Part shown: positions 1 to 64,000 of the stretch, one piece after another | How the letters are laid out: every line of letters begins with the position of its first letter | How positions within the stretch are numbered: the first letter of the stretch is position 1 | Assembly: GCA_017416155.1 (NCBI GenBank) | Contig: JAFQDE010000019.1 | Span: 62,001-126,000, forward strand | Source: Tyzzerella sp. | GTDB lineage: Bacteria; Bacillota; Clostridia; Lachnospirales; Lachnospiraceae | Length of the DNA stretch: 64,000 bases | Direction: 5' to 3' | Translations under genes and position numbers: made by a program | Notes under the pieces: generated by a model | What the model was told of the DNA's origin: nothing | The model's input: only the letters and a program-made list of their open reading frames with translations | Databases searched by the model: none

Positions 1-539
1 TCAAAACACAAAATATCCGGTTCCAACGCCAGCGCACGTGCAATTGCAACACGCTGACACTGTCCACCTGACAATTGATGTGGATAATTGTTCATTCGAT
101 TCTCAAGCCCCATCTGTCTTAAAAGTTCTTCTGCCTGCGCCTTGATTTCCTCGTAAATCTCTTTCTTCTTCGCCTTATAATCCGGTCTTTCTTTTGCAAG
201 CAACTCTTTTGCAAGCATTACATTCTGCAATGCTGTGTACTGCGGAAATAAGTTGAAGGACTGAAATACCAAGCCAAAATGCAACCGTTTGCTTCTGATA
301 TGAGACTCCTTTTGTGTACTTGCATCATCTGCATCAAATAGTGTCTCACCATTTACACGAATGACGCCCTTGTCTGGGTGTTCTAAAAAGTTCAAACATC
401 GAAGGAGTGTGGTCTTACCACTTCCCGACGAACCGATAATGGAGAGAACCTGCCCCTCTTCCAATGAAAAACTGACATCCTTGAGGACATCGATGCGCCC
501 GAAACTCTTATATATGTTTTCAACTTCTAATACTGTCAT
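1..539 (-). CDS. Polar amino acid ABC transporter ATP-binding protein (partial)
   Basis: ATPase subunit of a GlnQ/ArtP-type amino acid importer, which hydrolyses ATP on the cytoplasmic face to drive uptake. The visible 179 N-terminal residues contain Walker A (GSSGSGKTT), the Q-loop region (LVFQSFNLFPQYTAL) and the ABC signature (LSGGQCQRVAIA). The window ends at Walker B (PDILCFD), so roughly the last 60 residues lie outside. The start is ATG at 539 with GGGAGGTG upstream. It is the third gene of a binding protein-permease-ATPase operon, 15 bases after the permease stop. Substrate is inferred only as a polar amino acid. Confidence 0.93.
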   Translation of the reverse strand, partial: MTVLEVENIYKSFGRIDVLKDVSFSLEEGQVLSIIGSSGSGKTTLLRCLNFLEHPDKGVIRVNGETLFDADDASTQKESHIRSKRLHFGLVFQSFNLFPQYTALQNVMLAKELLAKERPDYKAKKKEIYEEIKAQAEELLRQMGLENRMNNYPHQLSGGQCQRVAIARALALEPDILCF

Positions 540-554
540 CTCACACGCACCTCC

Positions 555-1241
555 CTATCGGAAATAATCCAGTTTTCTCTCTAAACGTCCAAGAAGAACG
601 GTGAGAATTCCACTAAATATTAAATAGTAAACGCCGGTAAAGAACAGTGGCCAGATTGCACCTGCAATACCTTGAGAACCTTTAAGGAACGCCTGTCCTG
701 CCCAAATAATCTCCTGAAGTGCGATAATGCGGGCAAGAGACGTATCTTTAACCAATGTAATAATCTCATTTGACATCGGTGGTATGATACGCTTAATCAT
801 CTGCAACAATTTTACCTTAAAGAATATCTGACTTTTCGTCATACCAAGGACAAGTCCGGCTTCTTCCTGTCCGACAGGAACGCTCTGAATCCCACCTCGA
901 TAGATTTCTGAAAAGTAACATGCATAGTTAAAAATAAATGCTACTGCTGCCGCCAGAAAACGCCCGGCTTCACCGCTTCCCCAGATTGGTGTTCCCAGAA
1001 CCAATCCCGGAAAATAGTAGAAAATTAAAAGTTGAATCATGAGAGGCGTACCTCTCACGATCCAAACAATAATCTTTGTAAAATAACTCAATGGTTTAAA
1101 TCGGGACATGGAACCAAAGGTAATGATAAGTCCCAAAGGTACTGCACCGATTAATGTCGCAAAGAATAACTTCAGCGTCTGCATAAAGCCGACATTCAGT
1201 GCTCTTACGACAATTGGAAATTGCTCCAATATTAAATCCAT
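555..1241 (-). CDS. Polar amino acid ABC transporter permease
   Basis: Membrane subunit of the same importer, 228 residues, normal for the HisM/GlnP family. About five hydrophobic segments are visible. The family's cytoplasmic EAA-type loop is recognisable near residues 125-160 (QEEAGLVLGMTKSQIFFKVK), where the ATPase docks. The C-terminal region EIITLVKDTSLARIIALQEI is typical of His/Glu/Gln permeases. The gene starts 24 bases after the binding-protein stop, so the two are co-transcribed. The ribosome site is weak (AGGA, 6 bases before ATG). Confidence 0.93.
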   Translation of the reverse strand: MDLILEQFPIVVRALNVGFMQTLKLFFATLIGAVPLGLIITFGSMSRFKPLSYFTKIIVWIVRGTPLMIQLLIFYYFPGLVLGTPIWGSGEAGRFLAAAVAFIFNYACYFSEIYRGGIQSVPVGQEEAGLVLGMTKSQIFFKVKLLQMIKRIIPPMSNEIITLVKDTSLARIIALQEIIWAGQAFLKGSQGIAGAIWPLFFTGVYYLIFSGILTVLLGRLERKLDYFR

Positions 1242-1265
1242 ATGTAATCCTGCTTTCTAAGTATA

Positions 1266-2072
1266 TTATTGCTCAATGATAGATTCCTGAACACCGTACT
1301 GTTTTGCACATTTCATCATAGAGCCGTCTGCGTAAGAATCTTTAAAAAATTTGTTCAATGCTGCAGCAAGGTCAGAATCTTTACGGAAACCAACACCATA
1401 CTCTTCACTGTTAAGACTTACTGTGTATGTCAAATCAGCATATCCTGTGCCCTCACCAATCATAGCACCAGCCATGAGTAAGTCGATAACTGCCGCATCT
1501 GATGTTTTACTTTTTACTTCCATAAGAGCATCAGATTGTGCTTTGACAGGTGTGTTTTCTAATTTTAATTTTGTAACTTCTTTTTCTCCTGCGCTTCCCG
1601 CCTCTACAGCAAAGGTCAAATCTTTAAGACTTTCTACTGTCTGATATTTATCAGCTACAGCTTTGTTAACAACAACTACCTGCGCATTTTTGCAGTATGC
1701 ATTTGAAGTTTCCATTGCTGCTTTTACTTCATCTGTCAGAGTCATGCCGTTCCATACGCAGTCGATTGTTTTTCCGTCTAATTCCATAACCTTGTTATCC
1801 CAGTCAATTTCAACGAATTCCACTTCTACACCAAGGCTCTCTGCAAATGCTTTCGCCATATCTGCATCAAATCCAATCCATTCACCCTTGTCATCTTTAT
1901 AATCCATTGGTGCAAAATCTGTGATACCAACAATGAGTGTACCTTTGTCTTTTACATATTCCATATCTGTCTTTGGTGTTTTGTCAGCATCTCCTGATGT
2001 GTCCTTTGTACCGCAAGCTACTAATGAAAGTACCATAAGTACGCTTAATAATAATGCAATAAATTTTTTCAT
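1266..2072 (-). CDS. Amino acid ABC transporter substrate-binding lipoprotein
   Basis: Extracytoplasmic solute receptor of the importer, 268 residues. It has a lipoprotein signal peptide: charged MKK, a hydrophobic core, and lipobox LVAC with the lipidated Cys at residue 20, so it is anchored on the outer face of the membrane. The mature part is an SBP type 3 domain (bacterial periplasmic binding family 3), with GTLIVGITDFAPMDYKD near its start and IDCVWNGMTLTDE, typical of the family. It is the first gene of the operon, with a promoter at 2116-2144. The ligand cannot be read from the sequence; cystine, glutamine and arginine types look alike here. Confidence 0.93.
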   Translation of the reverse strand: MKKFIALLLSVLMVLSLVACGTKDTSGDADKTPKTDMEYVKDKGTLIVGITDFAPMDYKDDKGEWIGFDADMAKAFAESLGVEVEFVEIDWDNKVMELDGKTIDCVWNGMTLTDEVKAAMETSNAYCKNAQVVVVNKAVADKYQTVESLKDLTFAVEAGSAGEKEVTKLKLENTPVKAQSDALMEVKSKTSDAAVIDLLMAGAMIGEGTGYADLTYTVSLNSEEYGVGFRKDSDLAAALNKFFKDSYADGSMMKCAKQYGVQESIIEQ

Positions 2073-2115
2073 GATTTTATTCTCCCTTTAAAGTATAATT
2101 TTAAAATACTTTGTT

Positions 2116-2144
2116 ATGTTATCACGTTACTATACTAAAGTCAA
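2116..2144 (-). promoter_or_regulatory. Promoter of the amino acid ABC operon
   Basis: Reading the minus strand, TTGACT at 2144-2139 and TAACAT at 2121-2116 are separated by 17 bases, a good sigma-A match about 45 bases before the binding-protein start. Confidence 0.65.
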
Positions 2145-2210
2145 GCGCTTTTTTGAAATATGCTACACTTTCTATAAACAGGGTACAGCATCTTCTATAC
2201 CCAGCCAAAC

Positions 2211-2244
2211 ATTAAAAAATGCGCCGGTTATAAACAACCGACGC
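2211..2244 (-). terminator. Rho-independent terminator after gdhA
   Basis: On the minus strand a 9-bp stem (GCGTCGGTT pairing with AACCGGCGC, one G-U pair) with a 6-base loop is followed by A and six T residues. It lies 14 bases past the gdhA stop. Confidence 0.8.
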
Positions 2245-2257
2245 ATCCATCTACTTC

Positions 2258-3652
<1,395 letters not shown>

Positions 3653-3673
3653 GAAATTTTACATACTATTTGT

Positions 3674-5590
3674 TTAATTCAATTCGTCTAGTTCCTTAAT
3701 CCACACATTCACACATGCATCACTCGGCATGCGAAGTCCGCCTCTCGGCGATACATCCACGCTTCCAACCTTTGGTCCGTCCGGCAGACAAGAACGTTTA
3801 AACTGCTGAGTAAAGAATCTCCAGTAGAACTTCTTAAGCCACTTCAGAATCGTCTCATCATCGTACGTTCCCGCAAATGCATACTTTGCAAGTCTATATA
3901 TCTTGCTCGGTGCAAAACCGAAACGAAGTACATAATACAGATAAAAATCATGAAGCTCATAAGGTCCAACTAAGTCCTCTGTCTTCTGTGCAATCTCTCC
4001 GTCTTTCGGAGGCAAAAGTTCCGGACTTACCGGTGTATCAAGCACATCATACAGTACATCACTCAGTTCTTTGTCTTCACAGGTGTCTGCGTAATATCTC
4101 ACCAAATGACGCACCAATGTCTTTGGTACAGAACCATTCACGCCGTACATTGACATATGGTCACCATTGTAGGTTGCCCATCCAAGTGCAAGTTCTGACA
4201 TATCTCCGGTTCCGATTACCATACCACCTGTCATATTTGCAATGTCCATCAGCACCTGCGTACGTTCTCTAGCCTGTGCATTTTCAAACGTTACATCATG
4301 TTTATCTTCCGGTTGTCCGATATCTCTGAAATGTGTGCGAACCGCATCCTTAATATTTACCTCACGTAAATTCGCACCAAGCTTCTGTGTCATCTTGCAG
4401 GCATTCTGATATGTTCTGTCCGTCGTGCCAAAGCATGGCATCGTCACACTCTCAATCTTATTTCGCGGGATTCCTAACATATCAAATGCTTTGGCAACTA
4501 CTAAAAGTGCCAATGTAGAATCCAATCCTCCTGAAATTCCCACTACTGCACTTTCACAGTGTGCGTGCTCAAGACGTTTCTTGAGTCCCATCGCCTGAAT
4601 CATGAAGATTTCTTCACAGCGATTCTCGCGGTCTGTCTTGTCGCTTGGAACAAATGGCATCGCTTCCACTGTCCTTGTAAGTGTCGTCTTCTCCACCTCC
4701 AATGAAAATGGAACCTCAATTGCATCCTGACGGTCCTCCATCTCTTGGAATGTCGTATTTCTGCTACGCTCTGCCACTAATTTTTCTATATCAATCTCAC
4801 TGTAAACTGTCTCATTCACAAAGCGGCTGGATTCATTTAATACCACGCCATTCTCTGCAATCACATTGTGACCGCCGTAAACTAAATCAGTCGTAGATTC
4901 GCCTTCTCCTGCATTTGCATAAATGTATCCGGCTATGAGTCTCGCCGACTGTCCTGTAATAAGATTCTGACGATAGGTATCTTTGCCAACTGCCTCCGCA
5001 CTTGCAGAACAATTTGCAATCACCGTTGCTCCCAACAGAGCAGCCTCCACGCTCGGCGGAATCGGTGCCCATACATCCTCGCAAATCTCTGCAGACACAA
5101 CTAAGTTCGGCATCTCATAGCAGGAATACAGAATCTTCGGTCCAAATGGAATCTCATCTCCCTCATACCAAATCCAGTCTGCCTTCTTCGGGCCAGGCTG
5201 AAACTGTCTCATCTCATAGCCTTCCCCGTAGTTTGGCAAAAATGTCTTGGTAGTAAGACCGAGCAGTTCCCCACGGCTGATCGCCGCTGCCACGTTATAT
5301 ACTTTGTTGCGAACTACATAAGGAAGTCCCACAAAGATCAGGGCATCTTTCCCTTCGGTATATCCAACAATCTTACGAAGAGCATCCTCTGAGGCTTTCA
5401 AAAGTGCACTCTGTGCGAATAAATCTCCGCAAGTATAACCTGTCACACACAGCTCCGGAAACACAATTATCTTCGCTCCGTTTGCCACAGTCTCGTCAAT
5501 CTTTTTACAGATTTCCTGTGTGTTATACTCTACATCAGCAACTCTCACATTTGGAGTTACTGCTGCTACTTTTACGAATCCCTGTTTCAT
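3674..5590 (-). CDS. nadE: Glutamine-dependent NAD+ synthase
   Basis: Makes NAD+ from deamido-NAD (nicotinate adenine dinucleotide) using ATP and ammonia released from glutamine; the last step of NAD synthesis. It has 638 residues in two domains. The N-terminal nitrilase-fold glutaminase shows its triad in FPELCVTGY (Glu), TKTFLPNYGE (Lys) and SAEICEDVW (Cys). The C-terminal synthetase has the PP-loop GISGGLDSTLAL and the later GTGDMSELALGW motif. ATG at 5590 has GGGGGC upstream; an in-frame TTG two codons earlier is less likely. It follows hslO by 12 bases, so the two form an operon. Confidence 0.96.
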   Translation of the reverse strand: MKQGFVKVAAVTPNVRVADVEYNTQEICKKIDETVANGAKIIVFPELCVTGYTCGDLFAQSALLKASEDALRKIVGYTEGKDALIFVGLPYVVRNKVYNVAAAISRGELLGLTTKTFLPNYGEGYEMRQFQPGPKKADWIWYEGDEIPFGPKILYSCYEMPNLVVSAEICEDVWAPIPPSVEAALLGATVIANCSASAEAVGKDTYRQNLITGQSARLIAGYIYANAGEGESTTDLVYGGHNVIAENGVVLNESSRFVNETVYSEIDIEKLVAERSRNTTFQEMEDRQDAIEVPFSLEVEKTTLTRTVEAMPFVPSDKTDRENRCEEIFMIQAMGLKKRLEHAHCESAVVGISGGLDSTLALLVVAKAFDMLGIPRNKIESVTMPCFGTTDRTYQNACKMTQKLGANLREVNIKDAVRTHFRDIGQPEDKHDVTFENAQARERTQVLMDIANMTGGMVIGTGDMSELALGWATYNGDHMSMYGVNGSVPKTLVRHLVRYYADTCEDKELSDVLYDVLDTPVSPELLPPKDGEIAQKTEDLVGPYELHDFYLYYVLRFGFAPSKIYRLAKYAFAGTYDDETILKWLKKFYWRFFTQQFKRSCLPDGPKVGSVDVSPRGGLRMPSDACVNVWIKELDELN

Positions 5591-5602
5591 AATCAAAGCC
5601 CC

Positions 5603-6481
5603 CTATCTGCTTTTCTTCAAGATTTCCTTTAATTCTTCCACTGTAAACGGATAACTGGTATTGCAGAAATGACAATGCATCTCTATCTCTTTTCCGTCAT
5701 CAATCATTTCCTGAATATCTTTTCTGCCGATGCTAATCAGCGCTTTCTCCACGCGTGATTTCGAACAGTTACACTTAAACTGCGTCGGCATTTTGTCGGT
5801 AAATTCGACATCCATTCCTTCCAACACAGTCTCTAATATCTGTTCCGGTGTCATTCCCTTGTCAAGCATACTTGTCACCGGCTCTAACTTCGCAATGTTT
5901 TCCTCGAGCTTTGTTACAACCTCATCTTCCACAAACGGCATCACCTGTATAATGAATCCGCCTGCCTGCTTCACTGTGTTATCTTTCTCCATCAAAACAC
6001 CAAGTCCGACAGACGACGGAACCTGTTCTGAGGTTGCAAAATAATAGGTCAAATCCTCTGCAATCTCGCTTGTCGTAAGGATAGTATCACCTACGTAAGG
6101 CTCTTTAAGACCCATGTCCTTAATGACACTGAGTACACCCAAGCCAAGTGCCTTGGCTACATCTAATTTCCCTTTTTCACTGGCCGGCAGAATCACCATT
6201 GGCTCTTCCACAAATCCTTTGACATTACCATTCACATCGGCTGTCACGGTAAGTCCCTTAATCGGACCATCACACTGAATCTTGATGGTAAGAAGATCCT
6301 TTTCATTCTTCATCATGCTACCCATCATAGCCCCTGCTGTCAGCAGTCTCCCAAGCGCTGCTGTTGCCACCGGGCTTGTCCCGTGCGCCGCACGCGCTGT
6401 CTCTACTACATCTCTTGTTGTCGCTGCAAATGCACGCACCTGATTGTTAGCGGCAGTTGCTCTTACAATATAATCACTCAT
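5603..6481 (-). CDS. hslO: Redox-regulated chaperone Hsp33
   Basis: Cytoplasmic holdase that is switched on when oxidation releases zinc from its C-terminal cysteines. The 292 residues are full length. The four-cysteine switch is complete: CxC in FKCNCSKSR and CxxC in MHCHFCNTSY near the C-terminus. The N-terminal substrate-binding domain carries HGTSPVATAALGR, typical of the family. Start ATG at 6481 has GGAAGGA upstream. First gene of a pair with nadE; the link between an oxidative-stress chaperone and NAD synthesis is only positional. Confidence 0.97.
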   Translation of the reverse strand: MSDYIVRATAANNQVRAFAATTRDVVETARAAHGTSPVATAALGRLLTAGAMMGSMMKNEKDLLTIKIQCDGPIKGLTVTADVNGNVKGFVEEPMVILPASEKGKLDVAKALGLGVLSVIKDMGLKEPYVGDTILTTSEIAEDLTYYFATSEQVPSSVGLGVLMEKDNTVKQAGGFIIQVMPFVEDEVVTKLEENIAKLEPVTSMLDKGMTPEQILETVLEGMDVEFTDKMPTQFKCNCSKSRVEKALISIGRKDIQEMIDDGKEIEMHCHFCNTSYPFTVEELKEILKKSR

Positions 6482-6529
6482 GTTATTGTCCTTCCCTATG
6501 TCATCTTAATATAATCGCTTTCTTAATTC

Positions 6530-7300
6530 TTAATCCTCAGATACGCATTTTCCACGTTCGCGGGCAACTACATACACTCGCTCGCTTTCATCCGTCGGCT
6601 GATTCCTCGTAAACGCATCATAAGCTGTTATATATTCCAATCCGGATTGCTCCAACAATCCTTTGATGGCATCCAAATTATAAGCTTTCTGATAATGCAT
6701 CTCCTGATATTTGCGATACAAATCAGAATCCTGTTCCTTGATAAAAAGACTTAATTCATACTCGTTAATCTGCTCATCTTCATAATAGTAATTATCCCAG
6801 ATGAAGCTGCAGTCTTCTCTGTCTTCCGCAATCGTCTGATTGCCGAGTACTTCGCAATACTTGTAAACCGTATTGAAATCAAAGATAAAGATTCCCTTCG
6901 GGTCCAAATAATTATTCGCCAAGCGAAATACCTCCAGCAAATCCTCTTCTTCTGTGATGTAATTGATAGAATCACAGATACTCACAATCGCTTTCACAGT
7001 TCCGTAAAGTTCAAACTCACGCATATCCTGTAAGAGATACAGAATATCATGTCCTGACTTTGCCCGTTTCTCCATCGCGATTTCAAGCATTTCCTCTGCA
7101 TTGTCCACGCCAATCATATCATAGCCTGCTGTTGCAAGAAGTTCTGTCATGTTACCTGTTCCGCAACCGAGATCCAACACAAGGCCATCACTGATTCCAT
7201 ATTCTTTTAACAAATCTACTAAGTATTCTGCCCATTCTTCGTATGGAATATTATCCATAAAAGTATCGTAGACAGAAGCAAAACTTGTGTATGCGTCCAT
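6530..7300 (-). CDS. Class I SAM-dependent methyltransferase
   Basis: Predicted cytoplasmic methyltransferase of 256 residues. The AdoMet-binding motif I is clear (LVLDLGCGTGNMTELL, around residues 42-57), followed by the acidic motif II (MIGVDNAEEML) and motif III region (AIVSICDSINYI). The C-terminal part has the Tyr-rich insert (DNYYYEDEQINEY) seen in uncharacterised Firmicutes methyltransferases. The substrate is unknown. I chose ATG at 7300 because AAGGAG lies 7 bases upstream; an extension to 7378 has no ribosome site. The promoter area holds a 12-bp inverted repeat that includes the ribosome site. Confidence 0.85.
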   Translation of the reverse strand: MDAYTSFASVYDTFMDNIPYEEWAEYLVDLLKEYGISDGLVLDLGCGTGNMTELLATAGYDMIGVDNAEEMLEIAMEKRAKSGHDILYLLQDMREFELYGTVKAIVSICDSINYITEEEDLLEVFRLANNYLDPKGIFIFDFNTVYKYCEVLGNQTIAEDREDCSFIWDNYYYEDEQINEYELSLFIKEQDSDLYRKYQEMHYQKAYNLDAIKGLLEQSGLEYITAYDAFTRNQPTDESERVYVVARERGKCVSED

Positions 7301-7305
7301 AGAAA

Positions 7306-7346
7306 ATCTCCTTATTTTATGAATTGTATCACAGAAATAAGGAGAT
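7306..7346. repeat. 12-bp inverted repeat spanning the methyltransferase promoter and ribosome site
   Basis: ATCTCCTTATTT at 7306-7317 is matched perfectly by AAATAAGGAGAT at 7335-7346, separated by 17 bases. On the minus strand the arm nearer the gene contains the AAGGAG ribosome site. A possible -10 (TACAAT) lies in the loop, with TTGGAC 18 bases upstream. Confidence 0.6.
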
Positions 7347-7401
7347 GTCCAATTGTATGTTACGTTAATTTGTTTCAAATAAACATTACTATATAAGGAT
7401 A

Positions 7402-8304
7402 TTACACTTCGATTTGATATTTTTCAACCATAGCCTGATAAAACTCAGGATCAGTAGTTAATTTTGGTATTGCTTCAAGTTCACCATCTGCAGTCATCTT
7501 TTGGATTAATGTGAATACGCAAGTCTGTGCACGTTTTTGACCTTCAATTTTCCCATCGTCATATAACATTTTACCTAATCTTGTCATCTTAATTTCCTCC
7601 TTTAACTGTTCCATTTCAACTGAATCTAAAAATTTGTCTGCCATAATATAAATCACTGCCTCAACTTTCCGAATAACTTCCACATCTTTAATAGTGGCCT
7701 GCCTAGTAATATCATATGCCGTTGATATACGCTCCTTTTGTGACATTGTGCCACTCATGAGTGGACAAAGTACAAGTGGTAATAAATCTGCTTTTGTAAT
7801 CTCTACACCTTTACTTACTTTTTGTTTCAATTCGGCAATCACTATGTCAGCATTTTTGTTTTGCATGATAATCGGAACAATACGATAAGTATTTACACCT
7901 TCTGCATATTCTGTCATCGGATTCTTAATTACTCCCGAAAACAAAACATATGTAGTGACGGCCTTGTCATGTCTAAGACTTAATTGTGCTTCATATACAC
8001 GAAAACGCTTAAGACCTGTTATACCCTCATTAGTGCTTTGGAATTCGAAATGTTTAATTGTATCATCTTCCATTAGATAATTAAAATCTTCAAATCCTTT
8101 TTTTAGTTCCAAGTGAATCTCCTCTGTAGGTAAAACACTAACAACATTTCCTTTGATGTTCAGCATAGGCATAAGTTCCTCTTTGAAAAACTGTGCCGTT
8201 ACTTTCAGTGCAACATCTTCATGCTTTGAAATGCTTGAAGGCTCTCGTGTAGAGGACGATTGCAAATTGAATGCGGGATTCTTTTGTTTTTTCTTTTTCT
8301 TCAT
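7402..8304 (-). CDS. Rpn-like PD-(D/E)XK family protein (putative transposase/nuclease)
   Basis: The 300 residues resemble the Rpn/PDDEXK-transposase group common in Lachnospiraceae. The core region HFEFQSTNEGITGLKRFRVYE has the E-x-Q arrangement of that nuclease fold, followed by AVTTYVLFSG. The C-terminal third (DDGKIEGQKRAQTCVF) matches the usual tail with a repeat-prone helix. The N-terminus is very lysine-rich (MKKKKKQK). It stands alone, with no partner gene or terminal repeats, so it is not a complete mobile element. Function is not established; members of the group have been linked to recombination and phage defence. Confidence 0.6.
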   Translation of the reverse strand: MKKKKKQKNPAFNLQSSSTREPSSISKHEDVALKVTAQFFKEELMPMLNIKGNVVSVLPTEEIHLELKKGFEDFNYLMEDDTIKHFEFQSTNEGITGLKRFRVYEAQLSLRHDKAVTTYVLFSGVIKNPMTEYAEGVNTYRIVPIIMQNKNADIVIAELKQKVSKGVEITKADLLPLVLCPLMSGTMSQKERISTAYDITRQATIKDVEVIRKVEAVIYIMADKFLDSVEMEQLKEEIKMTRLGKMLYDDGKIEGQKRAQTCVFTLIQKMTADGELEAIPKLTTDPEFYQAMVEKYQIEV

Positions 8305-8651
8305 ATGTATCCTTTCTGCAAAAACATATAAAGAAACTATCTATTTTTATTTTAACGCAAAATAAAAACCTAGACAACGGCTTTTTACTATTTTCTAATA
8401 TTGTTTGCTTGTCTTTCTTGGAATAACCTCAGATATTGAGATGATATTCTAGAAAATATTGAATTTTTGATTCTTATTGAAATGTGATAGTTTCCCTATA
8501 TAGAACCATCGTCTAAGTGGATTCTTAGTATAATATGCTTCGCACATAGCTGTCAAGCGTCAAATTAGATATGGCACCTCGTTTGGGGTGGACAACTCTT
8601 AGTAAAATGTGGTAAATTATAATCGTAAAAATTTAAAGGAGGAGTATTATT
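8305..8651. other. Intergenic region between divergent Rpn-like and aldolase genes
   Basis: These 347 bases hold the start regions of two divergent genes. The ribosome site AAAGGAGG before 8652 is the only strong signal. Several AT-rich -10-like hexamers exist, but none pairs convincingly with a -35. I see no gene or RNA in it. Confidence 0.5.
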
Positions 8652-9947
8652 ATGAGATTTGATTACATGCATCCCGCTGATCAGCTTATCATGATTATGG
8701 AACGAATCTATACCCATGGCATGACTACAACCAGTGGTGGCAACCTATCTATCATGGATGATAATGGTGATATCTGGATTACACCTAGCGGTGTTGACAA
8801 AGGTTCTTTGACAAGACAAGATATCATGCAGGTGAAACCTGACGGAACCGTTATTGGTATTCACAAACCTTCCGTTGAATTACCTTTCCATGCACATATT
8901 TATAAAATCCGTCCGGATATTAAAGCAGTTCTTCACGCTCATCCACCTGCACTTGTTGCATTCAGCTTGGCAAGAAAGGTGCCTGAAGCTTACCTTACCA
9001 CAGCCTCTGCCACCATTTGCAGTAATATAGGTGTTGCAGGATATGCAGTTCCGGGTTCAGATAAACTCGGCAAACAGATTGCAGAACAGTTTGAAGCAGG
9101 ACATGACATTGCTATGATGTGGAATCACGGTGTTGTTATTGGTTCTGAATCTTTATTTGAAGCCTTTAAGAAATTTGAAACTCTTGAAACTCTGGCTAAA
9201 CTTCAGATTGATGCATCTAGATTGAACAAGAAGATGAAGGTCCTCACACAGCTTGAACTTGATACGTCAGGTTCTAATCAGATGCCTCTCTTAGAGACAT
9301 TTATTCCTAAGACTATTTCCAGTGAGGAAAAAGCTGCCAGACGTGAAATGGTTAAGCTCATCAAGAGAGCTTATTCGCAAAGACTTTTCGGAGCGACACA
9401 GGGTACTTTCTCACAGCGTCTAAGTGATGGCTCATTCATTATTACACCTTACAGAATTGACCGTGCATACTTAGAGCCTGAAGATATCGTTCGTATCCAG
9501 AATGGACGTTGTGAAGATGGAAAGACACCTTCCAGATCCGTTCTTTTACATAAGACGATTTATGACTTGCATCCTGAGATTAACTCTCTTATCTTAGCAC
9601 ATCCACCATACATTATGGCGTTTGCTATTACAGATTCAGAGTTTGATTCAAGAACAATTCCTGAGAGTTACATTATGCTCAGAAAAGCACAGAGAGTGCC
9701 TTTTGGTGAGTCATATAACAATATTTTAGGCGTATCCAAGAAATTTTCACAGAGTTGCCCTATGCTTATTTTTGAAAACGACTCCGTGATGGTATCAGGA
9801 ACCAGTCTGATTAACGCATTCGACAGACTTGAAGTAGCTGAATTCTCTGCACATTCCATCATCGCTGCCAATGGCGTAGGTGAAATCGTCACCATCAATG
9901 ATGAAGAGACAAAAGAGATTGAGATAGCTTTTAACCTTGAAGACTAA
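8652..9947 (+). CDS. Tandem class II aldolase/adducin domain protein
   Basis: The 431 residues hold two class II aldolase (FucA/AraD-like) domains in a row, where most family members have one. The first domain (about 1-205) keeps the features of a working metal-dependent enzyme: TTSGGNLSIM, TPSGVDKGSL, Glu in VELPFHAH, the zinc pair in VLHAHPPA and a third His in MWNHGVVI. The second (about 220-425) keeps the fold (GTFSQRLSDGSFIITP, ILAHPPYIMA) but has lost the metal-site Glu and the third His (SVLLHKTI; IFENDSVMVSG). The substrate is probably a sugar phosphate, not identifiable. It starts after a strong AAAGGAGG and is monocistronic. Confidence 0.8.
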   Translation: MRFDYMHPADQLIMIMERIYTHGMTTTSGGNLSIMDDNGDIWITPSGVDKGSLTRQDIMQVKPDGTVIGIHKPSVELPFHAHIYKIRPDIKAVLHAHPPALVAFSLARKVPEAYLTTASATICSNIGVAGYAVPGSDKLGKQIAEQFEAGHDIAMMWNHGVVIGSESLFEAFKKFETLETLAKLQIDASRLNKKMKVLTQLELDTSGSNQMPLLETFIPKTISSEEKAARREMVKLIKRAYSQRLFGATQGTFSQRLSDGSFIITPYRIDRAYLEPEDIVRIQNGRCEDGKTPSRSVLLHKTIYDLHPEINSLILAHPPYIMAFAITDSEFDSRTIPESYIMLRKAQRVPFGESYNNILGVSKKFSQSCPMLIFENDSVMVSGTSLINAFDRLEVAEFSAHSIIAANGVGEIVTINDEETKEIEIAFNLED

Positions 9948-9951
9948 TTCA

Positions 9952-9983
9952 AAAGGCATACCAGCCCACGCTGATATGCCTTT
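9952..9983. terminator. Bidirectional terminator between the aldolase gene and ilvE
   Basis: AAAGGCATA-C-CAGC pairs with GCTG-A-TATGCCTTT around a CCAC loop, a 13-bp stem with one mismatch. T-rich runs follow on both strands, so it can end both convergent transcripts. Confidence 0.8.
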
Positions 9984-9996
9984 CTTTATACTCTAC

Positions 9997-11019
9997 TTAT
10001 TTAATCTCATGAATCCATCCTTCCGGAGCTTCGATTCTTCCCATCTGAATTCCGGTTAATGTATCATATAATTTCTTTGTAATCGGTCCCATTTCTTCCA
10101 TCCCGCTTGGCAGACAGATTTCTGTTCCATGGTCAACAATCTTTCCAACAGGGGAAATAACTGCTGCCGTTCCGCAAAGACCGCACTCAGCAAAATCTTT
10201 CAATTCGCTTACGTATACTTCTCTCTCTTCCACTTCCATACCAAGATACTCTTTTGCAACGTAGCAAAGTGAACGTCTTGTGATAGATGGAAGAATTGTA
10301 TCTGATTTTGGAGTTACGAGTTTACCATCCTTTGTGATAAAGATAAAGTTCGCTCCACCCGTCTCTTCTACCTTCGTTCTTGTAGCAGAGTCAAGATACA
10401 TATTTTCATCATATCCTTGATGATGTGCATCTACGATTGCATGCAAGCTCATTGCGTAGTTAAGACCTGCCTTGATGTGTCCGGTTCCATGCGGAGCTGC
10501 ACGGTCAAAGTCACACACACGGATTGTAATCGGTTTTGCACCGCCCTTGAAGTATGGTCCTACCGGTGTTGCAAAGATACGGAACTGATATTCATCAGCC
10601 GGTTTCACACCGATAACCGGATTACTACCGAACATATATGGACGAAGATACAGTGTTGCACCTGAGCCGTATGGCGGAACAAAGTCTGCGTTTGCTGCTA
10701 CCACTTGTTCTACTGCCTCTACGAATCGGTCAACTGGAAATACCGGCATCTCTAATCTCTTCGCACTGTCGACCATTCTCTGTGCGTTGAGGTCAGGACG
10801 AAATGTTACGATGCGTCCATCTTCTGTTCTGTATGCCTTAAGTCCCTCAAAAATCGTCTGTGCATACTGAAGAACACCTGCGCATTCGCTGAGAACTACG
10901 GTTGCATCCTCTGTAAGCACGCCGTCATCCCATGCGCCATCTTTAAAATTCGATACATATCTTTTGTCTGTCTGGATATAGCCAAAGCCTAAGTTTGACC
11001 AATCAATCTGTTTACTCAT
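9997..11019 (-). CDS. ilvE: Branched-chain amino acid aminotransferase
   Basis: PLP enzyme that transfers the amino group from glutamate to the 2-oxo acids of leucine, isoleucine and valine. The 340 residues fit the class IV, longer BCAT type. The PLP lysine is in GTGHIKAGLNYAMS. VEETGGANFIFI and TKLYDTLTGIQMG are diagnostic of BCAT. Start ATG at 11019 has AAGGAG upstream. Last gene of ilvB-ilvN-ilvE, 16 bases after ilvN. Confidence 0.96.
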   Translation of the reverse strand: MSKQIDWSNLGFGYIQTDKRYVSNFKDGAWDDGVLTEDATVVLSECAGVLQYAQTIFEGLKAYRTEDGRIVTFRPDLNAQRMVDSAKRLEMPVFPVDRFVEAVEQVVAANADFVPPYGSGATLYLRPYMFGSNPVIGVKPADEYQFRIFATPVGPYFKGGAKPITIRVCDFDRAAPHGTGHIKAGLNYAMSLHAIVDAHHQGYDENMYLDSATRTKVEETGGANFIFITKDGKLVTPKSDTILPSITRRSLCYVAKEYLGMEVEEREVYVSELKDFAECGLCGTAAVISPVGKIVDHGTEICLPSGMEEMGPITKKLYDTLTGIQMGRIEAPEGWIHEIK

Positions 11020-11035
11020 GTCTATTTCTCCTTCA

Positions 11036-11545
11036 CTATCTCTGTGTCATATTAATGGCCTCAATGCCCACACTACCACCGCGTACAACTTCAATATTCT
11101 GGAATTCTTCTTTCATCAGTTTGATGATTGCATCATTCTTTGTTGCCGAATGAACGAATTCCAATAATAGGCTGTCTTTTCCGTAATCCACAATTCGTGC
11201 CTGGAAAGACTGGGCTATCTGGAACAACTCTTCTTTCTCATGTCTGCTAATCTTCTTCACTTTTACATAGAGAAGTTCTTTCATGCAGACAGAACAGTCG
11301 GTAAAGTCTACTACCTTGATAACTTCTACCATCTTGTTGAGTTGCTTTTTGATTTGTTCAAATGTCTCATCATCACTGGATGTCGCAATTGTCATTCTTG
11401 AAACCGTTGGGTCTTCTGTCGGACCTACGGTAAGGCTGTCAAGGTTATATAACTTTCCGGAAAAGAGCCCAGAAATCTTAGGAAGTACACCGACCTGATT
11501 CTCTACGAATAACGAAATCCATCTTTTTTTCATTGTCCCATTCAT
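11036..11545 (-). CDS. ilvN: Acetolactate synthase small (regulatory) subunit
   Basis: Regulatory partner of IlvB that confers valine feedback inhibition in the family. The 169 residues include an N-terminal ACT domain (WISLFVENQVGVLPKISG) and the C-terminal small-subunit domain (ELLYVKVKKISRHEKEEL, ending GIEAINMTQR). ATG at 11545 is preferred because AAGGAGG lies 9 bases ahead; a second in-frame ATG four codons later is possible. It begins 17 bases after ilvB, consistent with coupled expression of the complex. Confidence 0.95.
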   Translation of the reverse strand: MNGTMKKRWISLFVENQVGVLPKISGLFSGKLYNLDSLTVGPTEDPTVSRMTIATSSDDETFEQIKKQLNKMVEVIKVVDFTDCSVCMKELLYVKVKKISRHEKEELFQIAQSFQARIVDYGKDSLLLEFVHSATKNDAIIKLMKEEFQNIEVVRGGSVGIEAINMTQR

Positions 11546-11562
11546 CGCTCAAGTCCTCCTTC

Positions 11563-13290
11563 CTAACAATCCATAATGAGTTCTTCTAATGTTCCGCCCG
11601 GTTTTACCATCGGATAAACCAAGTCTTCCGGGTCGATGATGAACTCAATCAATGTTGGTGTCTTTGTATTCTGACGAGCTTCTTCAAAAGCTGCCTTTAC
11701 ATCTTCCGGATTGAATACGCGAATTCCCTTTGCCCCATAACTCTCTGCCAATTTCACAAAGTCAGGTGTATATGGCGGACATTCACAGCCTTCGGTTCCG
11801 CATTTGCCCTCGCAAGCCTTGCCTGAACGAAGACATGTCATAGAATAACGTTTGCCGTAGAACAGTTTCTGCCACTGGCGAACCATTCCTAGGTATGTGT
11901 TATTAAATACACATAAGATAACCGGCAGTTCCTGAAGCACCGCTGTTGCAAACTCCTGAATGTTCATCTGCATACCACCGTCTCCTGCTATCATAATAAC
12001 AGGTGTGTCCGGATTGCCGAGTTTCGCACCGATTGCTCCCGGGAAGCCGTAGCCCATGGTTCCGAGTCCTCCGGAAGTAAGAAGTTGTTTCTTCTCATTC
12101 AGTGCTAGGTATTGTGTCGTAAACATCTGATGCTGTCCGACGTCTGTCACGACAATTGCCTCATCAAATATTTCATTAATTGTCTCAATAATCTTCTGTG
12201 GTGTCAGTTTTACCTGATTCTTCATGGTAAGCGGATGTTCCTGCTTCCAACCTTCAATCTGAGCAAGCCATTCAGCCTGTTCATTCTCTTCCACATACTC
12301 TAATATCTTTTCGGTTGCTTCTTTTGCATCTGCAACAATCGGCACATCTACATGCACGTTTCTTGAAATAGATCCTGTGTCAATATCAATATGTACAATC
12401 TGTGCATTTGGGGCAAATTCATGAAGCTTACCTGTAATTCTATCATTAAATCTAGTTCCGATTGAGAACAGAAGGTCACATTCACCAACAGCCATATTAG
12501 CCGCATACATTCCATGCATACCAAGGTTACCGATATACATCGGATGGTCTGTTGGAATCGCACCTCTTCCCATAATCGTTGTGACAACCGGAATCTTTGT
12601 AATATCTACAATCTTTGTAAAGTTCTCATTCGCATCGGCGATATTCACACCGCCACCTGCGAGGAACAATGGTTTTTTCGCTTTCTTAAGCATCTTAATC
12701 GCACGCTTGAGTTGTCCGATATGTACGCCTGGATTTGGCTTGTAACCACGAATGTTCACTGTCTCAGGATACTCTGCATCCCCAAGTTCTGCCATCACAT
12801 CTTTTGGAAGGTCAACTACAACAGGTCCCGGTCTTCCGGTCCTCGCAATGTAGAATGCTTCTTTGATAATTCTTCCCAAATCTTCTCTGCGCTGTACAGT
12901 TACACCATATTTACAAATACTTCTAGTGATACCTACAATATCGACCTCTTGGAAAGCATCGTTTCCAATCAAATGTCTCGCCACCTGACCGGTGAAACAA
13001 ACAAGCGGTACACTGTCGTAGTTTGCCGTAGCGATACCTGTCACAAGGTTTGTTGCTCCGGGACCGCTGGTCACCAAGCACACTCCGACTTTACCTGTAG
13101 AACGCGCATAAGCGTCTGCCGCATGCACAAGTGCCTGCTCATGTCTTGGCAGCACAACCTTTGTATAATCCTGTTTGTATAATTCATCACTGATATCAAT
13201 TGTACAAGCTCCCGGATATCCGAAGAGAATATCAACTCCTTCTTCCTTCAGAGCCTTTACGAGTAATTTATTTCCGGTAATCTTCTTCAT
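11563..13290 (-). CDS. ilvB: Acetolactate synthase large (catalytic) subunit
   Basis: Thiamine diphosphate enzyme that condenses pyruvate with pyruvate or 2-oxobutyrate, the first common step of branched-chain amino acid synthesis. The 575 residues show the catalytic Glu in PRHEQALVHAADAYAR, the central FAD-type domain (AGGGVNIADAN) and the ThDP motif GDGGMQMN with FNN about 30 residues later. An unusual insertion sits just after GKRYSMT: five cysteines spaced C-x6-C-x3-C-x4-C-x-C, before PPYTPDFVKLAESYGAKG. First gene of the operon, from a consensus promoter at 13328-13356. Confidence 0.96.
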   Translation of the reverse strand: MKKITGNKLLVKALKEEGVDILFGYPGACTIDISDELYKQDYTKVVLPRHEQALVHAADAYARSTGKVGVCLVTSGPGATNLVTGIATANYDSVPLVCFTGQVARHLIGNDAFQEVDIVGITRSICKYGVTVQRREDLGRIIKEAFYIARTGRPGPVVVDLPKDVMAELGDAEYPETVNIRGYKPNPGVHIGQLKRAIKMLKKAKKPLFLAGGGVNIADANENFTKIVDITKIPVVTTIMGRGAIPTDHPMYIGNLGMHGMYAANMAVGECDLLFSIGTRFNDRITGKLHEFAPNAQIVHIDIDTGSISRNVHVDVPIVADAKEATEKILEYVEENEQAEWLAQIEGWKQEHPLTMKNQVKLTPQKIIETINEIFDEAIVVTDVGQHQMFTTQYLALNEKKQLLTSGGLGTMGYGFPGAIGAKLGNPDTPVIMIAGDGGMQMNIQEFATAVLQELPVILCVFNNTYLGMVRQWQKLFYGKRYSMTCLRSGKACEGKCGTEGCECPPYTPDFVKLAESYGAKGIRVFNPEDVKAAFEEARQNTKTPTLIEFIIDPEDLVYPMVKPGGTLEELIMDC

Positions 13291-13327
13291 AAGTCGCCTC
13301 TTTCCATAATCATAACGTATCTAAAAA

Positions 13328-13356
13328 ATTATAAGATTTTCTAGTATATTTGTCAA
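13328..13356 (-). promoter_or_regulatory. Consensus promoter of the ilvBNE operon
   Basis: Perfect sigma-A promoter on the minus strand: TTGACA (13356-13351), 17-base spacer, TATAAT (13333-13328). The -35 overlaps the stop codon of the upstream HTH gene. The predicted leader is only about 30 bases, too short for a T-box or peptide attenuator. Confidence 0.8.
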
Positions 13357-13994
13357 ACCTTTTCAATCAAACATTCTACATTGCACCCCAGTGCACCGGA
13401 TAATTTAAATAAATATTCTACCTGTGCTTTATTGATATTCTTTTGCCTCTGTTCATATTGTTGAATTGTCCGCACTGGAACTCCGGATAGTTCTGCAAGC
13501 TCACTTTGGCTAAGACCGACTTGTTTTCGTTTTCTTTGCAAATTTGTATCAGGTTTTGCCTCACGATATAACGCATTCATTTTTTCAATAAAATGTGTGA
13601 CATCCATCTCGTGATATGGGGAATACAGTGCTTTCACATAATGTATCGGGATAAATCTAACAATTTCTTCGAAACTCAATGCTGTTTTCCACTGATAGTG
13701 TGCCAGTGCCCATCCCGTCCAATACTCTTCACTTCGGTTCATGGTATACCTTGGTCTAAAAGAGTCCACACCTATCTGCAGCTTTTCTAAAACCTCATAA
13801 ACTACTTCCACACCTGATTTCCCTGCCAAGATTGTATAGTCACCTTTCTCAAAACGCTCTGCTACACCTGATTTGATAAATAAGGAGAAAAAATCATCCA
13901 GGCTATATTGCAAATCATATACAGCAAAATCAAGCATTCTTCCAAGCACTCTTTTGGCACTCTCAAGATAAACTTTGTCGTAAGCGCAAATCAT
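13353..13994 (-). CDS. Antitoxin-like protein with C-terminal XRE helix-turn-helix (module 1)
   Basis: The 213 residues have two parts. Residues 1-150 form an uncharacterised domain (AYDKVYLES near the start; EEYWTGWALAHYQW and LYSPYHEMDV near its end) also found, without HTH, in the protein at 61888-62310. Residues about 155-213 are a clear XRE/Cro HTH (VGLSQSELAELSGVPVRTIQ). The gene overlaps the upstream DUF3990-like gene by 32 bases, the usual coupling of a toxin-antitoxin pair. I infer that it is the antitoxin and autorepressor, acting on the palindrome at 14680-14699. Start ATG at 13994 has GAGGAG 10 bases ahead. Its stop lies inside the ilvB promoter. Confidence 0.75.
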   Translation of the reverse strand: MICAYDKVYLESAKRVLGRMLDFAVYDLQYSLDDFFSLFIKSGVAERFEKGDYTILAGKSGVEVVYEVLEKLQIGVDSFRPRYTMNRSEEYWTGWALAHYQWKTALSFEEIVRFIPIHYVKALYSPYHEMDVTHFIEKMNALYREAKPDTNLQRKRKQVGLSQSELAELSGVPVRTIQQYEQRQKNINKAQVEYLFKLSGALGCNVECLIEKV

Positions 13995-14652
13995 CTTTCT
14001 TCATCTCCTCATCTATAATCTGTATAATGTAAATATCACCGCGTTGGTATCTGTTTCGCTCAATATCAAAATATTCTCTTCTTGCAGTCTTATCACGAAC
14101 CATTTTCTTTGCATACCATGCTTCACTTTCTGCAACTTCATAGCCAAGAAACTCCATCCGTTCAAAGGCTTTTTGACTTTTAAGAACAATCTGTTGCCCT
14201 AAATTTCGCAAATGCATTGCGTAGTTTAACTGTCTGTAGGAAATGGTGCCATTGATAAAATCCTGTGCAAATGAAAAATAACTGTCATCTGCCCGATACC
14301 CTATAATGACATCATAACTCTCATAATCCACCAAAAAATGTTTTAATAAATATTCTTTAGCCTCCAATGCCAGTCCACTTAGAATATCAAATTCTCTATT
14401 CTGCAAAAGAATTGCAAGCCAATGAAGGATACCGTACTCTTCGCTATTCAAGTCCAGTATCTTAAGTCCATCAAATTCCAGTTCATAGCAATTGGCATAT
14501 CCATCTTTATTTTCAAAAACACCCCATTCTTTCGCCATATCAAGATTTTCGGTACAATAAAATCCCAGACCATAGTCATTATATTTCTTTCCAAAAGCGA
14601 AAATCGGCTTTTCGATAATGTTTTGCGAACCGTGATACAACTTTCTTGTCAT
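13963..14652 (-). CDS. DUF3990-like protein, probable ADP-ribosyltransferase-type toxin (module 1)
   Basis: The 229 residues begin with KLYHGSQNII and contain NDYGLGFYCTE, GYRADDSYFSFAQDF and GQQIVLKSQKAFE. These match the gene at 62294-62998 and the DUF3990 family, which I recall as ART-like. The His of YHGS and the Tyr of GFY would be the first two triad residues, and the Gln of GQQI a candidate third; that is inference. I chose ATG at 14652 (MTRKLYHG), with GGAG 9 bases upstream, over in-frame ATGs up to 14673. It is expressed from the palindrome-bearing promoter ahead of its HTH partner. The target is unknown. Confidence 0.72.
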   Translation of the reverse strand: MTRKLYHGSQNIIEKPIFAFGKKYNDYGLGFYCTENLDMAKEWGVFENKDGYANCYELEFDGLKILDLNSEEYGILHWLAILLQNREFDILSGLALEAKEYLLKHFLVDYESYDVIIGYRADDSYFSFAQDFINGTISYRQLNYAMHLRNLGQQIVLKSQKAFERMEFLGYEVAESEAWYAKKMVRDKTARREYFDIERNRYQRGDIYIIQIIDEEMKKDDLRLRQSLS

Positions 14653-14677
14653 ACATATCATCTCCATTCTCAATCAA

Positions 14678-14706
14678 ACTATACTCCCAAAGGAGTATAA
14701 TGTCAA
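14678..14706 (-). promoter_or_regulatory. Promoter of DUF3990/HTH module 1
   Basis: TTGACA (14706-14701), 17-base spacer, TATAGT (14683-14678) on the minus strand. The spacer and -10 are almost filled by the palindrome at 14680-14699. Confidence 0.8.
14680..14699. promoter_or_regulatory. Palindromic operator in module 1 promoter
   Basis: TATACTCC-CAAA-GGAGTATA is a perfect 8-bp inverted repeat with a 4-base centre, lying between the -35 and -10. Its position and size fit an XRE repressor site, so autoregulation by the downstream HTH protein is likely. Confidence 0.75.
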
Positions 14707-14760
14707 CTTTCATTTGACGCAATAAGACTTTCTTATCCTATAAAACAACAAAAGAATGCA

Positions 14761-15252
14761 TTACTGCACTCTTTCGTATCTCACAAATTCGTATTCTAAA
14801 TTAAAATAAGTCTGCTCATCGCTCACACCTGTCACTAACCATTCCTCATTCTCATCAAGGTTTGGAAAATAGGTGTCTGCCTCATAAGCATGGTCAATCT
14901 TTGTCACATGCGCAATATCGCAATATGGAAGCATCTGTCTGTAAATGCTGTCTCCACCGATGACATAAACATCTTCGCTATTATAGTTCTTAAGTTCCTC
15001 CAATGCCTCCTCGACACTGTGAACAACAATCGCATCTTTTACGCTATAGTTCTTATCTCGTGTAATAACGATATTCGTTCTCTTCTTAAGCGGTTGTCCA
15101 CCCGGAAAGCTCTCCAATGTTTTTCTTCCCATAACAACAACCTTACCCATCGTTGTCTCGCGGAAAAACTTCATATCCTGCGGAATACTGACAAGTAATT
15201 TATTCTCTTTTCCGATTGCCCAGTTCTTGTCTACGGCAACAATTAAATTCAT
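14761..15252 (-). CDS. folA: Dihydrofolate reductase
   Basis: Reduces dihydrofolate to tetrahydrofolate with NADPH, regenerating the cofactor that ThyA oxidises. The 163 residues are full length: MNLIVAVDKNWAIGKENKLL at the N-terminus, the NADPH-site VVMGRKTLESFPGG, and VYVIGGDSIYRQML. It starts 11 bases after thyA, so it belongs to the riboswitch-controlled folT-thyA-folA transcript. Confidence 0.97.
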   Translation of the reverse strand: MNLIVAVDKNWAIGKENKLLVSIPQDMKFFRETTMGKVVVMGRKTLESFPGGQPLKKRTNIVITRDKNYSVKDAIVVHSVEEALEELKNYNSEDVYVIGGDSIYRQMLPYCDIAHVTKIDHAYEADTYFPNLDENEEWLVTGVSDEQTYFNLEYEFVRYERVQ

Positions 15253-15263
15253 ATTGTATCCTC

Positions 15264-16112
15264 CTAAACAGCGATTGGAATATTCTTAATCTGTGGTCCT
15301 GTCTCATAATCGTCAAGACGTACATCATCCGGTGTGAAATCATAGAAGTTTTTAATCTCCGGATTCAACCAGAATTTCGGTGCTGAATACGCTTCTCTGG
15401 AAATAAGTTCTTCCACAAGTGGAATGTGCTTATCGTAAATATGAGCATCTGCGATTACATGCACAAACTCTCCCACTTCCATATCGGAAACCTGTGCAAA
15501 CATATGCACAAGCACTGCGTACTGACAAACATTCCAGTTGTTTGCCGCAAGGACATCCTGTGAACGCTGATTCAAGATAGCGTTTAACACTAACTTATCT
15601 GAACCTTCTTTTTTGGTAACATTGAAGGTCATGCTATATGCACATGGATAGAGATTCATCTCGTGCAAATCTTGATGTACATAGATATTCGTCATAATAC
15701 GGCGACTATACGGATTATGTTTTAAATCATAAAGCACGCGATCCACCTGGTCCATCATGCCTTCCTTGTACTGATGTTTTACACCCATCTGGTAACCGTA
15801 AGCCTTACCGATAGAACCGTCTTCATCTGCCCAACTGTCCCAAATGTGTGGCTTTAAATCGTGAATGTTATTTGACTTTCTCTGCCAAATCCAGAGAAGC
15901 TCGTCCACACAGCTCTTAATTCCTGTGCGGCGGAGTGTCAGCGCCGGAAATTCCTTTGACAAATCATAACGATTGACCACGCAGAATTTCTTCATGGTGT
16001 AGGCATATGTACCATCCTCCCATTTCGGGCGAACCTTTTCTCCCTCTGTACTGACACCGTTATCTATGATATCGCGACACATATCAATAAAAACTTTATC
16101 TGCGTAACTCAT
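15264..16112 (-). CDS. thyA: Thymidylate synthase
   Basis: Methylates dUMP to dTMP using methylenetetrahydrofolate, giving dihydrofolate. The 282 residues show the active-site cysteine in MNLYPCAYSMTFNV, the folate/dUMP residues QRSQDVLAANNWNV, and HVIADAHIYDKHI. The NPYSRRIMTN loop carries the phosphate-binding arginines. It lies 29 bases after folT and 11 before folA. Confidence 0.97.
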   Translation of the reverse strand: MSYADKVFIDMCRDIIDNGVSTEGEKVRPKWEDGTYAYTMKKFCVVNRYDLSKEFPALTLRRTGIKSCVDELLWIWQRKSNNIHDLKPHIWDSWADEDGSIGKAYGYQMGVKHQYKEGMMDQVDRVLYDLKHNPYSRRIMTNIYVHQDLHEMNLYPCAYSMTFNVTKKEGSDKLVLNAILNQRSQDVLAANNWNVCQYAVLVHMFAQVSDMEVGEFVHVIADAHIYDKHIPLVEELISREAYSAPKFWLNPEIKNFYDFTPDDVRLDDYETGPQIKNIPIAV

Positions 16113-16141
16113 AGCGCAAACCTCCTAACTATAATAAAAAC

Positions 16142-16753
16142 TTATTTATTAAGCATTTTTTCAAATACTTTTGCATTTTTCAATGCAGAAACAAACATAT
16201 AGAATAAAATACCCAAAACAACAATTTGAACTGGTTGTTTTATGAGGCTTGTTATAAAAATTGGCCAAAAACCTTTTTTATACAAAACAGACTGCCATAA
16301 TGTTCCCAATGGCAAATTTATCAGAACTGCAACTAATATTTTTGAAACAATAATACGCAGTAACGTTAATTTCTTTTTATATAATACAATTCCGTATATC
16401 ATCTGTCCAAGTATAGCATTTAAAAAGAATCCTGGGAAAAAGGCATATCCATTCAACAAACAATCAATAAGGTCTCCCAATCCTCCTATAATTCCACCAA
16501 CAATAGGACCATATAAAGCAGAAACTAACTGTGGTGCAATAACAGAAATCCCAAAATTTCCAGCACCCGGTATTCCTGTTTCAACAGTAAAAACAAAGCC
16601 CAAAATCGTTCCTAACGCTAGCATTAATGCCGATACCATTAGTGTATTTATCTTCATTAATTCTTTTGCTGAATTTGAAAATTGTGATGGAATCTGCTTT
16701 ACTTCTTGGAATAGATGTTGTAACACATTATTTTCTCTCTTTTGCTCTTTCAT
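16142..16753 (-). CDS. folT: Folate-specific ECF transporter S component
   Basis: Membrane substrate-capture protein for folates; it needs the shared EcfA/EcfA'/EcfT energising module, not encoded here. The 203 residues have a charged N-terminal segment, then about six hydrophobic helices (INTLMVSALMLALGTILGF, the glycine-rich PIVGGIIGGLGDLI, and NLPLGTLWQ). Recognition as the folate type rests on these helices and on the THF riboswitch upstream. First gene of folT-thyA-folA. ATG at 16753 has AAAGGAGG upstream. Confidence 0.9.
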   Translation of the reverse strand: MKEQKRENNVLQHLFQEVKQIPSQFSNSAKELMKINTLMVSALMLALGTILGFVFTVETGIPGAGNFGISVIAPQLVSALYGPIVGGIIGGLGDLIDCLLNGYAFFPGFFLNAILGQMIYGIVLYKKKLTLLRIIVSKILVAVLINLPLGTLWQSVLYKKGFWPIFITSLIKQPVQIVVLGILFYMFVSALKNAKVFEKMLNK

Positions 16754-16830
16754 AAAAAAACCTCCTTTGCAGTAGTCCTGAAGCTACGCATAGCAGGTAT
16801 TTGAAAATCATACAATTATCTGTCATGTGC

Positions 16831-16928
16831 AGCAGCGGGATGCAGAACATATACCGCGAGTGTTACTCTTCGTCTCACCGACAACTCCCCGTTCGGCAAG
16901 CACTTAACGCATACATTCTTACTCTGCG
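16831..16928 (-). promoter_or_regulatory. Tetrahydrofolate (THF) riboswitch
   Basis: The minus-strand leader matches the THF riboswitch consensus in order: GAGTA near the 5' end, GCGTTAAGTGC, GAACGGGG, GACGAAGAG, CGCGGTATA and GCATCCCGCTGC, with flanks that pair to close the aptamer. It lies between the promoter at 16951-16979 and folT. The segment after the aptamer ends in the folT ribosome site without a clear terminator, which suggests control of translation rather than attenuation. Confidence 0.93.
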
Positions 16929-16950
16929 CTTCTTAAATTTTCTTCTTTGA

Positions 16951-16979
16951 ATTGTATCACACTACCTGGCATCGGTCAA
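16951..16979 (-). promoter_or_regulatory. Promoter of folT-thyA-folA
   Basis: TTGACC (16979-16974) and TACAAT (16956-16951) on the minus strand, spacer 17, directly ahead of the THF aptamer. Confidence 0.75.
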
Positions 16980-16985
16980 TTCATT

Positions 16986-17303
16986 TTACATTTGTTCCAT
17001 AACATTTTGCCAGTACATTCTATCTTTTAAAATTCGAATAACAGTAATTACTTTATCATGCACAACATAAAAAATCAAATATGTATTACATGGTTTATAA
17101 TAAATATCTAATCCTTCTATTGAGTATTCAGTTTTCTTATTTGCTTTAGGGAATAATTTTAGTTTTTGAATTGATTTCTTGATTTTGATTGAAAAATTTT
17201 CCGCATATTCGCGGTATTTAAATGTGCTAAGAATATATCTCTTGATAGACGTTATATCATCAAGAGCATCCTTAGAAATATTTATTGTATACTCCATATC
17301 CAT
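16986..17303 (-). CDS. RelE/ParE-family toxin
   Basis: Predicted small toxin of 105 residues. The ParE-like fold is indicated by MEYTINISKDALDDITSIKR at the start, helical KKSIQKLKLFPKANKK, and the C-terminal strands YKPCNTYLIFYVVHDKVITVIRIL. ParE members poison gyrase and RelE members cut ribosome-bound mRNA; this sequence looks closer to ParE, but the target is not proven. ATG at 17303 begins 2 bases after the antitoxin stop. A GTG at 17330 would overlap the antitoxin and is less likely. Confidence 0.82.
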   Translation of the reverse strand: MDMEYTINISKDALDDITSIKRYILSTFKYREYAENFSIKIKKSIQKLKLFPKANKKTEYSIEGLDIYYKPCNTYLIFYVVHDKVITVIRILKDRMYWQNVMEQM

Positions 17304-17305
17304 GA

Positions 17306-17476
17306 TTATATAAGATCTATCTCCTTCCACGCCTCGTCAAGTGTATAAACATCACCTCGTTTCATGCTTCGTATACCTTTTTCTAATTCATTGTGTAATC
17401 TTTGTGTTGCATTTGCATCACAATGTTGCTTTTTACCCAAACGAATACTTCCCGAAAAACATTTTGGTAATTTCAT
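17306..17476 (-). CDS. Small antitoxin of the ParE module (56 residues)
   Basis: Short reading frame, MKLPKCFSGSIRLG through to AWKEIDLI. It has ATG at 17476, AAAGGA 9 bases upstream, and a stop 2 bases before the toxin ATG. Size, order and spacing fit a type II antitoxin. The C-terminal half is charged and helical (LHNELEKGIRSMKRGDVYT, then DEAWKEID), like the toxin-binding tail of ParD/RelB proteins. The N-terminus shows no clear ribbon-helix-helix, so its DNA-binding mode is unknown. Easily missed because of its size. Confidence 0.75.
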   Translation of the reverse strand: MKLPKCFSGSIRLGKKQHCDANATQRLHNELEKGIRSMKRGDVYTLDEAWKEIDLI

Positions 17477-17508
17477 AGATTCACGTCCTTTCCAATATTC
17501 TTAATACA

Positions 17509-17537
17509 ACTATATCTTATTTGAATCATTTTGTAAA
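17509..17537 (-). promoter_or_regulatory. Promoter of the ParE module
   Basis: TTTACA (17537-17532) and TATAGT (17514-17509) on the minus strand with a 17-base spacer. Confidence 0.65.
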
Positions 17538-17795
17538 CATTAAAAAACTATTTTTAGCATAAAGTCATCACTAAAATCTTCTAGTGGGTATATGCATAAT
17601 TATTATTACATTTATACCCATAATCTTGATGGAAATGCCGGAAGTTACTCAACTTTTGACATGAGTTTCTATAGAATGCGTTATAGGTTCCTCCAACACC
17701 CACTCTTTTGCCAAATCGTGGGTATAGACTGTATGAATCATGTAACGTATAGATATTCGAGTTGATTTCCCAAACTTTTAATAAGTTGAAATACA
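17538..17795. other. Intergenic stretch with no convincing gene
   Basis: About 260 bases between the ParE promoter and the pyk terminator. On the minus strand a 30-codon frame at 17649-17741 (MIHTVYTHDLAKEW... to a stop after THVKS) reads like a protein tail but has no ribosome site. An overlapping 83-codon frame runs into the pyk terminator. It may be gene debris. Confidence 0.35.
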
Positions 17796-17842
17796 AAAAC
17801 TGGGTGTGAGATGATGGATTTGCATCTCTCATACCCAGTTTT
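17796..17842. terminator. Terminator after pyk
   Basis: Long hairpin: AAAACTGGGT plus TGAGATG pairs with CATCTCTCA plus ACCCAGTTTT with small bulges. On the minus strand it is followed by a T-rich run, 11 bases past the pyk stop. Confidence 0.85.
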
Positions 17843-17853
17843 GCTTTGCTAAT

Positions 17854-19290
17854 CTAGTCAACAATCGCAATTCGCATCATGTTACTCATGCCCTCGCGTC
17901 CTTTTTTCACGCTCGGCGAAGGAATTCCTGCTGTAACGACAACAATATCTCCGGTCTCTGCGAAACCTTTTGCTTTTGCAAGGTCAATTGCCTCATCACA
18001 GATTTCATCGGTTGTCTCATAAGGAATCGATTTAACAGGATATACACCTCTGTAAATCTGCATGCGACGCACTGACTCTTCGTTTGGCGAAACACCTACA
18101 ATCATGGCTTCCGGTCGGAACTTAGATACCACTCTCGCTGTTGCACCGGATGCAGTTGGTGTAATAATACAACTTGCGCCAAGACTTGCTGCCGTGGCAA
18201 CAGATGAGTATCCAATCGCACATGATATACTCTTCTTTTGATTTTCCTGTGCCTTTGAAAGCAACATATCATAATCCAGATGTTGCTCTGTATTCTTCAC
18301 AATCTCTACCATCATCTGCAATGCTTCTAGTGGATATTTACCCTGTGCAGTCTCTCCGGAGAGCATGACTGCGTCCGTCCCGTCATACACGGCATTCGCA
18401 ACGTCTGTCACTTCTGCTCTTGTCGGACGAGGATTTCGAATCATGGAATCAAGCATCTGAGTTGCTGTAATAACAGGCTTGTAATTGTCATTACATTTTT
18501 GAATCAACCATTTCTGAAGATGAGGAACCTCCTGTGCCGGAATCTCCACGCCAAGATCTCCACGAGCAACCATAATGCCGTCTGCACAGTGCAAAATCTC
18601 ATCAATATTCTTAATTCCCTCTGCATTTTCAATCTTTGCAATAATCGGAATATGAGGTGCTTTGTGTTCTTTTAAAAGTGCTTTGATTTCCAAGATTCCT
18701 TCTGCGGAACGCACGAAAGAGGCTGCAATGAAGTCCACTCCCTGCTGAATACCAAATACAATATCTTCTCTATCTTTCTCTGTGAGAGCCGGAAGTCTCA
18801 CCGGAACATTCGGCACGTTAACACCCTTTCTTTGTCCCAGTTCACCGCCGTTTAACACCTTGCAGACAATCTCAGTATCTGCAATCTTCTTTACTTCCAA
18901 TTCAATCAGACCATCATCTATCAGAATGTGTTTCCCTATCTCCACATCTTCTGCAAGACCATCATAGGTAATGGACACTCGGTTCGCATCGCCCTCTATT
19001 ACTTCTGTTGTCAGTGTAAATGTCTGCCCAGCTTCAAGCATCACCTTTTTGCCGTTTTTTAAAAGACCTGTTCGGATCTCCGGCCCTTTTGTATCAAGCA
19101 AAATAGCTACAGGTTGTCCTACCTCCTCACGAATGCTCTTTAACATATCCATGCGTTCTTTCTGTTCTTCGTGGTCTCCGTGTGAAAAGTTGAAACGTGC
19201 AATGTCCATACCATTTTCCACTAATTTTTTCATCAAATTTCTATCGTTCGTATTTGGACCCATGGTACAAATAATCTTTGTCTTTTTCAT
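17854..19290 (-). CDS. pyk: Pyruvate kinase
   Basis: Last glycolytic step: phosphoenolpyruvate plus ADP to pyruvate plus ATP. The 478 residues are the standard length, without the extra C-terminal phosphotransferase-like domain found in some Firmicutes. Visible are KIICTMGPNTNDRNLM, ARFNFSHGDHEEQ, the signature IIAKIENAEGIKNIDEIL, MVARGDLGVEIP, and the allosteric-domain stretch TPTASGATARVVSKFRP. It starts 17 bases after the rhomboid-like gene, so the two share a transcript. Confidence 0.97.
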   Translation of the reverse strand: MKKTKIICTMGPNTNDRNLMKKLVENGMDIARFNFSHGDHEEQKERMDMLKSIREEVGQPVAILLDTKGPEIRTGLLKNGKKVMLEAGQTFTLTTEVIEGDANRVSITYDGLAEDVEIGKHILIDDGLIELEVKKIADTEIVCKVLNGGELGQRKGVNVPNVPVRLPALTEKDREDIVFGIQQGVDFIAASFVRSAEGILEIKALLKEHKAPHIPIIAKIENAEGIKNIDEILHCADGIMVARGDLGVEIPAQEVPHLQKWLIQKCNDNYKPVITATQMLDSMIRNPRPTRAEVTDVANAVYDGTDAVMLSGETAQGKYPLEALQMMVEIVKNTEQHLDYDMLLSKAQENQKKSISCAIGYSSVATAASLGASCIITPTASGATARVVSKFRPEAMIVGVSPNEESVRRMQIYRGVYPVKSIPYETTDEICDEAIDLAKAKGFAETGDIVVVTAGIPSPSVKKGREGMSNMMRIAIVD

Positions 19291-19307
19291 TTCATTCCCT
19301 CTTTTCG

Positions 19308-20174
19308 TTATCTAATATGTTCATGCGTAAACAAATGGTCCTGACAGTATTCGTGTGCGCCATTACACTTTGAACAGTAACGGAATTCTAAGTTTGGATC
19401 ATCCAGTTCCGTGCGACCACACACGGTACAGCGATGTTTCGCACCATTTGTATACTGCTGATTCTGACGCGCTTCACTAACTTCTTTCTGATACACACGT
19501 CTTCTGTGCATTTCCTTTGGAGAATACTTTTTATAGTTCCTGCTTGTAAAATAAAATATCAGGAAATTCAGGAAGGATACGAATGCCTCCAACGCTAATG
19601 CTTTGTAATATATTCCGGCGTAACTTCCACCATATGCAGGAAGAAATGCCCGCAATATAGTATATCCAAAGAAGAACGCATCAATCCATGCAAGCCATTT
19701 TACTTTTACCGGAATAATCATAAACAGATAAAACTGCTGATTCGGATACAATGCCGCATACGCAAAAAACAACGACAAATTCAAATAGTACGTACCCATT
19801 GGCAAAGATGCACCAAAAATCACATAAACCAAAAGGGCAGCAATAATATGAAACAATACACCCATGAAGAAATATAAATTAAAGCGGAATACGCCCCATG
19901 CAAACTCTAACTGACGCCCAATCATGTAATATAGGTAAAGCGTAAATACTACAAACCACAAATTTGTATCCGGCGGTTGTATAATAAATGTAATCAGTCT
20001 CCATACCTGTCCCTGCATGATTGCATACATATTGAGAGAGAGATAATCAACATAAAATCTAGGTGCAACTATATTTAATATAAATCCAAATGCATACAAA
20101 ACAATAATATAATACATTAAATTCGGTATCGCATATTTTCCAAATTTGCGTTCCAATTTATTCATCCACTTCAT
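19308..20174 (-). CDS. Rhomboid-like membrane protein with C-terminal zinc ribbon, probably inactive
   Basis: The 288 residues have six predicted membrane helices in a rhomboid-like layout (residues about 15-205), then a soluble tail with a zinc ribbon (RCTVCGRTEL and FRYCSKCNGAHEYC). Rhomboid proteases need a Ser in a GxSx motif and a His in a later helix. Here the equivalent segment reads GTYYLNLSLFFAY and the sixth helix has no His. I therefore infer a non-catalytic relative, perhaps a membrane-protein binder. It is placed just upstream of pyk. ATG at 20174 has AAAGGGG ahead. Confidence 0.65.
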   Translation of the reverse strand: MKWMNKLERKFGKYAIPNLMYYIIVLYAFGFILNIVAPRFYVDYLSLNMYAIMQGQVWRLITFIIQPPDTNLWFVVFTLYLYYMIGRQLEFAWGVFRFNLYFFMGVLFHIIAALLVYVIFGASLPMGTYYLNLSLFFAYAALYPNQQFYLFMIIPVKVKWLAWIDAFFFGYTILRAFLPAYGGSYAGIYYKALALEAFVSFLNFLIFYFTSRNYKKYSPKEMHRRRVYQKEVSEARQNQQYTNGAKHRCTVCGRTELDDPNLEFRYCSKCNGAHEYCQDHLFTHEHIR

Positions 20175-20296
20175 TTAAAAATGGCCCCTTTCCATTCACT
20201 GTATCATTTTCTTAAGTTTATCACACATTTCTCAATTTGTGTGTTATAATTTTATTCTAGTTACATATTTATATCATCACAAGGGAAAAATCAATC

Positions 20297-20815
20297 ATGA
20301 TAAGTAAAAAAATAAGCAGACAAATTTTGGATGGTACTTTGGTGAAACGTAAAAACTACCTTTTCGGTTCATACAAAGGCTATTACATAACAATCGACTG
20401 TAAACCACATGTATATATCGTTTATATTCATGCTACATTTGACACATTTTCAGGACAAATTCAATTGCGGTCTTTTTTAAAAGACCATGAAAAGAAATTG
20501 CAATATCTTTCGAGAGCTGAGGACATCGGTCACGCAATCAAACTTCGAATCGTGAAACCAAAATGTAAGAAACTCATTCCTTCTATTCTCACTGATGCAA
20601 TTGAACCGGTAATCGAACAGCTCCTCGAGAATGAATATGACACCGGTTGCATCGGTTGCGGAGATAATGACGGCAAAATGGACTGCTATGAAATCTGCGG
20701 TTTTCATTATTACGTATGCGAAAGATGCATTTGCCGAAGCCAATATGAATTGTCGTATATCAGTAAGATGTTCAAAAAGTCTTATCGTCACCCTGTCAAA
20801 AAAATGAAACCATAA
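20297..20815 (+). CDS. Conserved hypothetical protein with a cysteine cluster
   Basis: The 172-residue product is not recognised. Residues 1-110 look like a mixed alpha/beta domain. Near residues 118-150 there are CIGCGDNDGKMDCYEICG and YVCERCICR, enough CxxC and C-x-C pairs to bind zinc. No signal peptide or membrane helix is seen. ATG at 20297 follows AAGGGA. It is divergent from the rhomboid-like gene, which also ends in a zinc-binding tail; that pairing may be chance. It ends at a strong terminator. Confidence 0.6.
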   Translation: MISKKISRQILDGTLVKRKNYLFGSYKGYYITIDCKPHVYIVYIHATFDTFSGQIQLRSFLKDHEKKLQYLSRAEDIGHAIKLRIVKPKCKKLIPSILTDAIEPVIEQLLENEYDTGCIGCGDNDGKMDCYEICGFHYYVCERCICRSQYELSYISKMFKKSYRHPVKKMKP

Positions 20816-20822
20816 TGAAATC

Positions 20823-20852
20823 AAGGGCTCCTAATCAATCTCGGAGCCCTTT
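20823..20852. terminator. Bidirectional terminator between 20297 gene and gpmI
   Basis: AAGGGCTCC and GGAGCCCTT form a 9-bp perfect stem around an 11-base loop, between convergent genes. Confidence 0.8.
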
Positions 20853-20862
20853 CATAATAAAC

Positions 20863-22401
20863 TTATTTGATTAATAATGATGTTCCAGACATCTCTTTTG
20901 GCTGTTCCATTCCCATCAGTTCAATCAGAGTCGGAGCGATATCAGCAAGACATCCGCCCTCTTTTAAACTGTATGCAGGATCTGCATTTACAAGGATAAA
21001 CGGAACTGCATTCGTTGTGTGTGCTGTAAATGGAGCACCTGTCTCGTAATCCAAAAGTTGTTCTGCATTACCATGGTCTGCACAGATAAACATCTGTCCA
21101 TCTACTTCTTTGAGTGCCTCAACTGCTCTTCCGACACATACATCTACAGCTTCCACTGCTTTTATTGCAGCTTCTTCCACACCAGTGTGTCCAACCATAT
21201 CCGGATTTGCAAAGTTGATAATAATCACATCGTATTTGTCAGATTTGATTGCTTCTACCAATTTATCGCAAACTTCAAATGCACTCATCTCCGGCTGCAA
21301 ATCATATGTTGCAACCTTAGGTGATTTAACAAGTATTCTGTCTTCGCCTTCGTTTGGCTCTTCCACACCACCATTGAAGAAGAATGTTACATGAGCATAC
21401 TTTTCTGTCTCGGCAATTCTTGCCTGCTTAAGACCATTTGCTGCAAGGAATTCACCAAATGTATTGGTAATCTCTGTCTTTCTGAATGCAACGTCTTTAT
21501 TTTCAATTGTTACATCATACTCTGTGAAGCATACATAAGTTGTCTTCACTCTTTCTCCTCTGTCAAAACCTGTAAACTCATCATCACAGAATACTCTTGT
21601 GATTTCTCTTGCTCTGTCCGGTCTGAAGTTAAAGAAAATGATAGAATCGTTTTCTTTAATTGTTGCTACAGGTGCACCGTCCTTCATGATAACCGTCGGA
21701 AGCACGAACTCGTCTGTCTTGTCATTATCATATGACTCCTGAATTGCACATGGTCCGCAGCAACCTGTCTGACCTTCACCTTTTACCATAGCCTTGTAAG
21801 CTAATTCCACGCGGTCCCAACGATTATCACGGTCCATTGCGTAGTAGCGTCCCATCACCGTTGCCACTTCGCCGACACCGATTTCAGACATCTTATCTAC
21901 TAATTCCTGTACAAAATCTTTTCCTGATGCCGGAGGTGTATCACGTCCGTCTAAGAAACAGTGTACATATACTTTCTCAATACCCTGACGTTTTGCCAAT
22001 TCAAGCAATCCATAAATGTGTGTATTGTGACTGTGAACACCACCATCTGATACAAGACCAAACATGTGAAGTGATGAATCATTCTTCTTCACATTCTCGC
22101 AAGCGGCAAGAAGCGCTTCATTCTCGAAGAAATCTCCATCCTGAATTGCCTTTGTAATCTTTGTCAAATCTTGGTATACAATTCGTCCTGCACCCATATT
22201 AAGGTGTCCCACCTCAGAGTTACCCATCTGACCATCCGGAAGACCTACTGCCATACCACTTGCATTACCCTTTACAAATGGGCACTCAGCCATCAATTTA
22301 TCCATAACAGGTGTCTTTGCTTCGCATACTGCGTTTGCTTCGCACTTGTCGTTTAATCCATATCCATCTAAAATCATTAAAACGGTTGGTTTTTTACCCA
22401 T
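20863..22401 (-). CDS. gpmI: 2,3-bisphosphoglycerate-independent phosphoglycerate mutase
   Basis: Interconverts 3- and 2-phosphoglycerate using two manganese ions and a phosphoserine. The 512 residues are full length. The catalytic serine is in GLPDGQMGNSEVGHLNMGAG. Metal ligands are seen in LMILDGYG, in VHSHNTHIYGLL and in ICADHGNAEQL near the C-terminus. GRDTPP is also present. Own promoter; the gene is separate from gap-pgk-tpiA. Confidence 0.97.
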   Translation of the reverse strand: MGKKPTVLMILDGYGLNDKCEANAVCEAKTPVMDKLMAECPFVKGNASGMAVGLPDGQMGNSEVGHLNMGAGRIVYQDLTKITKAIQDGDFFENEALLAACENVKKNDSSLHMFGLVSDGGVHSHNTHIYGLLELAKRQGIEKVYVHCFLDGRDTPPASGKDFVQELVDKMSEIGVGEVATVMGRYYAMDRDNRWDRVELAYKAMVKGEGQTGCCGPCAIQESYDNDKTDEFVLPTVIMKDGAPVATIKENDSIIFFNFRPDRAREITRVFCDDEFTGFDRGERVKTTYVCFTEYDVTIENKDVAFRKTEITNTFGEFLAANGLKQARIAETEKYAHVTFFFNGGVEEPNEGEDRILVKSPKVATYDLQPEMSAFEVCDKLVEAIKSDKYDVIIINFANPDMVGHTGVEEAAIKAVEAVDVCVGRAVEALKEVDGQMFICADHGNAEQLLDYETGAPFTAHTTNAVPFILVNADPAYSLKEGGCLADIAPTLIELMGMEQPKEMSGTSLLIK

Positions 22402-22448
22402 ATCTCATTCTCCTTCTATGTGAAAATCATTTTATTCATACCTCGTCT

Positions 22449-22477
22449 ATTCTACATGATTTTCCATATTGTTGCAA
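22449..22477 (-). promoter_or_regulatory. Promoter of gpmI
   Basis: TTGCAA (22477-22472) and TAGAAT (22454-22449) on the minus strand, spacer 17. Confidence 0.6.
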
Positions 22478-22481
22478 GATA

Positions 22482-22513
22482 AAAATCTCGAATGCATCCG
22501 CATCCGAGATTTT
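22482..22513 (-). terminator. Terminator after rhaA
   Basis: AAAATCTCG pairs with CGAGATTTT, and an inner ATGC/GCAT extends the stem. On the minus strand it follows the rhaA stop by about 12 bases and overlaps the gpmI promoter area. Confidence 0.75.
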
Positions 22514-22524
22514 CTTTTTCATAA

Positions 22525-23775
22525 CTATACTCTCTTAAGAAGTACTTCGTTTTCGTATTTTTCAATTTCATCGTAGTAGTTGTCAGCATCTACACCACAC
22601 TGTCTGCAGTACTCAGCCCAAACATCTCCGATTGGAAGCATCTTGCAGTCTTCCATCATCACCATCTTGCGTGAGAACTGTGCAGAATCCTGTAATTCCT
22701 TCATTGCCGCATTAGGTGTACAGAGTGCATTAAGAAGTGCTTTCTGCATACTTCTAAATCCTGTTACCCATGCAGAGATACGGTTGATAGAAGCATCGAA
22801 GAAGTCTAACGCGATGTATACTCTGTCAAGAGCATCACAGCGAACGATTTCCTGTGCAATTTCTTTTGTCTCATCATCAAGCACTACTACATGGTCTGAA
22901 TCCCAGCGAATGCCACGTGTTACGTGAAGCGCAACCTCAGGGAAGAATGTTAAGAGTGCAGGAATCTTATCAGAAACTACTTCTGTTGGATGATAGTGAC
23001 CGTTGTCCATAAGTGGTAAGCATTTATCTTTGTTCATTGCAGCATAGCTGAGGGTGAACTCTGCTGAACCTGCGGTGTAAGCTTCCACACCGATACCGAA
23101 TACCTTTGATTCCACACATGGTTTTACTTTTGCTATATCGTATGGTTCTGAGAGAATCTCATCGATAGATTGTTTGTAGCGCATTCTTGGTCCCATGCGG
23201 TCTGCCGGAACATCCTTGAATCCGTCACCAATCCAAATATTCATAACACATGGAATTCCTGTCTCTTCTGCAAAATAGTTTGCAATTCGGATACAAGCCT
23301 TTCCGTGTTCTACCCAGAACTTTCTTGTCTCTTCATCAGGAGATGAAAGTGTTAAACCATCTTTTACCTTTGGATGTGAGAAGAATGTCGGATTAAAGTC
23401 AAGTCCCATTCCTCTTTCTTTTGCAAAATCAACCCATTTTTGAAAATGTCTTGGCTCTAATACATTACGGTCAGCGAATTCGCCTTCTTCAAAAATTGCG
23501 TAGCAGGCATGTACATTAATCTTCTTAGCACCTGGCATAAGGCTCATTGCCTTGTCCATATCTGCAAGAAGCTCTTCTGGTGTTCTTGCCTTTCCAGGAT
23601 AATTACCTGTTGTCTGAATACCACCTGTAAGTCCTCCATCGTGGTCGAATCCGATTACGTCATCACCCTGCCAGCAGTGCAATGAAACCGGAATCTCCTT
23701 ACATTTTGCAATTGCTGCATCTGTGTCGATGCCATACTTTGCATAAATCTCTTTTGCTGATTCATATCTTGTCAT
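22525..23775 (-). CDS. rhaA: L-rhamnose isomerase
   Basis: Converts L-rhamnose to L-rhamnulose. The 416 residues match the family. Typical stretches are LHCWQGDDVIGFDHDGG near the N-terminus, NIWIGDGFKDVPADR, LMDNGHYHPTEVVSDK and IRWDSDHVVVLDDE, which carry the metal-binding acidic and His residues. ATG at 23775 is chosen because AAGGAG lies 9 bases upstream. It follows rhaB by 13 bases. No rhamnulose-phosphate aldolase (rhaD) is adjacent. Confidence 0.96.
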   Translation of the reverse strand: MTRYESAKEIYAKYGIDTDAAIAKCKEIPVSLHCWQGDDVIGFDHDGGLTGGIQTTGNYPGKARTPEELLADMDKAMSLMPGAKKINVHACYAIFEEGEFADRNVLEPRHFQKWVDFAKERGMGLDFNPTFFSHPKVKDGLTLSSPDEETRKFWVEHGKACIRIANYFAEETGIPCVMNIWIGDGFKDVPADRMGPRMRYKQSIDEILSEPYDIAKVKPCVESKVFGIGVEAYTAGSAEFTLSYAAMNKDKCLPLMDNGHYHPTEVVSDKIPALLTFFPEVALHVTRGIRWDSDHVVVLDDETKEIAQEIVRCDALDRVYIALDFFDASINRISAWVTGFRSMQKALLNALCTPNAAMKELQDSAQFSRKMVMMEDCKMLPIGDVWAEYCRQCGVDADNYYDEIEKYENEVLLKRV

Positions 23776-23788
23776 TGTTTTATTCTCC

Positions 23789-25186
23789 TTATTCATAAAT
23801 TTTAATATCAAACGAATCTCTTATACATTCTCTTGCTTCTACAAGATTGCCAAGTTCACCGGAATACATCATCTGTACTGCAAGGTTACCAAGTGCTGTC
23901 GCCTCTGTCGGGCCTGCATGTACCGGTTTCTTACAATATTTTGCAGTCAACTCATTTAAGTAGCCTGCATTAGCGCCACCGCCAACCACGTGGATACGGT
24001 CGTATGTTTTTCCTGTTACTTTTTCCAATCCTTCGATCGTGTCAGCATAGCATTTTGCCAAACTGTTGTAGATAACAGATGCAATCTCTCCTACTGTCTG
24101 CGGAACCTGCTGATTGCTGTTTGCGCAATAATCTTGCACTGCTTTAATCATACTCTTTGGAGCTAGGAAGCAATCGTCATAGCAATCCACGATAGACGTA
24201 ATGCTCTCTTTCGACGCCATCTCACAAATCTCTGCAAATGACAAATCTTCTGTAAACTCTTTCTTCACCGACTGAATCATCCAAAGTCCCATAATGTTCT
24301 TAAGGTAACGGAAACGATAGTCATATCCACCTTCATTTGTAAAGTTCTCTTCCATACTCTTGAGTGAGCAGTCAGCTTCCATTCTCTCTACTCCAAGCAG
24401 TGACCATGTACCTGAACTTATGTAAATGCCATTGTCATCATTGGTCGGGACTGCAAGCACAGCAGAGCCTGTATCATGTGTTGCCGGCAAAATAACTTCA
24501 CAGTCAAATCCAACCTCTTTTTGAATCTCTTCTGTAAAGTTGCCAACCTTTGTACCTGGTTTTGTAATTGGGCAGAGCATGTTTTTGTTATAGCCAAGCA
24601 TCTCAATCAATTCATAATCCCAGTCCTTTGTCTCAGGATTCAAAAGTTGTCCCGTAGAAGCTTCTGTGTATTCATTTACCTTAACACCTGTTAACTTGTA
24701 GTTAAAGTAGTCCGGAATAAACAGTACCGTTTCTGCTGCTTCCATGTGCTCTGGGTTGTTTTTCTTCACTGCCATCCATTGATAAATGGTATTAAAGATT
24801 GCTTTCTGAATACCGGTTCTCTGATAAAGGTCCTTCTCAGGAATAATCTTATAAACCTCTTCATCCATTCCGTTATTACGACTGTCACGATAGCCATATG
24901 TCTTACCAAGAATCTTATCATCCTTGTCAAGAAGCACATAATCAACACCCCATGTGTCAATTCCCATATAAGATGGAATCTTTCCAATCTCCTTACATTT
25001 CTTGAGACCTGTTACAATCTCATTGAAAAGTCGATCAACATTCCAGCAAAGTGAACCGTCCACATCATCCATTCCGTTCCAAAAACGATAAACTTCTTCT
25101 AATACGATTTTACCGTTTACGATTTCTGCGATAATGTGTCGTCCACTGGATGCACCAATGTCAATTGCCAAATAATATTTTCCCAT
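23789..25186 (-). CDS. rhaB: Rhamnulokinase
   Basis: Phosphorylates L-rhamnulose at C1. The 465 residues belong to the FGGY kinase family: YYLAIDIGASSGRHII at the start, GIDTWGVDYVLLD (with the catalytic Asp region), and the ATP-site HVVGGGANAGYLN near the C-terminus. ATG at 25186 has AAGGAGAGG upstream; an in-frame extension to 25267 has none. First gene of the rhaB-rhaA pair, downstream of an AraC-type regulator on the same strand. Confidence 0.95.
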   Translation of the reverse strand: MGKYYLAIDIGASSGRHIIAEIVNGKIVLEEVYRFWNGMDDVDGSLCWNVDRLFNEIVTGLKKCKEIGKIPSYMGIDTWGVDYVLLDKDDKILGKTYGYRDSRNNGMDEEVYKIIPEKDLYQRTGIQKAIFNTIYQWMAVKKNNPEHMEAAETVLFIPDYFNYKLTGVKVNEYTEASTGQLLNPETKDWDYELIEMLGYNKNMLCPITKPGTKVGNFTEEIQKEVGFDCEVILPATHDTGSAVLAVPTNDDNGIYISSGTWSLLGVERMEADCSLKSMEENFTNEGGYDYRFRYLKNIMGLWMIQSVKKEFTEDLSFAEICEMASKESITSIVDCYDDCFLAPKSMIKAVQDYCANSNQQVPQTVGEIASVIYNSLAKCYADTIEGLEKVTGKTYDRIHVVGGGANAGYLNELTAKYCKKPVHAGPTEATALGNLAVQMMYSGELGNLVEARECIRDSFDIKIYE

Positions 25187-25243
25187 ATTTCGCACCTCTC
25201 CTTTTGTTCTACACATATTATAAACGTCTTTTTTTGCATAAAA

Positions 25244-25274
25244 AAGGACGTTATTTACACAAAACAACGTCCTT
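25244..25274 (-). terminator. Terminator after the AraC-type regulator
   Basis: AAGGACGTT and AACGTCCTT form a 9-bp stem. On the minus strand a run of T residues follows, 8 bases past the regulator stop and before rhaB. Confidence 0.8.
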
Positions 25275-25281
25275 ATTTGCT

Positions 25282-26244
25282 CTATTGATGTTGAACACGG
25301 AATTCCTTTGGGGAAACTCCGTATCTTTCTTTAAATTTGCGGTGAAAATAACTAGTATTATCGTATCCGACCATTCGAATAATCTCTGCTACGGACACCT
25401 GACTGTTAATTAACATATACGCCGCCTGGTTCATCCGCTTCGTCTGAACCAGCTCTTTATAAGTCATTCCCGTCCTTTTCTTAATCTCATGGCTCAACCA
25501 ATAGACACTATAGCCCATAAGTTCTGCCAATTCCGTGAGACTTCCTTCCTTATACTTTGTCTCCACATAATTCAGCACCGACACCTCGAACTCCTGCCGA
25601 TACGCTCTCCCACCTGCTTCCATCTTTTCAATGTGATTGAGAAGGTGCAAAAAAACGAGCCCCATCGTCAACTGATTACAACTTCGCTTGTTAAACTGGT
25701 TGTTCAAAAGCGACCATATCATGTTTTCAATCAGGTTCTGAATCGGCAATACATCCGCTACGTGAAAATACAAATAAGATGTCCGTCTGCCATCCTCACA
25801 GAGACTTCCCACGAGGAAATCTCGAAGCAGATTATCATCTGCACCAATCATCTCAAATGCCCGATCAAAGAACTGTGGTTGAATAATAAAATTAATGGCA
25901 ATGTCATCCTTTCCCGCCGGCAGAATCTCCTGCGTCGCATTCTGGTTGAGGAATAAAAGGTCCCCCTCCTCTAGCACAACTTCATTTCCATCAATAATGT
26001 GCGTGGTCTTTCCCCTACACATGTATATCACTTCCACATAATTGTGTCGGTGTTTCGGGAAATGCACAAATCTCGTATGAGTTCGAACCTGAATTAATTT
26101 CCCCTTCTGCAGAAAGTTCTGACTGTCTACCACCAATTCTTTCCTGTTGGTATAAATGTTCTTATTGATATTCTTTTGTCCTTCTAAAATGCGCTGCTCT
26201 TCTTCCGTAATTACGGACAGCTGCTTTACAATCTCCGCATTCAT
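25282..26244 (-). CDS. AraC-family transcriptional regulator with cupin sensor
   Basis: The 320 residues have an N-terminal cupin sensor (HKHR-type start FPKHRHNYVEVIYMC, then GDLLFLNQNATQEI). A C-terminal double HTH of the AraC type follows (about 225-318), ending YDNTSYFHRKFKERYGVSPK. Position directly upstream of rhaB-rhaA suggests control of rhamnose genes, as for RhaS/RhaR, but the ligand is not proven. It has its own terminator, so rhaB is transcribed separately. Confidence 0.88.
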   Translation of the reverse strand: MNAEIVKQLSVITEEEQRILEGQKNINKNIYTNRKELVVDSQNFLQKGKLIQVRTHTRFVHFPKHRHNYVEVIYMCRGKTTHIIDGNEVVLEEGDLLFLNQNATQEILPAGKDDIAINFIIQPQFFDRAFEMIGADDNLLRDFLVGSLCEDGRRTSYLYFHVADVLPIQNLIENMIWSLLNNQFNKRSCNQLTMGLVFLHLLNHIEKMEAGGRAYRQEFEVSVLNYVETKYKEGSLTELAELMGYSVYWLSHEIKKRTGMTYKELVQTKRMNQAAYMLINSQVSVAEIIRMVGYDNTSYFHRKFKERYGVSPKEFRVQHQ

Positions 26245-26307
26245 TTTATTCCTACTTTCGATTCACGATATGTACGGAATAATTATATCACATTTTTCCA
26301 ACTTTTT

Positions 26308-28302
26308 CTATAAAATTTCTCCGCCGTTCAGCCACTCTACATTTGCAAACATTCTGAAATCTGCAAATCTCGGTGGATTATCTGTTGGCTCGTCCTTTGC
26401 TTCCTGAATGGCAATCCACAAATCTAATGTGATTGTTTCACATTCACGAAGGTCCGGTACTAAAAGACCACCGTTATCGTAAAGAATGTCTTCTGCACCT
26501 TTGATATCTCCCGCATCCAAGATAGAGAATGCATAGTAAACACGGCATCTCGGTTCTTTTTGCAGGTTCTCAGGCATATTTTCATATACCTTCTTCAGCT
26601 CTTTGAAGCACTTATTCTCATACAGGCAACGAAGTGTCGCTTTCGCAAGAGAAATATCATATGGAATCATATCCCATGCTTTGAGCATATATTTCACTTC
26701 ATCCTGATGGTTGCCCATATCGCGGTAAAGAATTGCCAGCGCATACATTGCCCATGGAGACTCTTTACTTGCAAGAGATTCCTGTAGCATCAGTTCTGCA
26801 CGCTCATAATCCTTTGTAATAAATGTATTAAGTCCCAACTGAAGCCATGTGAACCAGTTGTTCTCGTCCTTATCCTTTACTGCGTTCTTAAGAAGCGCCG
26901 TCCACTCCGGCTGGCACATATATGAAATCGGTGCATTCTGTGGTGCGTGCTCTCCGAGTGTACCATTCTGCAACAATTCAATCCATGGAAGCTGTTCTTC
27001 TGTCAATGGGCCGAAATCTAAGTAAGCACACATTTCGTCCTCGCCTGTGATGCGACGTCTCTCCTGTTCAAGTGCACCCCATCCGTCTGCCTGAAATAAC
27101 ACTTCCTTCGCAGGACTCTTCGCCATCGCTTTTGTGGATTGAAGAAGTTCTTCTAAGGTTTCTTCTGTCAACATCTCATTCAAGCGACTTGCTGCCTCTG
27201 CCTTCGCATCCTCCCAAGCACCATGTGACTTGCTTACATCTGTCTGGATTGCCCCATAAGCTTCTACCCATTCCCATACAGTCTTTGGTGGCATCGGAAT
27301 ACATTCATATTGAGTCTGTGCAACACCGGCCTGAATCTCATTATAACTTCCGCTTTCATCGTCTGCAGTAAGGAAATTCTTCCAGTGGTCGCCGCCTTCG
27401 CTATTGCCCCACACAAAGAGTTTTCTTCCTTTCAGTCTCCTTGTAGAAGTCTGTACTAATCCATATCCATCCTTATCTACCTGACAAATGAACTTTCTCT
27501 CATCCTTTGGTATATTCCAGAAATAATCAATTGAAATAACATTATCAAGCGGATAGGTGATGTCTGTTCCGTTATATATCGGTACTGCTATCTTCACTGG
27601 ATGGCTGTCTCTTGCAGTAAATGTCTCCGTTACCGGTGTGATTACACGATTACCCGGTTCATCCGGTGCCGCAATATTACTCCACCAGTACATAGGCACC
27701 ACTTTGAACTGTGGATTCACAATCTTTGTTCTCACATATAAGAATCTAGACTCATCCGGCAGGAAGAAATCCATCTGATACACAATTCCTCGAATACGCT
27801 CATACTGATAGAAACGAAGTACCGGAGTACCGTCATCCAGATATGTTTTTGCCGTATGTAACCAGTCACAGGTAAACGGATTGTGACCCACATAACCGCA
27901 GTTCCATTCTACACCGCCTGACATCCATGCGTTGCGTACGCCAAGATGACAAGGACGAACCACACTGTTCACAAACAACAATTCTTTCTGTTCTTTCTTA
28001 TCAAACAAGGAATGCAACTTCCCACCAAACTGAGGAAGAAATGTTGCTTTCAGATACTCATTTTCCAATACAACCGTCACTTGTTCCTTGTCCTTTAATT
28101 CACGGGTATAGTTATCCTGTGCTTTATACGGAAAACCATAGTCAACCATACCGAAATTTACAAATAATTCATCATCCTCATGTAGTTCAAACACATCCTG
28201 CATAAAAGATAGTCTCAGTTCCTCTGATATCGATGGCAGAGAACTTACACCGTTAAATTCTGCACTTGGAATTGTCATATTTTCTATACGAAATTCTGTC
28301 AT
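26308..28302 (-). CDS. DUF5107 domain protein with TPR repeats
   Basis: The 664-residue product resembles DUF5107 proteins. The N-terminal half (to about 330) is a mutarotase-like beta-sandwich with FLPQFGGKLHSLFDKK and SGGVEWNCGYVGHNPFT. The C-terminal part (about 440-640) is helical with TPR-like repeats (MLQESLASKESPWAMYALAI, MGNHQDEVKYMLKAWDMIP). No signal peptide is visible. Function is unknown; a carbohydrate-binding or epimerase role is inferred from the fold. Its promoter is one of three 58-bp boxes shared with the inositol operon, so it is probably inositol-regulated. ATG at 28302 has AAAGGA ahead. Confidence 0.75.
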   Translation of the reverse strand: MTEFRIENMTIPSAEFNGVSSLPSISEELRLSFMQDVFELHEDDELFVNFGMVDYGFPYKAQDNYTRELKDKEQVTVVLENEYLKATFLPQFGGKLHSLFDKKEQKELLFVNSVVRPCHLGVRNAWMSGGVEWNCGYVGHNPFTCDWLHTAKTYLDDGTPVLRFYQYERIRGIVYQMDFFLPDESRFLYVRTKIVNPQFKVVPMYWWSNIAAPDEPGNRVITPVTETFTARDSHPVKIAVPIYNGTDITYPLDNVISIDYFWNIPKDERKFICQVDKDGYGLVQTSTRRLKGRKLFVWGNSEGGDHWKNFLTADDESGSYNEIQAGVAQTQYECIPMPPKTVWEWVEAYGAIQTDVSKSHGAWEDAKAEAASRLNEMLTEETLEELLQSTKAMAKSPAKEVLFQADGWGALEQERRRITGEDEMCAYLDFGPLTEEQLPWIELLQNGTLGEHAPQNAPISYMCQPEWTALLKNAVKDKDENNWFTWLQLGLNTFITKDYERAELMLQESLASKESPWAMYALAILYRDMGNHQDEVKYMLKAWDMIPYDISLAKATLRCLYENKCFKELKKVYENMPENLQKEPRCRVYYAFSILDAGDIKGAEDILYDNGGLLVPDLRECETITLDLWIAIQEAKDEPTDNPPRFADFRMFANVEWLNGGEIL

Positions 28303-28345
28303 AATCACTCTCGTCCTTTCATGAAATAGATAAATGTTTCTACTG

Positions 28346-28403
28346 TAATTAAAACACAATTTCACGCAAAATCCAACGCAAAACTGTGCATAATTTATGC
28401 ATA
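28346..28403 (-). promoter_or_regulatory. Shared inositol-regulon promoter box, copy 1
   Basis: 58-bp box 44 bases before the DUF5107 start. It contains TTGGAT (28376-28371), 17-base spacer and TTTAAT (28353-28348) on the minus strand. Over its core 40 bases (28364-28403) it matches copy 2 at 38574-38613 at 34 positions. Upstream of the -35 it carries TGCATAATTTATGCA, a palindrome. Confidence 0.75.
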
Positions 28404-28422
28404 TATTTTATACATTTTTTAT

Positions 28423-28451
28423 TTGAAATGATAGGGTTCTCATGTTATCAT
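28423..28451 (+). promoter_or_regulatory. Promoter of the 28498 gene
   Basis: TTGAAA (28423-28428), 17-base spacer, TATCAT (28446-28451). A perfect inverted repeat CTCATG-TTAT-CATGAG (28439-28454) overlaps the -10, a possible operator. Confidence 0.55.
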
Positions 28452-28497
28452 GAGTTATATGTGATTTGATATTTGATTCAAGGAGAGTACAACAGAA

Positions 28498-29241
28498 ATG
28501 ACATTACGAGAAGAAGTTACTAAAAAACGTCAAGAATATTTTGCTACAGCAACGAAAAAAGAAAAAATTGCCTATCTGATTCAATATTATGGTATCCGTA
28601 CTATATTGATATGCATTGCCGCATTGTTTATCGGTTCCTGGATTTATCATCTCATAACTGATCCGGACCGGATCCTTACCGGAACATTTGTAAATTATAA
28701 CTTATACGACACAACCTTAAACATAGATGAATTAGAAAAAGACTTTCTATCTGCACAAAAGATTGACGAATCTGAATATATGGCTGACTTCCTTACAAAC
28801 ATAACCATCGTACAATCGGAAGAAGCAACCGGACAGCAAAACGATCAGACTCTGTATACACAGATTGCAAGCGGTGTATTAGATTTCGCAGTCGCAGACA
28901 TTGAGGTTCTTAAAAATTATGCTTACGGTTATCATTTTGCAGACTTAACTACTATTCTATCGAAAGAACAGATTGAATATTTCGAGCCATACTTTCTCTA
29001 TGTTGATATAGCGGTAATGGAAGAACGCCAGGAAAAGCATGAAGAAATTCCGCTTCCTGATATGAGAAATCCGGAAGCTATGGAAAACCCGCTTCCTGTG
29101 CTCCTTGACATCTCAAACTGTCCGATTATTCAGGAAATATATGGAGAGAACAGCTCTGATATATGCTATGGCATTATAAGAAAAGGGGAACATCGGGATA
29201 ATGCGATCAAATTTTTAGAGTACCTTTCCGTCAATCAGTAA
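28498..29241 (+). CDS. Membrane-anchored hypothetical protein
   Basis: The 247 residues are not recognised. A cytoplasmic N-terminus (about 35 residues, rich in Lys and Glu) is followed by one membrane helix (TILICIAALFIGSWIYHLI, about 40-58) and an extracellular domain of about 185 residues. That domain has IASGVLDFAVADIEVLKNYA, reminiscent of a solute-binding fold. It is divergent from the DUF5107 gene, and its 3' end overlaps the convergent PHP gene by 27 bases, which is unusual. ATG at 28498 follows AAGGAGAG. Confidence 0.6.
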   Translation: MTLREEVTKKRQEYFATATKKEKIAYLIQYYGIRTILICIAALFIGSWIYHLITDPDRILTGTFVNYNLYDTTLNIDELEKDFLSAQKIDESEYMADFLTNITIVQSEEATGQQNDQTLYTQIASGVLDFAVADIEVLKNYAYGYHFADLTTILSKEQIEYFEPYFLYVDIAVMEERQEKHEEIPLPDMRNPEAMENPLPVLLDISNCPIIQEIYGENSSDICYGIIRKGEHRDNAIKFLEYLSVNQ

Positions 29242-29907
29242 GCAACCTTCTTTATTCCGAAGTGCCAGAATCAGTTCATCCATTGTTCTGATTCTGCGCT
29301 CAAAGTTATTACCCGTACGGCCGATTCGCCCCTCACTGATCATATGAACATCCCCACCGGATGTCATGATTTTGTCAAGTCTAACAGCATCCTGGTAAGC
29401 CATATCATTTGTGGCATAGTCATCACCGCCATTGTAGACTTCAATACCATCGCACACATCATAACGTGGCATAACTCCCTCCGGAATATATCCGCGTTTC
29501 CGATACGGATGCGCGTGAATTATAATACCACCCTCTTCATGAACCAGTTGTGCCAATGTGTCTATATCTATAGTTTCTATCTCAGGATGAGCCCGTAAAA
29601 AATCCAAGTCAATACCATATATCAAGACTTCTTTGCCTTTACCATAATGATGCTCTATCCCAAAAAACACATCAAAATCAAGCTGGGCAGCTTCATCTTT
29701 TGCTTCCAGATATGCATCGTAATACATGTTCATTCTTTCGCCCCATGAAATGTCTTTGGGTACGCAAGTGTTTCCTGTTATAAAATGATTCGTCAACACA
29801 AAGCCCGCATATCCTGCCTCTTTATATCTTCTTACCATCTCTCTGGCAGTACTGCTGGCACAAGCACTACATTCAGAGGAATGTAAATGTGTTTCGTATA
29901 AGTACAT
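29215..29907 (-). CDS. PHP-domain metal-dependent hydrolase
   Basis: The 230 residues form a PHP domain of the histidinol-phosphatase-like type. The metal-binding histidines are visible in YETHLHSSECS, LTNHFITGNT, FFGIEHHYG, GIIIHAHPYRK and SGGDVHMISEGRIG. Members are usually phosphoesterases; the substrate here is unknown. It has its own promoter box matching that of the inositol operon, so it is probably part of the same regulon. Its stop overlaps the convergent gene ending at 29241. Confidence 0.8.
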   Translation of the reverse strand: MYLYETHLHSSECSACASSTAREMVRRYKEAGYAGFVLTNHFITGNTCVPKDISWGERMNMYYDAYLEAKDEAAQLDFDVFFGIEHHYGKGKEVLIYGIDLDFLRAHPEIETIDIDTLAQLVHEEGGIIIHAHPYRKRGYIPEGVMPRYDVCDGIEVYNGGDDYATNDMAYQDAVRLDKIMTSGGDVHMISEGRIGRTGNNFERRIRTMDELILALRNKEGCLLIDGKVL

Positions 29908-29950
29908 GTTTGCTTTTATCCCTTCATAAATAATGTAAATAACTTACTTA

Positions 29951-30008
29951 TAATTAAAGCACAATTTCACGAAAATTCCAACGTGAAATTGTGCTTAATT
30001 TATACAGT
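29951..30008 (-). promoter_or_regulatory. Shared inositol-regulon promoter box, copy 3
   Basis: 58-bp box 44 bases before the PHP gene. TTGGAA (29981-29976), 17-base spacer and TTTAAT (29958-29953) are on the minus strand. It contains a perfect 15-bp inverted repeat, AAGCACAATTTCACG (29957-29971) and its complement (29982-29996), which may also act as the iolA terminator. Confidence 0.75.
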
Positions 30009-30027
30009 CTTATAACCGACTTTTATT

Positions 30028-31539
30028 CTAGATTGTTCCATCCCATGTAGATGTCTCTGTCTTCTTCGCTTCTTCTTCATCGAACCAGTGTTGTGTTACA
30101 ACCTTAGTCTCTGTGTAGAAACGGTAGCCGTCTTTTCCAAGACAGTGAAGGTCACCGATGAATGAGTTCTTATGTCCTGAGAATGGGAACATGCCAACCG
30201 GTACCGGAATACCTACGTTAACACCTACCATACCGCCGTCTGTGTGACGAGCAAATTCTCTTGCGTAGTAACCACTCTGTGTATAGATAACAGAACCGTT
30301 TGCAAATGGGTTGTTGTTCATAATGCGAAGGCCCTCTTCAAATGTCTTCACACGTTTGATACAAAGTACAGGCCCGAAGATTTCTCTTGCTCCAACTGTC
30401 ATTTCCTCTGTTACATTGTCAAGGATTGTAGGACCTACATAGCATCCGTTTTCGTATCCTTCTACGACTACATCACGTCCATCTAATACGAGTGTTGCAC
30501 CTTCTTCGATACCTTTATTAATCCAATCGATAACAGATTTTTTGTGTGCAGGATTAACAACAGGTCCGAGTTTTGTTTCTTTGTCATATGCAGGACCAAT
30601 CTTCAGGTTCTTAGCAAGTTGTACAATCTTAGCAACGAGTTCGTCAGCAATTTCTTCCTGAGCTACAACTACAGGAAGTGCCATACAACGTTCTCCTGCA
30701 CATCCAAATGCAGAGTTGATGATACCTGCTGCTGTTCTGTCGATAGCTGCATCATTTAATACTAACGCATGGTTCTTTGCTTCACAGAGTGCCTGTACAC
30801 GTTTTCCGTTCGCAGCTGCCTGTGCGTAGATATGAAGACCTACAGATGTAGAACCAACGAATGTGATACCTTTGATATCCGGATGGCTCATGAACATTTC
30901 TGCCTCATTTCTTGAGCATGTTACAATGTTGATTACACCGTCAGGAAGACCTGCTTCTTTGTAAAGTTCAGCGATGCGAAGTGCTGTTCTTGGTGTGAAA
31001 CTTGCTGCTTTAAGTACGATTGTGTTACCGCAAGCGATACACATTGGTGTCATCCATCCCATTGGAATCATAGCTGGGAAGTTGAATGGAACGATACCTG
31101 CAAATACACCAAGAGGTTCTCTGTAAAGTACGGTATCATATCCTGAAGAAGCATCCATAAGGCTTTCACCCATCATAAGTGATGGTGCAGAGATTGCCTG
31201 CTCTGTTCCTTCTTTTGCCTTTAATACATCACCCTTTGCATCTGCCCATGACTTACCGTTTTCTCTTGCTACTAACTCTGTAAGTTCATCCATGTGCTCG
31301 ATGAGTAAATCTCTCACTTTGTAGAGAATCTGTACTCTCTTGATAACCGGTGTTGCTGACCATCCCGGGAATGCAGCCTTTGCTGCGGCGATTGCCATCT
31401 CTACTTCTTCTTTTGTACAGCATGGTACTTTTGCAACTACCTCTCCTGTACTTGGATCGTAAGCGTCCAAATATTTCTCTGTTTTTGATTCTACATATTC
31501 ACCGTTGATATACGGTCTTAACTTGATTACTTCTGACAT
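30028..31539 (-). CDS. iolA: Methylmalonate/malonate-semialdehyde dehydrogenase (acylating)
   Basis: Oxidises malonate semialdehyde to acetyl-CoA and CO2 with NAD+ and CoA, the last inositol-specific step. The 503 residues are an aldehyde dehydrogenase of the CoA-acylating type: VPFNFPAMIPMGWMTPMCIA, FVGSTSVGLHIYAQAA, and the catalytic cysteine in NSAFGCAGERCMALPV. MFPFSGHKNSFIGDLHCLGK near the C-terminus is diagnostic of MmsA/IolA. Last gene of the iol operon. ATG at 31539 has AAAGGAG ahead. Confidence 0.95.
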   Translation of the reverse strand: MSEVIKLRPYINGEYVESKTEKYLDAYDPSTGEVVAKVPCCTKEEVEMAIAAAKAAFPGWSATPVIKRVQILYKVRDLLIEHMDELTELVARENGKSWADAKGDVLKAKEGTEQAISAPSLMMGESLMDASSGYDTVLYREPLGVFAGIVPFNFPAMIPMGWMTPMCIACGNTIVLKAASFTPRTALRIAELYKEAGLPDGVINIVTCSRNEAEMFMSHPDIKGITFVGSTSVGLHIYAQAAANGKRVQALCEAKNHALVLNDAAIDRTAAGIINSAFGCAGERCMALPVVVAQEEIADELVAKIVQLAKNLKIGPAYDKETKLGPVVNPAHKKSVIDWINKGIEEGATLVLDGRDVVVEGYENGCYVGPTILDNVTEEMTVGAREIFGPVLCIKRVKTFEEGLRIMNNNPFANGSVIYTQSGYYAREFARHTDGGMVGVNVGIPVPVGMFPFSGHKNSFIGDLHCLGKDGYRFYTETKVVTQHWFDEEEAKKTETSTWDGTI

Positions 31540-31597
31540 TGTTTTGTTCTCCTTTTTTTGTATTTTGTATCTTGTTTTATGATAAGTGTAGCTCTGC

Positions 31598-32614
31598 TTA
31601 CATCATAATCTCAGAAATTGCTACCGGTCTGTGTTCTTCTACTGACTTTTTCGCTGCAAGTCCCATTAATACAGGTTTTAAACCATCCATAACACCAAGT
31701 GGTGTATCTGTATCGTTTTCAATTGCACCTATAAATTGGTTCATTTCCTCACGGAAGGAATCCATATATCTCTCCAAGAAGAAATACAATGGTTTTTCTC
31801 CTGTTACGCCGTCTGCATTGCTAATCACTGCTGTTGACAAGCTGTCATTTCTTGTTGCAACCATACCGCCTGAACCAAACACTTCTGCTCTCTGGTCATA
31901 TCCGTATACTGCTTTACGAGAGTTGTCAATCACAGCGATTGCACCGTTTTCCATCTTAAGTGTGATAACTGCTGTATCCACATCTCCTGCTTCACCGATT
32001 CCTTTATCAACTAAAACTGCTGACTGTACATATACTTCTGTCGCGTCACATCCTGCAAGGAAACGCACCATATCAAAATCATGAATCGTCATGTCAAGGA
32101 ACATACCGCCTGACACTGCAACATAAGCTGGTGACGGTGGTTCCGGGTCACGTGATGTAATCTTGATGATGTGTGGATCTCCGATTTTTCCTGCCACAAC
32201 GGCATCTTTTACTGCCTTGAAGTTGTGGTCGAATCTGCGGTTGAATCCAACTTGATATTTCACATTGGATTCCTTCAACGCATCGATAACTTCTTTGATT
32301 TTGTCGATGTCATGATCAATTGGTTTCTCACAGAAAACATGTTTTCCTGCCTTGATTGCTTCTACCGAGAGTGGTGAGTGTGTGTCTGTTGAAGAACAGA
32401 TAATAACTGCATCAATCTCCTCATCTGCAAGGATCTCTTTGTAATCCTTTGTTACTTCAATACTGCTGTCCATGCTATGAATCCATGCTGCTGTGTCATC
32501 ATTCATAAATGGGTCTGCAATTGTCTTGATTTTCGCATTACGCACGCCAGTGATAATGCCTTGCGTATGTACCTTGCCGATTCTACCGGCACCGATAATT
32601 CCTACATTTACCAT
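31598..32614 (-). CDS. iolG: Inositol 2-dehydrogenase
   Basis: Oxidises myo-inositol to 2-keto-myo-inositol (inosose) with NAD+, the first step. The 338-residue GFO/IDH/MocA protein has the Rossmann motif GIIGAGRIGKVH, then FCEKPIDHDIDKI (catalytic Lys region) and SGGMFLDMTIHDFDMVRFL (Asp/His pair). It lies between iolE and iolA in a single transcript. A scyllo-inositol preference cannot be excluded. Confidence 0.93.
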   Translation of the reverse strand: MVNVGIIGAGRIGKVHTQGIITGVRNAKIKTIADPFMNDDTAAWIHSMDSSIEVTKDYKEILADEEIDAVIICSSTDTHSPLSVEAIKAGKHVFCEKPIDHDIDKIKEVIDALKESNVKYQVGFNRRFDHNFKAVKDAVVAGKIGDPHIIKITSRDPEPPSPAYVAVSGGMFLDMTIHDFDMVRFLAGCDATEVYVQSAVLVDKGIGEAGDVDTAVITLKMENGAIAVIDNSRKAVYGYDQRAEVFGSGGMVATRNDSLSTAVISNADGVTGEKPLYFFLERYMDSFREEMNQFIGAIENDTDTPLGVMDGLKPVLMGLAAKKSVEEHRPVAISEIMM

Positions 32615-32627
32615 GTGGTTTTCCCTC

Positions 32628-33527
32628 CTATAAGCCTGTTTTTTCTTTAATATATGCTCTCGCCTTCATGGCATACTCTAATGGATTTGCCTTAGCAGGA
32701 TCCTGCTCTGCTTCCACCAGCATATAACCTTCGTAATTGTTTTCTTTTAATACTTCAAATATCTCATCAAAGGAAATGCATCCGTCCCCCGGTACTGTAA
32801 AGGTTCCAAGACGCACACCGTCTAAGAAGCTTAAGTGTTTTTCTTTAACATTCTTAACCACTTCCGGTCTGATGTCCTTCAAATGCACATGCTTAATTCT
32901 GTTCACATGAGCCTTTACCATATCTAATGGATTCTCTCCACAGTATGCGAAATGTCCTGTATCGTACAAAAGGCTTACGTATTTTTCATCCGTCTCATCC
33001 ATCAAACGTTTTACTTCTTCCGCAGTCTGTACTACAGTTCCCATATGATGATGGAAGGTAAGCGCAACGCCGTACTCTTCTAAGGAAATCTTTCCAAGAC
33101 GATTTAATCCGTCTGTCAGAAGCTTCCACTCTTCGTCGTTCATCACATATTTGTTATCAAACACTGCTACATCCTGGAATCCCTGAATGCTGTGTCCCTG
33201 CTCTGATACGCCGACTACCTTTGCACCCATTTCTTTTAAGAATGCCACATGTTTGCGAAACTCTACTTCTGTTTCCTCAAATGGCTTTGTAGTTAAAAAT
33301 GTTGAAAACCATGCGTTGCAAATCTGCATACCTCTAAGCTCTAATGCTTTTTTCAATACTGCTGAGTCCTTTGGATATTTATTTCCGATTTCTGACCCTG
33401 TAAATCCTGCCAAAGCCATTTCGCTCACGCATTGCTCAAATGTATTCTCCTTGCCCAAATCCGGCAAATCATCATTTGTCCAGGCAATTGGGGCAATTCC
33501 AAGTTTTACTTTGTTCTTATCAAACAT
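32628..33527 (-). CDS. iolE: Inosose dehydratase
   Basis: Dehydrates 2-keto-myo-inositol to the trihydroxycyclohexane-1,2-dione. The 299 residues have an AP-endonuclease-2-like TIM barrel: KLGIAPIAWTNDDLPDLG at the start, TFHHHMGTVVQTAEEVKR, LLYDTGHFAYCGENPL and HVHLKDIR. These are typical of IolE. It lies 13 bases before iolG and 17 after iolB. Confidence 0.95.
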   Translation of the reverse strand: MFDKNKVKLGIAPIAWTNDDLPDLGKENTFEQCVSEMALAGFTGSEIGNKYPKDSAVLKKALELRGMQICNAWFSTFLTTKPFEETEVEFRKHVAFLKEMGAKVVGVSEQGHSIQGFQDVAVFDNKYVMNDEEWKLLTDGLNRLGKISLEEYGVALTFHHHMGTVVQTAEEVKRLMDETDEKYVSLLYDTGHFAYCGENPLDMVKAHVNRIKHVHLKDIRPEVVKNVKEKHLSFLDGVRLGTFTVPGDGCISFDEIFEVLKENNYEGYMLVEAEQDPAKANPLEYAMKARAYIKEKTGL

Positions 33528-33544
33528 TTTCTTTCTCTCCTATT

Positions 33545-34330
33545 CTAGAATTCTGCATCATGCATCCACACATAACGTTCATCTTCATTTCTGTCTGTCT
33601 GAAGCCATTTCTTGTTGTCCAAATGACGTATCATCCAGCAGGTGTACATCTGGAAGCCCGGTGCACACACCTGCGGATGCAATGCTCCGCCCGGTATTGC
33701 AGAAAAACTTCCGTCCACACTCTTGTATACATCATCATCAATGTAGCTGGCACCAAAGCCCTCCGGTCTGTCAAATAAGAAATAATACACTTCCGGTTGC
33801 GGATGTCTGTGTGGCAGATATCCTGACCAGTTGCCTGGGTCATTTAATACTTCTCCCAATACCATGTTGGAATATGGTGCAATGTCAGCATCAAAGATTG
33901 TGTTCACTCTGCGTTTCGCCGTGTTTCCAAACTTTCCGAGACATGAATATTTAAAAGGAGCATCTTCCGGTTTGTATATCTTTGTTTCAAACTCTTTGTC
34001 ATTCTTTGTACTTTGTACCAGAATCTCTGTATCACTCATAGCTTCCACTGTTACTTCTGTTCCCTTGCACACATGCATGCAGTATGGTCCTTCTGTAAAG
34101 ACATCTTTTCTGGAGCATGCAATGCTCTTTTCTTCTGCCTGCATAGATACAGAGCCTTTTAACAAGAGTACGGCTGTCTCTTCGCCGCATTTCTGAAAGC
34201 TTTTCTTTTCGCCTGCCTTCATCTGATACACACGAATATCCATCATCATATCCTTGTACTCATTATCATAAGTAGTAAGAATCTTTTCTCCGTTTGCATC
34301 AAAGGTAGGATAACCAAACACTTTACTCAT
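33545..34330 (-). CDS. iolB: 5-deoxy-glucuronate isomerase
   Basis: Isomerises 5-deoxyglucuronate to 2-keto-5-deoxygluconate. The 261 residues form a double cupin; metal ligands are seen in SGYLPHRHPQPEVYYF. ALHPQVCAPGFQMYTCWMIR is typical of IolB. ATG at 34330 (MSKVFGYP) has AGGAGG upstream; the reading frame stays open to 34450, but that part overlaps iolD and has no ribosome site. It is 13 bases after iolD. Confidence 0.94.
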   Translation of the reverse strand: MSKVFGYPTFDANGEKILTTYDNEYKDMMMDIRVYQMKAGEKKSFQKCGEETAVLLLKGSVSMQAEEKSIACSRKDVFTEGPYCMHVCKGTEVTVEAMSDTEILVQSTKNDKEFETKIYKPEDAPFKYSCLGKFGNTAKRRVNTIFDADIAPYSNMVLGEVLNDPGNWSGYLPHRHPQPEVYYFLFDRPEGFGASYIDDDVYKSVDGSFSAIPGGALHPQVCAPGFQMYTCWMIRHLDNKKWLQTDRNEDERYVWMHDAEF

Positions 34331-34343
34331 CGCCTTACTCCTC

Positions 34344-36275
34344 CTAGTAGATTCTTGCCTGACTTCTGCCTTCCATAACTCCCTGGCAGGCAGCGTTGAC
34401 GCTTTCTTTTTCAGAAGTCGTTGCAATTCCGACATTCCACCATGCTCCATAGCCGTCTGTCATTGTCTTTGGAATAACCTTGAGGTCAAATAAACATGCT
34501 ACATCTTGTGTTTTTGCATCTTCTAAAGCATCTACTAATTCTTCAATCGTTCTACAGGTGTAAGATTTGAGTCCGTATCCTTCAGCAACCTTCGCATAGT
34601 CCACCGGAATCAAATCTCCGTCCGGTTTCTTTCCGCTTGTGTAACGGAACTCAGTTGCGAGACTTCCGATTCCATGATTCATTTCTAAGTTGTTAATGCA
34701 GCCGAATCCACAGTTGTCAAATACCATAATATTGACTTTTGTTTTCTCCTGCATAATCGTCATAATTTCACTGTGCATCATCTGGAAGGACGCATCTCCT
34801 ACAAATGCATATACTTCGCTTTCCGGATCTGCCATCTTAACACCAAGTGTTGCAGCTACCTCGTATCCCATACAAGAATATCCGTACTCTGCGTGATATG
34901 CTCCTCTCTTATCTGTAGTCCACATACGTTGCAGACAGCTTGGAAGAGAACCGCCGGCTGTGATGATGATTGCATCATCCGCAATTGTTCTTCGTACCGC
35001 TGCGATGGCACCTGTCTGTGTTAGTTCACCTTTTGTAAGCTCTACAAATTCCGGAATGGTTCTAGGGTCCATAGCCTTGATATTTGGCTCAAAACCTTCT
35101 TTTGTATAGGCATAGTTAGAGAGACGTTCCATCTCTTTGTCCCATGCTGTTTTCGCTTCTGCAATCTCATTCTCATATGCCGACTTATAGCCCTTGCTGC
35201 GAAGAACCTCTGCCAATGCTTCGATTGTAGCCTTCGCATCACCGACAGCTTTCACAGCATCCAATTTGTATGCGTGGAATCTGCTGTTGTTGATAGTTAC
35301 AAACTTCACGTTTTCATTCTGATACAACTGTTTGGAACCAGTCGCAAAGTCAGACATTCTGCTTCCGACTGCAATAACGACATCTGCATCTTTTGCCAAA
35401 ATATTTGCTGCATAAGTTCCTGTGACACCGATTCCGCCAAGGCACATCGGATGGCTGGATACACATGCGCTCTTTCCTGCCTGTGTTTCACCGAACGGTA
35501 TCTTGAATTCAGTACAGAAATTCTCTACAGTCTCTCCTGCATCGGAATATTTTACACCTCCGCCCACAATCATAAGTGGCTTCTTAGCGTTCAAAATTAC
35601 ATTTGCAACATCTTCGATTTCCTCTTTATCTGCAACCACTCTTGTAATGCGGTGCACTCTTTTCTGGAAAAAATATTCTGGGAAATCAAAAGATTCCCCC
35701 TCTACATCCTGGCTGAGTGCAATACAACAAGCGCCTGTCTCTGCCGCATCAGTAAGCACTCTCATTGCATTGATAAGTGCCGTCATAATCATCTCTGGTC
35801 TTGTAATTCTGTCCCAATATTTGCATACTGGTTTGAATGCATCATTGGTTGTCACAGCAAGGCTGCTACTGATTTCCAACTGTTGAAGCACCGGGTCCGG
35901 CTGTCTGGATGCAAATGTATCCGCCGGGAATACAAGAAGCGGAATGTTATTTACGGTTGCTGTCGCACATGCAGTTACCATATTTGCCGCACCAGGTCCG
36001 ATAGATGAAGCACAAGGAATGATTTTTTTGCGATTGTGCTGTTTTGCAAAGGCAATCGCTGTATGGCACATACCCTGCTCGTTTCTTCCCTGGAATACTT
36101 TTAGGTTTCCCGGATTCGTATCTAACGCCTCACCGAGTCCTACGGCAATTCCATGTCCGAATAAGGTGTAAAAACCTTCTACGAATTTTGTCTCCACACC
36201 ATCCATGGAAACATATTGATTATCTAAAAACTTTACAATAGCCTGCGCTACTGTCATACGAATTGTTTTATCCAT
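34344..36275 (-). CDS. iolD: 3D-(3,5/4)-trihydroxycyclohexane-1,2-dione hydrolase
   Basis: Thiamine diphosphate enzyme that opens the inositol ring, giving 5-deoxyglucuronate. The 643 residues resemble acetolactate synthase with longer loops, as in IolD. Visible are QGRNEQGMCHTAIAFAKQHN (catalytic Glu), SSIGPGAANMVTACATATVN, and the ThDP motif GDASFQMMHSEI with FDNCGFGCINN. ATG at 36275 has GAGGAG upstream. It sits between iolC and iolB. Confidence 0.95.
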   Translation of the reverse strand: MDKTIRMTVAQAIVKFLDNQYVSMDGVETKFVEGFYTLFGHGIAVGLGEALDTNPGNLKVFQGRNEQGMCHTAIAFAKQHNRKKIIPCASSIGPGAANMVTACATATVNNIPLLVFPADTFASRQPDPVLQQLEISSSLAVTTNDAFKPVCKYWDRITRPEMIMTALINAMRVLTDAAETGACCIALSQDVEGESFDFPEYFFQKRVHRITRVVADKEEIEDVANVILNAKKPLMIVGGGVKYSDAGETVENFCTEFKIPFGETQAGKSACVSSHPMCLGGIGVTGTYAANILAKDADVVIAVGSRMSDFATGSKQLYQNENVKFVTINNSRFHAYKLDAVKAVGDAKATIEALAEVLRSKGYKSAYENEIAEAKTAWDKEMERLSNYAYTKEGFEPNIKAMDPRTIPEFVELTKGELTQTGAIAAVRRTIADDAIIITAGGSLPSCLQRMWTTDKRGAYHAEYGYSCMGYEVAATLGVKMADPESEVYAFVGDASFQMMHSEIMTIMQEKTKVNIMVFDNCGFGCINNLEMNHGIGSLATEFRYTSGKKPDGDLIPVDYAKVAEGYGLKSYTCRTIEELVDALEDAKTQDVACLFDLKVIPKTMTDGYGAWWNVGIATTSEKESVNAACQGVMEGRSQARIY

Positions 36276-36291
36276 GCCCTTATGCTCCTCC

Positions 36292-37326
36292 TTATACTCT
36301 GGCAACCATTTCACCATAAAGTTCTTTTTCCTCTGCGATAAATGCACGCACCTTATCCTCTGTCGGCAAATCATCGGAGCAATTATTGCTGCGCACCATC
36401 ATAGATGCCTCTGCAGAACCGAACTCCAGACAGTCGAAAATCGGCCATCCTTGGAACAATCCATACAAGAAGCCTGCCGCATAACCGTCACCACCGCCAA
36501 AACCTTTTCTCGCGGTTACAGGGAATGGCTTGATAGAGAACTTCTGTCCATCGCGGGTGTATGCGGTAGAACCTTTCATACCATGCTTAATTACAACGAT
36601 TTGAGCATGATGTCCCTGCCAATAAGCTGCGCTCTCTTCATCCGTCATACCAGGCTGAATGAGTTTCTCTGTAAGATCAAACTCCTCTCTAGAACCCATA
36701 ATAATGTCCGCTTCTTTTGCAATAATCGAATAATACACAGAGATTTCATCCTTATTTTTCCAGTTGTATGCACGGTAATCGATATCAAAGATGAGCTTTG
36801 TTCCATTCTTCTTAGCCAGCATTGCCGCCTTGACTGCAGCCTCTCTCGATGGGCTTTCCGCAAGCGAGGTTCCGGAAATCAAAAGCGCCTTTGTGTTCTT
36901 TATGTATTCCTCGCTGATATCATCAACAGAGAGCTGTAAGTCCGCAATACAGTTGCGGTACATCAAAATGCTGCTCTCAGAAGGCGAAAGCATTTCCGTA
37001 AAGGTAAGGCCTAATTTCTCTCCATTTGTGCATCTGGTAATCTGTGATGTATCAATTCCTGCTTCGTCAAAATAATCTGTCACGAAATCACCGAACTGAT
37101 CATCTGATACCTTTCCGATAAAGCCGGTCTTCATGCCATGCTTATTCACTCCTACTGCAATGTTCGCCGGAGAGCCACCTAAGAATTTTTCAAACACATG
37201 TACCTTCTTAAGTGGTTTAAACTCCTCTTTAACCTGGTCGTTGTACGCAGGATTAAAATCAATCGCAACACGTCCGAGCAATACCAAATCAAATGGTCTT
37301 GTATTATCAAATTCGATATATTTCAT
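36292..37326 (-). CDS. iolC: 5-dehydro-2-deoxygluconokinase
   Basis: Phosphorylates 2-keto-5-deoxygluconate. The 344-residue PfkB/ribokinase protein has VLLGRVAIDFNPAY, FLGGSPANIAVGVNKHGM and the C-terminal ATP/catalytic motif RKGFGGGDGYAAGFLYGL. Three start codons are close (GTG 37335, ATG 37329, ATG 37326); I chose 37326 because GAGAGG lies 8 bases ahead. The product would need the aldolase IolJ, which is not in this window. Confidence 0.93.
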   Translation of the reverse strand: MKYIEFDNTRPFDLVLLGRVAIDFNPAYNDQVKEEFKPLKKVHVFEKFLGGSPANIAVGVNKHGMKTGFIGKVSDDQFGDFVTDYFDEAGIDTSQITRCTNGEKLGLTFTEMLSPSESSILMYRNCIADLQLSVDDISEEYIKNTKALLISGTSLAESPSREAAVKAAMLAKKNGTKLIFDIDYRAYNWKNKDEISVYYSIIAKEADIIMGSREEFDLTEKLIQPGMTDEESAAYWQGHHAQIVVIKHGMKGSTAYTRDGQKFSIKPFPVTARKGFGGGDGYAAGFLYGLFQGWPIFDCLEFGSAEASMMVRSNNCSDDLPTEDKVRAFIAEEKELYGEMVARV

Positions 37327-37350
37327 CATCTTCACCTCTCGTAAATGTCT

Positions 37351-38517
37351 CTATTTCATCCAAGGATCCATTACAATCTTCATGCTCTGGCTGTAATCCA
37401 TAGATAGCTCAATTGCTTTCTTTGCATCCTCTAATGCGAAACGATGTGTAATCAGTTTTTCAAATGGATACATATCCTGATATCTTTGCATCATGCGCAT
37501 AGATGGGTTGTAACCTGAAATAGAGTGATTTGACATTCCAAGGATTCTTACGTTCTTAGCGCAGAGTTCATGTGGCTTTAATTCTACGCTACGCCCAACG
37601 TCTACGAAGTTACCAACGATAAGGTAAGTTCCTGCTTTACGAACCATGCGAAGTCCCTCTGGGAATGCTTCAGGCTCACCTGCACATTCTACTACTACGT
37701 CTGCTCCGCGTCCGCCGGTCATCTGATATACCATTTCTACACGTTCGTCTTCTGTTGTATCTGCAAGACATAATGTGAGGTCTGCGCCAAACTGTTTTGC
37801 CATATCCAAGCGGAACTGTGATGTATCTGTCATGATGACTTTGTCTGCACCAAGCATACGTGCTTTGATCATGTGGCAGATACCAAGTGGACCTGCACCT
37901 AAGATAACAACTGTATCACCGAATGCAAAACCTTCACCGTCAAATGCATACATTTCTTTAGCCTTGTCTAAGCTGTATGTAACATCAAATAACTCTGCAA
38001 ACACTGCCACTTCCGGTTTCATTCCTTCCGGAACCTTATATACTTTTACTTTATCTGTAATTGCCATGTACTGTGAGAAACCACCGAACAAATGTGGTGC
38101 GTTTGCACATGAGAATGAATTACCATAGGAACGAACATCGTTGCACCATGGGTAATCCGGAATGTGTTTACAGAACCAGCAATCACCGCAAGATGTATCC
38201 GGACACATAACAACACGGTCACCCGGCTTTAGAATCTGTCCGTCAAAATCTAAGTGTAAGCTTCCTTCTTTCGTAATCTCTTCAATAATACCAACGTTCT
38301 CATGTCCCTGAATAATCGGGAATGGAGTTGTTATTTCCTGTGCTGTTCCGGCATATTGGCGTACTTCGCCTTTGTATGTATGTTTATCCGTACCACAGAT
38401 TCCTGAAAGTTCCATACGCATAATTGCCCCGTTCTTTGGCATCTCCGGATAAGGGAACTGTTGTACCTCAATGTTTCTAGGTGCAGTAAGAACTGCTGCT
38501 TTTACCATGTCTCTCAT
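37351..38517 (-). CDS. Zinc-dependent medium-chain dehydrogenase, first gene of the iol operon
   Basis: The 388 residues form a zinc alcohol dehydrogenase family protein. Catalytic zinc ligands are in LSGICGTDKHTY and IIQGHENVGI; structural zinc cysteines are in SCGDCWFCKHIPDYPWC; the Rossmann motif is VVILGAGPLGICHM. Given the operon, a polyol or inosose dehydrogenase role is likely; a family relative in Thermotoga acts on scyllo-inosose. This assignment is inference. ATG at 38517 follows AAAGGAGG and is downstream of promoter box copy 2. Confidence 0.85.
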   Translation of the reverse strand: MRDMVKAAVLTAPRNIEVQQFPYPEMPKNGAIMRMELSGICGTDKHTYKGEVRQYAGTAQEITTPFPIIQGHENVGIIEEITKEGSLHLDFDGQILKPGDRVVMCPDTSCGDCWFCKHIPDYPWCNDVRSYGNSFSCANAPHLFGGFSQYMAITDKVKVYKVPEGMKPEVAVFAELFDVTYSLDKAKEMYAFDGEGFAFGDTVVILGAGPLGICHMIKARMLGADKVIMTDTSQFRLDMAKQFGADLTLCLADTTEDERVEMVYQMTGGRGADVVVECAGEPEAFPEGLRMVRKAGTYLIVGNFVDVGRSVELKPHELCAKNVRILGMSNHSISGYNPSMRMMQRYQDMYPFEKLITHRFALEDAKKAIELSMDYSQSMKIVMDPWMK

Positions 38518-38555
38518 AGTTTTCCTCCTTTTATATGAAAATTAGTTTCCTGATT

Positions 38556-38613
38556 TTATTTAAGCATATTTTTATGCAAAAACCAATGCAAAGTTGTGCA
38601 TAATTTGTGCATA
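38556..38613 (-). promoter_or_regulatory. Shared inositol-regulon promoter box, copy 2 (iol operon)
   Basis: 58-bp box 39 bases before the dehydrogenase start. TTGGTT (38586-38581), 17-base spacer and TTAAAT (38563-38558) are on the minus strand, at the same offsets as in copies 1 and 3. It includes a perfect tandem TGTGCATAATT repeat (38595-38616) that sits between the iol and regulator promoters. Confidence 0.8.
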
Positions 38614-38619
38614 ATTCTA

Positions 38620-38648
38620 TTGTAATTCCCGTCGTAATCTGTTATAAA
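38620..38648 (+). promoter_or_regulatory. Promoter of the LacI-family regulator
   Basis: TTGTAA (38620-38625), 17-base spacer, TATAAA (38643-38648), divergent from and adjoining box copy 2. Confidence 0.65.
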
Positions 38649-38681
38649 ATAGATAGATTTATTTACTAAAGGAGAACTCTG

Positions 38682-39710
38682 ATGATAAGCACAAACGAAT
38701 TGGCGAAGCTTGCCGGTGTCAGCCAATCTACCATCTCCAGATGTCTGAACGACCATCCTTCGATTTCGTTTGAAACGAAGGAGCGGGTGCAAAAGCTTGC
38801 ACTGCAGTATGGCTATGTGGAACAAAAGCGCGGTCGGAAAACCTTATTTTCCGGAGAGCACAAAGTAATTGGCATTCTTGTAGAAGACAGACCATTTTTC
38901 GACGATCTGTTTATTAACTATACAATTGGCAAATTGATAAGCAAGGCATCAAAAAAGAATTACTACACAATTCGTCTTCCGATTTCCTCGCAGGAACTTG
39001 GGAGCATGGAACGATTAAAAGAATTCTTGCGATTGAATTTAATAGATGGTTTTATCATCATGCACCGCCGCTTTGACGAGGATATGCATGAATACCTGAG
39101 CGAACTTGGCATCCCTCATGTATATCTACTACACTGCTCACGCAATTCTTTTGAAGCAGTTGATATGATAGACACCGACAACTACATCGGCGGGTACCTT
39201 GGAACGAAACATTTAATTGAGAACGGCCACAGGGACATCATAACGCTCACCTGCCCATGGCGCGAGTTTGAGGACCGTACAAACGGATATCTCCACGCAC
39301 TCGAAGAAGCAGGTATCAATCCGAATCGAAATTTTGTTTTGTTGGGCGAATGTTCTTACCAAAGTGCATATGATGTTACATGCAAGCACTTGAATTTATT
39401 CAAAAACGCTACTGCTGTGTACATCCAAAGTGATATTATGGCAACCGGGGTCATCAACGCACTACGTGCCAATGGTCTTCGCATTCCGGAGGACATTTCC
39501 ATCATAAGCTCTGACGGATATGATTTGGGTGCCATATCAAGTCCGCAATTCGACAGTGTGGCTCACCCTATCTCGGAATTGGCAGACCTTGCAATCACAC
39601 GTCTGGTTGAAAAAATCGGTCGAACAAAACCGCAAAGTCCAAGGCAGATTAAACTGATGCCTTTTATTGTAGAACGGAACTCTGTAAAAAACATGAACAA
39701 AGAAATATAA
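38682..39710 (+). CDS. LacI-family transcriptional regulator (probable inositol repressor)
   Basis: The 342 residues have an N-terminal LacI HTH (ISTNELAKLAGVSQSTISRC) followed by the hinge region and a periplasmic-binding-like sensor domain (HKVIGILVEDRPFF; DTDNYIGGYLGTKHLIENGH; IPEDISIISSDGYDLG). Divergence from the iol operon across the shared box makes it the best candidate to control iol, the DUF5107 gene and the PHP gene. It is not the DeoR-type IolR of Bacillus. Effector unknown; an inositol-derived ligand is inferred. Confidence 0.88.
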   Translation: MISTNELAKLAGVSQSTISRCLNDHPSISFETKERVQKLALQYGYVEQKRGRKTLFSGEHKVIGILVEDRPFFDDLFINYTIGKLISKASKKNYYTIRLPISSQELGSMERLKEFLRLNLIDGFIIMHRRFDEDMHEYLSELGIPHVYLLHCSRNSFEAVDMIDTDNYIGGYLGTKHLIENGHRDIITLTCPWREFEDRTNGYLHALEEAGINPNRNFVLLGECSYQSAYDVTCKHLNLFKNATAVYIQSDIMATGVINALRANGLRIPEDISIISSDGYDLGAISSPQFDSVAHPISELADLAITRLVEKIGRTKPQSPRQIKLMPFIVERNSVKNMNKEI

Positions 39711-39725
39711 TTGGAGGAAAATAAT

Positions 39726-40742
39726 ATGAAGTATACAACACTTGGAAAAACCGGATTAAATATATCTGTCATCGGACTCGGAGGACTTCCGGTTCAACGA
39801 ACAGATCAAGAAGGTGCAAATGCCATTGTAAAGGCTTGCATGGAGCAAGGGATTAACTTCTTGGACACCGCAAGAGGTTACACGGTTTCTGAAGAATTCT
39901 TTGGAAATGCACTGAAAGGCTACCGCGACAAATGGGTCATTGCGTCAAAAGCCATGTCCAGGGATTACGAAGGAATGAAGGCAGATATTGAGACTACTCT
40001 TCGCAATCTGCAGACAGATTACATAGAACTGTACCAGATGCATAATATTCGAAGCGAGGCCGAGATGGAGCAATGCTTTGGTGAAAATGGCGCATACAAG
40101 GCGCTTCTCGAAGCAAAAGAAGCCGGCAAGATTGGTTATATCGGCGTAACAGCACATGAACTTCGTACTTCTGCCATCTTACTTGACAAGTACGGTGATA
40201 AGATTGATACCTTTATGTTCCCATACAATATTGTGGAAAACCAAGGGGAAGAATTGATGCAGGAATGCGCCAAAAAGAATATTGGCTTTATCGCAATGAA
40301 ACCGATTGCCGGAGGAAATATTGAGGATGCCGTTTTGGCATTAAAATACATTTTGAACAATCCGGACTGTACAGTGGTAATACCGGGAATGGGTGATGCA
40401 GAAGAAGTTGTCAAGAACACAGCACCGGAAGTCTTTGAACCGTTAACAGAAGAAGACAAAGTGGCTTGTGACAAGATCATCAAAGACTTGGGCAGTAATT
40501 TCTGCAGAAGATGTGGTTACTGCGCACCATGCCCTCAAGGAATTGACATCCCACGTAATTTTATTTTGGTGAATTACATTCGCAAATATGGTTTGGCAGA
40601 CTGGGGAAGAAAATGTTTTGCTGCTCTTCCTGCTACTGCTAAAGATTGTGTGAAATGCGGTATCTGTGAAACAAGATGTCCATATGACTTACCGATTCGA
40701 CAGATGTTAGAAAAAGTTGCTGAAGATATCGAGATAAAATAA
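39726..40742 (+). CDS. Aldo/keto reductase with C-terminal 2[4Fe-4S] domain
   Basis: The 338 residues have an AKR barrel (GLNISVIGLGGLPVQR; INFLDTARGYTVSEEFFGNA with catalytic Asp and Tyr; YIELYQMHN) and a ferredoxin-like tail. Its cysteines are CRRCGYCAPCP and CVKCGICETRCPYDLP, enough for two clusters. Such proteins are common in anaerobes, with unknown electron partners. It is the second gene after the LacI-type regulator (15 bases), so probably inositol- or polyol-linked. ATG at 39726 has GGAGG 8 bases ahead. Confidence 0.87.
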   Translation: MKYTTLGKTGLNISVIGLGGLPVQRTDQEGANAIVKACMEQGINFLDTARGYTVSEEFFGNALKGYRDKWVIASKAMSRDYEGMKADIETTLRNLQTDYIELYQMHNIRSEAEMEQCFGENGAYKALLEAKEAGKIGYIGVTAHELRTSAILLDKYGDKIDTFMFPYNIVENQGEELMQECAKKNIGFIAMKPIAGGNIEDAVLALKYILNNPDCTVVIPGMGDAEEVVKNTAPEVFEPLTEEDKVACDKIIKDLGSNFCRRCGYCAPCPQGIDIPRNFILVNYIRKYGLADWGRKCFAALPATAKDCVKCGICETRCPYDLPIRQMLEKVAEDIEIK

Positions 40743-40758
40743 ACGGTGCTTAAAACAA

Positions 40759-40792
40759 ACAGGACAAAAGGCTTTAAAACCTTTTGTCCTGT
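40759..40792 (+). terminator. Terminator after the aldo/keto reductase, facing tpiA
   Basis: 13-bp perfect stem (ACAGGACAAAAGG and its complement) with an 8-base loop, then T residues at 40795-40800. It lies between convergent genes and can also end the tpiA transcript. Confidence 0.88.
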
Positions 40793-40802
40793 ACTTTTTT
40801 AC

Positions 40803-41552
40803 TTATTTGTAATTTACGATTTTTCCAAAGTCCGGTTTCAAAGCCGCACCACCAACAAGACCTCCGTCGATATCAGGTTGTGCAAATAATTCCGGAGCAC
40901 TTGCTGCTGAAACAGATCCGCCGTATTGGATACGGATTGCTTCTGCTGTTGCTTCGTCATAGATTTCACCAATGCAAGCACGGATAGCTGCACAAACTTC
41001 TTGAGCCTGCTCTGTTGTAGCTACTTTACCTGTTCCGATTGCCCAGATTGGTTCGTAAGCGATAACTGCTGTCTTAGCCTGGTCAGCTGTTACGTCTAAG
41101 AAAGCAATCTTGATTTGCTGACGAATGAAATCGATTGTAACACCTTGTTCTCTCTGTGTTAACGTTTCACCACAGCAAACGATTGGTGTAATACCGTGTT
41201 CGAAAGCTTTTTTCACTTTTTTGTTTACAGTCTCATCTGTCTCAGCGAAGTATTCTCTTCTCTCTGAGTGTCCGATGATAACGTATTTTACTCCAACATC
41301 TGTAAGCATATTAGGAGCGATTTCTCCTGTGTATGCTCCGCTTTCTTCATAGTACATATTCTCAGCACCTATGCAGATGTTACTTCCTTTAGCAGCTTCC
41401 ATTGCAGGAATAATGCAGATAGCAGGTACGCAGAATACTACGTCAGCATCTTCTGTTGCTACTAATGGTTTTAATTCGTTGATTAATTCTACTGCCTGGC
41501 TTGGAGTTTTGTTCATCTTCCAGTTACCAGCAATAATTTTTCTTCTTGCCAT
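40803..41552 (-). CDS. tpiA: Triosephosphate isomerase
   Basis: Interconverts dihydroxyacetone phosphate and glyceraldehyde 3-phosphate. The 249 residues include [13 protein letters not shown] (catalytic Lys), [12 protein letters not shown] (His), [12 protein letters not shown] (Glu) and IQYGGSVSA. Third gene of gap-pgk-tpiA, 14 bases after pgk. Confidence 0.98.
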
Positions 41553-41566
41553 AATTCTAATCTCCT

Positions 41567-42760
41567 TTATTTATCGTTAGCTGCTGCTACACCCGGTAAT
41601 TCTTTTCCTTCTAAGAATTCAAGTGAAGCTCCACCACCTGTAGAGATGTGTGTCATCTTATCACCGTAACCTAATTGATTAACAGCTGCTGCTGAGTCAC
41701 CACCACCGATGATTGTTACAGCGTCTGTTTCAGACAATGCTTTTGCAACTGCTTCTGTTCCACCTGCAAACTTAGGCATTTCGAAACATCCCATTGGTCC
41801 GTTCCAAACCACAGTCTTAGCTGTTTTTACTGCTTCTGCGTAAAGAGCTGCTGTTTTTGGTCCAATATCCATACCTTCCCAATCAGCAGGAATGCATCCA
41901 CAATCTACAACCATTGTGTTAGCATCGTTAGAGAAATCATCTCCACAAAGTGTATCTACTGGAAGCATGAGGTTAACACCTTTTTCTTTTGCTTTATCTA
42001 ACATCTTAAGAGCATATTCACAGTAATCTTCTTCCAATAATGACTTACCAACTTCTCCGCCCAATGCTTTTGAGAATGTGTAAGCCATACCGCCGCCTAT
42101 AATAAGTGTATCTACTTTATCAAGTAAGTTTTCGATAACAGAAATCTTGCTTGATACTTTAGCTCCACCGAGGATAGCTACAAATGGTCTCTCAGGGTTA
42201 TTTACTGCATTTCCTAAGAAATCGATTTCTTTTTGCATCAAGTATCCAACTACTGCAGTGTCAACATATTCTGTTACACCAACGTTTGAGCAGTGTGCTC
42301 TGTGAGCTGTACCAAATGCATCGTTTACAAATACATCACAAAGAGAAGCTAATTCTTTGCTGAAAGCTTCGCCGTTCTTTGTTTCTTCTGCTCTGTAACG
42401 TGTGTTTTCAAGAAGAACTACTTCGCCGTCATTCATTGCTGCAACTGCTGCTTTTGCATTTTCACCAACAACTGTAGCGTCTGCTGCAAATTTCACTTCT
42501 TGTCCTAATAATTCAGAAAGTCTCACTGCTACAGGTGCCAAAGATAATTCCGGTTTTGGTTCTCCCTTTGGTTTACCCATGTGTGAGCAAAGGATTACTT
42601 TTCCGCCGTCTGCGATAAGTTTTTTGATTGTTGGAAGAGCTGCCACAAGACGGTTTTCGTCTGTAATCTTTCCATCAACCATTGGTACGTTAAAGTCACA
42701 TCTAACAAGGACTTTAAGACCTTTTACATTGATATCATCAACTGATTTTTTGTTAAGCAT
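41567..42760 (-). CDS. pgk: Phosphoglycerate kinase
   Basis: Transfers phosphate from 1,3-bisphosphoglycerate to ADP. The 397 residues show [38 protein letters not shown] and the C-terminal [13 protein letters not shown] with [14 protein letters not shown]. It lies 190 bases after gap, behind a terminator and a GC-rich hairpin cluster, so it may be partly uncoupled from gap. Confidence 0.98.
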
Positions 42761-42792
42761 TTGTGTATGCCTCCTTAAATTTTATTATCGGT

Positions 42793-42892
42793 GTTTGCTT
42801 GCAAACTCCGTGCGCGAGCTGCGGTTGCGAAGCAACATACACCTTTGTGCGGCTCTGCGCATCCCGCGGAGCGCTTTTTGCGGCATCGCCGC
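42793..42892. repeat. GC-rich cluster of short hairpins between gap and pgk
   Basis: About 100 bases far richer in G+C than the surroundings. They hold GTTTGC-tt-GCAAAC (42793-42806), GTTGC-gaa-GCAAC (42824-42836), paired GCGC segments around 42856-42874, and GCGGC-atc-GCCGC (42880-42892). It has no reading frame of note and looks like a palindromic intergenic element. Confidence 0.5.
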
Positions 42893-42893
42893 T

Positions 42894-42928
42894 AAAAAAA
42901 GGTCCGGTCCAAAACGACCGGACCTTTT
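42894..42928 (-). terminator. Terminator after gap
   Basis: On the minus strand GGTCCGGTC and GACCGGACC form a 9-bp GC-rich stem with a 6-base loop, followed by seven T residues, 22 bases past the gap stop. Confidence 0.9.
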
Positions 42929-42950
42929 AGGTCATAATGATGTTCAAATA

Positions 42951-43964
42951 TTATGCTAATTCAGCAAAGTATTTGATTGTTCTAACCATCTGGCTTACGT
43001 ATGAGTTCTCGTTGTCATACCAAGAAACTACTTGAACTTCTGTTGTTCCATTTTCTAATGGAAGAACCATTGTCTGTGTAGCATCGAATAATGAACCATA
43101 TCTCATACCGATGATGTCGCTAGAAACGATTTCATCTGTGTTGTAACCGAATGATTCTGTAGCTGCTGCTTTCATAGCTGCATTGATTTCATCTTTTGTT
43201 ACGTTTCCTTCTACAACTGCTGTTAAGATTGTTGTAGATCCTGTTGGTGTAGGAATACGTTGAGCAGCACCGATTAATTTACCATTTAATTCTGGAATTA
43301 CAAGACCGATAGCTTTTGCAGCACCTGTTGAGTTAGGTACGATGTTGCAAGCTGCTGCACGAGAACGTCTCTTGTCACCTTTTCTCTGTGGTCCGTCAAG
43401 TACCATTTGATCTCCTGTGTATGCATGGATTGTACACATGATACCAGATTTGATTGTTGCTAAATCATTTAATGCTTTAGCCATTGGTGCTAAACAGTTT
43501 GTTGTACAAGAAGCAGCTGAGATAACTGTATCTTCTGCTTTCAATGTTTCGTGATTTACGTTATAAACGATTGTCGGAAGGTCGTTTCCAGCTGGAGCTG
43601 AGATAACAACTTTCTTAGCGCCTGCTGTGATGTGAGCAGATGCTTTTTCTTTTGATGTATAGAATCCTGTACATTCTAATACAACGTCAACGCCGATTTC
43701 TCCCCAAGGAAGTTCAGCTGCGTTAGCTTTTGCATAGATTTTGATTTCTTTTCCATCAACAATGATAGAATCTTCTGTTGCTGAAACTTTGTCACAAAGT
43801 TCATATCTTCCTTGTGATGAGTCATATTTCAACAAGTGAGCCAACATTTCCGGAGATGTTAAGTCGTTGATTGCAACTACTTCATATCCTTCAGCTCCAA
43901 ACATTTGTCTGAATGCAAGACGTCCAATACGTCCGAATCCATTAATCGCTACTTTTACTGCCAT
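42951..43964 (-). CDS. gap: Glyceraldehyde-3-phosphate dehydrogenase
   Basis: Oxidises glyceraldehyde 3-phosphate to 1,3-bisphosphoglycerate with NAD+. The 337 residues show [16 protein letters not shown] and the active-site [17 protein letters not shown], plus RVPT-like [13 protein letters not shown] and [14 protein letters not shown] at the C-terminus. ATG at 43964 has AGGAGG upstream; the open frame to 43997 has no ribosome site. Confidence 0.98.
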
Positions 43965-44002
43965 GATTAATTTCCTCCTAAGATTTAAATATTCCACATA
44001 AC

Positions 44003-44031
44003 ATTGTACTAAAGGAAGTACAAAATTTCAA
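44003..44031 (-). promoter_or_regulatory. Promoter of gap
   Basis: TTGAAA (44031-44026) and TACAAT (44008-44003) on the minus strand with a 17-base spacer, about 40 bases before the gap ATG. Confidence 0.7.
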
Positions 44032-44102
44032 GTGCTTTTTCACATTTATCACATTGCACAAAAATACTTCTTTCTTTGTCGAAATTCTGTATAAAATTGA
44101 GT

Positions 44103-45191
44103 TTATTTGTCTCCGATTATCGTACCTCCGCCAAGCACGTAGTCTCCGTCATAAAACACTACTGCCTGTCCGGGTGTGATAGCTCTCTGCTGCTCTTCAA
44201 AGGTACAGAGAAGTTCATCTTCTCCCGTTTTCTCTATCGTGCACCATGCACCCTTATGGTTGTAGCGAATCTTCGCAAACACACGCATTGGTTGTGTTAA
44301 ATCTTCAATCGACATAAAGTTCAATTGATTTGCTCTAACATAATGCGACATAGAGTCTTCATTTGTCCCAATCACTACTTCGTTTGTCTCTGGACGAATC
44401 TCGATTACAAATGCCGGATATCCAAGTGCAAGCCCAAGTCCTTTTCGCTGCCCTACAGTATAGTGTGTAATACCCTTATGCGGCCCCAAGACTTTGCCTT
44501 CCAATGTCACAAAATTACCTGTCGGAAGTTCCGTCTGCAATGTTTCTTCGATAAATCCCGCATAGTCTCCATCCGGCACAAAGCAAATGTCCTGACTGTC
44601 CGGTTTATTTGCCACGCGAAGGTTGATGCGCTCCGCAATCTCCCGCACCTCGTCTTTGGTGTATTCACCCACCGGCATCAGTGTATGTGAAAGTTGCTCC
44701 TGCGTCAGATTATAAAGCGCATAGGTCTGATCCTTGGCTAAAGTTGCCGAACGTTTCAGGGTATATCTTCCATTTGGAAGTTGCTCAATTCTCGCATAGT
44801 GACCGGTTGCAATATAATCTGCACCGATGTCCATACTGCGCTTTAAGAGTGATTCCCATTTTACATAACGGTTGCATGCAATACAAGGATTCGGCGTTCT
44901 CCCATGCAAGTACTCATTGATGAAATAATCAATGACATGTTCCTTGAACTCCTTCTTGAAATTCATCACATAGTACGGAATTCCAAGATCATTTGCAACT
45001 CTTCTGGCATCATCTACTGCCGTAAGTCCGCAGCATCCGCCATTTTCCTCGGCACTTGCACGGTCTTCGTCCTGCCAGATTTGCATCGTGACTCCGATAA
45101 CATCATACCCCTGTTCTTTTAAGAGATAAGCTGCAACCGAAGAATCCACACCGCCCGACATACCAACAACTACTTTTTTAGTATTCTTCAC
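44103..45191 (-). CDS. mnmA: tRNA-specific 2-thiouridylase
   Basis: Inserts sulfur at C2 of the wobble uridine in tRNA-Lys, -Glu and -Gln, with sulfur supplied by a cysteine desulfurase. The PP-loop is [18 protein letters not shown]; the catalytic cysteines lie in [12 protein letters not shown] and [21 protein letters not shown] is also typical. The start is uncertain: GTG at 45191 (GAGGAAG upstream, overlapping nifU by 14 bases) gives a normal N-terminus, while ATG at 45212 adds seven basic residues. Last gene of iscR-nifS-nifU-mnmA, fitting its need for sulfur transfer. Confidence 0.95.
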
Positions 45192-45621
45192 TTTCTTCTT
45201 CCTCATCCTCATGAATATCTGACTTCGGCTTTTCTAAACCTTCAATCTCAATGCCATTCTTCTGAGCATAATCCCAGAGGGCTGCATGAATTGCTTCCTC
45301 TGCCAATAGCGAGCAGTGTACCTTTACCGGTGGAAGTCCATCTAGCGCTTCCACAACTGCTATATTCGTTACTTTCAAAGCCTCATAAATGGATTTGCCC
45401 TTTACTAACTCTGTCGCCATACTGCTGGTTGCAACTGCCGCACCACATCCGAATGTCTTAAACTTCACATCTTGGATGATCTGGTTCTCATCGATATCAA
45501 GATAGATTCTCATGATATCTCCACACTTTGCATTTCCTACGGTACCAACTCCGCTGGCGCCTTCTATTTCACCCATATTTCTAGGATTTTGAAAATGGTC
45601 CATTACTTTCTCTGTATACAT
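45178..45621 (-). CDS. nifU: Iron-sulfur cluster scaffold protein (NifU/IscU type)
   Basis: Scaffold on which [2Fe-2S] clusters are built from NifS-derived sulfur. The 147 residues carry the three ligand cysteines: [27 protein letters not shown] and [15 protein letters not shown]. The tail is very acidic ([10 protein letters not shown]). It lies 14 bases after nifS and overlaps mnmA. Confidence 0.96.
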
Positions 45622-45635
45622 AATAATCTCTCCTG

Positions 45636-46820
45636 TTATTTCTTGTTTTTCTTTACAAAATCTTCATAGAGTGGTGACATATTACGTAACTTTGTCACAA
45701 TCTCTTTGATGCTCTCTACTACATAATCAATCTCTTCTTTTGTTGTCTCCTCACTGAGTGTCAGGCGAAGAGATCCGTGTGCAATTTCATGCGGAAGCCC
45801 GATTGCCAAAAGTACATGTGACGGGTCCAAGGAACCTGACGTACATGCGGAACCGCTGGATGCACAGATTCCTTTCATATCCAACATGATAAGAAGTGAT
45901 TCACCTTCGATAAAACGGAAACTGAAGTTTGCGTTATTCGGAAGACGTTTTTCCGGATGACCATTGAGTTTCGTATACGGAACTTCCTCTAACACACGAC
46001 GAATAAGATAATCTCTGAGCTTTGCCTCTTTGCTTGTGCGCTCTTCCATAGTCCGAGCAGCCCTTGCCGCAGCTGTTCCGATTCCTACAATACCCGGAAC
46101 ATTTTCTGTGCCGGCACGACGCTTTCTCTCCTGACCGCCACCATGTACAAACGAACGAATCTTCACACCTTTTCGAATATACAAGAAACCGATTCCTTTT
46201 GGTCCGTTCAGCTTATGACCGCTTGCACTGAGCATATCGATGTTGCACTCATCTACATTGATTGGCACTTGCCCAAATGCCTGCACCGCATCTGTATGGA
46301 ACAGAATGCCATGCTCCTTTGCAATTGCACCGATTTCCTTAATCGGCTCTATGGTTCCGATTTCATTGTTTGCAAACATAACGGAAATAAGAATAGTTGT
46401 CGGACGTATTGCTGCCTTTAAATCTTCCAATCTCACTCTACCGTTTTCATCCACATCCAGATAAGTCACTTCAAATCCGTTCTTTTCCAAATACTCTGCC
46501 GTATGAAGAATCGCATGGTGTTCGATCTTAGTTGTGATAATATGGTTTCCCTTATCTTTATATGCCTCAGCTGTTGCTTTTAACGCCCAGTTATCAGACT
46601 CCGAACCACCGGCTGTAAAGTAAATCTCATTTGCCTTTGCGCCCAATGCATCCGCAATGATTTCTCTCTGTTTTGTAATTGTTTCCTTATTCTTTGAAGC
46701 AAAGCTATATACACTGGATGGATTGCCATAATTCTCTGTAAAATATGGAATCATTGCTTCTACTACTTCTCGCGCCACTTTTGTTGTAGCCGCATTGTCT
46801 AAATAAATGACTTTATTCAT
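45636..46820 (-). CDS. nifS: Cysteine desulfurase (NifS/IscS type)
   Basis: PLP enzyme that removes sulfur from cysteine for clusters and tRNA thiolation. The 394 residues show YLDNAATTKV, GGSESDNWALKA, the PLP lysine in SASGHKLNGPKGIGFLYI, and the active-site cysteine loop ICASSGSACTSGSLDPSH. Its ATG overlaps the stop of the Rrf2-type regulator by 4 bases (ATGA), indicating translational coupling. Confidence 0.97.
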   Translation of the reverse strand: MNKVIYLDNAATTKVAREVVEAMIPYFTENYGNPSSVYSFASKNKETITKQREIIADALGAKANEIYFTAGGSESDNWALKATAEAYKDKGNHIITTKIEHHAILHTAEYLEKNGFEVTYLDVDENGRVRLEDLKAAIRPTTILISVMFANNEIGTIEPIKEIGAIAKEHGILFHTDAVQAFGQVPINVDECNIDMLSASGHKLNGPKGIGFLYIRKGVKIRSFVHGGGQERKRRAGTENVPGIVGIGTAAARAARTMEERTSKEAKLRDYLIRRVLEEVPYTKLNGHPEKRLPNNANFSFRFIEGESLLIMLDMKGICASSGSACTSGSLDPSHVLLAIGLPHEIAHGSLRLTLSEETTKEEIDYVVESIKEIVTKLRNMSPLYEDFVKKNKK

Positions 46821-47233
46821 AACTGTTCTCCCTCCACAAGCTGTTTTAAACTAATCTCATTTACTGTCTGATTGATGCTCTCATTGATTCTCTTCCATAC
46901 ATATTTCGTAACACAGCCACCTGCCGCCTCGCAGGAATCCTCCTGGCTAAAGCCCGTACACTCCACTGATTCCAGACTGCCTTCTAATGCACGCAGTACA
47001 TCTCCTACGGAAATATCACTCATATCCTTCGCAAGCACATAGCCTCCTCCGGCTCCCCTGATACTTTTTATAATTCCCGCTTTTTTTAGCAAGGTCATAA
47101 GTTGTTCCAGATAGCGTTCGGAAATACCCTGTCTTGTCGCAATGCTGTTAATAGACACCGGCTCGATTTCACTGTACCTTGCCAAGTCAATCAATGCTCT
47201 CAGACCATATCGTCCTTTTGTTGTTATTTTCAA
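46817..47233 (-). CDS. iscR: Rrf2-family regulator (IscR-like)
   Basis: Winged-helix repressor expected to sense iron-sulfur status. The 138 residues begin KITTKGRYGLRALIDLA and have the HTH SINSIATRQGISERYLEQL. Three cysteines (ECTGFSQEDSCEAAGGCV, spacing C-x8-C-x5-C) are candidate cluster ligands as in IscR. I choose the TTG at 47233, because the family N-terminus begins there and GAGGGTGAG is just upstream; the ATG at 47266 adds eleven atypical residues. CymR-like sulfur control is the alternative. Confidence 0.88.
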   Translation of the reverse strand: MKITTKGRYGLRALIDLARYSEIEPVSINSIATRQGISERYLEQLMTLLKKAGIIKSIRGAGGGYVLAKDMSDISVGDVLRALEGSLESVECTGFSQEDSCEAAGGCVTKYVWKRINESINQTVNEISLKQLVEGEQL

Positions 47234-47290
47234 GGTCTCACCCTCTTTTCTTTTAATTCCTAGCATTTTACTAGGATTTGACCTTAGTGT

Positions 47291-47319
47291 AGAATATCAC
47301 TGTATTTTTGTTCTGTCAA
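47291..47319 (-). promoter_or_regulatory. Promoter of iscR-nifS-nifU-mnmA
   Basis: TTGACA (47319-47314) and TATTCT (47296-47291) on the minus strand, spacer 17. A CCTAG...CTAGG inverted repeat lies just downstream, near the first in-frame ATG. Confidence 0.7.
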
Positions 47320-47382
47320 GGTCTAAATCAAAAATACCGGACTCTCTCGTCCGGCATTTCTAATATTCACCTACAAATATGT

Positions 47383-47772
47383 TTAAATCCACTTGTCATC
47401 TATTTCTCTCTTCAAAGTTTCGAACATGTTATAGAACTTATCCTTGGTCTGATTAATAATATCCAGCGCAATTTCCTTATTATAGGAATGAGCAACATTA
47501 TTACGTGCATTCAAGGCCGCCATCCATAACTCCTCGTCTCCAATCATCCCTGCTGCATAAGCTGTTTTTAAAACAATCTTCGGCGAACCTGTTCTCTCTT
47601 CTGCAAACCCCTGCTGTTCCAAAATCTCTTTCATTGCTTTCCATGCCTGTTCAAAGCAAATCTCATATAATGCAACCAAGCCCGACATCTCAACATTCGT
47701 ATATGGTTCATTATAGTCATATATATCCTTTAAATTATGAAAAGCATTACAAAAATTATCATACTTTTTCAT
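47383..47772 (-). CDS. HEPN-domain protein (HI0074/HepT-like)
   Basis: The 129 residues are helical and carry the HEPN ribonuclease motif R-x4-H in LNARNNVAHSYNKE. NFCNAFHNLKDI and FEQAWKAMKEILEQQG are typical of the HI0074 family. It overlaps the preceding nucleotidyltransferase by 14 bases, the standard MNT-HEPN toxin-antitoxin order. The HEPN protein is the likely toxin. GGAG lies 9 bases before ATG at 47772. Confidence 0.88.
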   Translation of the reverse strand: MKKYDNFCNAFHNLKDIYDYNEPYTNVEMSGLVALYEICFEQAWKAMKEILEQQGFAEERTGSPKIVLKTAYAAGMIGDEELWMAALNARNNVAHSYNKEIALDIINQTKDKFYNMFETLKREIDDKWI

Positions 47773-48052
47773 ATATACACACTCCTTCCTTGTCTATTGA
47801 CTCTAGTAATTCTTTTTGTACCGGTCCATCCAGATTGACCACATCAAAAAACAACAGTGTGGATGTCATTTCCTGAATATCTATAGAAAATGGGATACAA
47901 TCCCCTCCGCTAACAGCTAAATCAATATCACTTCTCGATTTGTAATCCCCTCTGGCTCTTGAACCAAAAAGTATTACTTTATTCAGATTATATTTTTTTG
48001 CTAACGTTATAATTTCATCTGTTACGATAGTCTGTATACCTGTTTCCTTCAT
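47759..48052 (-). CDS. Minimal nucleotidyltransferase (MntA-like antitoxin)
   Basis: The 97 residues hold the pol-beta-type active site KVILFGSRARGDYKSRSDID with GSxxRG and DxD. The third acidic residue is probably in FFDVVNLD. MntA-type enzymes silence HEPN partners by adding AMP residues; that role is inferred from pairing. ATG at 48052 follows GGGGTG; an in-frame extension to 48115 lacks a ribosome site. Confidence 0.87.
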   Translation of the reverse strand: MKETGIQTIVTDEIITLAKKYNLNKVILFGSRARGDYKSRSDIDLAVSGGDCIPFSIDIQEMTSTLLFFDVVNLDGPVQKELLESIDKEGVCIYEKV

Positions 48053-48146
48053 AAGCACACCCCAAAATATCCTATACCTTTTGCTAGTATAGCATAAAAA
48101 TAAAGGATGTTGCAAATAAAATCCTACCGAACGTTATATTCGATAG

Positions 48147-48287
48147 CTTTCTGACGTCGGAATGCTGACAACCTTGTATGGAAGAGCCACTAAGATGCAA
48201 CTGCTATCCGAAAATCAAGCGGTGACTTTGCCTGAGATTACACTGGATGATTTATCATTAATTTCTTCTGCATCTTTTGAAGAATGA
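48147..48287 (+). pseudogene. Probable 3' remnant of an unrecognised gene
   Basis: In the 311-base gap before the flippase gene, a frame open from a stop at 48144 reads LSDVGMLTTLYGRATKMQLL to a C-terminus DDLSLISSASFEE and stop at 48287. An ATG at 48162 has no good ribosome site. The composition looks protein-like, so I take it as the tail of a lost gene. The remainder of the gap shows nothing else clear. Confidence 0.35.
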
Positions 48288-48363
48288 CTAGTTAGTCTTA
48301 TATTTTGTTCTGTCGTGGCTTTCGCCTGAATATCTTTAATAGATAACATCTCTAGGTGAAGCC

Positions 48364-49683
48364 ATGTCCAAAAATGCCATTATTAGAGGAACCTTTATCT
48401 TAACTGCCACCGGGCTCTTAACCCGTTTTATCGGTTTTTTCTTCCGCTCTTTCTTAAGTCATACCTTCGGCGAGGAACAGGTTGGGCTCTATCAGCTGAT
48501 TTTTCCAATCTTTGCCCTCTGTTTTTCTTTATCTTCCGCTGGGATTGAAACTGCTCTTTCCCGATGTGTCGCACAGAAAATGTCTCTGGGCAAAAAAAAA
48601 GAAGCCAACTACATCCTGTATCAGTCTCTTTTTATTTCGGTTTCTCTCTCGTTAATCCTCACACTTTTAGTCCGTAGGTACTCTGTGGTGCTCTCTATTT
48701 ATGTGTTAGGAGATTTACGATGTGCAGAGCTTCTAAGTACCCTTGTTCTTACTTTGCCATTTTCGTCTATTCACAACTGTATCTGTGGCTATTATCTTGG
48801 ACAGAAAAAAACAAAGATTCCTGCAATATCACAGTTAGTTGAACAATTGATGCGCGTAGGTACCGTGTATATGATATACACAATCATGCAAAATAACGAC
48901 TCTAACATTTCCATATGGGTCGCAGTACTCGGTTTATTAATTGGGGAGGCCGTCTCTTCTCTATATTGCATACGCTATTATTGCGCACACCCTCATTCCA
49001 AGTTTTCTCTACCTGCGATGCATCAAAATCGTTACTTAAGCAGAGAACTCTTAACACTTGCCGTACCGCTTACTGCCACTCGTATTCTTATGAACCTCCT
49101 GCAGAGTGTTGAAAGCATCTCCATTCCTCTCTGTCTGCAAAAATATGGTTACACAAACTCAGAAGCACTCAGCACTTACGGCGTGCTCGTCGGAATGGCC
49201 CTGCCATGCATCCTGTTTCCCACTGCCGTCACAAACTCGGTATCAACCATGCTTCTTCCCACCGTTGCAGAAATACAGGCCGAGGATGATTTGCCCCATT
49301 TGAAAAAATTAGTTCGTCGTGTCATTTTCTTCGGTTTCGGTTTGGGGGCCGTATGTGGCGTTATGTTCTTGCTCTTCGGCTCACTTGCCGGCAAAATTCT
49401 CTTCGGCAGTATACTTGCGGGTGATTTCATACAAACGCTGGCATGGATCTGTCCATTTATGTATATGAACACAACTCTTCTTGGTATCCTGAATGGACTT
49501 GGAAAAGCCAACCTTTCATTTATTAACAATGTCTGCGGACTTGCCATTCGAATCTCTGGTGTGTGGTTCGGAATCGGTATGTTTGGAATGAACGGATATC
49601 TGTGGGGGCTCTTGATTAGTCAATTGTTAGTAAGCCTACTGTGTGTGTCGCAGTTGGGACTGTATATAGAAAAGAGAGAGTGA
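48364..49683 (+). CDS. Oligosaccharide/lipid flippase (SpoVB/MurJ-like, MATE superfamily)
   Basis: The 439 residues are a polytopic membrane protein with about 12-14 helices, starting TFILTATGLLTRFIGFFFRS, a hallmark of the SpoVB/polysaccharide-export group. IFPIFALCFSLSSAGIETAL is also typical. It probably flips a lipid-linked sugar across the membrane in cell-wall or spore-cortex synthesis; exact substrate unknown. It is convergent with the spoIIM-like gene, the two stops 13 bases apart. Confidence 0.85.
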   Translation: MSKNAIIRGTFILTATGLLTRFIGFFFRSFLSHTFGEEQVGLYQLIFPIFALCFSLSSAGIETALSRCVAQKMSLGKKKEANYILYQSLFISVSLSLILTLLVRRYSVVLSIYVLGDLRCAELLSTLVLTLPFSSIHNCICGYYLGQKKTKIPAISQLVEQLMRVGTVYMIYTIMQNNDSNISIWVAVLGLLIGEAVSSLYCIRYYCAHPHSKFSLPAMHQNRYLSRELLTLAVPLTATRILMNLLQSVESISIPLCLQKYGYTNSEALSTYGVLVGMALPCILFPTAVTNSVSTMLLPTVAEIQAEDDLPHLKKLVRRVIFFGFGLGAVCGVMFLLFGSLAGKILFGSILAGDFIQTLAWICPFMYMNTTLLGILNGLGKANLSFINNVCGLAIRISGVWFGIGMFGMNGYLWGLLISQLLVSLLCVSQLGLYIEKRE

Positions 49684-49696
49684 TACAACACTCTCC

Positions 49697-50239
49697 CTAC
49701 AAAATCTTTATTACTAATTTTACAAGTGTCGGATTGACATAAACTTCTAGTGCAATCCCTGTCAAAAACATAACAACTACAAAAAGTAGTTTTACTCGAT
49801 TCCATCGTCTTTCCGGGTAGCAAAACCAATATAAAAGCAGCATACTGTATGCCATCACATAGAAAATTCCCTGCGGCATTATTCCGACAAGACACAAAAG
49901 AATACCCTTGATTCCAAGCTGCATCACTGCAGTTACGGAAATAACTCCTGCGAAGAAGCCACACACAAAAAGACACAGAGTGACACATAACTTTTTCCAT
50001 CGAAAACATCCAAGAATGCATATTACTGCAAGAACTATGATTCGCGCTTTTACAACATACCACAGGTATTTTTCGCCAATGACATTTGTGTGCAAATATC
50101 GTTCCAGGTTACTTCTCAGAAAAAGTTCTGAAAATAGCACATTCCCTTTTGATATTACATTTTCATATAGAATTCCAATAAGAAAGCCAACTGCTAAAAA
50201 TATAATTAGAAGTTGGCCATGATTCTTATACAAGCGCAT
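49697..50239 (-). CDS. Stage II sporulation protein M-like membrane protein
   Basis: The 180 residues have about five membrane helices. LGIKGILLCLVGIMPQGIFY matches the conserved centre of SpoIIM, which helps drive peptidoglycan remodelling during engulfment. YVNPTLVKLVIKIL at the end is also family-like. ATG at 50239 has GGAGG upstream. The length is near that of SpoIIM, but I have not excluded other DUF95-type proteins. Confidence 0.75.
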   Translation of the reverse strand: MRLYKNHGQLLIIFLAVGFLIGILYENVISKGNVLFSELFLRSNLERYLHTNVIGEKYLWYVVKARIIVLAVICILGCFRWKKLCVTLCLFVCGFFAGVISVTAVMQLGIKGILLCLVGIMPQGIFYVMAYSMLLLYWFCYPERRWNRVKLLFVVVMFLTGIALEVYVNPTLVKLVIKIL

Positions 50240-50304
50240 AGATGTACCTCCAAAAATAGATACTTCATTATATGCCTTGACTTTATTTTTATTCTTGTTG
50301 TCCC

Positions 50305-50838
50305 TTAGTTACTGTACTTGACCGCATATGCGAGGAGCCCTGCTACCGTCTTAGAATCCATAATCTCCCCGGCAAAAATCTTTTCCTTGAGTTCTTCAAT
50401 TGTGTATTCTTCCAATTCAATCGACTCTTCCTCATCAAACTTCTGCTTGGATGGAATCAAATCTCTTGCAACAAAGATTTGTACTACTTCGCCTGTAAAT
50501 GCCGGCCAACTGTTGATTGACACAAGCCACTCAATGTTTTCTGAACGAAATCCTGTCTCCTCCTCTAGCTCTCGCGCCACACACACTGCACCACCCTCAC
50601 CCGCGTAGTTCAATGCACCTGCAGGGATTTCCAGTGTGTATCTATCTAATGCATTGCGCCACTGACGTACCATTAAAATCTTACCATCTGCCATGACTGG
50701 AACTACTGCCGCACCGCCGTTGTGATGCACATAATCCCAATTAGACTCACGCCCGTTCACTTGTACACGATCTGTATATACTTTTAAAATCTTACCTTCA
50801 TAAGAAAGGGTTCTGTCTAAACGTTTGAATTCTCCCAT
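50305..50838 (-). CDS. Nudix hydrolase (ADP-ribose pyrophosphatase-like)
   Basis: The 177 residues begin LDRTLSYEGKILKVYTDRV, as in ADP-ribose pyrophosphatases. The Nudix helix reads EGGAVCVARELEEETGF, with the catalytic RELEEE intact. The loop before it (AGALNYAGE) is one residue longer than the usual G-x5-E. ATG at 50838 has TTGGAGG 8 bases upstream. Confidence 0.9.
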   Translation of the reverse strand: MGEFKRLDRTLSYEGKILKVYTDRVQVNGRESNWDYVHHNGGAAVVPVMADGKILMVRQWRNALDRYTLEIPAGALNYAGEGGAVCVARELEEETGFRSENIEWLVSINSWPAFTGEVVQIFVARDLIPSKQKFDEEESIELEEYTIEELKEKIFAGEIMDSKTVAGLLAYAVKYSN

Positions 50839-50883
50839 ATGTAATGCCTCCAATTATTTCTACATCCATTATACACGATATGC

Positions 50884-50916
50884 ACAAAAAAAGAACCCTT
50901 TGTTATAAGGGTTCTT
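50884..50916 (-). terminator. Terminator after rny
   Basis: AAGAACCCTT and AAGGGTTCTT form a 10-bp stem with a 6-base loop, followed on the minus strand by seven T residues. Confidence 0.9.
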
Positions 50917-50933
50917 AATTCTCTTATGCGTGA

Positions 50934-52487
50934 CTACTTCGCGTAGTCTGTAACTCGCGATTCACGAATTACATTTACTTTCACTTGACCTGGATATTCC
51001 AATTCAAATTCAATCTGTTTCGAAATATTTCTAGCCATTAGTACCATGTCTGCATCAGACACTTGTTCCGGAACTACCATGATACGAATCTCTCTACCTG
51101 CTTGAATAGCAAAAGACTTATCGACACCCTTGTAAGAGTTGGCGATTTCTTCTAATTGTTTTAATCTGTTTGTATATGTTTCTAATGTTTCTCTTCTTGC
51201 ACCAGGTCTTGCTGCAGAAATGGTATCTGCTGCCTGTACAAGACAAGAAATTAGTGATGTTGGTTCTACATCTCCGTGATGAGATTCTACTGCATTGATA
51301 ACAGTAGCTGATTCCTTGTATTTCTTACAAAGGTCAACACCAATCTGAATATGTGAGCCTTCCACATCATGGTCGATTGACTTACCAATATCATGTAAAA
51401 GACCTGCTCTTTTTGCCAATCTGACATCAAGCCCCATTTCGCTGGCCAAAAGTCCAGCTAACTGAGCAACTTCAATAGAATGCTTTAACGCATTTTGTCC
51501 ATAACTTGTTCTGAACTTCATTCTTCCCAACAAACGAATGAGTTCCGGATGAATTCCATGGACACCTACTTCTAATGCTGCCGCTTCACCTTCCTCACGA
51601 ATCATTGATTCAACATCTTTTTGCGCCTTCTCTACGGTCTCTTCAATTCTTGCCGGATGAATACGTCCATCGACAATCAATCTTTCAAGAGCAATTCTTG
51701 CAACTTCTCTTCGAATTGGGTCGAAACCTGATAACACAACCGCTTCCGGTGTATCGTCAATAATAAGCTCTACACCTGTCATGGTTTCGAGTGTACGAAT
51801 ATTACGTCCTTCTCTACCAATAATACGACCTTTCATCTCATCACTTGGAAGCTGTACAACTGAAATCGTAGTTTCAGCAACATGGTCTGCCGCACACTTT
51901 TGAATCGCGTTAACGACATACTCTCTCGCCTTTTTACCGGCTTCTTCTTTTGCTTGCGTTTCTAATTCTTTGATTAGTCTCGCAGTATCATGTTTAACAT
52001 CTTCTTCAACAGTTTTTAACAAATATTCTTTTGCTTGTTCGGAGGTCAATCCTGAGATTCTTTCGAGTTCCTGTACTCTTTGCTTGCTGAGTTCTTCAAC
52101 CTTTGCTTCCCGCTGTCTCATTTGCTCTTCTCTAGTTGCAAAGTGAGTCTCTCTTTGTTCGATTGCGCTTTCTCTCTTCTCAAGAACTTCTTCTTTTGAA
52201 AGCACTCTCTTCTCATAGCGCTGTAACTCTGCTCGTCTTTCTTTCGTTTCTCTCTCGAGCTCGTTCTTTGCTTTGATAGACTCTTCTTTCACTTCCAACA
52301 GAGATTCCTTCTTTGTAGCTTCCGCGGTTTTAATCGCGTCATCGATAATTGCTCTCGCTTTTGCCTCTGCATTGCCAAGTTTTGACTCTGCATCTTTCCT
52401 AAGCTTTGAGATGGTTACTTTATTCGTAACTATCGATGCTACTACAGTTGCAATTGCTACAGCTATAATTGCGTAAACATATTGCAC
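50934..52487 (-). CDS. rny: Ribonuclease Y
   Basis: Membrane-anchored endonuclease that starts mRNA decay in many Firmicutes. The 517 residues have one N-terminal helix ([17 protein letters not shown]), a long charged coiled coil (about 30-190), a KH domain ([19 protein letters not shown]) and an HD domain with [17 protein letters not shown]. It is preceded by its own promoter area and followed by a strong terminator. Confidence 0.97.
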
Positions 52488-52606
52488 AGGAGCACCTCCT
52501 TATTTGATTTTCATTGTACTACTACAACAGTTAAATTCTATACTGTTTTCACAATAATGTCAAGCATTGTTGTGAGAAACTTATGACAATTTGAACAAAC
52601 AGTTTG

Positions 52607-53053
52607 TTACACATTCAGTGCTTTAGATACATCTTCTCTGTGAAACCCCTTGCGTAACAGATAGTTATACATTCTTCTCTTATCTGCTTCGGTGGCTTCT
52701 TCCGCAATATAATGCTTTTTCTCCAAAAGGCAATAGATGGTCGATAACTCATTCTCTGATTCATAGCAAGTCTCCAAAGCATGTTCAATATTCTCTTTGC
52801 TAATTCCCTTTTGACTAAGAGCCACATAGAGTTCTTGTCTACTCTTTGCACTTTGCTTATTCATAACATATCTCTCTGCATAACCTGCATCGTTGATGTA
52901 TCCAAAAGACTTCACATACGCGATTGCCTGTTCAATTACTTCATCACTGAAATTGTTGTCCTTAAGCTTTTTACGAAGCTGTAATTCTGTTCTATCCATG
53001 TAAGTCAACAGGCTAAGCGCTTTTAGCTTAGCCTGTTTTATCATATCGTCCAT
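52607..53053 (-). CDS. recX: RecX-family recombination regulator
   Basis: Modulates RecA filaments. The 148 residues contain the three-helix repeats of RecX (ALSLLTYMDRTELQLRKKL; AIAYVKSFGYINDAGYAERY; YLLRKGFHREDVSKAL). ATG at 53053 begins one base after the recA stop, with GGAG (inside the recA end) 9 bases upstream, so the two are translationally linked. Confidence 0.93.
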   Translation of the reverse strand: MDDMIKQAKLKALSLLTYMDRTELQLRKKLKDNNFSDEVIEQAIAYVKSFGYINDAGYAERYVMNKQSAKSRQELYVALSQKGISKENIEHALETCYESENELSTIYCLLEKKHYIAEEATEADKRRMYNYLLRKGFHREDVSKALNV

Positions 53054-53054
53054 T

Positions 53055-54071
53055 CTATGCTTCTCCTGCCGGTTCTGCATTCAGACCGAAGTGTTCTCTA
53101 ACCTGTGCTTCAATCTCACTCATAATCTCCGGATTCTGTGCAAGGAAGAGTTTCGCATTCTCGCGTCCCTGTCCTATCTTGTCTCCTTTGTATGCATACC
53201 AAGCACCACTCTTATTCACGATGTCAACACTCGCCGCGAGGTCTAGAATGTCTCCTTCTTTCGAAATGCCTTTTCCAAACATGATATCAAATTCTGCTTC
53301 TTTGAACGGAGGGGCAATTTTATTCTTCACAATCTTAATACGTGTACGGTTACCAACCATTTCGCCATTCTGTTTCAATGTCTCCACTCTTCTCACATCC
53401 ATACGTACAGACGCATAAAACTTGAGCGCACGGCCACCTGTTGTCGTCTCCGGATTACCGAACATGATTCCAACCTTTTCACGGAGCTGGTTGATGAATA
53501 CAACCACACAATTAGATTTGCTGATAACCGGTGTCAGTTTACGAAGTGCCTGTGACATCAATCTCGCCTGAAGTCCTACATGGGAATCACCCATGTCTCC
53601 TTCTATCTCTTGCTTTGGCACCAATGCTGCTACAGAGTCAATAACGATAATATCCATTGCACCGGAACGAACCATTGTCTCTGCAATCTCAAGTGCCTGA
53701 TCGCCGCTGTCCGGCTGTGAAATATATAATTCGTCAATATCCACACCAATATTCTTCGCATAGACAGGGTCAAGTGCATGCTCCGCATCAATGAATCCTG
53801 CGATACCGCCGCGCTTCTGTACCTCTGCAATCATATGTAATGTTACGGTTGTCTTACCACTTGATTCCGGACCATATACCTCAATCACTCTTCCCTTTGG
53901 TACACCACCAAGTCCAAGTGCAATGTCAAGACTAAGCGAACCTGTCGGAACTGTCTCTACTGCCACGTTCGCGCCGGCATCACCTAACTTCATAACAGTT
54001 CCTTTTCCGAAATCTCTCTCCAACTTCGAAATAGCCGCATCCAGCGCTCTTTTTTTATCTTCATTTGCCAT
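53055..54071 (-). CDS. recA: RecA recombinase
   Basis: DNA strand-exchange ATPase and LexA co-protease. The 338 residues show the Walker [13 protein letters not shown]-binding loop region [18 protein letters not shown] and the acidic C-terminal tail. It is preceded by a perfect LexA box at 54097-54110 and followed directly by recX. Confidence 0.98.
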
Positions 54072-54096
54072 GTTATTTCAATCTCCTTCTTGATTA

Positions 54097-54110
54097 CGAA
54101 CTTATGTTCG
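54097..54110. promoter_or_regulatory. LexA (SOS) box of recA
   Basis: CGAAC-TTAT-GTTCG, a perfect match to the Gram-positive LexA consensus CGAACnnnnGTTCG. It lies between the recA start and a promoter whose -35 (TTGACA) is at 54152-54147 on the minus strand. Confidence 0.9.
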
Positions 54111-54171
54111 CTTTTCTGTTCTTATACTATTATACTTTTTGTGAATTGTCAACCCTAAAATTACTAAAACA

Positions 54172-54312
54172 TCAACTTAGTTGTACAACAAAAATACCCT
54201 CATACGCGCCACCTGCTTCCTTATTCAATTCATCAATTTGCGTTCTTCGGTTGATATACCTTGAATTTTGATATGCCACAAGATTGGCTATTTGATGTAA
54301 AGACAGAATAAC
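54172..54312 (-). pseudogene. Possible 3' remnant of an unrecognised gene
   Basis: A frame with no in-frame ATG reads LHQIANLVAYQNSRYINRR... to EGIFVVQLS and a stop at 54174-54172. The sequence is protein-like and hydrophilic, but lacks a start and ribosome site. Its upstream side reaches the terminator at 54315, so the rest of the gene is missing. It fills most of the 280-base gap between recA and the beta-helix gene. Confidence 0.35.
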
Positions 54313-54314
54313 AC

Positions 54315-54346
54315 AAAAATGGAAGATGCGTAACCACATCTTCCAT
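54315..54346 (-). terminator. Terminator after the left-handed beta-helix gene
   Basis: ATGGAAGATG and CATCTTCCAT form a 10-bp stem with an 8-base loop, followed by five T residues on the minus strand. Confidence 0.88.
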
Positions 54347-54354
54347 TAGTTTTT

Positions 54355-55020
54355 CTAATATTTCTCCACAACTTCTCCGCGTTTCTTATAAATGCTGTTT
54401 GCCGGAACAAACTCTCTTACCATCGAAAGCGGATAGATATTGGAGCGTTTTCCGATGACTGTTCCCGGATTTAGAACACTGCCGCATCCTACTTCCACTT
54501 CATCTCCAAGCATCGCCCCGAATTTTTTAAGGCCGGTTTCGATTGCTCCTTCCGGTGTCTTGACAGTTGTAAGTGTCTTATCTGATTTCACATTAGAAGT
54601 GATAGAGCCAGCACCCATATGTGCTTTGTATCCCAAAATAGAATCACCCACATAGTTGTAGTGCGGAACCTGTACTTTATTAAACAGGATTACATTTTTC
54701 AACTCTGTTGAGTTACCTACTACCGCACCTTCACCCACAATAGCATTTCCACGAATAAATGCGCAGTGTCTGATTTCTGCATCTTTTCCGATGATTGTCG
54801 GTCCGTTAATATACGCTGTTGGTGCAACCTTTGCAGATTTTGCAATCCACACATTTTCCCAAGCAAGTTCATACTCATCCTTCGGTAACGTCTTGCCCAG
54901 TTCCACAATAAATGCACTGATTTTCGGCAATACCTCCCAAGGATATGTCACACCTTCAAAGATATCTTTTGCAATTGTCTCATCCAAATTATAGAGTTCT
55001 TTTACAGTTAATTGTTCCAT
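54355..55020 (-). CDS. Left-handed beta-helix (hexapeptide-repeat) transferase-like protein
   Basis: The 221 residues have an N-terminal helical part and then hexapeptide repeats (AKVAPTAYINGPTIIGKDAEI; NAIVGEGAVVGNSTELKNVI; GDEVEVGCGSVLNPGTVIG). The pattern resembles the acyltransferase half of GlmU without the nucleotidyltransferase domain, so a sugar-nucleotide acyl- or nucleotidyl-transferase is often assigned. The reaction is not proven. ATG at 55020 has AAGGAG 6 bases ahead. It follows topB by 23 bases. Confidence 0.82.
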   Translation of the reverse strand: MEQLTVKELYNLDETIAKDIFEGVTYPWEVLPKISAFIVELGKTLPKDEYELAWENVWIAKSAKVAPTAYINGPTIIGKDAEIRHCAFIRGNAIVGEGAVVGNSTELKNVILFNKVQVPHYNYVGDSILGYKAHMGAGSITSNVKSDKTLTTVKTPEGAIETGLKKFGAMLGDEVEVGCGSVLNPGTVIGKRSNIYPLSMVREFVPANSIYKKRGEVVEKY

Positions 55021-55043
55021 ACTAGTCTCCTTGATCAATAAAT

Positions 55044-57002
55044 TTATTTATAAAACTGTGATGCTTTGACATAACATTGCCTTAATTGACCCTGGTTGTT
55101 GAGGCCCATCACACCACTAGTGCGACTTGCAATGAAGTTCTCCAACTTCACCATGTATTCGTCCGATGTAATCTGACCTTCCGCAACATAGGTAAGTCCC
55201 TTTTCCCAACTTGCAGTTAATTCCGGGTTGAGGAGAGATTTAATAGAATGCTCCACAACATCAAACACCATCTCACCAAGCAGTGTTGGCGTGATAATCT
55301 GTGTCTTCTCATTCAGATTAAGGTATTTAATATGTATGAGTTTCTTGAGAATCTCTGCCCTCGTCGCACTGGTTCCGATTCCGCTTCCTTTTATCTGTGC
55401 ACGGAGTTCCTCATCCTCAATTAACTGTCCTGCATTTTCCATCGCAAGAATGATAGAACCGGAATTATAACGCTTCGGAGGTGAGGTTTCCCCTTCTTTG
55501 ATAGCAAGCTCGTTCACCGAGAGAATGCTACCCTTTTTCACTTCTTTGAGCAATTCAAACAGCCCTTCATCCACTTCATTTTCATTTGATACTCCAACCA
55601 CTTTCAAGTATCCTTCTTCTGCCAACACTTTGAAATTCGAGAAGAATGATTCCTCTCGCATCTGTGTTGTAATACTCATTTTATGATAGACTGCGGGTGG
55701 ATAGAAGATACTAAGAAATCTTCTCACAATCGTGTCATACACCTGTTTTGCAGTATTTGATACGCTCTGCAACGCAGACAGGCCATGTCCCGTCGGTATA
55801 ATTGCATAGTGGTCTGTGATCTGCTTATCATTGACGTATTTCGTTTTTTCTAAACCTTTATGTGTTCCAAACTGCAAAATATCCTGCAGATATGGTTTCG
55901 CCATATCATATTTTGCCAGTCCATTGAGATTTTTATGTATCTCCTTAGCAACCGCAGTTGAAAGTACACGCGCATCCGTTCTCGGATAAGTGACAAGCTT
56001 CTTCTCATACAACTCCTGCACGATACGAAGCGTCTCATCCGGACTGATTTTAAATCTTTTGGAACACTCATTCTGTAATTCTGCCAAGTTATAAAGAAGC
56101 GGTGGTGCCTTTTTCTCACTCTTCTTTTCTACGTTTGTGACACGGCACTGCAGTGGCTGCTCTTCGCTCAAATATGCAATCAGTTCCTCTGCTTTTCCCT
56201 TCTGTTTGAAACCATTATCTTTATAAAGATCAAAACTTTCAAAATACCGTGAACCCTTGACGCTTTTCCACTCACCCTCGAATGATTTCTCACCTAACTG
56301 AATGGTGCTGAGTACACGATAAAACGGAGTCTTAACAAAGTCGCGAATTTCGCGTTCTCGTCGCACAACCATACCGAGAACACAGGTCATTACTCGACCA
56401 ACAGACAGAACCGTATATTTTGTATTCATAAAAGACGAAATACTGCTTCCGTATTTGAGTGTCAGAAGTCTGGAAAAATTAATTCCCATCAGATAGTCTT
56501 CTTTTGCCCGTAGATATGCTGATGCCGATAGGTTATCATATTCGGACAAATCCTTCGCCTCACGGATTCCTCTTAAAATCTCATCTTCCGTCTGTGAATC
56601 AATCCACACACGCTTCCGACTCTTACCTTTTACATTTGCCATCTGCTCTACCAAACGATAGATATACTCTCCCTCTCGTCCGGAGTCGGTGCAAACGTAA
56701 ATAGTATCCACATCTCCACGATTCAAAAGACCACTGACAATACGAAATTGCTTCTCTACATTCGCAATCACCTCGTATTTAAACTCCTTCGGCATAAATG
56801 GCAGTGTCTCGAGACTCCACCTTTTATACTTCTCGTCATAAACCTCCGGATAACTCATCGTCACAAGATGACCTACGCACCAGGTAACAATAGCCTCATC
56901 TGATTCGAGATAACCGTCCTTTCTCTTCGTATTCAGTTTTAATGCCTTTGCAAATTCCTGAGCCACACTTGGCTTCTCTGCAATGTATACTGCTTTTCCC
57001 AT
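55044..57002 (-). CDS. topB: DNA topoisomerase III
   Basis: Type IA topoisomerase that relaxes and decatenates DNA. The 652 residues begin with the Toprim domain (VYIAEKPSVAQEFAKAL; VCTDSGREGEYIYRLV). The active-site tyrosine is in KLVTYPRTDARVLST. GIGTSATRAEILKKL is also typical. There are no C-terminal zinc fingers, as in TopB. ATG at 57002 has AAGGAA upstream; the longer frame to 57035 has none. Confidence 0.96.
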   Translation of the reverse strand: MGKAVYIAEKPSVAQEFAKALKLNTKRKDGYLESDEAIVTWCVGHLVTMSYPEVYDEKYKRWSLETLPFMPKEFKYEVIANVEKQFRIVSGLLNRGDVDTIYVCTDSGREGEYIYRLVEQMANVKGKSRKRVWIDSQTEDEILRGIREAKDLSEYDNLSASAYLRAKEDYLMGINFSRLLTLKYGSSISSFMNTKYTVLSVGRVMTCVLGMVVRREREIRDFVKTPFYRVLSTIQLGEKSFEGEWKSVKGSRYFESFDLYKDNGFKQKGKAEELIAYLSEEQPLQCRVTNVEKKSEKKAPPLLYNLAELQNECSKRFKISPDETLRIVQELYEKKLVTYPRTDARVLSTAVAKEIHKNLNGLAKYDMAKPYLQDILQFGTHKGLEKTKYVNDKQITDHYAIIPTGHGLSALQSVSNTAKQVYDTIVRRFLSIFYPPAVYHKMSITTQMREESFFSNFKVLAEEGYLKVVGVSNENEVDEGLFELLKEVKKGSILSVNELAIKEGETSPPKRYNSGSIILAMENAGQLIEDEELRAQIKGSGIGTSATRAEILKKLIHIKYLNLNEKTQIITPTLLGEMVFDVVEHSIKSLLNPELTASWEKGLTYVAEGQITSDEYMVKLENFIASRTSGVMGLNNQGQLRQCYVKASQFYK

Positions 57003-57066
57003 GTATTTTTCCTTATCACTCTCTTGGCAATTCAAAACTCACTATCAGGTAGTATACCACAAAACA

Positions 57067-57095
57067 TAAAAATAGGAAAGACATTACGTCTTTCC
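57067..57095 (-). terminator. Terminator after asd
   Basis: GGAAAGAC and GTCTTTCC form an 8-bp stem with a 5-base loop, followed by a T-rich run on the minus strand. Confidence 0.8.
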
Positions 57096-57112
57096 CATCA
57101 AAATCTTGTATC

Positions 57113-58198
57113 TTATTTCGCCTGAATATATCCTTTTGCAGTTAATGTTTCTGCACAGAGAATTGCTCCACCTGCCGCACCACGAACTGTGTTATGTGAT
57201 AATCCCACAAATTTAAAATCGTATACGCTGTCTTCACGGATACGTCCGACAGATACGCCCATTCCATTTTCATAGTTCACATCTAACTGAACCTGTGGAC
57301 GATTGTCTTCTTCTAAGTACTGAATGAACTGCTTTGGAGCACTTGGAAGTTCTAAGTCCTGCGGAAGTCCTCTGAAGTTCACGATTCTGTCGATGAGCTG
57401 TTCTTTTGTAGGCTTCTTTGCAAATTTTACAAATACAGCTGCTGTATGTCCATTTAAAACAGGAACGCGAATACACTGTGTTGTGATAACCGGGCCGTCT
57501 GCCTTCACAATCTCACCGTCAACAACCTTACCCCAGATACGAAGTGGTTCCTGCTCGCTCTTTTCCTCTTCTCCACCGATGTATGGGATGATATTCTCCA
57601 CCATCTCCGGCCAATCCTTAAATGTCTTACCTGCACCTGAAATTGCCTGATATGTAGTTGCCACAACTTCTGTTGGCTCAAATTCTTTCCAAGCTGTAAG
57701 TACCGGTGCGTAACTTTGGATTGAGCAGTTTGGTTTTACTGCTACAAAACCTTTTGTTGTTCCAAGACGTTTCTTCTGTGCTTCGATTACCTCGAAATGC
57801 TCCGGATTAATTTCCGGCACTACCATTGGAACGTCTTTTGTCCAACGATGTGCACTGTTATTTGATACAACCGGTGTCTCTGTCTTCGCATATGCATCTT
57901 CGATTGCTCGAATCTCTTCCTTTGTCATATCTACTGCGCTGAAAACGAAGTCTACGCTTGACGCTACTTTTTCCACTTCATTTACATTTGCAACAATTAA
58001 ATTCTTAACTCCTTCCGGCATTGGTGTGTCCATTTTCCAACGGCCGCCTACTGCCTCTTCATATGTCTTCCCTGCTGAACGTGGGCTTGCTGCTACTGTT
58101 ACTACCTCATACCATGGATGATTTTCCAAAAGTGCGATAAAACGCTGTCCAACCATACCGGTTGCTCCTAAAATACCTACTCTCAATTTTTTATCCAT
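57113..58198 (-). CDS. asd: Aspartate-semialdehyde dehydrogenase
   Basis: Reduces aspartyl phosphate to the semialdehyde in lysine, threonine and methionine synthesis. The 361 residues show the NADP loop VGILGATGMVGQRFIALL, the catalytic cysteine in AVKPNCSIQSYAPVL and the His in QCIRVPVLNGHTAAVFV. It is of the longer archaeal/fungal-like class rather than the E. coli class. Single-gene transcript. Confidence 0.95.
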   Translation of the reverse strand: MDKKLRVGILGATGMVGQRFIALLENHPWYEVVTVAASPRSAGKTYEEAVGGRWKMDTPMPEGVKNLIVANVNEVEKVASSVDFVFSAVDMTKEEIRAIEDAYAKTETPVVSNNSAHRWTKDVPMVVPEINPEHFEVIEAQKKRLGTTKGFVAVKPNCSIQSYAPVLTAWKEFEPTEVVATTYQAISGAGKTFKDWPEMVENIIPYIGGEEEKSEQEPLRIWGKVVDGEIVKADGPVITTQCIRVPVLNGHTAAVFVKFAKKPTKEQLIDRIVNFRGLPQDLELPSAPKQFIQYLEEDNRPQVQLDVNYENGMGVSVGRIREDSVYDFKFVGLSHNTVRGAAGGAILCAETLTAKGYIQAK

Positions 58199-58255
58199 AA
58201 TTATCCCTCTTCTTTTCTAGTCGTCTATTTTGAAAATACTATACCTTTTTCCCAT

Positions 58256-59629
58256 TTAATGCAAGTAATTTTCGTAAATTTTGATAACTTTTTCCATTGC
58301 TTCCTTGCTTGGTGCGCCAATTGTCGTACGTTTGTCGACACAAGTCTTCATACTGATTGCCTCGTAAATATCTTCCTCGAATACCGGAGAAATCGCTTTG
58401 TACTCTTCTAGTGTCATATCATCGAGTGGAATATCCTTTTCAATACAGTAGAGAACAAGCTGTCCGACAATACCATGGGCATCGCGGAATGCAACACCGT
58501 GGTTCACAAGATAGTCTGCTGCGTCTGTTGCATTGGTAAATCCATTCTTCGCACTGTTTTCCATAACTTCTTTATTAAAATTCATCGTACGAAGCATGCC
58601 TGTAAATAAGGCAAGACAACCCTTTGTTGTATCGATTGCATCAAATACAAACTCTTTATCCTCCTGCATATCTTTGTTGTACGCAAGTGGAATACCCTTC
58701 ATCGTTGTCAGAAGAGACATCAATGCACCATATACACGGCCTGTCTTACCACGAACTAATTCTGCGATATCCGGGTTCTTCTTCTGAGGCATGATGCTGC
58801 TTCCTGTGCTGTAAGCATCATCAATTTCCACAAAGCGATACTCGTTGGAATTCCAGATAATCACCTCTTCTGAAAAACGGCTTAAATGCATCATAATGGT
58901 TGCCATAGCTGAAAGCAACTCAATTAAATAATCTCTGTCTGCAACGGAATCCATACTGTTTAACGTTGGTCCGTAAAAGCCAAGCAATTCTGCCGTTAAG
59001 TTACGGTCTAACGGGTATGTAGTTCCCGCCAAAGCTCCTGAACCAAGCGGACAATAATTCATGCGGTCATAAATATCGTTGAGACGCGAGCGGTCTCTGT
59101 TAAACATTTCAAAATATGCTCCCATATGGTGAGCCAATGTAATTGGCTGAGCCTTTTGTAAGTGCGTGAATCCCGGCATAAACGTCTCTGTATTTTCTTT
59201 CATAATCTGAAGCAATACTTTCAATAGTTCCTTTAAAAGTTCGTCCAGAGAATCAATCTCATCCCTTGTATAAAGCTTCATATCCAATGCTACTTGGTCA
59301 TTACGACTTCGTCCGGTATGCAATTTTTTACCCGCTTCACCGATGCGTTCAATCAGCGTTGCCTCCACAAAACTATGAATGTCTTCGTATTTGTCTGAAA
59401 TCTTAAGAGTTCCTTCCTGAACGTCCTTTAAAATTCCCTGAAGCCCATCTACAATCTGCTCTTTCTCTTTGTCTGTCAGAATTCCCTGCTCAGCAAGCAT
59501 CGTCACATGTGCGATACTGCCACGGATATCCTGCGCGTAAAACTTCTGGTCAAATGAAATGGACGCGTTAAAATTATAAACCAATTGATCTGTTTCTTTT
59601 GTAAATCTTCCACCCCAAAGCTGTGCCAT
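58256..59629 (-). CDS. argH: Argininosuccinate lyase
   Basis: Splits argininosuccinate into arginine and fumarate. The 457 residues begin [20 protein letters not shown]; the signature [20 protein letters not shown] is intact, as are [16 protein letters not shown] and [20 protein letters not shown] at 59629 has AAGGAAG upstream, two bases after the queH stop. No other arginine gene is nearby. Confidence 0.97.
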
Positions 59630-59631
59630 AC

Positions 59632-60258
59632 TTATCTTCCTTCTTTCTGTTTTTGTCGATCTCGGAATGAATACTCGCAACCACAGTAATCCTGTCTATA
59701 AAGGCCGTACTCACTCGATAGTTCTATCGAACGCTTATAACCGTTCTTCTTTTTAAAATCGGATTGCAGATACTGCACTCCGTATTTGTCTGCTAATTTG
59801 ATACCAATCTCATTCAGCTTGTCCGCGTTCTTTAATGGGCTGATACTGAGCGTCGTTGTAAAATAATCAAAGCCTGCAGCCTTTGCGATCTTTGCTGCTT
59901 CCTCTAATCGAAATTCATAGCATTTGAAACAGCGTTCTCCTCCCTCTCGAAGATGCTCTAACCCCTCAGCAATCTGAAAGAATCGGTCTCTGTCATAGTT
60001 TCCTGCCAAAAATGAAACCGGATGCTTCGCTCTCATATCGCTGATCAAAGTCTGTTGCTCCAAAATGCGCTTGGTATATTCATTTTCCGGGAAAATATTC
60101 GGATTGTAATAGAATACCGTAATTTCAAAATGATTCGACAAATATTCCAACACATAACTGCTACACGGTGCACAACAGCTGTGCAACAACAGTTTCGGTA
60201 CTTCTCTCTCTCTTTCGAGTCGTTCAATCAATTTTTCCAATTCTTTTTGGTAATTCAT
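59632..60258 (-). CDS. queH: Epoxyqueuosine reductase QueH
   Basis: Iron-sulfur enzyme for the last step of queuosine synthesis, unrelated to QueG. The 208 residues carry the conserved cysteines in [29 protein letters not shown] and [11 protein letters not shown]. The region [19 protein letters not shown] matches the family. Co-transcribed with argH. Confidence 0.94.
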
Positions 60259-60371
60259 AAAATCTCTCCATAAAAATTCTATCTATGCATTATACCCTTT
60301 TCTTCCCGTTCATTCAAGCACCGATTCTATTTTTCTACATAAACTGTAATATATTTTAAAGGAGGTGTGTC

Positions 60372-61118
60372 ATGGGAAACATCTTAGAACTTCAGGATAT
60401 CAGCCATGCATATCATGGCATGGAGGGTGAAACGCTTGCACTCTCTCATCTTTCCTTCTCACTAAAGCAAGGTGACTTTGTGAGCATCGTCGGTCCTTCC
60501 GGTTGCGGTAAATCCACGCTGCTTTCTATTATTTCCGGTCTCATTCCTCCCGAAAGTGGAACGGTGAAGCTTGCCGGAAATCATATTGGATATATGTTGC
60601 AAAAAGACCATCTGCTAGAATGGCGAAGTGTCTATCGCAACATCATTCTCGGTCTTGAAGTCCAAAACAGCATCACCGCAGACACCAAGGAGAAAGCTTA
60701 TGGATTATTGAAACAATACGGATTAGAACAATTTGCATCAGCCAAACCTTCGGAACTCTCCGGCGGTATGCGTCAGCGTGTTGCACTAATCCGAACTTTA
60801 ATTTTGGAGCCGGATTTACTTCTTCTAGACGAACCATTTTCTGCATTGGATTACCAGACACGACTTGCTGTTGGAGATGATATCGGTCAAATTATACGCA
60901 GAGAAAAACGAACTGCTATCCTCGTCACCCATGACCTTGCTGAAGCTATAAGCCTCGGTGACCGCGTGATTGTTCTAACTGAGCGACCGGGCTCCGTGAA
61001 AACAATTGTTCCGATTTATTTTCCTGAAGAGAAGAACACACCTCTGCTTCGCCGAAACACACCGGAATTCAATGAATATTTTCACGCTATCTGGAAGGAG
61101 TTGAATGTGCATGAATAA
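60372..61118 (+). CDS. NitT/TauT-family ABC transporter ATP-binding protein
   Basis: The 248 residues form an ABC ATPase of the nitrate/sulfonate/taurine group. Visible are Walker A (GPSGCGKSTLL), the Q-loop (GYMLQKDHLLEW), the signature LSGGMRQRVALIR and Walker B LLLDEPFSALD. It overlaps the permease gene by 14 bases. No substrate-binding protein is nearby, so the substrate is unknown; sulfonate, taurine and pyrimidine-like types are alternatives. ATG at 60372 has AAAGGAGG ahead. Confidence 0.92.
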   Translation: MGNILELQDISHAYHGMEGETLALSHLSFSLKQGDFVSIVGPSGCGKSTLLSIISGLIPPESGTVKLAGNHIGYMLQKDHLLEWRSVYRNIILGLEVQNSITADTKEKAYGLLKQYGLEQFASAKPSELSGGMRQRVALIRTLILEPDLLLLDEPFSALDYQTRLAVGDDIGQIIRREKRTAILVTHDLAEAISLGDRVIVLTERPGSVKTIVPIYFPEEKNTPLLRRNTPEFNEYFHAIWKELNVHE

Positions 61119-61845
61119 CCCTTCAAAGAATCAACTCATATTTTTAAAGAAGCAAAAGCAACACAAAAACTTCGTACGCTTCACTCGTGTTTTTGTGTTT
61201 GTAGCCTTTTTACTCCTCTGGGAACTGACTGCATACTTTGGAATCATCGACTCCTTTATCTTCAGTAGTCCAAGTAAAGTGATACTATGCTTTTGGGGTA
61301 TGGTACTTGACAAGAGTATCTTTCTTCACATCGGAATTACACTATACGAAACTCTGGTTAGTTTTATACTGGTAACTGTCTTCAGCATTCTTATAGCCAC
61401 ACTGTTGTGGTTTAGCAAGAAGCTTCTGGAAATATCAGAGCCATTTCTTGTGGTACTCAACAGCCTTCCAAAATCTGCCCTTGCACCACTCCTCATTGTA
61501 TGGCTCGGTGCCACCCCTAAGACAATCATCGCAGCAGGTATGTCTGTAGCAATCTTCGGAAGCATTATGAGTATGTCGACCAGTTTTCGCGAGGTGGACC
61601 CAGAGAAAATCAAGCTTATCTACACGCTCCGCGGCACAAAATATCAGGCACTCACAAAGGTCATCATACCAAGCTGTATTCCTGCGATTGTCAGCAATAT
61701 GAAGGTTAATATCGGATTGTGTCTGGTGGGTGTGGTGATTGGAGAATTCCTTGCTGCCAGAAATGGTCTTGGATATCTGATTATTTATTCCAGTCAGGTG
61801 TTTAGCTGTGAGGACATTTGGAAACGATGTGATATTGTCTCCTGA
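61105..61845 (+). CDS. NitT/TauT-family ABC permease, 3'-truncated
   Basis: The 246 residues belong to the SsuC/TauC permease family, with EAA-loop-like IYTLRGTKYQALTKVIIPSC and the conserved VGVVIGEFLAARNGLGYLI. After QVF the sequence diverges (SCEDIWKRCDIVS) and stops, where full members continue about 30 residues through a last helix. The gene is likely missing its 3' end, and the usual binding-protein gene is absent. Function is doubtful. Confidence 0.8.
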   Translation: MCMNNPSKNQLIFLKKQKQHKNFVRFTRVFVFVAFLLLWELTAYFGIIDSFIFSSPSKVILCFWGMVLDKSIFLHIGITLYETLVSFILVTVFSILIATLLWFSKKLLEISEPFLVVLNSLPKSALAPLLIVWLGATPKTIIAAGMSVAIFGSIMSMSTSFREVDPEKIKLIYTLRGTKYQALTKVIIPSCIPAIVSNMKVNIGLCLVGVVIGEFLAARNGLGYLIIYSSQVFSCEDIWKRCDIVS

Positions 61846-61852
61846 AACGAGT

Positions 61853-61877
61853 GAAGACACGGGTACTCCGTGTCTTC
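61853..61877. terminator. Bidirectional terminator between the truncated permease and module 2
   Basis: GAAGACACGG and CCGTGTCTTC form a 10-bp perfect stem with a 5-base loop, between convergent genes. Confidence 0.8.
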
Positions 61878-61887
61878 TATAATAACC

Positions 61888-62310
61888 TTATTGTTTTAGA
61901 TAAATGTCCACCAATTTTTCTACTCCATTCTCAATAGATGTTTCATGCAGCGGATAATATTTGAAATAGAGTTCTTTCGGTTGTATCTTATTCACAATAT
62001 CCTGCGAGAGAAGATTATACTTCCACTGCAGATAAGTATAGATATCAGCCATCCACTCCATGATAAATTCATCATATTGTTCGCTGATAGCTGCCGACAG
62101 ATTCACTGTCACTCCAAGACTGCCTAATATTTGTTTTGGTGTTTTATTGAGAAATAAAGGATTGCCTTGATCCATGTTATAACGATAATCACAATTCATA
62201 TACTTCGTTATCGTTTCAAATGCATCCTCACAATTTCTTGCGATTAGTTTGAACAAATATCTGTGTTTTTGAAACATGCTATCCAGATAACACTCATCGT
62301 ATGCCGACAT
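61888..62310 (-). CDS. Antitoxin-like protein without HTH (module 2)
   Basis: The 140 residues align with the N-terminal 150 of the protein at 13353-13994: both start with AYD-x-x-YL and share a W-x-A...QW block (EWMADIYTYLQWKYNLL) and a YxPxHE motif (KYYPLHETSIE). The C-terminal HTH of that relative is missing. ATG at 62310 has GGGGG 11 bases upstream. It overlaps the DUF3990-like gene by 17 bases. I infer an antitoxin. The Y-x-P-x-HE region recalls DUF3791, the usual DUF3990 partner. Confidence 0.68.
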   Translation of the reverse strand: MSAYDECYLDSMFQKHRYLFKLIARNCEDAFETITKYMNCDYRYNMDQGNPLFLNKTPKQILGSLGVTVNLSAAISEQYDEFIMEWMADIYTYLQWKYNLLSQDIVNKIQPKELYFKYYPLHETSIENGVEKLVDIYLKQ

Positions 62311-62998
62311 TCTCATATCCCCCAACTTCTCGATTATACACCAATTGATTCTGTAAGGCATAACGTGCAGTAATTCCCGGTACCTCAAATCCATCTAGCA
62401 ATATCGCCTGCATTCTGGAATTTAGAAACTGATTTACCTCTCGCCTTGCATAAATATCAGCCTGCTTGTCTTCTTCTAACAGCTCCACCTCATAAGCATC
62501 TAGCCAATGAATCTTTTCAAACGCTTTGCTCGACCGCAAAAACACTTGATTGCCTAATGAACCTTTATAAAACAGTCTTTCTACTTCGTGAATGTTAATC
62601 TGATTCATTAAAAATGCTTCTACAACTTGTGTGTAACTATCATCTGCACGATATCCTTTGATTACATCATAGTGTTCCACATCTACTCTATATAATTCAA
62701 CTAATCTCTTTCCCACAATACTTGCTGCTTCCTGATTGGCACCTCTGTTCGCCACAACTTCTGCAATCCAAGCCAAAACGCCATGCTCATTTAAATCAAG
62801 CACTTGCATACCATCGAAATCCAGCTCGTAAACATTTACAATCGACTTTTCAGGATTACCATTTAATGTCGCCCAACTTCTTGCTCTATCTTCATATTCT
62901 GTTGTGTAAAAACCATTTCCATAATCATTATCCGGCTTCCCGCCAAGATATGATGGACTTTTTATAATGTGGTCTGAGCCATGATACAATTTTATCAT
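62294..62998 (-). CDS. DUF3990-like protein, probable ADP-ribosyltransferase-type toxin (module 2)
   Basis: The 234 residues align along most of their length with the protein at 13963-14652: KLYHGSDHIIKSP, NDYGNGFYTTEYEDRA, YELDFDGMQVLDLN, IKGYRADDSYTQVV and GNQVFLRSSKAFEKI. These fit the DUF3990, ART-like family. The candidate triad is H (YHGS), Y (GFY) and Q (GNQ), by inference. No membrane or signal segment. ATG at 62998 has GGAG 9 bases upstream. The tail after residue 190 differs from its paralogue. Confidence 0.72.
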   Translation of the reverse strand: MIKLYHGSDHIIKSPSYLGGKPDNDYGNGFYTTEYEDRARSWATLNGNPEKSIVNVYELDFDGMQVLDLNEHGVLAWIAEVVANRGANQEAASIVGKRLVELYRVDVEHYDVIKGYRADDSYTQVVEAFLMNQINIHEVERLFYKGSLGNQVFLRSSKAFEKIHWLDAYEVELLEEDKQADIYARREVNQFLNSRMQAILLDGFEVPGITARYALQNQLVYNREVGGYENVGIR

Positions 62999-63024
62999 TC
63001 TGCGTTCACTCCAATCTTTCGTTT

Positions 63025-63057
63025 AGTATACCACAAATTACCTCTGTAGGGGTATAC
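63025..63057 (-). promoter_or_regulatory. Promoter region and inverted repeat of module 2
   Basis: On the minus strand an extended -10 (TG-G-TATACT, 63033-63025) has no strong -35. GTATACC (63026-63032) and GGTATAC (63051-63057) form an inverted repeat. GGGGTATA at 63049-63056 matches the GGAGTATA operator arm of module 1 at 7 of 8 bases. Confidence 0.5.
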
Positions 63058-63085
63058 CTTTTGAAAAAACTTAAAATTCTTTTGT

Positions 63086-64000
63086 TTAAATAACAATATC
63101 CGCCGAAATCATTTCTGCAATTTTATTTGTATTCTCAACAACAACCTCGTACGCTGTATCCTCTCCAAGACATTGGAATTCTTCTAACATTTCCTCTGTT
63201 GTCCGTATATGCAAACCATAGTCATCCGGTGAAGTATCATACCCCATAGATTCCAACAAAGCACTTCTTGCAACAGAATCCTCTTTATAGATATAATGTG
63301 CATCACTAGTTGCCACTACCGGTAAACCTAATTTCTTACCAATTCCTACAATCTTCTGATTCATTTCTCGCAAATCATCCTCGCTATTCACTTCGTCATA
63401 ATAAGAGTGAGTGCACATAAACAGATCATTTGCAACTGGTTGAATTTCCAAATAATCATAAAATCGCGCAATTACACTACATTCGTTCTCCTCTTCCCCC
63501 ATTAGAATGCCAGAATAGAGTTCCCCTGCTTCGCACGCTGACCCTATTAGCAAACCTTCTCGATATTTTTGCAACAAACTTTTAGGTACTCTAGGGCGAC
63601 GTTGGTAATAAGTTTCATTTGATTCATGTATAATCTTTTGCAGATTTTCGAGACCTTTTTGATTCTGCACTAATACCGTAGCATGATAAGAAGGACTGTT
63701 TTTAATGATTCCCGCATTGCCAGCACAAAGCTCATTTGCTTGTTTCCATGTTTCTATCTTCATAGATTCTAATGTTAACACAAACTTATTAAATATCCCT
63801 ACAATCAAATTCATATTCGCTTCAATTCCTCGCATATCCGAACGCTCAACCCCTAGTTCTCTTGCCACCATATGAATTTTATATCTATTCAAAGTAGGTA
63901 AGAGCAAACGACTCAATGCCAACGTATCAATCCACGTGTTCTTCAGTTGCAATCCACATTTTTTGAAATTAGCATTTAAAAATCCCATTTCAAAAGTTAC
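63086..64000 (-). pseudogene. PolC-like DNA polymerase III fragment (Exo-PHP part, 3'-truncated, partial)
   Basis: About 304 residues continue past the window edge. They match PolC from inside the exonuclease domain (TFEMGFLNANFKKCGL; WIDTLALSRLLLPTLNRYK) through PHP-type sequence (RRPRVPKSLLQKYREGLLIG SACEAGELY split across the region; ARFYDYLEIQPVANDLFM; VVATSDAHYIY), then stop at NKIAEMISADIVI. The polymerase domains, normally about 900 more residues, are absent. The exonuclease looks dead: the Asp after the conserved F is Glu (TFE), and the HRA-x-x-D block is MRGIEAN. I take it as a decayed polC duplicate. Confidence 0.75.

Follow-up and report, generated by a model that had tools for sequence, protein, structure and literature searches.

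The question raised by this locus is whether three near-identical 58-bp elements (boxes), found on the minus strand before a DUF5107 gene, a PHP-like gene, and a gene series made up of a zinc-dependent alcohol dehydrogenase (ADH) gene and iolCDBEGA, place these genes under common control. Positions are those of the window, the whole 64-kb stretch of DNA that was analyzed (Table 1). We consider it probable that one LacI-family repressor controls ADH-iolCDBEGA, the PHP-like gene, and the DUF5107 gene through boxes that combine promoter and operator.

The coordinates and strand that an earlier note on this DNA gave for the boxes are correct for all three. Its distances from box to start codon (44, 44, and 39 bases) need a small correction, as 43, 43, and 38 bases were measured, and the LacI-type gene that it placed divergent from box 2 is actually divergent from box 3. 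Over the 58 bp, box 1 is identical to box 2 at 48 positions and to box 3 at 46, and boxes 2 and 3 share 40. A box matches the plus strand of the window at a mean of 15.6 to 15.8 positions (SD, 3.4 to 3.5), and at distances of over 60 bp from every box, the best match in the 64 kb is 31 of 58; the highest values outside the boxes, which go up to 40 (for box 2), come from reading the boxes themselves on the reverse strand or in a shifted position. When a matrix was built from two boxes, the one held out ranked third, right behind the training pair, in all three cases (66.9, 53.2, and 47.9 bits), and the best other place was always on the plus strand over box 2 (24.8 to 33.8).

Table 1. Features of the locus, with window positions and the basis for each assignment
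Feature	Position	Strand	Basis or remark
Box 1, putative promoter-operator of DUF5107 gene	28346..28403	-	Proposed -35 28371-28376, -10 28348-28353
Box 2, putative promoter-operator of PHP gene	29951..30008	-	Proposed -35 29976-29981, -10 29953-29958
Box 3, putative promoter-operator of ADH-iolCDBEGA operon	38556..38613	-	Proposed -35 38581-38586, -10 38558-38563
Palindrome TGCRYAA-N-TTRYGCA, 15 bp, perfect, box 1 (putative upstream operator)	28387..28401	-	0 mismatches
Upstream palindrome, box 2	29992..30006	-	2 mismatches to TGCRYAA-N-TTRYGCA
Palindrome TGCRYAA-N-TTRYGCA, 15 bp, perfect, box 3	38597..38611	-	0 mismatches
Possible lacI promoter TTGTAA-17-TATAAA	38620..38648	+	Read from sequence; starts 6 bases beyond box 3
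LacI-family regulator, proposed box binder	38682..39710	+	Pfam PF00356, PF13377; co-occurrence
Zinc-dependent ADH, first gene of box-3 operon	37351..38517	-	Adjoins LacI and box in L048, L049, L050
iolC	36292..37335	-	TIGR04382
iolD	34344..36287	-	TIGR04377
iolB-like	33545..34336	-	TIGR04378, 103.5 bits, below curated cut-off of 205
iolE	32628..33527	-	TIGR04379
iolG	31598..32614	-	TIGR04380
iolA (methylmalonate-semialdehyde dehydrogenase)	30028..31539	-	TIGR01722
PHP-like gene behind box 2	29215..29907	-	PF02811, 22.4 bits versus cut-off of 26.4
DUF5107 gene behind box 1	26308..28302	-	PF17128

Downstream of the DUF5107 gene, the window also carries rhaA, rhaB, and a RhaS-like AraC gene; the next gene downstream is the AraC-type gene at 25282.

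Across the organism's own 2.07-Mb genome, the three boxes match the box model at E values of 1.3e-15 or better and are the only matches below 1e-7 among the 150 of 237 first-look candidates that were scored. The next match (E = 8e-7) has mainly the dyad arms in common with them, and the weak matches C39, C1:77463, and C10:8562 showed nothing box-like (C24, C2, C10:82390, and C35:153216 were left out). The survey of the family covered 397 genomes, the window's own among them, with 14 box candidates scored per genome under strict filters and thresholds of E ≤ 1e-6 for the box, E ≤ 1e-70 for LacI, and E ≤ 1e-150 for ADH. A strong box, the LacI, and the ADH each occur in the same two genomes, one of which is the window's; when that genome is excluded, the sole LacI genome of the remaining 396 is also the sole box genome. 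Weak box matches only, found in 15 of the 397 genomes (E = 3e-4 to 0.009), were taken as background, as were those in nine congeners, where no box match was better than E = 0.068. The earlier note had allowed that the boxes might be copies of a plain repeat, and we reject this because strong matches are scarce both in the organism's own genome (three below E = 1e-7) and in the family (two genomes).

Four relatives of the LacI were fetched (L048, L049, L050, and L051), one of which represents the second box genome of the family sample; G223, being the same contig as L050, adds no further genome. The origins named for three of the four are sheep colon, goat rumen, and goat rectum, and L049 and L050 are labeled Lachnospiraceae. 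Box 3 sits in the divergent region between ADH and lacI, and at the same place in L048, L049, and L050 the box is found before ADH, ungapped over model positions 2 to 58 and with its hexamers included (E = 6e-12, 1e-8, and 6e-9, respectively). The L051 LacI shares 61% identity and is transcribed away from a YgjV-DUF5107 operon, an arrangement that links LacI to DUF5107 independently of the window; the DUF5107 proteins of the two loci are about 75% identical. The model finds no box at this locus, where only a degenerate one is present, and nothing convincing in that genome (best E, 0.36). Of 300 resampled sequences, 297 fit the box consensus less well than the divergent region does. For the L048, L049, and L050 genomes, the loci of the DUF5107 homologues gave no match to the model (at one of these, L069, only 354 upstream bases were covered). 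The co-occurrence and the retention of the complete box by three of the four relatives, although in few genomes, thus support at the sequence level the earlier proposal of common control by the LacI-type protein.

The name of inositol regulon given to this system in the earlier note fits only part of the evidence. A regulator-linked operon with iol catabolic genes is present in the window and in L048, where the genes behind the box-controlled ADH were assigned by similarity to the window proteins (iolE, 89%). However, the gene behind ADH in L049 is rhamnulokinase-like (below the curated cut-off), and the L051 genome, in which LacI faces the DUF5107 operon, has no iolE match. Thus, iol genes stand under the box in two of five genomes and are absent from that position in two, and the L050 contig ends after the box-controlled ADH. 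The iolE homologues in the L049 and L050 genomes are at loci that lack the box.

These differences bear on a reading that we hold to be possible but somewhat doubtful, in which the same LacI binds the boxes but the regulon serves rhamnose or another plant-glycan sugar, the inositol genes having been recruited in some genomes. Apart from the rhamnulokinase-like gene of L049, a rhamnosidase-domain gene (PF17389) adjoins lacI in L048, a GH106-family gene (PF17132) is near lacI in L051, and the window has its rha genes downstream of DUF5107. Nevertheless, the box-controlled operon of the window and L048 consists of ADH and the iol set, and the own-genome search with the box model gave no match before rhaA or rhaB.

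Box 2 is also a strong hairpin directly after iolA and may act as a terminator. It, and in part box 1, could belong to a family of terminator-like dyads (GCACAATTTCACG...CGTGAAATTGTGC plus a T-rich tail) dispersed in this genome, with the link to box 3 being secondary. Strong folding is seen for boxes 1 and 2 (-18.2 and -21.7 kcal/mol; z = -3.4 and -6.6) and for two other elements, C53 and C1 (-23.4 and -25.9), and the boxes of the window's ADH operon, L048, and L050 have no strong fold (z = -1.9 to -0.9; L049 was left out). C53, moreover, lies behind the end of a short ORF, and a scanner listed box 1 as terminator-like. However, there are 16 columns outside the dyad arms at which boxes 1 and 3 have the same base; of these, 12 are matched by box 2 and 14 by each of the L048, L049, and L050 boxes, but only 7 by C53 and 6 by C1. 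Box 1 also lies between two divergent genes and thus has nothing to terminate. We consider such an origin of box 2, and in part of box 1, unlikely. When six boxes are pooled, the 40-bp dyad seen in box 2 does not reach significance (P = 0.2). A riboswitch or other known RNA was rejected, as Rfam gave no matches at the gathering score between positions 26000 and 42000.

The promoter hexamers described in the earlier note are present in boxes 1, 2, and 3 (TTGGAT, TTGGAA, and TTGGTT, a 17-base spacer, and TTTAAT, TTTAAT, and TTAAAT). A consensus promoter scanner listed none of the three pairs and gave an overlapping pair near box 3 (TTTGCA-16-TAAAAT), which makes the exact -10 uncertain. Nor does it list the lacI promoter candidate, as it accepts only second hexamers that end in T.

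Upstream of the proposed -35, the palindrome TGCRYAANTTRYGCA has two exact matches in 64 kb, both inside boxes, and none in 200 resampled windows. Box 2 contains no exact TGCR word, and chance alone gives palindromes with as few mismatches at other places in the window. The best symmetry is odd, centered at column 10, and lacks CG; the boxes do not have the even, CG-centered palindrome that is the canonical form for LacI-family operators. The symmetry signal (P of about 0.01) is seen only with six boxes pooled, since none of the single-locus tests at five box loci was significant (lowest P, 0.14). Helical spacing of the half-sites is weak: lags of 11 and 22, taken singly, were reached by 9 and 6 of 1,000 column shuffles, and the best lag overall was reached by 92 of 1,000.

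In the proposed control by LacI, the box would be a combined sigma-70 promoter and operator at which the protein would bind about five TGCRYAA-like half-sites arrayed 10 to 12 bp (about one helical turn) apart. The clearest pair would be the odd 15-bp palindrome that lies immediately before the -35, and the others would overlap the -35 and occupy the spacer between -35 and -10. Bound LacI would keep ADH-iolCDBEGA, the PHP gene, and DUF5107 silent until released by a sugar or cyclitol, such as inositol or a related compound. Our inference covers the binding itself, how many half-sites there are, what the inducer is, and that the effect is repression rather than activation.

By sequence, the regulator belongs to the LacI family, with a helix-turn-helix (PF00356, 43.2 bits; cut-off, 27) and a periplasmic-binding-protein-like ligand domain (PF13377, 97 bits; cut-off, 26.5), and its relatives of solved structure include PurR, CcpA, and RbsR. 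Among its first 30 residues, 21 are invariant in five orthologues, including Q15, S16, and R20. The canonical hinge helix has Ala-51 and Leu-54 in the numbering of PMC2978694. In LacIs of the window type, the hinge resembles KRGRKTLFS and has one extra residue; neither alignment register retains the Ala, and the placement of the gap decides whether the counterpart of Leu-54 is Thr or Ala or is residue 55 (L, F, or Y). The usual hinge form is found in L002, L094, and L095. The last two, distant relatives in G489 (32 to 33% identical), have no box, and near them are even palindromes that bear TGCA and a central CG (TTGCAAGCGCATGCAA and ATGCATACGTGTGCAT). These palindromes are a hint only, because resampled sequences equal them with P values of 0.41 and 0.023. 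The proposed operator of the window protein is atypical for LacI, and its hinge appears to be so as well.

It is quite improbable that the boxes are operators of a different regulator, namely, the AraC-type protein at 25282, CcpA, or Rex. The AraC-type gene does follow DUF5107 directly, and the box arms contain CACA/TGTG and CGTGAA words. The consensus sites are WTGNAANCGNWNNCW for CcpA (cre) and TTGTGAANNNNTTCACAA for Rex. Sites like these were rejected, as no box has a match with 1 mismatch allowed for cre and 3 for Rex. The box tracks LacI and ADH across the 397 genomes.

Control by the LacI-type protein also has parallels among known systems. As described in PMC5504672, IolQ (DegA) of Bacillus subtilis is a LacI-family repressor of iolX that is encoded beside its target, an inositol dehydrogenase gene, and has two sites in one promoter region. 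Those sites (+4 to +30 and +68 to +88) are cre-like (AGAAARCGCTTKCK) with a central CG, whereas the boxes lack the CG, have TGCRYAA-like half-sites, and overlap the proposed promoter. The comparative genomics of PMC4052901 presents LacI-family proteins as mostly local regulators of sugar pathways, with over 75% of their sites 30 to 140 bp before the start codon, a spacing that the boxes share. It lists seven nonorthologous LacI groups for inositol (“IolR”) and even palindromes, mostly with a central CG, for 1,251 of 1,303 regulators; about 4% are odd. The palindrome of the boxes, odd and without a central CG, differs from the IolR-type motifs. CytR of Enterobacteria, also of the LacI family, is described as using TGCA-type half-sites in inverted or direct repeats with spacers that can reach or exceed about one helical turn but as working by anti-activation together with CRP (PMC3454398); against the CytR model, the window protein scores 117.7 bits, far under the curated cut-off of 436. 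IpsA of Corynebacterium is similar in being a LacI-type regulator that has myo-inositol as its effector and a site that is palindromic, but it is reported in PMC3899939 as mainly an activator of inositol synthesis whose motif contains a central CG group.

A more far-reaching reading, which we regard as rather unlikely, is that a LacI with a noncanonical hinge gave up the CG-centered operator of two half-sites and coats the promoter, from upstream of the -35 into the spacer, via about five helically phased, AT-centered TGCRYAA-like half-sites. It would move with the ADH gene between animal-gut Clostridia and capture inositol, rhamnose-linked, and DUF5107 targets. Most likely, the control by box and LacI is of an ordinary bacterial type, although its binding site is somewhat unusual. 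The operator, if real, would add a rare odd type without CG to LacI recognition. The uncharacterized DUF5107 and PHP genes are tied to the proposed LacI control. Inositol is freed from dietary phytate and, according to PMC8355322, fermented to propionate by Anaerostipes; the locus offers a testable regulator-operator pair for inositol catabolism in relatives of gut and rumen bacteria.

The three 58-bp boxes lie on the minus strand where the earlier note had placed them. They agree pairwise at 48, 46, and 40 of 58 positions, against a background agreement of one box with the window of ~16 positions on average (standard deviation, ~3.4) and a maximum of 31 at sites >60 bp away from every box. 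A matrix built from any two boxes ranks the left-out box next in the window (48 to 67 bits, versus 25 to 34 bits elsewhere). The gaps to the gene starts are each one base shorter than had been counted: 43 bases for the DUF5107 gene, 43 for the PHP gene, and 38 for the gene encoding a zinc-dependent alcohol dehydrogenase (ADH). The earlier note is also right on the TTGG words and on the spacer of 17 bases, and the −10 region is AT rich, with its exact hexamer uncertain; the proposed −35/−10 pairs are absent from the output of a consensus promoter scanner. The gene encoding the LacI-family regulator (LacI) is divergent from box 3 and not, as had been thought, from box 2. As judged from sequence, the box is probably a combined promoter and candidate operator of the LacI-type protein encoded at 38682.

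Coordinates of the boxes and associated genes and elements
Feature	Sequence	Coordinates	Strand	Remark
Box 1	Window	28346-28403	−	Before DUF5107 gene
Box 2	Window	29951-30008	−	Before PHP gene
Box 2 hairpin	Window	29951-30010		−21.7 kcal/mol
Box 3	Window	38556-38613	−	Before ADH gene
LacI gene	Window	38682-39710	+	
ADH gene	Window	37351-38517	−	
AraC-type gene, rhaB, rhaA	Window	22525-26244		Same strand as DUF5107 gene, downstream
Divergent gene near box 1	Window	28498-29241		No Pfam match
Second box-like element	L048	9912-9963		Directed at lacI; TTGCCT-17-TTTAAT
Gene after rhamnulokinase-like gene	L049	2-997		No Pfam or NCBIfam match
C53 dyad	L018	3893-3938		T-rich tail
C1 dyad	L019	6783-6832		T-rich tail
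Even palindrome with TGCA	L095	1452-1467		P = 0.023 versus resampling
Even palindrome with TGCA	L094	1467-1482		P = 0.41 versus resampling

The genome scan proposed in the earlier note was carried out with R1, a sequence-only model built from the three boxes, on the organism's own genome (2.07 Mb, 84% complete; scores taken for 150 of the 237 first-look candidates), and the boxes came out on top (E = 6.2e-17, 2.2e-16, and 1.3e-15). Next were a partial match on the 4-kb contig C53 (8e-7), box 2 on the reverse strand (0.002), and a match on contig C1 (0.005), beyond which nothing was better than 0.17 except repeat readings of the same places; in nine congeners, the best match was no better than 0.068. 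The C53 and C1 matches have the long dyad arms in common with the boxes. Outside the arms, boxes 1 and 3 carry the same base at 16 columns; of these, 14 are matched by each box of three related loci (L048, L049, and L050) and 12 by box 2, but 7 by C53 and 6 by C1. A plain repeat was thus rejected, since the boxes stand alone at E ≤ 1.3e-15 and the likeness of C53 and C1 lies mainly in the dyad arms.

The C53 and C1 dyads have almost the same sequence as the arms of boxes 1 and 2. Each runs into a T-rich tail, the nearby genes have no relation to inositol, and both dyads are possibly terminators that have arms in common with the box. Boxes 1 and 2 fold into strong hairpins; box 3 and the relatives' boxes tested (L048 and L050) gave none. 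The hairpin of box 2 directly follows the iolA stop codon, and this box may serve as both operator and terminator. Box 1 is flanked by divergent genes and has nothing to terminate; the scanner nevertheless classes it as terminator-like.

The box goes with the LacI gene. Relatives of LacI were sought in one scan of a named genome collection that requires exact short peptide words, so that only close relatives were found, at loci L048, L049, L050, and L051 (80, 72, 68, and 61% identical, respectively). R1 matches the region between lacI and the ADH gene, ungapped over positions 2 to 58, in L048 (E = 6e-12), L049 (1e-8), and L050 (6e-9). It gives nothing at E ≤ 10 in L051, where a comparable array carrying a one-base insertion was recognized by eye and by alignment; of 300 resampled sequences, 297 scored lower than this region. 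Across 397 evenly sampled genomes of the family (14 candidates per genome scored for boxes, with strict filters), the box (E ≤ 1e-6), LacI (E ≤ 1e-70), and ADH (E ≤ 1e-150) each occur in two genomes, which coincide: the window's own and G223, the genome of L050. These counts are taken as one sample, as their total numbers of genera and complete genomes are equal. Leaving out the window's genome, LacI and the box each remain in a single genome of 396, and it is the same one. In a separate sample of 150 genomes, the window's genome is the sole one with LacI (E ≤ 1e-60), and a class sample of 391 yielded only the window's genome and one other, whose two relatives are distant and have no box. L048 has a second box-like element (R1 E = 8e-4 among the loci and 0.04 genome-wide) that may reflect autoregulation of lacI there.

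The unit of LacI, box, and ADH is constant in the window, L048, L049, and L050 (ADH, 85 to 88% identical), with variable genes behind it. ADH meets no curated NCBIfam cutoff (best, HpnZ with 156 bits versus 328 and IolM with 147 versus 450). The window operon continues with iolC, iolD, an iolB-like gene (below its cutoff), iolE, iolG, and iolA, and iol genes also follow in L048. L049 has a rhamnulokinase-like gene (404.6 bits versus a cutoff of 528) and then another gene, and the L050 contig ends behind ADH. Four of the five LacI genomes have an iolE homologue; in the L049 and L050 genomes, it is 60% identical and sits at a locus without the box, and a search of both whole genomes found no second box below an E value of 0.1. 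The “inositol regulon” of the earlier note therefore stands as a LacI regulon with inositol genes in the window's genome, but the mixed ADH operons and box-less iolE loci make the general name insecure.

Inclusion of the DUF5107 gene, suggested by box 1, is independently supported by L051, where LacI is divergent from YgjV-DUF5107-DUF624 with a DUF5107 ~75% identical to the window's. A DUF5107 homologue is found in all five LacI genomes (the other four at 49 to 76%, one match being partial). Counting against the link, R1 finds no box at the DUF5107 loci outside the window (L069, such a locus in another LacI genome, was covered for 354 upstream bases). The PHP gene scores slightly under its Pfam cutoff. 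LacI at box 1 could also act on the divergent gene, which has a promoter-like site (TTGAAA-17-TATCAT) ~20 bases from the box. The AraC-type gene downstream of DUF5107 is nearest to RhaS, yet far under the cutoff; together with rhaA, rhaB, and the contexts of L048, L049, and L051, it suggests a rhamnose side of the LacI regulon.

With six boxes pooled, three of them from the window, and compared with column shuffles, the best two-fold symmetry is that of an odd 15-bp palindrome, TGCRYAA-N-TTRYGCA, in columns 3 to 17 (P ~ 0.01); a 40-bp dyad has a P value of 0.2. Boxes 1 and 3 hold the only two exact copies of the palindrome in the 64 kb, and 200 resampled windows yielded none; box 2 has it with two mismatches, which is at chance level. 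TGCR words stand at columns 3, 14, 24, and 36 of boxes 1 and 3, and box 2 has no exact TGCR but CACA, CACG, CGTG, and TGTG at columns 16, 24, 38, and 46. Column similarity is highest at lags of 11 and 22 (reached singly by 9 and 6 of 1,000 shuffles), but 92 of 1,000 column shuffles reach the best lag of all, so that helical phasing of the half-sites is suggestive only. That the boxes are instead operators of an AraC-type protein, CcpA, or Rex seems improbable; as to CcpA, the window (1 to 64000) holds 73 cre-like patterns with one mismatch allowed (38 expected from shuffles), and none falls in the boxes.

LacI-type regulators of inositol genes have precedents in the repressor IolQ (PMC5504672) and the inositol-responsive activator IpsA (PMC3899939), and seven LacI groups are assigned to inositol in PMC4052901, as far as the excerpts of these sources go. 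LacI is absent from the main text of four papers on bacterial inositol use (PMC8355322, PMC12838507, PMC12482443, and PMC9430895), and no description of the window's LacI group was found among the matches listed, a scope mostly outside the subscription literature. DUF5107 is mentioned by one of the papers covered. As the excerpts have it, 1,251 of 1,303 LacI-family regulators have even palindromes, mostly with a central CG (PMC4052901) that is linked to a conserved hinge leucine (PMC2978694), whereas the upstream palindrome here is odd and lacks the central CG. The hinge of the window's LacI group is one residue longer, with a basic KRGRKT, versus N-x-x-A-R-x-L in L002 and in L094 and L095 (distant relatives from one genome, 32 to 33% identical). 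The residue in the leucine place varies with gap placement, and the change is thus consistent with, but not proof of, an altered mode of predicted binding. CytR, a LacI-family protein that uses loosely spaced TGCA half-sites, is a precedent (PMC3454398, in excerpt). Near the usual-hinge homologues of L094 and L095 are TGCA-bearing even palindromes with a central CG, which may represent the ancestral operator.

The half-sites overlie the −35 and fall in the spacer, where bound LacI would compete with RNA polymerase, which would make repression the simplest reading of its action. Tentatively, and with considerable doubt, a LacI with a noncanonical hinge might coat the promoter via ~5 helically phased, AT-centered half-sites and move with ADH among gut Clostridia, capturing targets.
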